The position numbers and the translations under genes are program-made. Source: an uncultured Pseudomonadota bacterium (GTDB lineage Bacteria; Myxococcota_A; Bradymonadia; Bradymonadales; Bradymonadaceae). From it: 32,051 nt of DNA. Position 1 is the stretch's first letter. Every line of letters begins with the position of its first letter. Positions 1 through 32,051 of this stretch are shown here, piece after piece. Location: NCBI GenBank assembly GCA_950059285.1, contig CATLTV010000043.1:1-32051 (forward strand), in the 5' to 3' direction. Under the pieces are notes generated by a model. That model ran no database searches and was not told where the DNA came from. It saw nothing but the letters and a program-made list of their open reading frames with translations.

Positions 1-44
1 CCCTCCTCTCGTTCTGTACAACCTCCATGCCACAGGGGACTCTC

Positions 45-974
45 ATGCCATCCATCCATACATTCATGGGCTCTCAGGTCTCATACTTCTTTGAACCTGA
101 TACATTTGCCCCCGAAAATACACCTTCAACTCTTTGTATTTACTTGCCTTTCAAGGATGAATCCTCGCATGACCTCTCGTTTGAAGAACTCTGGCAAGCC
201 CTCCTTCAAGAAATTGATCCCCACAAGGTCCGTCATCTGATCATTGGTATCTGGGACTATGATGAAGAAGTCGACACCACAGATATCATCGACCTCATCG
301 CCAGCGATGCACATCTGTTCTCTCATCTGGAAGGTCTTTTCTTTGGCGACATTGATCCTGATGAACTCAACATCTCGTGGATTGTGCAAGGCGATGTTGG
401 CACGCTCCTGAATGCGTTTCCTTCTCTCACTTACTTTGGCGTGCGTGGCGGACAGGACCTCTCCTTTGCCTCATGCTCATCACATACACACCTGAACACG
501 CTCATTATTGAATCGGGTGGTCTTGAAGCATCCGTACTTCAGGATATCACATCCATGGATCTTTCCAATCTGAGCTATCTTGAGCTCTGGTCTGGTGACT
601 CGGAGTTTGGCTTTGATGGTGATACACAAGCTTATAACGACTTCATCACTCGGCTCCCTGAACGGTTCCCCTCGCTCAAGGAACTCGCGCTGAAAAATTC
701 GGAAATCGCCGACGAGCTCGCTCGATTCCTGGCTCAGTCACAGCTTATTACGCAGCTTGACACTCTGGACCTCTCCATGGGCACACTCTCTGATGCAGGT
801 CTTCACATCCTCATGGAAGCAGACCTACAATCGCTAAAAACACTCGATATTTCAAGAAATTATATCGAAAATGCTGACCTCGTATCGAGTATGAAAGATC
901 GCATTCCAAGGGTCATCTTCGATCACCAAAAACGCGAGGATGCCTATGGTACACATGTGGATGTCGGCGAGTAA
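45..974 (+). CDS. STM4015-type leucine-rich-repeat protein
   Basis: A cytoplasmic-looking protein of about 309 aa with no signal peptide or membrane segment. The order of motifs fits the STM4015 family: an acidic N-terminal half with FGDI and SWIVQGD, then a run of irregular leucine-rich repeats (IRGG-like, LIIESGG, LELWSGD, LDLSMG, LDISRN). The family's biochemical role is not established; leucine-rich repeats usually bind proteins. I chose the ATG at 45 because a GGGGA ribosome-binding site lies 5 bases before it. ATGs at 27 and 66 are also in frame. In other bacteria STM4015 genes may cluster with STM4011-STM4014, but none of these is visible here, so it looks like an orphan. It is followed by about 130 bases with no gene. 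The family call is from remembered motif order and is fairly sure; the function is unknown. Confidence 0.8.
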   Translation: MPSIHTFMGSQVSYFFEPDTFAPENTPSTLCIYLPFKDESSHDLSFEELWQALLQEIDPHKVRHLIIGIWDYDEEVDTTDIIDLIASDAHLFSHLEGLFFGDIDPDELNISWIVQGDVGTLLNAFPSLTYFGVRGGQDLSFASCSSHTHLNTLIIESGGLEASVLQDITSMDLSNLSYLELWSGDSEFGFDGDTQAYNDFITRLPERFPSLKELALKNSEIADELARFLAQSQLITQLDTLDLSMGTLSDAGLHILMEADLQSLKTLDISRNYIENADLVSSMKDRIPRVIFDHQKREDAYGTHVDVGE

Positions 975-1061
975 TGCTGCCTCCTGTGTCAGTACTTGAA
1001 AAATAAAAGTAACACATTCAACGGCTTCAGGTGTTTGATTCCATGAAAGAAGGTTCTTGCG

Positions 1062-1090
1062 TTGACAGAACCTGCACATGTGAATTTAAG
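1062..1090 (+). promoter_or_regulatory. possible sigma70 promoter before the desaturase gene
   Basis: TTGACA at 1062-1067 is followed 17 bases later by TTTAAG at 1085-1090, which matches the -10 consensus at four of six positions. The -35 lies in a small inverted repeat (AGGTTCT at 1051-1057, AGAACCT at 1067-1073). Transcription would begin only a few bases before the GTG at 1105, leaving almost no leader, so the call is weak. Confidence 0.3.
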
Positions 1091-1104
1091 ACCTGGAGTT
1101 TTTT

Positions 1105-1986
1105 GTGACCGCCGCGCCCATCTCACACAAAGTTTACGATCGATTCTCACCCAAAACGAGCTTCTGGTTTTTTGCCATCCGTTTCACCATCCTGCACCTC
1201 CTCTGTCTGGGAGCATTTTACACAGGTGTCAGCACCACAGATATTATCCTCTGTGGTGCGCTCTACCTCATGAGGATGTTTTTTGTCACCGCTGGCTACC
1301 ACCGCTACTTCTCCCACCGCACATACAAGCTGAATCGCTTCTGGCAATTTGTCTTTGCATTCATGGCCCAAAGCTCGGGACAAAAGAGCGCCATCTGGTG
1401 GGCTGCACACCACAGACATCACCACAAGCACTCTGATACGGAACATGACATTCACTCGGTGAAACAGGGCGGCTTTTTATGGGCGCACATGGCCTGGATC
1501 TTTGATATCCGCCATCAAGACACAGACTTAAACAGGGTCAAGGATCTAACTCGCTATCCAGAGCTGATGTTCCTCCACAGATTTGAAAACTTGCCTTTCA
1601 TCTTGCTTGCTGTTGTGGTCACACTGCTGTTTGGTTGGAGCGGCCTCTTCTTTGGCTTTTTCGTCAGCACCGTATTGAGCTGGCACGCCACATTTGCCAT
1701 CAACTCACTGGCTCATATTGTTGGAAAACGACGTTATGACACCACAGACAACAGCAAGAATAGCTGGTGGCTTGCGCTGCTTACGCTTGGTGAGGGGTGG
1801 CATAACAACCACCACTACTACCAGGCCAGCGCCAATCAGGGCTTCTTCTGGTGGGAAATTGATATCACCTATTATGTCCTCTGGATGATGTCCAAGGTGG
1901 GCATCGTCAAGGATCTTCGCAAAGCCCCACACCACGTCGTGCATCAGTTACCTCACCCAAGATCCAAAAAAGCTCAGCAGGCTTGA
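1105..1986 (+). CDS. Acyl-CoA delta-9-type fatty acid desaturase
   Basis: An integral membrane di-iron desaturase of 293 aa that would introduce a cis double bond into a saturated acyl chain, adjusting membrane fluidity. All three histidine boxes of the membrane desaturase family are present: HRYFSH at residues 66-71, HRHHH at about 103-107 and HNNHH at 233-237. They sit between hydrophobic segments at about 21-60, 81-95 and 163-200. Length and spacing match bacterial stearoyl-CoA desaturase homologues. The start is a GTG with TGGAG about 8 bases upstream; no better in-frame ATG exists near it. The gene stands alone and ends just before a strong hairpin terminator. The substrate (acyl-CoA, ACP or lipid) cannot be told from sequence. 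No electron-transfer domain is fused, so ferredoxin or another partner must be encoded elsewhere. Confidence 0.93.
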   Translation: MTAAPISHKVYDRFSPKTSFWFFAIRFTILHLLCLGAFYTGVSTTDIILCGALYLMRMFFVTAGYHRYFSHRTYKLNRFWQFVFAFMAQSSGQKSAIWWAAHHRHHHKHSDTEHDIHSVKQGGFLWAHMAWIFDIRHQDTDLNRVKDLTRYPELMFLHRFENLPFILLAVVVTLLFGWSGLFFGFFVSTVLSWHATFAINSLAHIVGKRRYDTTDNSKNSWWLALLTLGEGWHNNHHYYQASANQGFFWWEIDITYYVLWMMSKVGIVKDLRKAPHHVVHQLPHPRSKKAQQA

Positions 1987-2000
1987 TTAAAATCAAGCTC

Positions 2001-2068
2001 CCAAAAAAGAGAGGTCTTGGGGGAGCAGGTGCTGGCGCACCTGCTCCCCCAAGACCTCTCTTTTTTGG
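2001..2068. terminator. Perfect 32-bp hairpin terminator after the desaturase
   Basis: Bases 2001-2032 are the exact reverse complement of 2037-2068, leaving a 4-base loop. The outer ends are A6 and T6 runs, so it can stop transcription from either side. It lies 14 bases after the desaturase stop. The length and perfection of the stem are well beyond what intrinsic termination needs. Confidence 0.9.
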
Positions 2069-2117
2069 CCGTGACAATACATCATCACTCCATGGATTAC
2101 GCAACAACTACACAAAG

Positions 2118-2154
2118 AAAAACCACTTAAATACATGTGATTTAAGTGGTTTTT
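2118..2154. terminator. Hairpin terminator of the recombinase gene
   Basis: The arms 2118-2132 and 2140-2154 form a perfect 15-bp stem with A5/T5 ends and a 7-base loop. It lies 24 bases beyond the stop of the minus-strand recombinase. The A run becomes a U tract on that strand, as expected for an intrinsic terminator, and it may act in both directions. Confidence 0.8.
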
Positions 2155-2177
2155 AAGTTCAATTATATCCACGAAAT

Positions 2178-3200
2178 CTAAAGTTCAACCTTACGCACAG
2201 CGTTCCTGCGCCTGGAGTTTGCCTCTTCAATGTAGCGCATCACCGTGGAGATATCGCGGTGATGTGTCTGGGCCATAATTTCATCCAGAGTGGCGCCATT
2301 GAGGGCCGCCTGCACGCAAAAGCCGCGACGTAAGGAGTGACCAGAATACATGCTCTTTTCATACCCCGCCAACTCGGCAACTCTTCGAATTGAGTCCGTA
2401 ATTGCCTGTGGCCTGAGTGATGTCTCGCCGACATGACCCCATCGACCCACAGCACGAAGCAAGGGGCCTGACGATACTTTTGCCACGGCCTTCCATTGAG
2501 AAATGGCCAACACGGGACAGTAGCTTGGGTCTTTTTGCGATGTGAGCCACTTCTGATGACCCTCACCTGACTGGTCCGTCTTTGACTTACCAATATGAAT
2601 GCAAATCTCGTCGTCGTTATGTTCGGAGATATCCTCTACTTTAATGGCGACAAGCTCTGACTGACGAAATGCACCAAACCAACCGATTAAAAGGAGGGCC
2701 TTGTCGCGAATGGCGAGCAGGTCATCATCGGGACAGTCGTTCAGAGCATCAATCATTGCACGCATATCGGTTGCCACCAGAGGGGTTGCGCGCTTGGTAC
2801 GACGCCCGTAAGTACGAATCAAACCCTTGAACGCTTTCTTGACGCGCTCATCTCGTGTGGGCGACTTGTAATCAAAGCTTTTATGGGCTTTGCCAATGGT
2901 GATCAACCTGCGCTCAAGCGTCGAGGGCTTGAGGCTTTCAGCATAATCAAGCAGGTAATCCAGCACATCCTGTGCGCTGGCAGGCATCGGGTTTCTTCGC
3001 TGATCCTGACACCAGGAGAGCCAGTGTTTCCAGTCTCCTTTGTACGCTTGCTCGGTGTTTTCTGCGTAGAGATTACCAAGAAATTCCTCAAGCTTTTCAA
3101 CACGTTCCTTCTGTTGTTCAGCTTCTCTCTGAGACCACCCTGTGATATCCATATCCAGCGTCGCCAACGAGGTGTGTTCTGGTACATTAAAGTCCGTCAT
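2178..3200 (-). CDS. Tyrosine site-specific recombinase (phage integrase family)
   Basis: A 340-aa DNA strand-exchange enzyme. The N-terminal third (about 30-130) is the SAM-like core-binding region. The catalytic domain (about 140-335) carries the full set expected for the family: R179 in GAFRQSEL, K207 in GKSKTD, H288 and R291 in HSLRR, H314 in QTHHRD, and the nucleophile Y323 in MRYIEEA. It is intact, uses an ATG start, and ends before a hairpin. It reads away from parAB on the other side of the 3303-3357 hairpin. Without phage genes or obvious att repeats nearby, a role in resolving replicon multimers or in a past integration are both possible. XerC/D proteins are usually about 300 aa, so this is not a simple housekeeping Xer. 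Confidence 0.92.
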   Translation of the reverse strand: MTDFNVPEHTSLATLDMDITGWSQREAEQQKERVEKLEEFLGNLYAENTEQAYKGDWKHWLSWCQDQRRNPMPASAQDVLDYLLDYAESLKPSTLERRLITIGKAHKSFDYKSPTRDERVKKAFKGLIRTYGRRTKRATPLVATDMRAMIDALNDCPDDDLLAIRDKALLLIGWFGAFRQSELVAIKVEDISEHNDDEICIHIGKSKTDQSGEGHQKWLTSQKDPSYCPVLAISQWKAVAKVSSGPLLRAVGRWGHVGETSLRPQAITDSIRRVAELAGYEKSMYSGHSLRRGFCVQAALNGATLDEIMAQTHHRDISTVMRYIEEANSRRRNAVRKVEL

Positions 3201-3302
3201 GATGTCTCACTTCTCATCCATGATTGTGTATCGAAAGTACATGCACAGCACGCACATACACTCTGTTTTAACACAGCCGATTGTAATTTGCCAGAGCTTG
3301 AT

Positions 3303-3357
3303 ACTGAACAAGTAAGTAGTGATGCGATTTTCTCGCATCACTACTTACTTGTTCAGT
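3303..3357. repeat. Perfect 25-bp hairpin, left copy of the parAB-flanking pair
   Basis: The arms 3303-3327 and 3333-3357 are exactly complementary around the loop TTTTC. Each arm reads, from outside in, ACTGAACAAG, then TAAGTAG, then TGATGCGA. The outer and inner parts recur in the hairpin at 5646-5720, which carries the loop GAAAA, so the two cores are reverse complements of each other. It lies between the divergent recombinase and parA genes, where neither gene needs a terminator. A binding site, a centromere-like site or a mobile hairpin repeat fits better. Confidence 0.85.
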
Positions 3358-3613
3358 GTTTTTATGTATTCTAACCACCATGTCAGAGTAAATACATACC
3401 ACGCCACAAATTACAGCCTGAACTTGCTGCTTGTGCAAAAGAGCCCTTGTCGACTGTACACAAACATGTATACATTACAACCATGTGCGAGGATCTCTGG
3501 CTGATTTCAATACCCTACGCACAACTCAATCCCGAGCACGGATGCTCGGCCATTTTATCAAGAGCAATCGCTATCGTATTGCTCCACAATCTATCTCCAC
3601 GGAAGGTTTCAAG
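3358..3613. promoter_or_regulatory. parA upstream region with palindromes
   Basis: There is no supported gene here. It holds an inverted pair TATGTATT (3363-3370) and AATACATA (3391-3398), and a 10-bp palindrome ATGTATACAT at 3466-3475. ParA-type partition operons commonly autoregulate at palindromes before parA, so these are candidate operator sites. No clear -35/-10 pair was identified. Confidence 0.4.
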
Positions 3614-4465
3614 ATGACAGCCACAGTGATCATGGATGACTCAAATTCGCCCCTTGAACAGGGCGCTCCTGTACGCTCTGCAAAGTTTGGCTCTCAAGCA
3701 AAAATCATCGCCATCGCATCAGAAAAGGGAGGTGTTGGGAAAACAGCACTCGCCGTGAACCTTGCCTATCTATGGGCAAAAGAAGGACTTTCTGTGCTTT
3801 TGCTTGATCTCGATACGCAGGGCAACGCCACGCGTCATGTGGGCCAGGAGTTGAGCGGTGAGGCACTGGAGAGCTGTACGTCTCCTGACCATCGCGCCAA
3901 AAATGATGCCGTGCTCCAACCCGATGCCCACGCCTTTGGCTTTGATGTCATTCGTGGAGGCCGCTATATCCTCGGCGCTGTGAGCAACATCCAACAAAAG
4001 CGTGTCCCTTCCATCGTCCTGCGAAAGCTGCTCCGCCCACTCAAAGCGCGTTACGATGTCATCGTCATCGATACACCCCCCACGCTCGGTGTACTCTCCA
4101 TCAATGCCATCGTCGCATCCTCACACCTGCTCATTCCTGTGCAACTTGAAGGTGCCGCACTTGATGGCCTTGATGCCATTCTTGAAACCACCGAGGAACT
4201 CCTCGATATCAACCCTGATCTTGAGCTGCTTGGCTCCGTCCCCATGATGCATGATCGACGCACTGCCATCTCCAAGATGTTGCTCCAGCGCCTCAAGGAC
4301 ATGGACTATGCTGCCCCCATTGATGTGCCCATTGGCCGTAACGTCTCCATCGCCGAGGCTTACCTGGCCGAGGAGCCCGTGGAGCTTTACGCCCCATCAA
4401 GCCAGGGCGCAAAGGACTTTAAACGTCTCTTGAAACAGCTCAATCAACGCCTGTTACATGTATAG
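3614..4465 (+). CDS. parA: ParA partition ATPase
   Basis: A 283-aa Walker-type ATPase that segregates replicon copies by moving on nucleoid DNA together with ParB. The deviant Walker A motif KGGVGKT is at residues 38-44 with the signature first lysine. Walker A' follows as LLLDLDTQGN, and the Walker B strand reads VIVIDTPP. The ATG at 3614 is preferred because GGAAGG at 3601-3606 is a good ribosome-binding site 7 bases before it. The open frame runs about 60 codons further upstream, but that part looks unlike ParA. There is no long N-terminal helix-turn-helix domain, which points to a type Ib-like or chromosomal-like ParA rather than a type Ia. parB follows after 103 bases containing a hairpin. 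Confidence 0.93.
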   Translation: MTATVIMDDSNSPLEQGAPVRSAKFGSQAKIIAIASEKGGVGKTALAVNLAYLWAKEGLSVLLLDLDTQGNATRHVGQELSGEALESCTSPDHRAKNDAVLQPDAHAFGFDVIRGGRYILGAVSNIQQKRVPSIVLRKLLRPLKARYDVIVIDTPPTLGVLSINAIVASSHLLIPVQLEGAALDGLDAILETTEELLDINPDLELLGSVPMMHDRRTAISKMLLQRLKDMDYAAPIDVPIGRNVSIAEAYLAEEPVELYAPSSQGAKDFKRLLKQLNQRLLHV

Positions 4466-4509
4466 TCCTCATTCTTTTGATTTGAAATCATATTAAAATA
4501 CAAAAACTT

Positions 4510-4551
4510 ATGAAGCATAAGATTCGTACCTGCATGAGTCTTATGCTTCAT
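4510..4551. promoter_or_regulatory. Hairpin between parA and parB
   Basis: The arms ATGAAGCATAAGA (4510-4522) and their complement (4539-4551) are perfect, around a 16-base loop. It ends only 17 bases before the parB start and has no T run after it. An attenuator, an RNA processing site that sets the ParA:ParB ratio, or a ParB-bound centromere site are all possible; the sequence does not decide. Confidence 0.55.
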
Positions 4552-4568
4552 CGATCAAGGTCTCGATC

Positions 4569-5660
4569 ATGAGCAACAAGACAGAGCTCTTGCGCAAACG
4601 ACTCGGCTCGCGCAAGACAACCCGACAGATGTACGCCTCTCATCGCTCTGAACAACCCGTGGAACTTGCAAACCTCAGACTCGATGGCGGCACCCAACCA
4701 CGTGAACGATTTGATGAGGACATCCTCAAGGAATATGCCGAAAAAATGTCGGTCGATGATCGTGACATGGTCATCGACTCTCAGGGCCAACCCTGGGAAC
4801 CCATCGTGGTGTATGATGATGGCGATGACCTCTGGCTTGCAGATGGTTTCCACCGTGTTCGTGCTGCTCGTACTCTTGATATCTCATCCTTTCAGGCACG
4901 TATCATCATTGGCTCACAACGCGACGCTGTAAAGTTCTCGCTCTCGGCCAACGCTCGCCATGGGTTGCGTCGCACCAACGCCGACAAACGACGTGCCGTA
5001 GAAAGAGCCATTCAGGATGACGAGTGGGGCGCCCTGTCAGCACGCGCCATCGCAGATATTTGCTCCGTATCAGACTTCATGGTTCGGCAGGTACGTTCCT
5101 CACTGGAAGACTCTGGTGAGGTCGAGGTCCTGACCACGCGTATGGGTGCTGATGGCAAGGTCCACGACGTGAGCACACGTCAGCAACCTGCCACAAAAAA
5201 ACCTTCCTCTACCAGGAAAAAGAAAAAGGCACTGGCTAGCCTTGAGCACCCTAATAAACTTGCAAAATCACTTGATGCACATGTGGTCGCGCTGGACGAA
5301 CTCGACAGCACATCCAACACCAAAAAGGTCGATTGCATCATCGCCTACGCAGACTCTGCCATCCACTTTGATGCCCTCCTTGACCATCTGCCACGCCTGC
5401 TCAAAAAACAGGGCACCTTGCTCATCCCACTTAAACAGGGACGACAGGCTCTACTTGGACCCTCTCGTCTGGACCAGCTTGTGCAGACCAAAAAACTCGC
5501 ACACCCGCGCTGGATTGCGATTCAAAAAACTCGCAGCGTGCTCCTTGCCTGGGCTCCCCCTGCACAGGAACTTCCTTCATGGACATCACAAGTTGATGAT
5601 ATCATTGATATTATAGAACCAAAATCAACGCTTGTTCTGGTGCAAAACACAAGTAACTGA
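4569..5660 (+). CDS. parB: ParB-like partition protein with extra C-terminal domain
   Basis: A 363-aa DNA-binding partner of ParA. The N-terminal ParB/sulfiredoxin fold (about 29-125) shows GTQPRERF at 41-48 and ADGFHRVRAA at 91-100, where classical ParB has a GERR box. ANARHGLRRTNADKRRAV (127-144) leads into a helix-turn-helix at about 153-178. The segment 190-204 (RMGADGKVHD) is typical of phage-like ParB proteins. After a Lys-rich linker (209-220), residues 253-343 look like alternating strands and helices (VDCIIAYADS, LLIPLKQ, RSVLLAWAP). These resemble a methyltransferase-type Rossmann fold without a visible catalytic motif. The last 15 bases and the stop codon form part of the left arm of the hairpin at 5646-5720. 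Its place directly after parA supports the partition role. Confidence 0.87.
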   Translation: MSNKTELLRKRLGSRKTTRQMYASHRSEQPVELANLRLDGGTQPRERFDEDILKEYAEKMSVDDRDMVIDSQGQPWEPIVVYDDGDDLWLADGFHRVRAARTLDISSFQARIIIGSQRDAVKFSLSANARHGLRRTNADKRRAVERAIQDDEWGALSARAIADICSVSDFMVRQVRSSLEDSGEVEVLTTRMGADGKVHDVSTRQQPATKKPSSTRKKKKALASLEHPNKLAKSLDAHVVALDELDSTSNTKKVDCIIAYADSAIHFDALLDHLPRLLKKQGTLLIPLKQGRQALLGPSRLDQLVQTKKLAHPRWIAIQKTRSVLLAWAPPAQELPSWTSQVDDIIDIIEPKSTLVLVQNTSN

Positions 5661-5720
5661 ACAAGATATCAGTGATGCGAGAAAATCGCATCACTGATAT
5701 CTTGTTCAGTTACTTGTGTT
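5646..5720. repeat. Perfect 35-bp hairpin, right copy of the parAB-flanking pair
   Basis: The arms 5646-5680 and 5686-5720 are exactly complementary, with loop GAAAA. The inner 25 bases of each arm align with the hairpin at 3303-3357: ACTGAACAAG and TGATGCGA are identical, and the middle 7 bases read ATATCAG instead of TAAGTAG. Each of the four differences is matched on the opposite arm. The left arm runs into the end of parB. It could terminate parAB transcription, but no T run follows the stem. Confidence 0.87.
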
Positions 5721-5920
5721 CACAGATACAACATCAAACCAATTGCCATGGGTTGTGTAAATGGGTGCAACATCAATACGCTTGCGAGCGTGGTTTGAAC
5801 CACTTGTGCCCAGATGGAATAGTCCGTATAACTCATGCGATATCCTTTGTGTGAGTGTTCAACTGGAGTTGTATGCTCATCACCATTTGTGATGTTTCTT
5901 CAACCTCAAGAGTTGTCATT
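5721..5920. other. Gene-free spacer between parB and the NUDIX gene
   Basis: No gene is supported here. The only structures seen are a small inverted repeat GTGGTT-TG-AACCAC at 5790-5803 and the partly symmetric CGCTTGCGAGCG just before it, which could be an operator for the downstream gene. Confidence 0.4.
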
Positions 5921-6535
5921 ATGCTGCTCTCCATTGCTGAACTCCAGCAACATTTTGATGCCCATACACCAGAGCGCTATCCCAAACCCTCCAACATTCG
6001 CGCTCAGGCCAGTGTCGCACTCATTCTGTGCAATCAGGGCGGACAATCTCATGTGTGCATGATCAAGCGCACCTCTCGCGATGATGATCGCTGGTCTGGT
6101 CATATGGCGTTGCCTGGTGGACGTGCATCCCTTGAAGATCCTTCCCCTGTCGAGGTCGCTGTACGTGAGACCCATGAGGAAGTCGGTCTTATTTTAAAGC
6201 CCGATACACAATTGATTGGCTCGCTTGATGAGTTACAACTACTTCACCATGGCGACCAGAATCAGGGAGTGCTCTCTCCGCATGTATTTGCCATGACATC
6301 AAACACGCTCCCCACACTTGTCCCTGATCCAAGAGAAGTTGCTCAATCTTACTGGATTCCTCTTGAGACGCTGTTTGATCCTGGCTCCGCCATTACTCAT
6401 ACATTTGAGGATCGACGCTCCCAGGAGGTCATGAGCTTTCCCGCTCTTCAAGCTCAGGGAGAGATCATCTGGGGATTAACGTACCGTGTCCTGTTTAACT
6501 TTGCTTCGGTCATTCAGCGCACACTTCCTCTCTGA
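5921..6535 (+). CDS. NUDIX hydrolase, CoA-pyrophosphatase (NudL) type
   Basis: A 204-aa soluble hydrolase that should cleave a nucleoside diphosphate linked to another group. The complete Nudix box starts at GGRASLE and ends REThEEVGL (G-x5-E-x7-REUxEExGU), encoded at about 6117-6186. The domain start with an ASVALIL strand and the segment HMALPGGR match NudL/NUDT7-like coenzyme A pyrophosphatases. The ATG at 5921 is chosen because AAGAG at 5908-5912 lies 8 bases upstream and the family begins about here. The frame stays open to a GTG at 5855 with no ribosome-binding site. It stands alone, about 95 bases before the next gene. The substrate is inferred from family resemblance only. Confidence 0.85.
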   Translation: MLLSIAELQQHFDAHTPERYPKPSNIRAQASVALILCNQGGQSHVCMIKRTSRDDDRWSGHMALPGGRASLEDPSPVEVAVRETHEEVGLILKPDTQLIGSLDELQLLHHGDQNQGVLSPHVFAMTSNTLPTLVPDPREVAQSYWIPLETLFDPGSAITHTFEDRRSQEVMSFPALQAQGEIIWGLTYRVLFNFASVIQRTLPL

Positions 6536-6629
6536 AAGAGCGCGCTCGATCCTGGTTTTAAAGCTTGTTCTGGGCTAGAATTATACGTCATTCTTATTAC
6601 GGCAGCTTTTACATGGATATCATGCGTTT

Positions 6630-8657
6630 ATGACGATTGGCCTGATTATATTCACCATTTTTCTCCTGCTCACCATTCCTGTGGCACATATCACAGGATA
6701 CTTCCTTGCTCGCTCAAAAAATGTCGCTCATGGACACATCCGTGAGGTGATGCCTTCGCTTCCTTCAGCACCCTCAAAGCGAGGACGCATGGATAAGCGC
6801 TGGGACAAGTCCATGAAACGCATTGAAGCAAAGCTCCTGGATATGTTCAAAAATGGGGCTCAGGGCGTCCAGCACATCCAACTTGCGGGACAACTCAATG
6901 AATCTCCCGACCTGGTAGAAGCTGTGCTTGCGCGCATGCGTGAAGAGATCCCCTGTCGTATGCGAATCCTGCGCTCAGGCACGATTCTTCACGACTTCAA
7001 GGCCGAGGATATTCAACGCCTAAAGCGACAGAAACAGCTCTCCAAACCACGTCAGGCATTGATTGCTGTACTGGCCGCTTTTGCGAACATCGGCGCCGCT
7101 TGGCCTTTCATCTCTCTCGTCATTGTTGTGCTCGCTACATTCTCTCAAATGACTGGCATGGGGTCTGAAGGTGAGATGGCCTCCGTGGGTATCATCGGCA
7201 TCGGGTTATCCATGGGCATCATTGTCGTGACGCTTGTCGCTTCACTCTTTGCACAGCTCATCTTTGCGCCTCCCTTTTTGGGCCCAAAACTTGGCAAAGC
7301 GCTGGCAAAAGAAAAGCTGCCAGAACGACGTCTGCCACGTTATCACGATGACCCCACGCCGCTTATTTTTATCGATAGCGCCACGCCAAACCTCTTCTCA
7401 AGCTCCTCCTCATCCTGGGGCTCATCAAGCTCAAGCTCGTCATCTGGAAGTTCCTTTGACTTTGATATGGATGATGCTGAAGGCGAGGGCGCACTGTTAA
7501 TTCTTGTGATCATTGTACTGGTTGCGATTCTTGGTGCTGCGCTTTCCATTATCTGGGTCTGGCTGCGTGGTATATGGAGAGCGGTCGCTCGCCTTGATGA
7601 ACCACCGCTGTCCACCTCTCCCACACTCTGGGTGCGTACAGAAAAAGCAATGGACAAATGGGAGCGTTTTTTGCCGACCAATGACCTCGTCATTCGTACG
7701 CTCCATGCCATTAAACGCCAGATGGACTATCGTCGCCCACCTGATGATGACCTGCCTGCGCGTATCTTGATTCTTGCAAAACAGAAGAACAATATCCTGA
7801 CAGGGCTTGATATCGCGTTTCATGAAGGGCTTGATCTCAATGAAGCCCACGAAATTGGAGCTCGCCTGGCAGGTATTCTGGACGGCCAGATCCTACTCGA
7901 TAATGAAGGTGAGTTGGCGTTTGCATTTCCTCCCAAAGCTCTGGAAAAGCTGTCTAATTCAACGGATCGTGACCTCTGGGCAGAGTATATCTCCTTCAGT
8001 GGAGATATGATGATCAGTCGACGTGAATCACAACCTAAAAATAGTGTCCTCGTGAACCTCGTGGGTCTGACCTATTCTCATATCGTGTCTCTTACAAGGC
8101 TTGTTGCAGGAACTTATTTGATGGCTGTCATGGGCGCCATGTTCATCGCATCACTGGGCATTGGAAGCATCTTTATAAACATGATCCTGATGGGACTTCC
8201 CTTACTCATGGTCCTTGCCACAGCGACACTCATGACAACCAGCTACTACCTCGCCAAAATTAACGCGGAACACGGGATACGTCGTGATATCCGCCGCGCC
8301 ACGTTCAAATGGATTCACTCTGCCATTGCTCGAGGTGAAGACCAGACTACATTTAATATTCTTACCAAACGCCTCGTGCGTGTGTTCAAACCTGCCTGGA
8401 GCAGCCTTGATGAGGATATTATCAACAAGGAAATTCAAGGCGTCGTCATTGACCTTGAACTGGAACCACTTGCCACATCTTCAGATATATCATCTCTGGC
8501 GTATGACCTGAGCACGCTGCGTCGCCGCCTTCAAGAAGACCAGACCTTTGCTCGGGTGTTCGACTTTGAACAGGTCGCTTTTGACTTTGAGGGACAGGCT
8601 GACGAGGTCGTCTTTGATACTGAAATCCAGCACGACCATGTCACCTCACTTGGATAA
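6630..8657 (+). CDS. Unrecognised multi-pass membrane protein with serine-rich segment
   Basis: I do not recognise a family for this 675-aa protein. It has a membrane segment or signal anchor at 1-27, a basic coiled-coil-like and winged-helix-like stretch at about 50-140, and membrane segments at about 142-172 and 185-217. A serine-rich tract at 256-275, broken by one Trp and Gly, is followed by an Asp/Glu patch (277-286). Further membrane segments lie at about 287-314 and in a long hydrophobic region near 490-545. The C-terminal 130 residues are acidic and soluble. The serines use mixed codons, so the tract is kept at protein level. The start ATG overlaps the TGA of a six-codon ORF (6613-6633), which might couple translation. 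The next gene follows after 14 bases in the same direction and is probably co-transcribed. Confidence 0.8.
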   Translation: MTIGLIIFTIFLLLTIPVAHITGYFLARSKNVAHGHIREVMPSLPSAPSKRGRMDKRWDKSMKRIEAKLLDMFKNGAQGVQHIQLAGQLNESPDLVEAVLARMREEIPCRMRILRSGTILHDFKAEDIQRLKRQKQLSKPRQALIAVLAAFANIGAAWPFISLVIVVLATFSQMTGMGSEGEMASVGIIGIGLSMGIIVVTLVASLFAQLIFAPPFLGPKLGKALAKEKLPERRLPRYHDDPTPLIFIDSATPNLFSSSSSSWGSSSSSSSSGSSFDFDMDDAEGEGALLILVIIVLVAILGAALSIIWVWLRGIWRAVARLDEPPLSTSPTLWVRTEKAMDKWERFLPTNDLVIRTLHAIKRQMDYRRPPDDDLPARILILAKQKNNILTGLDIAFHEGLDLNEAHEIGARLAGILDGQILLDNEGELAFAFPPKALEKLSNSTDRDLWAEYISFSGDMMISRRESQPKNSVLVNLVGLTYSHIVSLTRLVAGTYLMAVMGAMFIASLGIGSIFINMILMGLPLLMVLATATLMTTSYYLAKINAEHGIRRDIRRATFKWIHSAIARGEDQTTFNILTKRLVRVFKPAWSSLDEDIINKEIQGVVIDLELEPLATSSDISSLAYDLSTLRRRLQEDQTFARVFDFEQVAFDFEGQADEVVFDTEIQHDHVTSLG

Positions 8658-8671
8658 GTTTGGCTTGACTC

Positions 8672-9109
8672 ATGACTCATGAACCCCACGCGCTGACAGA
8701 TGTATCGACCATCAAGAACGCAAGACAGATGGTTGTGAAAGGACAGACCTTTAGCGGATGTTCAAGCCTGGTGTTTCTTATCAGTATTGTCTTGCTCATA
8801 CCTTTTCTGGTTCTGTTCATCACAGGCATCGCCGCTGTGATGCATATCGAGTCAGGAGCCGAACCCATTGGTTATATTTTTATCGTACTGGGTTCTTATG
8901 GTCTTGGCATTGGTTCCTTGAGTTTGTGGGCATCTGTGCGCGCTGTGAAGCTCAATTTGCTTACATCAAAACAGGCCAGATCTTATCTGGACGACGTGCA
9001 TAAAAAACAACAGGCACAGCAAGGTTCCATATCGATGTCATATCTGGATGATGCAAAATCAGGTGCGCTGGAACTCTCCGATGACTCTGCTCCTGAACGC
9101 ATAAAATAA
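8672..9109 (+). CDS. Small two-helix membrane protein, unknown function
   Basis: A 145-aa protein with two hydrophobic helices at about 31-55 and 65-90, a short polar N-terminus and a charged, Gln-rich C-terminal tail. No motif or family is recognised. It starts 14 bases after the large membrane protein and reads in the same direction, so the two likely form one transcript and may act together at the membrane. It ends 10 bases from the stop of the convergent MFS-PlsC gene, with no hairpin between them. Confidence 0.7.
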   Translation: MTHEPHALTDVSTIKNARQMVVKGQTFSGCSSLVFLISIVLLIPFLVLFITGIAAVMHIESGAEPIGYIFIVLGSYGLGIGSLSLWASVRAVKLNLLTSKQARSYLDDVHKKQQAQQGSISMSYLDDAKSGALELSDDSAPERIK

Positions 9110-9119
9110 CCCACGTAAA

Positions 9120-11036
9120 CTACTGATTTTTAGTCAATTTTTGCATCTCTTTATCCTGTTCAGAGTTGACTTCTGGTGGTGCTTCAAAACCTCCTAACTG
9201 CGCGGTTTTCATGCCAAGTTCTCTAGCATGAAAACCCTCAGCAGGAATGATTTCGCCAACACGAAGCTCTACAGGAGCACGAAACCTCTTGAACGACTTG
9301 CGCGCTGCGCTCTCCTTTTTCGCCCTGCCAAAAGAGCTCCCCCACAAGCCACGCAAAGCAAGTGGGATCACAGGTACAGGTGTGCGTTCAATAATTCGCT
9401 CAATACCAGGTCGAAATGCATTGAGCTTTCCATCGTAGGTCACCAGACCTTCAGGAAAAATACATACTAGCTCTCCCTCTTCAAGCGCCCGTGCAATCTC
9501 ATCAAATGCCTGCAACATCACATCTTCATCCTCACTTTTGGGCGCAATGGGAATGACATCAAGATCACGGAATAACCACCCCACAACAGGTTTGTTAAAG
9601 TAGGTATGATGCATAATAAAACGGGGAGGACGGTGACTAAACGCCGCAGCAACAAACATAAAATCAATATAGGACGGATGATTACACGAGATGACAGCAG
9701 CACCTTCCTCAGGAATGTGTTCTCGACCAGTCATTTTAAACTGATACACCACTCTGGTCACAACCCAGACCATGAACGCCCATACAAATCTTGGTAGCTT
9801 CTGATACACGATGCCAAAGACAAGGAAGTTCATCAGCGCTACACCAAGCACAATGCTGTTGAGCTCTACTCCCATATTCAGAGCAACAATCACACATCCC
9901 ACAGCCACACTCATCATCATGACACTCAACCAGTTTGTCCCTGCGACAATGCTCGCCAAATTATCGTGCCTGGTGGTGGCATGAAGAAACGATTGCAGTG
10001 GAATCAGAAATATCCCTCCAAAAAAGGCGAGCGCAAAGAGTTGGAGTGTAAAACCATAAAATCCCACGGAGGTCATTGCGTGTGATAGATTTGAAAACTG
10101 CTGCTCGGGGACACCCACGATCCACAACACAAGACAGCTTATGCTCAGACCAAGCGATGCAAATGGAACCAGCCCAAGCTCAATTTTATCTCGAGCCAGA
10201 CGTAGACAGGTCCAGAGACCGCATAAAAGACCACTTGCAAATGCACCAAACACAATGACCATACTGGTGCTCATGTCGGCCATAAGCTGTCGTGCGTAAA
10301 ATGGGCTGAGCGCAAAGAAAGTCGCGCCTACGAACCAGAACCACCCCACGCCAAGTGCGCTCAAAAACCTGCTCTCGCGCTCTCGTAATGGCTCAAGAAA
10401 TCGCTCAGTATATGTCGTGGCACTCTGTGATTTTGAAGTGTGCGAAATGAATCGTAAACCCATCTCTCGTAGCACAACTGAAACGAGTAATATAACAGCA
10501 TAAATCACTGTGAATAATATATTTTTATCGGGACCATCCCATAACACACCGAGGCATGTTCCGATGAAAATTGCGATCAGAGAGATGCCTTCAAACCATC
10601 CATTGAGCTTTAAATATTCTCGCTCCTGGAGCTCTTCAGACTGCACAAGACAGGGAAACTTGAGCACAGCAAACATCGCTGAACCTGCACCTTTGAATAA
10701 CAGCATGATCGAGGCGAGCACGACATTTCGACTCCATAAGGCAAGGACAAAGCCTGTGATGGCCAGACATTCTCCAAGCAATGTGGCGCGCACAATAAGA
10801 GTGTTGCGGTTGAGTTTGCTCGATATCCACACTCCAAAGGGCATCACAAGCAACAGAGGTATCACAATCAGAGCAATGCTCCACAGAAGATACATGCTTG
10901 ATGGAATACAAAAAAAATGACCTCCATACTCATAATGCACAAACTCCACGAGATGCTGTCGCATGACATGATCACCAAGAACCTGGATCAATGTCCCCGA
11001 CAACCAGGGAATCAAGATACGTAACTTGAACTTCAC
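9120..11036 (-). CDS. MFS transporter-PlsC acyltransferase fusion (lysophospholipid uptake and reacylation)
   Basis: A 638-aa fusion. The N-terminal part (about 1-415) has roughly twelve hydrophobic helices and resembles LplT-type major facilitator proteins that move lysophospholipids across the inner membrane. The C-terminal part is a PlsC/LPLAT acyltransferase with HPSYID at 453-458 (catalytic H-x4-D) and FPEG at 527-530. Together they suggest flipping and reacylation of lysophospholipids. E. coli LplT and Aas do this as separate proteins, and Aas has an additional acyl-ACP ligase domain, which is absent here. I prefer the GTG at 11036 because GAAGGAGAG at 11044-11052 is a strong ribosome-binding site 7 bases before it; an in-frame ATG at 11081 has none. 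It is divergent from the leucine-rich-repeat gene. Substrate direction is inferred. Confidence 0.88.
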   Translation of the reverse strand: MKFKLRILIPWLSGTLIQVLGDHVMRQHLVEFVHYEYGGHFFCIPSSMYLLWSIALIVIPLLLVMPFGVWISSKLNRNTLIVRATLLGECLAITGFVLALWSRNVVLASIMLLFKGAGSAMFAVLKFPCLVQSEELQEREYLKLNGWFEGISLIAIFIGTCLGVLWDGPDKNILFTVIYAVILLVSVVLREMGLRFISHTSKSQSATTYTERFLEPLRERESRFLSALGVGWFWFVGATFFALSPFYARQLMADMSTSMVIVFGAFASGLLCGLWTCLRLARDKIELGLVPFASLGLSISCLVLWIVGVPEQQFSNLSHAMTSVGFYGFTLQLFALAFFGGIFLIPLQSFLHATTRHDNLASIVAGTNWLSVMMMSVAVGCVIVALNMGVELNSIVLGVALMNFLVFGIVYQKLPRFVWAFMVWVVTRVVYQFKMTGREHIPEEGAAVISCNHPSYIDFMFVAAAFSHRPPRFIMHHTYFNKPVVGWLFRDLDVIPIAPKSEDEDVMLQAFDEIARALEEGELVCIFPEGLVTYDGKLNAFRPGIERIIERTPVPVIPLALRGLWGSSFGRAKKESAARKSFKRFRAPVELRVGEIIPAEGFHARELGMKTAQLGGFEAPPEVNSEQDKEMQKLTKNQ

Positions 11037-11221
11037 GACGTGCTCTCCTTCAAACTCAGTATGCTCTGCTGTCTTTTGCATTCATATTCATGGTTATAGA
11101 CCTGCCAAAGATCGCTTTGCAATTCTCAATCCGTCACACATATTTTGACTCATCTCGTGATCATGCCATGCAGAGGGCTTTGTAATGTGTTTGAATGATA
11201 TTGAATCGATCATTTTCGGTA

Positions 11222-11244
11222 TGTACAACATGTTGGCGTGTACA
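11222..11244. promoter_or_regulatory. Palindromic operator-like cluster between divergent genes
   Basis: Two TGTACA palindromes at 11222-11227 and 11239-11244 flank CAACATGTTG at 11226-11235. The cluster lies in the 260-base gap between the MFS-PlsC gene and the leucine-rich-repeat gene. No regulator next to it is known to bind such a site. Confidence 0.35.
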
Positions 11245-11299
11245 TTTAATGTATGTCTGAAGTGCGTCCTTGACTCAGTCCACGTGGAGTTGCTCTCTC

Positions 11300-12589
11300 A
11301 TGTCTTTTGGTGACCTGCGAAGTTTGTTTCAATCCCATCACTCTGATGAAGAGATCTGGGCCACGTTGTGTGCTTTTCTTGATGCCGAAATTCTGAGCGA
11401 TGATGAATGGGTGAGGGCGCTTGGCTACATTCAGGGTCAGTTAAGGCGTTGTGATCCTGCAAAACTCAAGGCTCCTGTGCACTGGGTTGATGACCTGTTT
11501 CATTACAAGAATCCACGTCATATGCTGGTTGCAAAGCATCTTGATACCACAGGACGAGATATTGGTGATGAATGCGTTCTGGATATGACATCATCATCCT
11601 GTGTCTCCAACCTGAGCCACCTGTCCATGGGCTACACCTACCATGCAAACGTGCGCTTTGAGTCGCTTGATTATGGCTGTGTACGTGAAATCGTCACATG
11701 CCCTCACCTTGCGCAAATCGAGTCACTCGCGTTTACGGGGCAGCACCTTCGACCTGATAGCCTTGTCGCGCTCATGGATGCCGACAATGTGTTTCAACAG
11801 TTAACTTCTCTTGATTTTAGCTTCAACGATTTAAACTTTTTAAGACCTGTGGACTTCAACGCAGTGCGCACGCATCAGCTTGAACATCTGGTGCTGGAAG
11901 GTTCCTTTCTTAGTGAACAAGGTGTACGTACACTGGCTATATCTGGAAATCTAGAGAATTTAAAATCATTAGACTTATCAAATAATTACGAACTTGAAAC
12001 ACACCATATCACACCTCATTTGGCGCGTATTTACCGTCTTGAATCATTGAGCTTACGAGGACTCCCAATGTCCTCATCAAGCCTGCTCAATCTGCTTGTT
12101 TCTCTGAGCACCACATCACTTGAAACACTTGATATAAGCGCCATGCGTTTATCTGAGGGGAGCAATGTTCTGGAGGTTATTCATGCGCTTGAAGCTCCCA
12201 CATGTGCCTCGCTCAAAACCTTGCATCTTGATGATTACTCCTGTGCACAGATTGACGTGGAACGCCTTATTGAGCACTGGAACAGGTGTGCCATGACATC
12301 ATTGCACACAGTGTCCTTGAAACAGTGGGATTTTCAAAAAGCTCATTTGAGCTGGCTTGTACATCTGATGGAGGAGGGCATCACGGTGCTCGACTGCCAG
12401 GATGCTCACCTTGATCTGACATCTCTTGAGCTGTTGTTATCCTTGCTGACCATGGATGTGAATTGCACGCTTGTGATCTCGGACAGGTTTCTTCCTGAAC
12501 ATGAGGAGGATATTCTTGCGCTTGTGGCCAGAGGGCAACCTCAAGGTGTCACTGTTCAGGTGAATTACTCCTCACTTCCACCATTTTAA
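11300..12589 (+). CDS. Leucine-rich-repeat protein
   Basis: A 429-aa protein without signal peptide or membrane segments. Residues from about 100 onward form irregular leucine-rich repeats of the ribonuclease-inhibitor-like style (LTSLDFSFND, LEHLVLEGS, LKSLDLSNN, LESLSLRG, LETLDISAM, LKTLHLDD). The first 90 residues are acidic and Trp-containing, resembling the helical cap seen before repeats in TIGR02996-like bacterial proteins, though I cannot confirm that domain. The ATG at 11300 has GGAG at 11286-11289; a TTG ten codons upstream also opens the frame. The role is probably protein binding, but no partner is visible. The other repeat protein, at the left end of the window, is of a different family type. 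Confidence 0.78.
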   Translation: MSFGDLRSLFQSHHSDEEIWATLCAFLDAEILSDDEWVRALGYIQGQLRRCDPAKLKAPVHWVDDLFHYKNPRHMLVAKHLDTTGRDIGDECVLDMTSSSCVSNLSHLSMGYTYHANVRFESLDYGCVREIVTCPHLAQIESLAFTGQHLRPDSLVALMDADNVFQQLTSLDFSFNDLNFLRPVDFNAVRTHQLEHLVLEGSFLSEQGVRTLAISGNLENLKSLDLSNNYELETHHITPHLARIYRLESLSLRGLPMSSSSLLNLLVSLSTTSLETLDISAMRLSEGSNVLEVIHALEAPTCASLKTLHLDDYSCAQIDVERLIEHWNRCAMTSLHTVSLKQWDFQKAHLSWLVHLMEEGITVLDCQDAHLDLTSLELLLSLLTMDVNCTLVISDRFLPEHEEDILALVARGQPQGVTVQVNYSSLPPF

Positions 12590-12767
12590 AAACTCGTTTT
12601 ACTCCCCCTCATCATTTTTTGTTATGTAAACTTATATTACAAGTAAAAGAGAATTGAATCAGGCGAGGGACCGTGTATGGTTGGTGAGCGCTTGTCAGAT
12701 GCGCTTTGAGTTGTTATGAGCTTGCATCTTATCTGTTTGTTTTTATTTACTTCTTCTTCGTAAATTT
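12590..12767. other. Upstream region of the primase-helicase operon
   Basis: No gene is supported here. It contains a small inverted repeat AGCGC/GCGCT near 12689-12706 and an AT-rich stretch before the ATG. The primase start has no recognisable ribosome-binding site. Confidence 0.4.
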
Positions 12768-14318
12768 ATGAGCTTCCTCACAGATCGCCTCCGTACAGAA
12801 CTGGACTGTCGACAACTTGCTGAACATTATGGCGTGCGCTTTCGCAAACGCTCCACAGGTTGGTGGCTTGCTCACTGTTTTAACTCGGAATCTCACCGAC
12901 GCGGGGACCGTAACCCATCACTTTCCATCAGTGCTCAGGGCTACAAATGTTTCAGTGCCAACTGCGCCATCTCGGGTGATGCATTCACCATGATTGCTCA
13001 CTTTGAAGGGCTCTCCTTACGAGAGGACTTTGAAGAGATACTCAAAATTGCGAGCGCCAAGGCGAACCTTGATTACTCCACGCTCAGGTTAGAGGAAAAA
13101 CAACGCCATACCTCCAGACCTGTATACAAGAACCCTACGCAGTGGAAGCGCTACAAAAAGCGTGAAGAACGTGAACGACGTCGGCGCAAAACAGACCAGC
13201 TCAAATATGGTGCGTTATCGCCAGCAAGTAATCCTCTAACTCAGCCTGAACCAAAACCAAAGGCACCCTCCGAGGACTTGCGACAGACCATTTACCGCTT
13301 CATGGTGAGTACGCTTGATCCCAACACACCCCCTCCATTAAACGACCACTTCCCCGATCCTTTTCAAGATGCGTTCTCCATTGATCCTCGCCATAAACGC
13401 CTGGAAATCATGCAGAATATCTGGGACATTGTGGCTCCACTTGACCTCTCTGACCAGGCGGTAAAGTGGCTAAAATCAAGGGGAATCAACCCCGATATTG
13501 CGCATGCCTATGGATGTCGCGACTGGTCCAGTGCTGCTGATCAACTCCGCGAGTTGCTCTCCCTCTACTCTGTGGAGGAACTTGAGCAAACGGGCCTTGT
13601 GCGCACACAACAGAACAAGCAAAAGATATGGACGGGACTTCGTGCTCTTCAGCGTGAAGATTGGGCTCAGGGCCTTGGCGTACCTGTTGTTCATCCTGGC
13701 TGGCCTGTTGCTCCTATTGCCTGGCGATGGCGTCTGTTTAATCCATTCAAGACACGTGATGGCAAGTCCTTCAAGGCCATTGCTCAGTACAGTGGCGAAC
13801 CTCACATGCCATCCTTACCTCTGGGCATGACTCCTCCCACATCATCTGCGCTCAAGGATCTTTCACGATGGCCTTCTTTGAGTAGTACCCCTGAAGAGCC
13901 GCGCTATGCTGTGGTCCTGTGCGAGGGCGAACCTGACTGGCTCAGCGTGGCCGAGGTATCAAGTCACATTGAAAGTGATCTGTATATTGTGCCTGTGGGA
14001 CTTATCGCCATGAGCCATGGTTACCCTCCTCATATGTCAGGTATTCTTGAAGGCGCTGAACGTATTGTGTGTGTCATGGACAGAGGAAACACCAATAAGA
14101 AGTATGCGCTTACAGGCGGCGAGGTTGTCGTGGAGCAGGTTCGAGGCACCTTGCTTTATCAGGCGATGATGAATAATGAACCTTTTGAACATGCCTTTAA
14201 CCGCATTGAAAACAAGATCGTCAGCTCCTTGCAAAAGGATGACTTTGATGTCAACGACCTACATAAACATGGTCAACTTCAACCCCTTATTGAACAGTTA
14301 TTTGGAGATCTATTGTGA
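12768..14318 (+). CDS. Replicon-encoded primase (CHC2 zinc finger plus TOPRIM-like domain)
   Basis: A 516-aa putative DNA primase that would make RNA primers for the replicon. The N-terminus resembles the DnaG zinc ribbon: candidate ligands C37, H43, C61 and C66 surround NPSLSIS and YKCFSANC, followed by GDAFTMI. A basic, Arg/Lys-rich linker (about 120-150) and a less defined region follow. A TOPRIM-like segment has VVLCEGEPDW (E386, D390) and VCVMDRG (D438). The usual DxD metal motif reads DRG, so the second acidic residue is not where expected. The gene overlaps the helicase start by four bases (GTGA), indicating translational coupling. Zinc-finger/TOPRIM proteins next to RepA-like helicases occur in phages and plasmids; function is inferred from domains and context. 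Confidence 0.8.
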   Translation: MSFLTDRLRTELDCRQLAEHYGVRFRKRSTGWWLAHCFNSESHRRGDRNPSLSISAQGYKCFSANCAISGDAFTMIAHFEGLSLREDFEEILKIASAKANLDYSTLRLEEKQRHTSRPVYKNPTQWKRYKKREERERRRRKTDQLKYGALSPASNPLTQPEPKPKAPSEDLRQTIYRFMVSTLDPNTPPPLNDHFPDPFQDAFSIDPRHKRLEIMQNIWDIVAPLDLSDQAVKWLKSRGINPDIAHAYGCRDWSSAADQLRELLSLYSVEELEQTGLVRTQQNKQKIWTGLRALQREDWAQGLGVPVVHPGWPVAPIAWRWRLFNPFKTRDGKSFKAIAQYSGEPHMPSLPLGMTPPTSSALKDLSRWPSLSSTPEEPRYAVVLCEGEPDWLSVAEVSSHIESDLYIVPVGLIAMSHGYPPHMSGILEGAERIVCVMDRGNTNKKYALTGGEVVVEQVRGTLLYQAMMNNEPFEHAFNRIENKIVSSLQKDDFDVNDLHKHGQLQPLIEQLFGDLL

Positions 14319-15568
14319 GCAATGAAGAGAACCCTCCCGAGGATAATGCACCGCTGACTGACGGAGAAAATCGCGATGAAACTCCTGAGGAGAATCCTGT
14401 AAAAGAACTCTGGCGAGAAGCCTGGGACTGGCGAAAAAGTCAGGAAAAAGAGCGTCGTGCAGATCGTATTGAAGACCTCAAGAGTATGCGCAAGGATCTT
14501 CATGATAATGCGCGTGCCATTGATGATGCGTTGGCTGAGCTTGAAGGTAAAGGGGACTGGACCCAGCTCATGAAGCCACTCAAGAACTTTGGCTGGCTTC
14601 ATTCCGAACCTCCTCCTCGCCTGGCGCTCCTTGAATACAACCAGGATTGCGTCTTGCCTCTTGGCAAGGTGGGTTTCTTTGTTGGCGAGGGTGGTATTGG
14701 TAAGAGCTGGGCATTGACGCAGCTTGCCATCTCCGTGTGCACAGGTTCCTCCTGGCTTCAAACCTACAGGGTTCCTGAATATGCCATGGGTGGAGTGGTG
14801 ATGGCGATGGGTGAGGAAGATCCTCACGAGATGCATCGCCGTATTCACAACATTGTCAGCACGTTGGATCTGGCGGAGCATCACCTGAGTATGTTGGAGA
14901 GCAGGTTGTTCCCCTTGCCTCTGTCGGGCTTTTTCATGGAGTTTCTTGAAGATGGTGAGCGCAGTTTTGAGCATGAACGTTTTGAACAGCTTCTTATCAA
15001 GCATGCGCCCGAGCAGGGCTGGAAGTTGATCGTGCTCGATCCTGCGAGTCGTTTCATGGGTGTGGATGCAGAGAAGGATAATGCCTATGCGACACGTTTT
15101 GTGCAGTTGCTTGAGAGGCTGACACAGCTTCCAGGTAACCCTACAGTATTGTGTGCGCACCATACCACCAAGGCAGCAAGAACAAGTAGCGTGGGCGCAC
15201 GTAGTGTGGCCGCTCGTGGAGCGAGTGCGTTGACCGATGGTGCGAGGTGGCAGGGCAACCTGTTTACACCTGTGGACGAGGCCAGTGACGAATTCCAGGA
15301 CCATCTGGCGGTCTTCCAGATCACCAAATCAAACTACGGTCCAAAGCCGCCTGGGTTGTACCTCAAGCGCAAGGAAGGAAGTGGTGTGCTCGTGCCATTT
15401 CACGACACTGGAGCATCAGACAACTACCAGACAGTCACGGGACACACGGGGAATTTTGATCAGGACCAGCACTTCTTTAGCAAGGAAGATACACGAGACT
15501 TTGCCTCGAAGTCTTCACGTCAGACTACACATATCAAGCCAAGTTGGACTGAAGATATCGACTGGTAA
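14315..15568 (+). CDS. RepA-like replicative helicase (AAA_25/RecA fold)
   Basis: A 417-aa ATPase of the RSF1010 RepA/AAA_25 class, expected to form a hexameric ring that unwinds DNA at the origin. The first 90 residues are charged and partly coiled coil. The core has Walker A GEGGIGKS at 124-131, a glutamate motif in MGEEDP, Walker B LIVLDPAS with D242, and CAHHTTK (H282, H283), the usual sensor histidine position. An SVGARSVAARGASAL segment then matches the family's DNA-binding/arginine-finger region. It starts with GTG overlapping the primase stop codon and ends inside the base of a strong terminator directly before the iterons. Pairing with a primase and an iteron origin supports a replication role over a RecA-like repair role. 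Confidence 0.88.
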   Translation: MSNEENPPEDNAPLTDGENRDETPEENPVKELWREAWDWRKSQEKERRADRIEDLKSMRKDLHDNARAIDDALAELEGKGDWTQLMKPLKNFGWLHSEPPPRLALLEYNQDCVLPLGKVGFFVGEGGIGKSWALTQLAISVCTGSSWLQTYRVPEYAMGGVVMAMGEEDPHEMHRRIHNIVSTLDLAEHHLSMLESRLFPLPLSGFFMEFLEDGERSFEHERFEQLLIKHAPEQGWKLIVLDPASRFMGVDAEKDNAYATRFVQLLERLTQLPGNPTVLCAHHTTKAARTSSVGARSVAARGASALTDGARWQGNLFTPVDEASDEFQDHLAVFQITKSNYGPKPPGLYLKRKEGSGVLVPFHDTGASDNYQTVTGHTGNFDQDQHFFSKEDTRDFASKSSRQTTHIKPSWTEDIDW

Positions 15569-15631
15569 GCACGTTTCAGAGACAAAAAAAGCGGCCCTCA
15601 GGGCCGCTTTTTTTGTCTCTGAAACGTGCTT
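15567..15631. terminator. Perfect 31-bp hairpin terminator after the helicase
   Basis: The arms 15567-15597 and 15601-15631 are exactly complementary around TCA. A GC-rich tip is set on an A7/T7 segment, followed by a second stem that reaches back to the last base of the helicase stop codon. A further T run follows. It insulates the origin from primase-helicase transcription. Confidence 0.92.
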
Positions 15632-15642
15632 TTTACCAAAAC

Positions 15643-16354
15643 GATCCACAAAAGCTATTACGTTTTGTCCTCAAATTCGATTCGATCCACAAAAGCTATT
15701 ACGTTTTGTCCTGACCACCCGATGTGCGTACAGGGTGTATGTGGGTGTGGGACATGGGTGCTTCCATGTGAATTGATGTGTATTCAGGGGTATAGACAGG
15801 GGTCTTTCTACGCATTTGGGGGTAAAAACGATCCACAAAATCCATTACGTTTTGTCCTCAGGTTCAGTTTGATCCACAAAAGCTATTACGTTTTGTCCTC
15901 GAGATGGTCTCTGAACAGGTGAGTTTAGGTGCGAAAACGATCCACAAAATCCATTACGTTTTGTCCTGAGTTTTATTTGACGGGTATATTTAAGACCTAA
16001 AAGACGGGTCGTTGTTTTTATAAAAATAGTATTTTTAAGCAATAAAAACGATCCACAAAAGCTATTACGTTTTGTCCTCAGGTTCAATTCGATCCACAAA
16101 AGCTGTAACGTTTTGTCCCGATATTATTGGTCTAATAGACCTAGTTCGGCGTGAAAACGATCCACAAAAGCTATTACGTTTTGTCCTGAACCAAGAAAAA
16201 ATCCATTACGTTTTGTCCTGAACCGTCATTCAATCACGAAAATCCATTACGTTTTGTCCTCCGATCCACAAAAGCTATTACGTTTTGTCCTCCGATCCAC
16301 AAAAGCTATTACGTTTTGTCCTGCCGATCCACAAAAGCTATTACGTTTTGTCCT
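15643..16354 (+). repeat. Main iteron block, 13 copies of a 29-bp repeat
   Basis: Repeat starts are 15643, 15684, 15830, 15871, 15939, 16050, 16091, 16159, 16191, 16232, 16263, 16294 and 16326. The 5' half is GATCCACAAAA and the 3' half ATTACGTTTTGTCC, joined by GCT or TCC variants. The 3' half is nearly invariant; the copies at 16191 and 16232 have degenerate 5' halves. All copies share one orientation. Start spacings of 41 bases and 31-32 bases dominate. Direct repeats of this type beside a replication gene are the hallmark of iteron origins bound by a Rep initiator and used in copy control. Confidence 0.93.
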
Positions 16355-16444
16355 GAGCTTTTTTTGGGGTACCCTCTGATCCCCGCATTTTAAGCGGTCG
16401 ATCGACTAGAACTTTTGTCTGGTGGATTGCAAGAGAATAAGATC

Positions 16445-16486
16445 TATAGAGAATTCTCTATAGAGAATTCTTTATAGAGAAATTAC
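16445..16486 (+). repeat. 14-bp tandem repeat in the AT-rich origin segment
   Basis: TATAGAGAATTCTC at 16445-16458 is followed by TATAGAGAATTCTT (16459-16472) and the weaker TATAGAGAAATTAC (16473-16486). The first two copies overlap a perfect 20-bp palindrome at 16451-16470. Such short AT-rich repeats suit DNA unwinding or protein binding. Confidence 0.75.
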
Positions 16487-16533
16487 GCGCATGCGCGAGC
16501 TTGCCCTTTGGGGGGCAAGCTCGCGCTGCGCGT
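16485..16533. repeat. Large GC-rich hairpin in the origin
   Basis: GCGCGAGCTTGCCC at 16493-16506 pairs with 16513-16526. The stem continues through ACGCGCA (16485-16491) and TGCGCGT (16527-16533), with one bulged T at 16492, giving 21 bp. It has no T run and no gene to terminate. By analogy with IncQ ssi sites it could load the primase on single-stranded DNA. Confidence 0.6.
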
Positions 16534-16543
16534 TTCGAACAAA

Positions 16544-16596
16544 AATAAAAAATGGACCTGATTTTTTTATTAAAAAAATCAGGTCCATTTTTTATT
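16544..16596. repeat. Second large hairpin in the origin, AT-rich
   Basis: 16544-16569 is the exact complement of 16571-16596 (26 bp). The stem has ATGGACCTGAT in the middle, A/T runs at both ends and almost no loop. It lies 10 bases after the GC-rich hairpin. It could be a terminator protecting the origin, but no gene ends nearby, so an initiation site or structural element is equally likely. Confidence 0.65.
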
Positions 16597-16597
16597 A

Positions 16598-16797
16598 AAA
16601 TTTTCTCGACGAAAATTTAGAAAGTTTGAAGAAGGCCAAATCTTCCTTACCTGATTGTGATCAAGAAATTTTTCTTGAAAATCGCTAAAATTTCGCGATT
16701 TTTGGCTTAAAATCGCGAAAAATACTTAATTATCAACGTTTTAATTCAAAAATTGCGTTTTTTATGGGCCTGCATCGATCTGTCATGGATCGATGCA
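16598..16797. other. AT-rich palindrome-dense origin segment
   Basis: There is no gene here. Inverted repeats occur at 16598-16618 (AAATTTTC arms), 16661-16678 (TCAAGAAA arms), 16691-16720 (TTTCGCGATTTT arms) and 16771-16797 (TGCATCGATC arms). Low GC and position between two iteron blocks make this the likely DNA unwinding region. Confidence 0.6.
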
Positions 16798-16808
16798 CTT
16801 TTGGATTT

Positions 16809-16919
16809 GATCCACAAAAGCTATTACGTTTTGTCCTGAATCGTCGTTCAATCCACCGAATCCATTACGTTTTGTCCTGAATCGGTGACCAATCCACCGA
16901 ATCCATTACGTTTTGTCCC
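16809..16919 (+). repeat. Second iteron block, 3 copies
   Basis: Copies start at 16809, 16850 and 16891, exactly 41 bases apart, in the same orientation as the main block. The first copy is full consensus. The other two keep the ATTACGTTTTGTCC half but have AATCCACCGAA in place of the normal 5' half. The block lies about 115 bases before the initiator gene and may also repress its promoter. Confidence 0.9.
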
Positions 16920-17033
16920 GAGATGCAAGAAGTGCTTGGAAGTCTCGCCCTGGCGAGTTATGAAGGGATCTGTTCACCCTCAAGAAGGCGAGAGTTTTGG
17001 GGTGGTTGTGATATCATTTTTCCGTGAATTTCT

Positions 17034-18893
17034 GTGATGATGCTAGATTTTATCTCCAAAGATTTACCTGACTGGTTCAAGCGCTCGACGTTGTTGTTGC
17101 GCACCAGGGTGGTGCTTGGCGAGCTTGACGATGAAGCTCCTGGAGAGACCTTGCGTCAGTTGATTTCACAGGGATTGAGCGATGATCATGACCAGCTGGT
17201 GGTTGATTTTTTGACCTATGGAGACTTGCTTTCTGCAGACAACGAGGACTGGGTGAGCAAGGTGTTGATGCACCGCAAGACCTTGTTGAAGATGCTTAGC
17301 CATGCACACCATCGGCTTGATGTGCGCTACGAAGAAGGCAAGAAGTATGTTGCTGAAAACGTGGAGTTTTTTAGTGGTTGGGAGAGTCTCGTTAATGAGG
17401 CCACAGACTATCAGCTCAACGAGAACAAGCCCTGGTGGAGGTCGGGTGATCCGCTTCTGAATTTCAGTGAGATTTTGACGCATGGGAAAGACGTTAAAGC
17501 TTTGAAATCAAGTGGTTTTCGTCGAATTGATCAGAGCGTGTATGTTGAGCGTATTCGTCACACGATGATGCGACACCTGTTGGCGGATCTGGATCATCGG
17601 CCCGTGGAGTTGTACCTCGCAGCGCGAGTGCTCGTGGTGTATGCCATGGAGCAAAGACTCTGGAAAAAGGTTGGATTACGGACACTTATCAAGAACCATA
17701 CGACGGTTCTTCTCTCCAAGTGTCAGGAAGCCTTGGCGCGCCAGCATGCGTTGTTGCCGATGAAGCCTCTGTACTCGTTGCCACGCGAGGCGAATAACAT
17801 TTCAAAGTTCTTTGTGTCTCGTGCAGAGGACCTCGTGCTGGAGGACAAGAAGTCGATTGTGCGCGGGACGTTGAAGCGCTCGGGTGTGAAGGTTGTGACG
17901 GATCAGGGCGGTCAGCGAACGCTCTTTTTTGATGCAGACCTGGTGACAAAGCGTTCGGGCAAGCAGGATGCATACATCTCGCTTGAGCTAGCCACACCTC
18001 AGGCGGATATTCTGGGTGCGTTGATGAAGGCAATTGAGCAGTTCAACGTGGAGCCAGGTGTGTTTGAGCACTTGCCGCGAGTGTGTGCCGGGATGTTTGC
18101 CGCAGCACATCGAGATCGCAAGTTGCAGTTCAACTATCCAGGTACGTTCTGGGATACGGAGTCAGGCAACAGGCTGTGTCGCATCATTGGGTTTAATCCC
18201 GATAATGGTCGGCACCGCAAGCGTGTGCAAGATGCGCGGTTGTTGTTGCAGAACTTCTTTCTTCATCGTGAGGTCAAGGGGCGTGATGAGCAAGGTCGTA
18301 AGATCGAGCTCAAGTGGTCTGGACCGATTATCGAGGCGAGGCGAGCGAAGTTGGAGCTGTCGATCGACAAGAGAGAAGGGATGAGTGATCATCATGTCTT
18401 TCAGTCCTTTTCTATTTCCAAGGAGTTGTGGGAGATGACACTCCCTGAGGATGAGGGAGGCTCTCCATCATTTATGCTCCTTGATGAGCGTGCGTTTGCT
18501 CTGGATGATCGTAGCTCCTTGCCCTTCAATATTTATTGGACGCTCGTCAACCGTGCTTACATGGGAGCGTATACAAGCGTCCCAGAGGACCGCGTGCAAC
18601 CTGACGGGACATTCAGCCCACGGTTGTGGACGTTGCATGACTGGGCGGGCATGGAGAACACGTACATCAAGGTGAAGCGTATCAAGCAACGGTTCACCGA
18701 GGCGCTCGATCTGATGGTCGAACATGGACTGTTATTGTCCTGGCAGTGCGATGTACTGAGCGAGAGTCGTCAGAGCACGCTTGAAGATTTGAAGACGGCC
18801 AGGGTTCAGGTGCGCTTCTCGGAGGAGCAACTGGACAACTTCCCGGATACGATCATGAAGGTTGCAGGGTCGTCACATGCACGACTGAGCTGA
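17034..18893 (+). CDS. Putative replication initiator (Rep), unrecognised family
   Basis: A soluble, charged protein of 619 aa (617-619 depending on start). I cannot assign a family from sequence. Position is the main evidence: it is the first gene after the iteron origin and reads away from it, as rep genes usually do. The C-terminal part looks like tandem winged-helix DNA-binding units: a strand-rich stretch FMLLDERAFALDD, a helix-rich segment WTLVNRAYM, and WTLHDWAG leading to a helix with IKQRFTEALDLMVEHG. The N-terminal 200 residues are mainly helical. Start candidates GTG 17034, ATG 17037 and ATG 17040 overlap, and no ribosome-binding site stands out. Standard RepA/RepC/Rep_3 initiators are about 230-400 aa, so this is long. 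It might instead be another iteron-linked replication factor. Confidence 0.72.
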   Translation: MMMLDFISKDLPDWFKRSTLLLRTRVVLGELDDEAPGETLRQLISQGLSDDHDQLVVDFLTYGDLLSADNEDWVSKVLMHRKTLLKMLSHAHHRLDVRYEEGKKYVAENVEFFSGWESLVNEATDYQLNENKPWWRSGDPLLNFSEILTHGKDVKALKSSGFRRIDQSVYVERIRHTMMRHLLADLDHRPVELYLAARVLVVYAMEQRLWKKVGLRTLIKNHTTVLLSKCQEALARQHALLPMKPLYSLPREANNISKFFVSRAEDLVLEDKKSIVRGTLKRSGVKVVTDQGGQRTLFFDADLVTKRSGKQDAYISLELATPQADILGALMKAIEQFNVEPGVFEHLPRVCAGMFAAAHRDRKLQFNYPGTFWDTESGNRLCRIIGFNPDNGRHRKRVQDARLLLQNFFLHREVKGRDEQGRKIELKWSGPIIEARRAKLELSIDKREGMSDHHVFQSFSISKELWEMTLPEDEGGSPSFMLLDERAFALDDRSSLPFNIYWTLVNRAYMGAYTSVPEDRVQPDGTFSPRLWTLHDWAGMENTYIKVKRIKQRFTEALDLMVEHGLLLSWQCDVLSESRQSTLEDLKTARVQVRFSEEQLDNFPDTIMKVAGSSHARLS

Positions 18894-19007
18894 GCTGTGT
18901 TCGGGTCGATTTGAAATTACGAAATTCAGGGGAATAAGATTCGTGCGGAATAAAAATTATCAAGATGTGCTTGATTATTTTTGAGGCTGCACTTATTAAT
19001 TCATTTC

Positions 19008-19039
19008 AAGCATTAATGAGTTTTGACTCATTAATGCTT
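19008..19039. terminator. Hairpin terminator after rep
   Basis: The arms 19008-19021 and 19026-19039 are perfect (14 bp, loop TTTG), followed by a short T-rich stretch. It lies about 115 bases after the rep stop and before the TetR gene, separating replication from efflux transcription. Confidence 0.75.
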
Positions 19040-19158
19040 TTATACGTTTGTTATGTGTTTATCAGTGTATGAAACCATCTCACAAGAGCACAGGTTAAGT
19101 TATCTATCTTCCCTGTATACCTTGATTTTTTACCCACCTTATTACCCATGTATGTCCT

Positions 19159-19755
19159 ATGGCACGTCCAGTCAGTATTTCAGATGAACAAATTTTGGAG
19201 GCTGCGCAGCAGCTCATTCTTGAGAAAGGCCTGGATGCGACGACGCTTGAGATAGCTCAGCATGCAGGCGTGTCGGAAGGCACCGTATTCAAGAGGTTCA
19301 AGACCAAGGAGCAGCTCTTTGTGGCGGTGCTCACACATGACCTGTTTCAACATAGTTGGATTCAGGTGCTTCATGACTATTCGGGAAGAGGAGATGTGCG
19401 TGCAAATCTTGAGCTTATCGCCGAGCGGATGCTCAATTTCTACATCGGAATGGTTCCCAAGATGCATATGATCATGTCCCGTCATGGGGATCTCAAGCAG
19501 AAGCTTATGAAGAATCCTGATACGTCACCACCGCTCAATGGCATTCGTCAGTTGGAAAGGTTTCTGAAAAAAGAAAGGGAGTTAGGAAGGCTCAAACCTC
19601 ATAACTCGGAGCACTATGCACGCATCCTCATCTCCACCATGCATCACTTTGCTGTGATGGAAAGTATGGATATCAATCAATATCTTACGCTCTCAAAGGA
19701 AGAGCACATTCGTCAAACTATCGCTGTGTTATTTGAACCTTTGATTTTAGAATAA
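19159..19755 (+). CDS. TetR/AcrR-family transcriptional regulator
   Basis: A 198-aa one-component regulator. The N-terminal TetR helix-turn-helix is clear (about 10-57): ILEAAQQLILEKG, ATTLEIAQHAGVSEGTVFKRF, then KEQLFVAVL. The C-terminal ligand domain is helical. It lies about 60 bases upstream of the efflux operon in the same direction, the usual arrangement for a repressor of RND genes that responds to a pump substrate. The 19756-19816 gap is very AT-rich and is the probable operator-promoter region, but I see no convincing palindrome. No ribosome-binding site is visible before the ATG. Confidence 0.9.
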   Translation: MARPVSISDEQILEAAQQLILEKGLDATTLEIAQHAGVSEGTVFKRFKTKEQLFVAVLTHDLFQHSWIQVLHDYSGRGDVRANLELIAERMLNFYIGMVPKMHMIMSRHGDLKQKLMKNPDTSPPLNGIRQLERFLKKERELGRLKPHNSEHYARILISTMHHFAVMESMDINQYLTLSKEEHIRQTIAVLFEPLILE

Positions 19756-19816
19756 ATTTGTAAATTATTTTAAATAAAATCAATGCGTTATCCCATGTTT
19801 TTACGTGAGGCTTTTT

Positions 19817-21313
19817 ATGTATATTTACCGCCATGCTCAGTCATGGCTTTCTTCTTCCACCATGGTATTACTCCTGGCTTTGTCCACGCAGGTCGCATGT
19901 TTTGGTAACCAAAAGGTACCAGATGTGAAAGAGACTGTGGAAATGCCAGCATCATTTGCGACATTGGAGCAGCAGGATCACGAGCTCCAGAAAGTTCCTC
20001 TGGACTCCTGGTGTTCTGATTTCAATCAGCCCGAGCTTGATCGGGTTGTGAATCTGGCGTTTGAAAAGAACCTGAACCTCATGGCGAGCTGGGCAAGGCT
20101 TGAGCAAAGCGCAGCGATACTGGAGCAAACGAGGTCCAATCGGATGCCTCAGGCAAACTTGAATGCCAATGCGTCTCGAAGCAAGTCACCTGCGTTTGGA
20201 GGTCAAAACATTCCTGGCCAGCCCACTTCCTTTACCAACAGTTTGTATCGCGTTGAAGGCACGGTCGCGTATGAGGTCGACCTGTGGGGGAAACTGGCGG
20301 CGCAACGCGAAGCTGCCGAGTTTGATTACCAGGCTAGTCGTGCAGATGTGGAGACAGCGGCGTTGTCGTTGACATCATCTGTGGCAGAGGCATGGTTTGA
20401 TGTGGTTGCAGCTCAACAGAAGTATGAACTGATTGAGGAGCAAATCAAACTGAATGAGCGCTATGTGGAGTTGTTGGAGCTTCGCTTTGAACAAGGTTTG
20501 TCAAGTATTCTGGACATTAACCAGCAGCGCCAGCAGATTCAATCGCTCCTGGCTCAGCAACGTAATGTGGAGCAACAACAGGTGCTTGCAAGGCAGCGTC
20601 TCGCGGTGCTGCTGGGAGCTACGCCTGAACAGGCAAAGACACTGTTCACCGTGGAAGGTTTGACGCTCCCCACCTTGAACACTATTCCTGAAGTGGGTGT
20701 GCCTGCGGACTTGTTGGAGCGTCGCCCTGATTTACGTGCGGCCTCACTTCGACTGGAAGCCGCTAACAAGCGTATTGCAGTGGCAGTGCGCGAACGTCTT
20801 CCCACATTACAGCTTTCCTTGAGCACATTTTTGCAGGCGTTGGAACTTGCCAACCTCGTCAATGATGTCTTCTGGAGCGTGGCTGGAGCAGCCACACAAC
20901 CTCTCTTTGATGGTGGTCGTAGACGACAGGAAGTCGTTCGCGCAGAAGCCGCTCAAAAAGAGGTTTTTTATACCTATGCAAATACACTGTTGACGGCCCT
21001 GAATGAGGTTCAGAGCGCGCTTGTCTCGGAACATTATCAGGCTCAGTTTATCGAGGACCTTCAACAGCAACATCAGATCGCGGAGACGTCCTTGACGCTT
21101 TCAAGAGAGCGTTATCAGCGCGGTAATTTCGATTTTTTACGCGTACTTACAGCCCTTCAATCCCTCCAACAAATTGAGCAAAGTATGGTCGACGCTCAAC
21201 GACTGCAGCTCACCAACCGCGTACAGCTTTGTCGCGCTCTTGGTGGTTCCTGGACTCAAGACCTTCAGCCACCCAAGACCAACTCATCAGCACAATCAAG
21301 CGCGTCAAAGTAA
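19817..21313 (+). CDS. Outer membrane factor of the efflux system (TolC/OprM-NodT type)
   Basis: A 498-aa outer membrane channel lipoprotein. Its signal sequence ends in a lipobox-like STQVAC, with the lipidated cysteine at 28. Two homologous coiled-coil halves follow, as in the RND outer membrane factor family: one with VAYEVDLWGKLAAQREAA and the other with TQPLFDGGRRRQEVVRAEAA. VPADLLERRPDLRAA, a strong family signature, lies between them. The ATG at 19817 has GAGG at 19807-19810; a GTG at 19805 is also in frame. The membrane fusion protein gene begins 13 bases after its stop. It would form the exit duct of the tripartite pump. Confidence 0.94.
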   Translation: MYIYRHAQSWLSSSTMVLLLALSTQVACFGNQKVPDVKETVEMPASFATLEQQDHELQKVPLDSWCSDFNQPELDRVVNLAFEKNLNLMASWARLEQSAAILEQTRSNRMPQANLNANASRSKSPAFGGQNIPGQPTSFTNSLYRVEGTVAYEVDLWGKLAAQREAAEFDYQASRADVETAALSLTSSVAEAWFDVVAAQQKYELIEEQIKLNERYVELLELRFEQGLSSILDINQQRQQIQSLLAQQRNVEQQQVLARQRLAVLLGATPEQAKTLFTVEGLTLPTLNTIPEVGVPADLLERRPDLRAASLRLEAANKRIAVAVRERLPTLQLSLSTFLQALELANLVNDVFWSVAGAATQPLFDGGRRRQEVVRAEAAQKEVFYTYANTLLTALNEVQSALVSEHYQAQFIEDLQQQHQIAETSLTLSRERYQRGNFDFLRVLTALQSLQQIEQSMVDAQRLQLTNRVQLCRALGGSWTQDLQPPKTNSSAQSSASK

Positions 21314-21326
21314 GAGAGTTTTTCAT

Positions 21327-22553
21327 ATGTTAAAGACAGTTATCAAGATCCTCCTCCCTCTGCTCATTCTGGGTGCTGCCATCGGTTGTGCTACCACCCT
21401 GGTCAAGAGTCGCCCCAAACCCCCCAAACAAGAGCGTCAAGTTCAGGCATACCTCGTTCAAGCCATGCCCGTGGAGAAGAAGTCACATCGTATTGATGTG
21501 CGCGCCAAGGGTACGGTCACCGCAGCCAGAAGACTTCAGGTGCAACCGCAGGTGACAGGCCGCTTGCGCTCAGTCTCGGACTCGGCCATTCCTGGCGGTA
21601 TTGTGAAAAAAGGCGATGTGCTCGCGCGTATTGATGCCACAGATTACCGCCAAAATCTCAATGAAAGCCAGACTGGTCTTGAAGATGCCAAGGCTCGCCT
21701 TGCACAGGAACAGGGCCAACAGATTATTGCACAGCGTGAGCTGGAGCTTTTTCAACAAACTCAAGAAAGTAATGAGCAACAGTCCTCTCTGGATGACACA
21801 TCACTTGCGTTGAGACAGCCTCAGCTCAAGATTGCCAAGGTCGCCGTGCAGGCAGCCGAGACGCGTCTGGAGCGCGCAAAAACAAACCTCTCAAGAACCA
21901 CGCTCAAGGCTCCATTTAACGCGCTTGTATTGAGTGAATCCATGGAGAATGGTCAGCTTGTTACACCTCAAAGCGTGCTCGCTACCATTGTGGGTACGGA
22001 TGCTTTCTGGATTCGTGCCAGTGTACCCATGTCCCAGCTTTCAAGAATTGCCATCCCTGGCTTTAACTCCAAGGAAGCGTTGGGAAGTGAAGTGACCGTG
22101 GAGATCGATGCAGGAGAGCAGAAGTCCTCACGAAAGGGTCATGTGCTGCGCCTCCTTGGTGAGCTTGATCAGGTCGGTCGCATGGCTCAGATTATGGTGC
22201 AGGTTGACGATCCTTTGCTCCTTGAGAGTGAGAACAAAGAAAAGGGAATGCCTTTGTTGTTAGGAGGATACGTTGATATTTTGTTCGCTGGTTCGCAAGA
22301 AATGCAGCTTGTGCAGATTCCTCGCCAGGCCATTCACAATGGTGATGAGGTCTGGGTCTATGCCAACGATAGTACGCTTGAGATCAGGACCATTCATGTG
22401 ATGGCAACCTTTGAAGATTATGTGCTCGTGTCCTCTGGTATTGAAGAGGGCGAACTCCTTATCACAAGTCAGATTGGCTCACCTGTGTCAGGTATGCAGC
22501 TTCGACGTCTTGAAGAATCCTCGACATCAGCAGCCAAGGGAGGTGACAAGTGA
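21327..22553 (+). CDS. Periplasmic membrane fusion protein (AcrA/MexA type)
   Basis: A 408-aa adaptor between the RND pump and the outer membrane factor. The signal peptide ends in AAIGC, so it is probably a lipoprotein with Cys21. A lipoyl/barrel-sandwich half (VTAARRLQVQPQVTGRL, then GDVLARIDATDYR) precedes a long helical hairpin. The second lipoyl half (TTLKAPFNALVLSES) and the beta-barrel (LVTPQSVLATIVG) follow, and a membrane-proximal region ends near GIEEGELLITS. The ATG at 21327 is chosen because the signal peptide begins there and GAGAG lies upstream. The frame opens earlier inside the preceding gene, but that is spurious. Its stop overlaps the pump GTG start by four bases. Confidence 0.94.
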   Translation: MLKTVIKILLPLLILGAAIGCATTLVKSRPKPPKQERQVQAYLVQAMPVEKKSHRIDVRAKGTVTAARRLQVQPQVTGRLRSVSDSAIPGGIVKKGDVLARIDATDYRQNLNESQTGLEDAKARLAQEQGQQIIAQRELELFQQTQESNEQQSSLDDTSLALRQPQLKIAKVAVQAAETRLERAKTNLSRTTLKAPFNALVLSESMENGQLVTPQSVLATIVGTDAFWIRASVPMSQLSRIAIPGFNSKEALGSEVTVEIDAGEQKSSRKGHVLRLLGELDQVGRMAQIMVQVDDPLLLESENKEKGMPLLLGGYVDILFAGSQEMQLVQIPRQAIHNGDEVWVYANDSTLEIRTIHVMATFEDYVLVSSGIEEGELLITSQIGSPVSGMQLRRLEESSTSAAKGGDK

Positions 22554-25500
22554 GTTCAGAACCCTCAGATACGCCTGAACAAACTCAGGCATTTTACAAA
22601 GGCCCCGTGGCCTGGATGACTCAGAATAGCGTCGCTGCAAACTTGCTGATGATGATGTTGCTCATTGGCGGTGCGATGATGATCTCAAACCTCAAGCAGG
22701 AGGTTTTCCCCGAGGTCGAGCTTGATACGGTCAGCGTCACCATTGCGTACCCTGGAGCATCTCCAGCCGAAGTGGAACAAGGTACAATCCTTGCCATTGA
22801 AGAAGCAGTTCGCGATGTTGAAGGGATCAAAGAGATTACATCCACGGCCAATGAGGGCTCTGGTATGGTGTATGCCGAGCTTATTTTGGGCACAGACCCT
22901 GATGAGGCTCTCAACGACATCAAGAGCTCTGTGGACCGTATTACGTCGTTTCCAGGCGATTCAGAACGACCCGTGATCAGCCTGCTGGATAACAAACGCG
23001 CTGTGGTCAGTATCATTGTCGCGGGCGACTACGATGAAGGCACCATCAAGGGGCTCTCCGAACGTGTGCGTGAAGACTTGCTTGCACGTGATGACATCAC
23101 TGTCGTTGAAGTGACAGGACTCCGTGATCCAGAGATCAGCGTGGAGATTCCTCAGGAAAAGCTACGATTGTATAACCTGACTCTTGATCAGGTCGCGACG
23201 AGCATTTCTCAGGCATCCGTGGAGCTGCCTGGTGGTGGTATCAAGACCTCCAGTGGCGAGGTGCTCTTGCGTACCACAGAGCGTCGAGAAGTTGGAAGTG
23301 AGTTTGATGATATCATCGTGCTCAGTCAGCCTGATGGCACCAATGTGACTATTGATGATCTTGGTGAGGTCAAGGACACCTTCCAGGAGGTTGATCAGTT
23401 CCTCAAGTACAGGGGCAAACCTGCGGCTCAGGTGACGGTGTATCGTGTGGGTAAACAAACGCCCATTGAGATCTCCAACGCTGTCAAGGATTACCTTGAG
23501 AACAACCGTCAGAACTTCCCAGAAGGCGTGGAGCTTGCGATGTGGGATGACCGCTCCGAGATCTATCGTGACCGTATCAGTCTGTTGCTCAGGAACGCTT
23601 TTCAGGGCTTGATTCTTGTCCTGATTGTGTTGGGGCTCTTTCTCGAGATCAGGTTGGCGTTCTGGGTGACATTGGGGATTCCAATCTCGTTCCTGGGTGC
23701 GATCCTCTTCATGCCGATGATGGACGTATCACTGAACATGATTTCGTTGTTCGCCTTTATTCTGACACTCGGCATTGTGGTCGATGATGCCATTGTGGTG
23801 GGTGAAGCCGTCTTCAAGCATCGTAAGGATGGGATGGGTCCTCTGGAAGCAGCCATTGCAGGTGCCAAGGAGGTTGCAGTTCCTGTGATTTTCTCGGTGT
23901 TGACGACCGTGATTGCCTTCTCTCCGCTGCTCTTTGTACCTGGCACACGAGGTAAGTTCTTCAAGGTGATTCCCCTCGTTGTGATTCCAATTTTGTTGTT
24001 ATCACTTGTGGAGTCACTGCTTATTTTGCCCTCTCACCTTTCTCACCACACGCCACCTTCAAAGAAGGGCTTGCTTGGCATGATTAACAGTGCTCAGCAA
24101 TGGTTCTCTGACAAGGTTGAGGCAGGCATTAAGAATTACTATCAACCTCTGGTCAAGGCATCTATTCGTCAGCGCTATCTGACCATTTCCATTGGCGTGG
24201 CCTGCCTGATTCTTACAGTGGGAGCCATTGGTGGTGGCCTTGTAAAGTTCACCTTCTTCCCAAAGATCGAAGGTGATGTGGTCACAGCAAACATCGAGCT
24301 TCCCTTTGGAACCTCTGCGGCCAAGACAGAAGAAGTCCTGGACAGAGTTGTCGCAGGGCTTGATGAAACCTTTGAGAAGTCTGGTGGATTTGATGCCATC
24401 GGGCGAGGTACGCTCGCTGAGTTGGGTGCGATTGGACGTAATGGTAGCTCAAACCCTGGTATTCCATCGAGCGGAAGTCACGTGGCAAGTGTGCGTGTGT
24501 TCCTGAAACCGATGGATGAACGCAATATCGGAACAGCTGAATTTGCAAAAGTTTGGCGAGATATTGTGGGCGAGGTTCCAGGCGTCGAGAGCATGACGTT
24601 TGAGTACAACACAGGGCCTGGAGGCGGTAAACCTGTCGATGTCGAAATCAGTCACCCCGATATGGAAGTGTTGCAAGCTGCGGCGACCGATGTGGCTGAG
24701 AAACTCACCGACTATCAGGGTGTGATGGATATCAATGATGGCTTTGCGCTGGGTAAAGAACAGCTTGATTTCCAGCTCAAACCCGCAGCAAGAAGCCTTG
24801 GTTTGACAGAGTTTGGCCTGGCTCGACAGCTTCGCTCCGCGTTCTACGGTGCAGAGGCTGTGCGACAGCAACGAGGTCGCGATGAGATTCGCGTCTTTGT
24901 GCGTCGACCTTTGAGCGAGCGTCAGTCCGAGTTTGCCATTGAAACGCTCCTGATCAGGACTCCTCAGGGAGGTGAGATTCCTCTTGCTGAGGCAGCCGAA
25001 ATCAAGCGTGGACGAGCCTACACTTCGATTATTCGTCAGAATGGTCGACGACTTGTGCACGTGACCGCTGATATTGATACCAAGGTCACCACGGCCAATG
25101 ATGTGATTCCAAACTTGCGTGAAGAGGTCTTGCCCAAGATCAAGGCAAACTATCCAGGTTTGAGCTTCAGTTTTGGTGGTGAGAGCCGCGATCAAGCAGA
25201 GTCCATGGGCGCGCTTGGTTCAGGTCTGGCGTTTGCCCTGCTTGTTATGTTTGGTTTGATGGCCATTCCATTCAGAAGTTATGTGCAACCTTTGATTGTG
25301 ATGAGCGCGATTCCATTTGGCGTTGTGGGTGCTGTGCTTGGTCACGTACTCATGGATTATAGCATCAGCTTGATCAGTGTGATGGGTATTGTGGCGCTTT
25401 CAGGTGTTGTGGTGAACGATTCGCTGGTGCTTGTGGATGCAGTCAACCAGTATCGGCGTACAGGTATGGATTTGTTTGAAGCCATTGTCACAGGTGGTGT

Positions 25501-25861
25501 GCGACGCTTCCGTCCAATTTTGCTCACTACATTGACCACGTTCTTTGGTCTTATGCCCATGATGCTGGAAACCTCAACACAGGCAAGGTTCCTCATTCCG
25601 ATGGCGATTAGCCTTGGTTTTGGTATCCTGTTTGTGACCGTGATTACCTTGATTCTTGTCCCTGTGCTTTACATGATTGTGGAGGATATTCGTTTGCTTG
25701 TCCTCAAGATTGTTGCCTTCTACAAGGACGAAGATATCTCTGCAGTGACAGTTGAGGTCCCAGGAGGAGAGCATCCTACTGATGATGTTGAACAAGACTC
25801 CGACAGAGACGACAACACAGCATCAGAATCAGGTCCAGCGTTTGATGGTAACTTGAGATAA
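22550..25861 (+). CDS. RND-family efflux pump, inner membrane subunit (AcrB-like)
   Basis: A 1103-aa proton-driven pump of the HAE family. The first helix (VAANLLMMMLLIGGAMM), the porter motif with AYPGASPAEVEQ, and helices 2-6 are typical. The conserved aspartate pair of helix 4 is present as D412-D413 in GIVVDDAIVVGEA, needed for proton relay. The second half repeats the layout, with GVVVNDSLVLVDAV as the matching helix. The length is slightly above the usual 1020-1060 aa because of an acidic C-terminal tail with several Asp/Glu. Its GTG start overlaps the membrane fusion protein stop by four bases. Many relatives export drugs, lipids or solvents; the substrate cannot be read from sequence. 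Confidence 0.95.
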   Translation: MSSEPSDTPEQTQAFYKGPVAWMTQNSVAANLLMMMLLIGGAMMISNLKQEVFPEVELDTVSVTIAYPGASPAEVEQGTILAIEEAVRDVEGIKEITSTANEGSGMVYAELILGTDPDEALNDIKSSVDRITSFPGDSERPVISLLDNKRAVVSIIVAGDYDEGTIKGLSERVREDLLARDDITVVEVTGLRDPEISVEIPQEKLRLYNLTLDQVATSISQASVELPGGGIKTSSGEVLLRTTERREVGSEFDDIIVLSQPDGTNVTIDDLGEVKDTFQEVDQFLKYRGKPAAQVTVYRVGKQTPIEISNAVKDYLENNRQNFPEGVELAMWDDRSEIYRDRISLLLRNAFQGLILVLIVLGLFLEIRLAFWVTLGIPISFLGAILFMPMMDVSLNMISLFAFILTLGIVVDDAIVVGEAVFKHRKDGMGPLEAAIAGAKEVAVPVIFSVLTTVIAFSPLLFVPGTRGKFFKVIPLVVIPILLLSLVESLLILPSHLSHHTPPSKKGLLGMINSAQQWFSDKVEAGIKNYYQPLVKASIRQRYLTISIGVACLILTVGAIGGGLVKFTFFPKIEGDVVTANIELPFGTSAAKTEEVLDRVVAGLDETFEKSGGFDAIGRGTLAELGAIGRNGSSNPGIPSSGSHVASVRVFLKPMDERNIGTAEFAKVWRDIVGEVPGVESMTFEYNTGPGGGKPVDVEISHPDMEVLQAAATDVAEKLTDYQGVMDINDGFALGKEQLDFQLKPAARSLGLTEFGLARQLRSAFYGAEAVRQQRGRDEIRVFVRRPLSERQSEFAIETLLIRTPQGGEIPLAEAAEIKRGRAYTSIIRQNGRRLVHVTADIDTKVTTANDVIPNLREEVLPKIKANYPGLSFSFGGESRDQAESMGALGSGLAFALLVMFGLMAIPFRSYVQPLIVMSAIPFGVVGAVLGHVLMDYSISLISVMGIVALSGVVVNDSLVLVDAVNQYRRTGMDLFEAIVTGGVRRFRPILLTTLTTFFGLMPMMLETSTQARFLIPMAISLGFGILFVTVITLILVPVLYMIVEDIRLLVLKIVAFYKDEDISAVTVEVPGGEHPTDDVEQDSDRDDNTASESGPAFDGNLR

Positions 25862-25864
25862 CCA

Positions 25865-25941
25865 TCAAAGAGCCAACACAGAACAGGCGAGCCCCCTTGC
25901 TATCAGCAAGGGGGCTCGCCTGTTCTGTGTTGGCTCTTTGA
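25865..25941. terminator. Perfect 37-bp bidirectional hairpin terminator
   Basis: 25865-25901 is the exact complement of 25905-25941, with loop ATC. It sits between the converging efflux operon and large lipoprotein gene, 3 bases after one stop and 6 bases from the other. The tip is GC-rich (GAGCCCCCTTGCT). It is the longest perfect stem in the window. Confidence 0.93.
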
Positions 25942-25947
25942 CTTTGA

Positions 25948-28900
25948 TTACTGCTCGTAGGCTCCAATATCAGCGGAGGCGCCCTGGGGTCTGAGTTGCC
26001 CAAGGAAGTCTGTGATGATCGTGGCTCTGATCAAACCCGCATCAACCGCAGGACTTGTGGGATCAACCTCCAACATATCGTTGATGAACAGGGGGTCGGC
26101 AAACAGATCCTGCGTCATGTAGCTTGGTGCATAAGGTGCCACGTTTTGTCGTGCATATGCGTAATCCAGGTTATGAATCAGGTTGTTTTGAAGAAGTCCC
26201 TGAGAGAGGTCCACGGTGGCGTTGTAGAGGTTCACACCAGCGGTGTTGCTTGAGACAAATTCAGCAGCAAGAATGGTGTTAATGACCTCAACCACGGTCG
26301 TTACTGAGGCGTTACGGAGGTTGATGAGATCTCGCCTTGAAGCGAGCATAGCACCAGCCAGCTCAATGGTATTGTTTATAATACCAATGTAGGTGAAGTT
26401 CTGTGCATTCGTGACATCAAGTGCGTTCTGTGTGATGCCCTTGATGATGCTGTTTGTAAGTTGGAATGTGGCAGAAGCACTGCTTTGTTGAACCCTGATG
26501 CCTGTTGTATTTGCAAGGTTTTGAGCATCGATAAAGACGCTGTCCAGTAGAACTTCTGTAGGGTTTGTGCCCTGTCCTCGAATATCCAGACCAAGTTGCC
26601 CCTCATAACCCATGAGGATTTGAATATCTTCAAGCGTCAAGGTTGAGGTTGGTGTGCTGATGACAGCATCCACAGGCGCACGGTCCACCACCATGATGGA
26701 GGGCATACCTGTATAGGATGTCGTGGGTATGGATGTATGTTCAACTGTGATGGTGGACAACGTGTTGTTGTGTGACCCTGAGCCTAACAGTTCAATGGCA
26801 CGGTCGGCATCGCTGATTGTGATGTTTGAAAGTGTTGAATAAGCAATATTATTCAAGTATATACCACGTTCAGAAACTTGCGCCATGGTTATGTTTTCAA
26901 GCGTCAAGTTCTCGAAATACTCCAATCGGATGCCTTCTCTTGCTTGTGCATCAATTTGAATGTCTGTGATGGAAGGGTGCTCCTGAGTCTGGCTCCAGTC
27001 CACGAGTTGATTGCCACGTACAATCAGTGCAGCAGAGTTTGTTTGCAGGTCACCTTGAAGGGTGAGGTTCTCAAGTTTGATGACTCCATGATCAAGGTTA
27101 TTGAATCTGAGCTCGATGGGTTCTTGATCAAGTTCAAGCGTCAGGTTTGAGAGTTCAATGATGTTGGTTGCAGGTTTGAGCAGCTCGTTTTCACTCCAAC
27201 CTGTCAGCAGAGGTTTTTGTTGGTTGTCCACGATGCCCTTAACTTTGATGCCTTGCTCCGCGAAGTTGAGGCCATCAAAGACGTTGAACTCGGCAGGACA
27301 GAGCTCAAGAGTCCCACCTTCGTTCAATGCACGTGCCGCGAGTATGGGGGAAAACGTGTTTGTATCCTGACAGTTTGCAGATTCAGTACCCACTCTCACG
27401 ATATCCTGGTCACGTGCGAGCATATCGGTATGAATGCCATAGTGCATTTCGGAGAGTGTGGGGTTGAACAGATAGAAGCTCATCTCAAAATCAGAGGTTT
27501 GTTCAGCCAATGCGTAACTGCTCTGAGATGCATCCTGGGTTACCTTGAGTGAGAGCTGTCCACCAAGCCTCGGTGCGGTGATGGATGGTGATGTATCAAG
27601 GAGGATGGGGTTGAAGTACATCAGATGCGAGCCAGGCTTATTAACCTTGAACCTCTGAATATCACCCTCATTGAGCTGCATTTCTTGTTGGCTCACAGAG
27701 GAGCGTGTCTTTTTGTTATAAGTAATTGGAAGTTCTGGTAAAACCTCACCAATGACCACATCATATTGTGTGGCCTGTTGAGGTGGTGAAATAGGGTTGA
27801 TGGTGAACAGATGCCAGCCTGATTCGGCGGCTGTGAACAGGTAAGAGTTGGGTGTAAAAGGTGCCCTCAGAGGTTGACGTGTATTGTTTGAAGGCGTGAT
27901 GAAATTAAGCGCAGCAGCGGGGGGAATATCACCTTCAAGCGCAATGTGTGCGACCTGATCCTCATTGAGATAGACCCAACGTTCTTCAATCGAGTTGTCC
28001 GTCCAGGAGATTGACTGGCGCTGCCCAAGAGTGTTGTCTGAGGGTGATGCAGGCGCATCCAGAGCTTCAAGAGTGAGCGTGACGCTAGCATCGGGATTTG
28101 CACCATCAATGACAATGGAACGTGTCAGGTCGTCGCCAGGCGCGATGATCATGGTCGAGGGAGAACCTGGACCAAAGATGAATCGTGCTGTGGACGTGCC
28201 GCCACAACCAGGGAGGATACTGATGACTCCCGAGGAGTTGTTCTGGGATTCTGCGGTCAATCTCCAGTATTGATTGGGCTGTTCGTCAAAGAAGGCCGTG
28301 TCCCAGTCGCGCATGTCCGAGAGTTGTATGGTTTGGGGCTGCTCTGGCAGGAGCTTGTTTGAACTGTCATCAAGCTTGAACATGTCAATGACAAAGGAGT
28401 TGTCCATGGAGTCCTGTGGGATGTTCACAGCGCCATAAAGACAACCTTGCTCCGAACCGACTTCAATACGCGAGTTGTAGTTTGAGACAATATCAATGGA
28501 GGTTTCGACCATTTCAGTGTTGTCTGCGACAGCGATGGTCTCGCCACCCGAGGAGTTTTCAGTGATGACAGCACCCTGAGGTGATGAACCTGATGAACTC
28601 ATGGTGATATCGTCATAGTTGCCAGTTCCAGGAGGCAGTCCAATGCTCAGGTCCACATTACGACGCGTCACAGGTTCATCAGCGTTCCACACACTGAAGT
28701 GACTCACTGTGGCGCGCATAATTTTGCTGTTGCCATCCTGAGGGTTTTGCATCACCTCGCCAGTACCTTCCCAGATCCAGAAACCGTTACGTTCATCCAG
28801 AGACCAGAGGTCGATGGTCTGCCCGATTTGAGCATTCGTGCCAAGTGGGATGTCGAGCGTGGCAGAGATGTTTTCAGCAAGATTGACCTTTTGACCTCCC

Positions 28901-30150
28901 TGACTCAAATTCACTTCCACAGCGCCGTGAGTGGCGAGCCCAGATGGGATCATGCCTTGGCGTAAGGCGTTGAAACTTCCTGGGAATCCAGACACCGTTC
29001 CCTGTTCAGGTGTAATTGGTGTGATATCAATCAGGAGCTGTCCTTCTACAGGTTCCTGAGTGTCTGCATAGACAAAAGCATTGGAGGGCAGTTGCAGGCG
29101 AGTGCCATCGCTCAAGTCCAGCTCGACAGGTTCTTCAGCGTCTTTGATGATGACACGTTCTGCGACGCGCTGGAGTGAGACATCAATGGAGGCAGCGGTT
29201 GCGGAGGCCGAAAGGTTGACGCGTTGAACGAGAGGATTCCAGCCAGTTTTTTTGAACTGGAGCATGATGGGCGCGCCCTTGCTCACATCAATGGCGTAGT
29301 GTCCTGTAAGATCGGATGTGCCAAGGAGTGTCTGGTCAGTTGCGTTCAAGATTTCGACGCCAGGGAGTGCGAACCCTTGAGCGTCTAGGACTCGCCCTTT
29401 CATGGCTGCAACGCCCTGATACATGGGCTCCACAATGGAGAGCATGCGAGAGGTTGTGGCGGTGCGTCCATCTTCGGCAGTAATGGTCAATGAGACAGTG
29501 ACATCCTGTGCGGTATGGAATGGATGTGCAAGTTGTTGTCCCTGAGCGGATTCTCCGTCGCCGAAGTCCCATGTAAATGTAAGGTCCTGCCCAAGAGGGT
29601 CCGAGGTATTTGAAGCATCAAATGTTATGGGTTCATGCAACCAGGGCATCCCCTCAACTTCAAAGCTTGCTTGTAATTCAGGAGGAGCATCACGTGTGAC
29701 AGTGATGGATGCTGTGGATGAGTTACCAGCTGCATCGGTGGCGGTCACATTGATGGTGGATGTCTCTGAGGTGAGGTTGAGTTCTGATGTGAACGTGCCA
29801 TCAGCATTGAAGGTCAAGGCGGTTGTGTCTTCATCGTCAACCTGTACGGTGAGTTCCTGGAGCTGCTGATCGTCCACGGCAGAGCCTGTCAATTGATAGG
29901 TTCCATCATGGGAGGCCATGGTTGATGAGGTAATCATGACTACAGGTGCGGTGGTATCCTCAGTCATGGTGTCCATATCTGGATCAGGCATCATGTCTTG
30001 CATGTCGTCAGTAGACGGGGTCATGTCGGCGTCTGAGGAGGGGCTCATATCCATGTGCGATGAAGATGTGCCATCATCACAGGCAGGACATCCTGAGAGC
30101 AGGAGTGATGTAACGATCAGGCTTGCGGAGAGAGGGGATATATAACGCAT
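25948..30150 (-). CDS. Large surface lipoprotein with PKD, carboxypeptidase-regulatory-like and beta-helix regions
   Basis: A 1400-aa probable outer-surface lipoprotein. The signal peptide ends in LLLSGC with Cys21. An Asp/Met/Ser-rich linker follows (about 30-65). Then come an Ig-like repeat (about 65-150), a PKD domain with FTWDFGDGES (about 155-240) and a carboxypeptidase-regulatory-like domain with VLDAQGFALPGVEI and GHYAIDV. The middle is unrecognised. From about 1040 it is a right-handed beta-helix, with runs such as LSNLTLELDQ, NLTLQGDLQ, LENITMAQVSERGIYL and LSNITISDADRAIELLGSG. The C-terminus DIGAYEQ resembles the choice-of-anchor-Q tail. I chose 30150 because the signal peptide starts there. 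Adhesion or polysaccharide binding is a guess. It reads convergently to the efflux operon. Confidence 0.87.
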   Translation of the reverse strand: MRYISPLSASLIVTSLLLSGCPACDDGTSSSHMDMSPSSDADMTPSTDDMQDMMPDPDMDTMTEDTTAPVVMITSSTMASHDGTYQLTGSAVDDQQLQELTVQVDDEDTTALTFNADGTFTSELNLTSETSTINVTATDAAGNSSTASITVTRDAPPELQASFEVEGMPWLHEPITFDASNTSDPLGQDLTFTWDFGDGESAQGQQLAHPFHTAQDVTVSLTITAEDGRTATTSRMLSIVEPMYQGVAAMKGRVLDAQGFALPGVEILNATDQTLLGTSDLTGHYAIDVSKGAPIMLQFKKTGWNPLVQRVNLSASATAASIDVSLQRVAERVIIKDAEEPVELDLSDGTRLQLPSNAFVYADTQEPVEGQLLIDITPITPEQGTVSGFPGSFNALRQGMIPSGLATHGAVEVNLSQGGQKVNLAENISATLDIPLGTNAQIGQTIDLWSLDERNGFWIWEGTGEVMQNPQDGNSKIMRATVSHFSVWNADEPVTRRNVDLSIGLPPGTGNYDDITMSSSGSSPQGAVITENSSGGETIAVADNTEMVETSIDIVSNYNSRIEVGSEQGCLYGAVNIPQDSMDNSFVIDMFKLDDSSNKLLPEQPQTIQLSDMRDWDTAFFDEQPNQYWRLTAESQNNSSGVISILPGCGGTSTARFIFGPGSPSTMIIAPGDDLTRSIVIDGANPDASVTLTLEALDAPASPSDNTLGQRQSISWTDNSIEERWVYLNEDQVAHIALEGDIPPAAALNFITPSNNTRQPLRAPFTPNSYLFTAAESGWHLFTINPISPPQQATQYDVVIGEVLPELPITYNKKTRSSVSQQEMQLNEGDIQRFKVNKPGSHLMYFNPILLDTSPSITAPRLGGQLSLKVTQDASQSSYALAEQTSDFEMSFYLFNPTLSEMHYGIHTDMLARDQDIVRVGTESANCQDTNTFSPILAARALNEGGTLELCPAEFNVFDGLNFAEQGIKVKGIVDNQQKPLLTGWSENELLKPATNIIELSNLTLELDQEPIELRFNNLDHGVIKLENLTLQGDLQTNSAALIVRGNQLVDWSQTQEHPSITDIQIDAQAREGIRLEYFENLTLENITMAQVSERGIYLNNIAYSTLSNITISDADRAIELLGSGSHNNTLSTITVEHTSIPTTSYTGMPSIMVVDRAPVDAVISTPTSTLTLEDIQILMGYEGQLGLDIRGQGTNPTEVLLDSVFIDAQNLANTTGIRVQQSSASATFQLTNSIIKGITQNALDVTNAQNFTYIGIINNTIELAGAMLASRRDLINLRNASVTTVVEVINTILAAEFVSSNTAGVNLYNATVDLSQGLLQNNLIHNLDYAYARQNVAPYAPSYMTQDLFADPLFINDMLEVDPTSPAVDAGLIRATIITDFLGQLRPQGASADIGAYEQ

Positions 30151-30313
30151 GGCGTGGTATCTCGTGTGTAATTGACCTGTGACAACGTGATGAAAAGTAG
30201 TGATATGTCTTTTGCAAAGAGATGCGAGCATTTGTCAATCACAGAAGTCATGGGATTCTGTGCATGACAGCTGTTACGTCCTGTGCAGTGAGATGCGTGC
30301 TGTAAAAGAGTGA

Positions 30314-30388
30314 CGTCAATAATTTGACGGAATCTGTGAAAAAAAGCAAACCCGATCGCATATTTATAGTTTACATAATATTTATGTA
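30314..30388. promoter_or_regulatory. Inverted repeats upstream of the large lipoprotein gene
   Basis: CGTCAA (30314-30319) and TTGACG (30324-30329) form a 16-bp inverted repeat. A second, TACATAA (30372-30378) and TTATGTA (30382-30388), lies 42 bases away. They sit in the gap between two minus-strand lipoprotein genes, the only place a promoter for the large gene can be. No -10/-35 pair is convincing. Confidence 0.4.
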
Positions 30389-30397
30389 GTATCGCGA

Positions 30398-30468
30398 GCC
30401 AAAAAGAAGGAGGAGGGGGCGGCCAAAAATCTTCGATTTTTTGGCGCCCCCCCCCCCCTCTTTTTGGC
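30398..30468. terminator. Imperfect hairpin terminator with a C12 tract
   Basis: Outer arms GCCAAAAAG (30398-30406) and CTTTTTGGC (30460-30468) and an inner stem with GCCAAAAAT (30422-30430) fold together. Between them a purine tract faces twelve consecutive cytosines (30447-30458). It lies about 17 bases beyond the stop of the HmuY-like gene, whose transcript it probably ends. Unlike the other hairpins in the window, it is not perfect. Confidence 0.7.
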
Positions 30469-30484
30469 GTGAACGTAAGTTCAC

Positions 30485-31678
30485 TTAATCCTGTTCATGC
30501 AAGGCTTTCCAGCGAAGTGTGTAGACGCCATCATCAAAGGCATCGATAGCAAATCCCCAGACGAGATTGCGTGCAGGAGCCTGAATAATATAGGTCTGAT
30601 CGTCCTTGATACGCACAGCGTGGTTTTCAAAGTCGTATTCGTACCACTGGCCAAATGCGGTTTCGATGAAGTCGAGACCAAAGGTTTTGACGTTACAGAA
30701 CTCATCGACAAAGTCATCTTGCTGCCAGGATGGGTCGGAGGGAACATCTTGCAGAGATGTAAGGTCTTGCTCGATTTTTGAAACCTGAACCTGTCCAGGA
30801 CCAGAGTCAGCGGAGTTACTGCGGAGCTCACTGCGTTTGAAGGCGACATGCCATGAGTCATCTTCGCGCGCTTCCTTGTCAGAGAGGTCAAGAATAGTGC
30901 CCTGTTCAAGGTCAATATAAAGATAAGAAGACTGCGCGGCTTGCTCGGGTCCACCAAGAGAAGCATCAAGTGTTGCAGTGACGATGCCTGTGGAGTCATC
31001 GGTATCAAGCATCAATGTTCCCGAGGAGATCTGGTCAAAGTCTCCCATGGAGTCAAGTGCGGTCTGTAGTTGCTCTTCATCCGAGCAGGGTGTGGAGTTT
31101 CCACCTGTGATGATTTTTTTACCATCAACGCGAGCCCACTCAAACTTTGGATAACCGCCGTTGCCATTGTCATCGTAGTAATCCTTGAACGATAATTTAA
31201 AGAGCGTGCCTTCGGTGGATCGGACGATATATGTGCGCGGCTGTCGTGCGCTCAATTCATGTTTGAGCAGGTTATAGGAGTACCATCCGCGTTCCTGTGA
31301 AAAGGCGAGATCATCTTCATCATCGCTTGCGTCATTGAAGAATTTGTCGGCTGTAGGAGAGCCATCGACGCTATCAAAGGAGGTTTCTTGAAGGATGGCG
31401 ATGGCGACAAGTTCATCGTTATTGAGGCTGATGAGTTGTCGTTTAAAGGCGAGGTCCCAGACGGGTTCGCTTTTCGAGGTGAGGAACTCTTCGGTGTTGT
31501 CGAGGTCGACATAGACCCAACTTTCCTTGTCAGAGGCGTTGATCTGCGTGACCAGTGAGCCAGAGGATGTTTCCGTGGTGATGAAGCTATCGTTTGTGGA
31601 CTCTCCGCCACCGCATGCTTGAAGCAAGGTCGTGAGGAGGACAAGGGATGTGGCAGACAGGTTGTGAAGGCATCGCAT
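30485..31678 (-). CDS. HmuY-like lipoprotein with two domains
   Basis: A 397-aa lipoprotein; the signal peptide ends in LLQACGGG with Cys22. Two tandem HmuY-like units are visible. The first runs at about 45-180 (SWVYVDL, WDLAFKR, then FEWARVD). The second runs at about 240-395 (SYLYIDLEQG, WHVAFKR, then YTLRWKAL), so the protein looks like an internal duplication. HmuY proteins bind heme or other porphyrins at the surface in Bacteroidota, with two axial histidines. Few histidines are present here, so heme binding is uncertain. No TonB-dependent receptor or Fur-like site is seen beside it. No clear ribosome-binding site precedes the ATG. Confidence 0.83.
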   Translation of the reverse strand: MRCLHNLSATSLVLLTTLLQACGGGESTNDSFITTETSSGSLVTQINASDKESWVYVDLDNTEEFLTSKSEPVWDLAFKRQLISLNNDELVAIAILQETSFDSVDGSPTADKFFNDASDDEDDLAFSQERGWYSYNLLKHELSARQPRTYIVRSTEGTLFKLSFKDYYDDNGNGGYPKFEWARVDGKKIITGGNSTPCSDEEQLQTALDSMGDFDQISSGTLMLDTDDSTGIVTATLDASLGGPEQAAQSSYLYIDLEQGTILDLSDKEAREDDSWHVAFKRSELRSNSADSGPGQVQVSKIEQDLTSLQDVPSDPSWQQDDFVDEFCNVKTFGLDFIETAFGQWYEYDFENHAVRIKDDQTYIIQAPARNLVWGFAIDAFDDGVYTLRWKALHEQD

Positions 31679-32051
31679 AATACAGGGTCACTCAATGGTT
31701 TTTAAGGTCACCACTTATGGCAAGATTGAAGTGGTGTGAAACAGGTAAGTTGCCATAGCAAGGCATGTGCCATGAGCAGTGTATGGGTTTGAGTTTATAC
31801 GGTATTATCGTATAGAATTCAACGTAGTAGAGTGATGTTTATTGTGTGAAAAAGGTGCAGGTACGAGTGCATTGAGGGCGCGTCGCGCAAGTCTTGCGCT
31901 TTAATACGCTTCGAAGTTCGCAAGCGAAAGTGCGAGAGTAAGTAAAGCGCTTTTGTTTGTTGTAGTGTGCATGACGCACGTTTGTGGGCATATAAAAGTT
32001 TTTAGTTAACATAAGATTTCTTATCAGACTAAAATAATAGAGAAAGAGAGG
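31679..32051. other. Gene-free right end of the window
   Basis: I see no supported coding region. It holds a short perfect inverted repeat GCGCAAG-T-CTTGCGC (31885-31899) and AT-rich DNA at both ends. It should contain the promoter of the HmuY-like gene; an unannotated small RNA cannot be ruled out. Confidence 0.4.

Follow-up and report, generated by a model that had tools for sequence, protein, structure and literature searches.

Organization of the locus

The window, that is, the whole stretch of 32,051 bp analysed here, is a contig of an uncultured bacterium of the family Bradymonadaceae. It carries genes for a primase, a replicative helicase and a predicted replication initiator, an array of iterons, and genes for partition. 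The main features are the following.

2178..3200, - strand: Xer-like tyrosine recombinase, possibly for multimer resolution (Phage_integrase E 1e-14; XerD-type NCBIfam matches)
3431..4465, + strand: ParA partition ATPase (AAA_31 E 3e-38; homologues on sibling replicon contigs)
4569..5660, + strand: ParB-like partition protein (PHROG 1033 ParB-like E 3e-13; homologues on 5 sibling replicon contigs)
12768..14318, + strand: DnaG-type primase, 516 aa, with an N-terminal CHC2-type zinc finger and a C-terminal TOPRIM-like region (EGxPD ... DxND)
14315..15568, + strand: hexameric-type replicative helicase of the RSF1010 RepA family, 417 aa (AAA_25 match)
15567..15631, no strand: perfect 32-bp inverted repeat with a 1-nt loop, probable bidirectional terminator ending the primase-helicase operon
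15634..16921, + strand: iteron array of 16 direct repeats of ~28 bp, divided into a left block of 13 and a right block of 3
16354..16815, no strand: candidate DNA unwinding region between the iteron blocks, A+T-rich, with repeats and hairpins
17034..18893, + strand: predicted replication initiator, 619 aa, with a helical N-terminal domain (1-235) and a dual winged-helix region (235-600)

The open reading frames (ORFs) of the primase, helicase and 619-aa initiator are intact at these coordinates; the real start of the last may be the ATG at 17037 or 17040. The 4-base overlap between primase and helicase that was described in the initial annotation is present at 14315-14318, and the ParAB genes that it placed in the same region were detected as ParA and a ParB-like ORF. 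That annotation also had the primase-helicase operon reading into the iteron origin, but the perfect inverted repeat lies in between and looks terminator-like by eye, so the operon probably does not do so. The contig was further to be checked for circularity and core genes: a terminal overlap was looked for and not found, the contig being linear in the assembly, and no core gene was found among the window ORFs scanned. Neither the window nor the sibling stretches, which are parts of incompletely assembled replicons, contained a tRNA.

As replicon cargo, positions 19159-25861 encode a TetR regulator and, after it, all components of an RND efflux system (outer-membrane protein, HlyD-type adaptor and AcrB-type pump). 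Near the contig end lie, both on the - strand, a 1427-aa multidomain surface-type protein (Ig/PKD/beta-helix; 25948-30231) and an HmuY-like haem-binding protein (30485-31678). Leucine-rich-repeat-like proteins are a repeated feature of this genome's replicon contigs, being found at 27-974 and 11270-12589 of the window and at 6940-8739 of a sibling contig (L016).

The iteron origin

Sixteen copies of ACGTTTTGTCC occur at 15660-16918, all on the + strand and none on the - strand. The iteron can be written approximately as GATCCACAAAAGCTATTACGTTTTGTCC, in which the 3' part, ACGTTTTGTCC, is invariant and the 5' part, GATCCACAAAA, more variable; spacings of 31/32 and 41 bp are frequent. In the 6.65-Mb genome there are 15 occurrences of the core 14-mer ATTACGTTTTGTCC, all within the window array, and 0 of its reversed control. 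The proposal of an iteron origin between helicase and initiator is thus upheld by 16 same-strand iterons that are confined, within the genome, to this contig. As regards an analogy with crtS, the rest of the genome lacks the iteron core, but a crtS need not resemble iterons.

Between the two iteron blocks, the candidate unwinding region reaches 83% A+T in 60 bp and includes tandem TCTATAGAGAATTC repeats (16443-16481) and hairpins at 16493-16526 and 16544-16596. An exact DnaA box, TTATCCACA, was found in 0 of 11 origins of the initiator family described below, and looser matches stood at about the shuffle level (the host's own DnaA box may differ). GATC is about two-fold denser in the origins than in their flanks (10.65 versus 5.15 per kb), an enrichment seen in the origins of 10 of the 11 arrays, because most iterons contain GATC. 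Dam-type control of the kind known from Vibrio ori2 was considered and rejected: the origins are GATC-enriched, yet no Dam-family methylase (PF02086) was found in either genome with the initiator family, so that Vibrio-like methylation control is not indicated. A common second origin motif was likewise rejected, as TATAGAGAA-like sequences cluster in the window and C74 only.

A family of predicted initiators with private arrays

The window genome (6.65 Mb) holds six divergent initiator copies on six contigs, the five others being 36-49% identical to the window initiator in local alignments. Six more copies come from MAG CAJXPN, a second genome in the same family that carries the label uncultured Myxococcales. 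A single-protein search of genome contigs returned nothing and a profile search this second genome only; no further genome with the initiator was detected among the 57 of the class or the 379 of the phylum. The family as aligned comprises 12 members, window copy included, from two fragmented assemblies.

Repeat arrays with a period of 28-45 bp lie within 1.5 kb, upstream or downstream, of 11 of the 12 initiator genes, and the twelfth gene, which has no visible array, ends near a contig end. Only one other array of this period was found in 195 kb of initiator contigs. Each array has its own sequence; spacings across arrays are mostly 31-33 or 41-43 bp, or roughly three or four helical turns, as would be expected for initiators stacking on one face. 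The iterons of the closest paralogues can be aligned: C43/C2 and C43/C12 each reached p 0.002, the lowest value that 500 shuffles allow. As 55 pairs were tested, most of the other pairs with p 0.01-0.05 carry little weight. ParA homologues are present on 6 of the 12 initiator contigs and ParB-like ones also on 6 of 12, with one or both on 7 of 12. That these are replicons is best supported by this recurrent set of gene, array and partition functions, and the window bacterium probably runs several of them side by side.

Helicase-primase homologues were not found beside the eleven sibling initiators, ten of which have iteron arrays, in the examined stretches of their contigs. Co-occurrence of all three genes, which the initial annotation had proposed as a check, is seen in part: initiator and iterons recur (11 of 12), and the helicase-primase pair was not found with the siblings on these stretches.

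One sibling contig (L015; G000:C155) has a second repeat array, of period ~31-35 bp, at 6080-6458, far from its initiator, as well as three tandem arrays of the octamer ATAACGTT at 5511-5576, 8815-8856 and 12118-12183. These extra arrays are possibly partition sites or a second origin.

Sequence and predicted fold of the initiator

The 619-aa protein had no sequence match in Pfam, NCBIfam, PHROGs, PDB, plasmids, phages or viral contigs. A tblastn search against 72,556 plasmids found no match, RepC included, and Pfam Rep-family models such as Rep_3 matched none of the 12 family members. Judged by sequence, the family is outside any catalogued one.

An AlphaFold2 model of the protein, built from the 12-sequence alignment, has a pLDDT of 79.6. 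A Foldseek search of this model against the PDB gave no significant match; when the candidates were realigned over residues 234-598, RctB (5tbf) reached Z 11.9 over 246 residues, pi (2nra) Z 11.0 over 219 and RepE Z 10.5 over 211, with about thirty RepE entries at Z 9.3-10.6 and the next unrelated chain at Z 6.8. On this basis, namely realigned Foldseek candidates and a 12-sequence model, the protein is predicted to be a Rep/RctB-type dual winged-helix initiator that carries an additional, mostly helical N-terminus of ~235 residues. A separate model of the N-terminal domain (pLDDT 84) matched designed cages and chaperonins at Z no higher than 6.2, which provides no usable lead.

The initial annotation had called this an initiator of no recognised family and had suggested structure prediction of the 17034-18893 product. 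No catalogued sequence family, and no known Rep family, matches it; an alien initiator is nevertheless not supported, in that for its C-terminal 365 residues the prediction is a dual winged-helix fold like that of the Rep, pi and RctB initiators. Given this predicted fold of residues 234-598, it is not a new kind of initiator.

Among viral predicted structures, Foldseek returned one strong match (E 1.1e-6), A0A8S5V5R6, a 584-aa uncharacterised protein of 'Myoviridae sp. ctrEx11'. The model-based match suggests that some phage or phage-plasmid carries an initiator of comparable size.

The helicase-primase pair

The helicase matches AAA_25 of Pfam at E 7e-26 and RSF1010 RepA (1g8y) at a phmmer E of 5.6e-17. 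Its plasmid homologues are IncQ RepA proteins and, closer, the ATPase of Rhabdochlamydia plasmids; these matches mark it as a true relative of RSF1010 RepA.

For the primase, the DnaG-like zinc finger of the first reading was confirmed by TIGR01391 dnaG (E 3e-8) and by Pfam Zn_ribbon_DnaG at E 3e-5, slightly below the cut-off; the PHROG DNA primase profile matched at E 1e-10. The C-terminal TOPRIM reading comes from alignment with relatives, most of which share EGxPD and DxND and one of which is above the cut-off for Toprim_2. The second acidic motif departs from the usual one, reading DxGN both in the window and in the second genome, so that primase catalysis is best regarded as putative. No match to the primase was found in plasmid records, IncQ included. 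A second DnaG-type zinc-finger primase homologue of 443 aa, 30-40% identical, is found in the same genome (L017, G000:C279, 2-1330, - strand) with no helicase homologue adjacent.

Each of the two genomes has one copy of this type of helicase, and they are the only 2 of the 379 phylum genomes with a close one (64% identity or more). The second-genome helicase, 64% identical, is preceded by a primase whose end alone lies on the contig. No iterons were found in the 7.7 kb downstream of it and no initiator homologue on its contig, which indicates that linkage of the three parts is not constant. The helicase and primase could act for a single replicon, for more than one in trans, or for neither.

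A wider class of loci

Weaker helicase matches (28-46% identity) were found in 18 further genomes of the phylum, and the weakest of these matches may represent AAA proteins of other kinds. Of 12 regions surrounding the better ones, 9 have arrays of 20-22-bp repeats within a few kb. At one such locus (L081), a primase-like ORF, the helicase and a 460-aa ORF follow one another with 4-base overlaps each, and 21-bp repeats come next; another (L082) is arranged likewise, its large ORF being 600 aa long. The primases of L073, L079 and L082 have a CHC2 or TOPRIM match above the cut-off.

These related Myxococcota loci, with primase, helicase, an ORF of 460-600 aa and 21-22-bp iterons, make the window a variant of a wider plasmid class, which is apparently uncatalogued. 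The window departs from the wider layout in having its iterons between helicase and initiator and in its larger repeats.

The loci with RSF1010 RepA-type helicases near 20-22-bp iteron arrays (L071-L082) belong to genomes G217, G141, G105, G198, G070, G085, G372, G238, G358, G302 and G054, and in several the helicase is preceded by a DnaG-like primase and followed by a 400-600-aa ORF outside known families. One common initiator family was considered and rejected: these 400-600-aa Myxococcota ORFs and a 466-aa Rhabdochlamydia ORF have no profile similarity to the 619-aa initiator, which could still share a fold with the ORFs of the other helicase loci.

Comparison with known replicons

The best fold match is RctB, which acts at ori2 of Vibrio chromosome 2. 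Both initiators are large and have a dual winged-helix core, and ori2 also has many direct, GATC-rich iterons and an A+T-rich region. Unlike RctB, to which it has no detectable sequence similarity, the window initiator has by its length no equivalent of the C-terminal domain IV; and unlike at ori2, no exact DnaA box is found in the window and no Dam-type methylase match in the genome, and helicase and primase genes adjoin. RctB, at 658 aa, has itself been described as having no detectable sequence homology to other Reps (PMC6090056). The earlier statement that the initiator is about twice the usual size accordingly holds against the usual Reps but not against RctB, which is just as long.

R6K pi, F RepE and pPS10 RepA share the dual winged-helix fold and have iteron arrays; they are proteins of ~230-305 aa without the N-terminal domain of ~235 residues, and use host DnaB.

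IncQ plasmids replicate by strand displacement from ssi hairpins; the hairpins between the iteron blocks of the window may or may not act in this way. With IncQ/RSF1010 repBAC it has in common the three-protein logic, a homologous RepA helicase and iterons. In contrast to IncQ, its primase is of the CHC2/TOPRIM type and not the MobA-RepB type, its initiator is about twice the usual size with no match to RepC, it has ParA and ParB-like genes, and its iterons number 16 of ~28 bp against about three of ~20 bp (PMC7557826). The IncQ logic that was first read into the locus thus stands as regards the primase, helicase and initiator set and the RepA-type helicase, and fails as regards primase type, iteron number and size, and ParAB.

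Chlamydial plasmids also combine a helicase (Pgp1), a dual winged-helix initiator (Pgp2), iterons, ParAB and Xer. Pgp2 was identified via the folds of RctB, pi and RepE (DALI Z 10.8, 13.1 and 12.7) and then shown to be an iteron-binding initiator (PMC11895440). The best plasmid match to the window helicase is on the Rhabdochlamydia plasmid NZ_CP075586 (39% identity over 64% of the query), where the helicase is followed, with a 4-base overlap, by the 466-aa ORF, and 21-bp repeats are present. These plasmids differ from the window in that no primase homologue was found on them and in the sequence of the initiator, and the Rhabdochlamydia repeats lie after the ORF instead of between helicase and initiator.

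Proposed mechanism and alternatives

We consider it very likely that the region provides replication and maintenance to an iteron-controlled plasmid, or to a secondary replicon derived from a plasmid, in the following way. The 619-aa protein would bind its 16 cognate iterons via its two winged-helix domains, open the A+T-rich stretch between the iteron blocks and load a hexameric helicase by protein contact. The natural candidates on this replicon, over host DnaB and DnaG, would be the RSF1010 RepA-type helicase and the DnaG-type primase encoded in one operon beside the origin. ParA and the ParB-like protein would serve partition, and the Xer-type recombinase multimer resolution. The genes, the iterons and their uniqueness, and the recurrent presence of a private array beside 11 of the 12 homologues are observed, and the dual winged-helix fold is predicted.

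Which helicase is loaded is the main point of divergence. The initiator could load host DnaB, as RctB and RepE do, with the primase-helicase operon accessory or trans-acting and dispensable for this origin; we regard this as a real possibility, at somewhat less than an even chance. It would account for the five other initiator genes of the genome, at least four of them with arrays, that have no helicase homologue beside them, for the single helicase copy per genome, and for the second-genome pair lying away from any initiator or iterons found. Against it, the window pair directly adjoins the origin, L081 and L082 have primase, helicase, large ORF and iterons in a single run with 4-base or near overlaps, and an exact TTATCCACA DnaA box is missing from all 11 origins, looser matches being near shuffle level. 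A rather unlikely alternative is that a single pair acts in trans for all six of the genome's replicons, as a plasmid-borne priming machine with putative contacts. The ratio of six initiators to one helicase in both genomes, and the restriction of the close helicase (64% or more) to these two of 379, would fit, but sibling replicons may use host DnaB, and linkage and copy number are read from fragmented genomes.

The suggestion that the replicon might do without host DnaA, DnaB and DnaG is plausible, and is weakened by the eleven sibling initiators, ten with iteron arrays, that have no helicase-primase homologues on the examined contig stretches. Its broadest form, in which six co-diverged initiator-iteron pairs share one trans-supplied, plasmid-encoded helicase-primase and the whole replicon set is independent of all three host proteins, we hold to be distinctly improbable. 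That the region is a decayed or integrated remnant that has lost replication seems very improbable: the contig ends show no overlap and it is linear in the assembly, as a remnant might be, but none of the replication ORFs is disrupted, the iterons show good conservation, and paralogues that have diverged retain matching arrays of their own.

Significance

To our knowledge, very few native plasmids are known from Myxococcota. The replicon adds an uncatalogued family of large, predicted dual winged-helix initiators, and its twelve co-diverging members, eleven with a visible array, in two genomes form a set for studying the evolution of specificity and plasmid compatibility. Beyond this family, the wider loci suggest a class of Myxococcota plasmids that sequence-based plasmid typing would miss.
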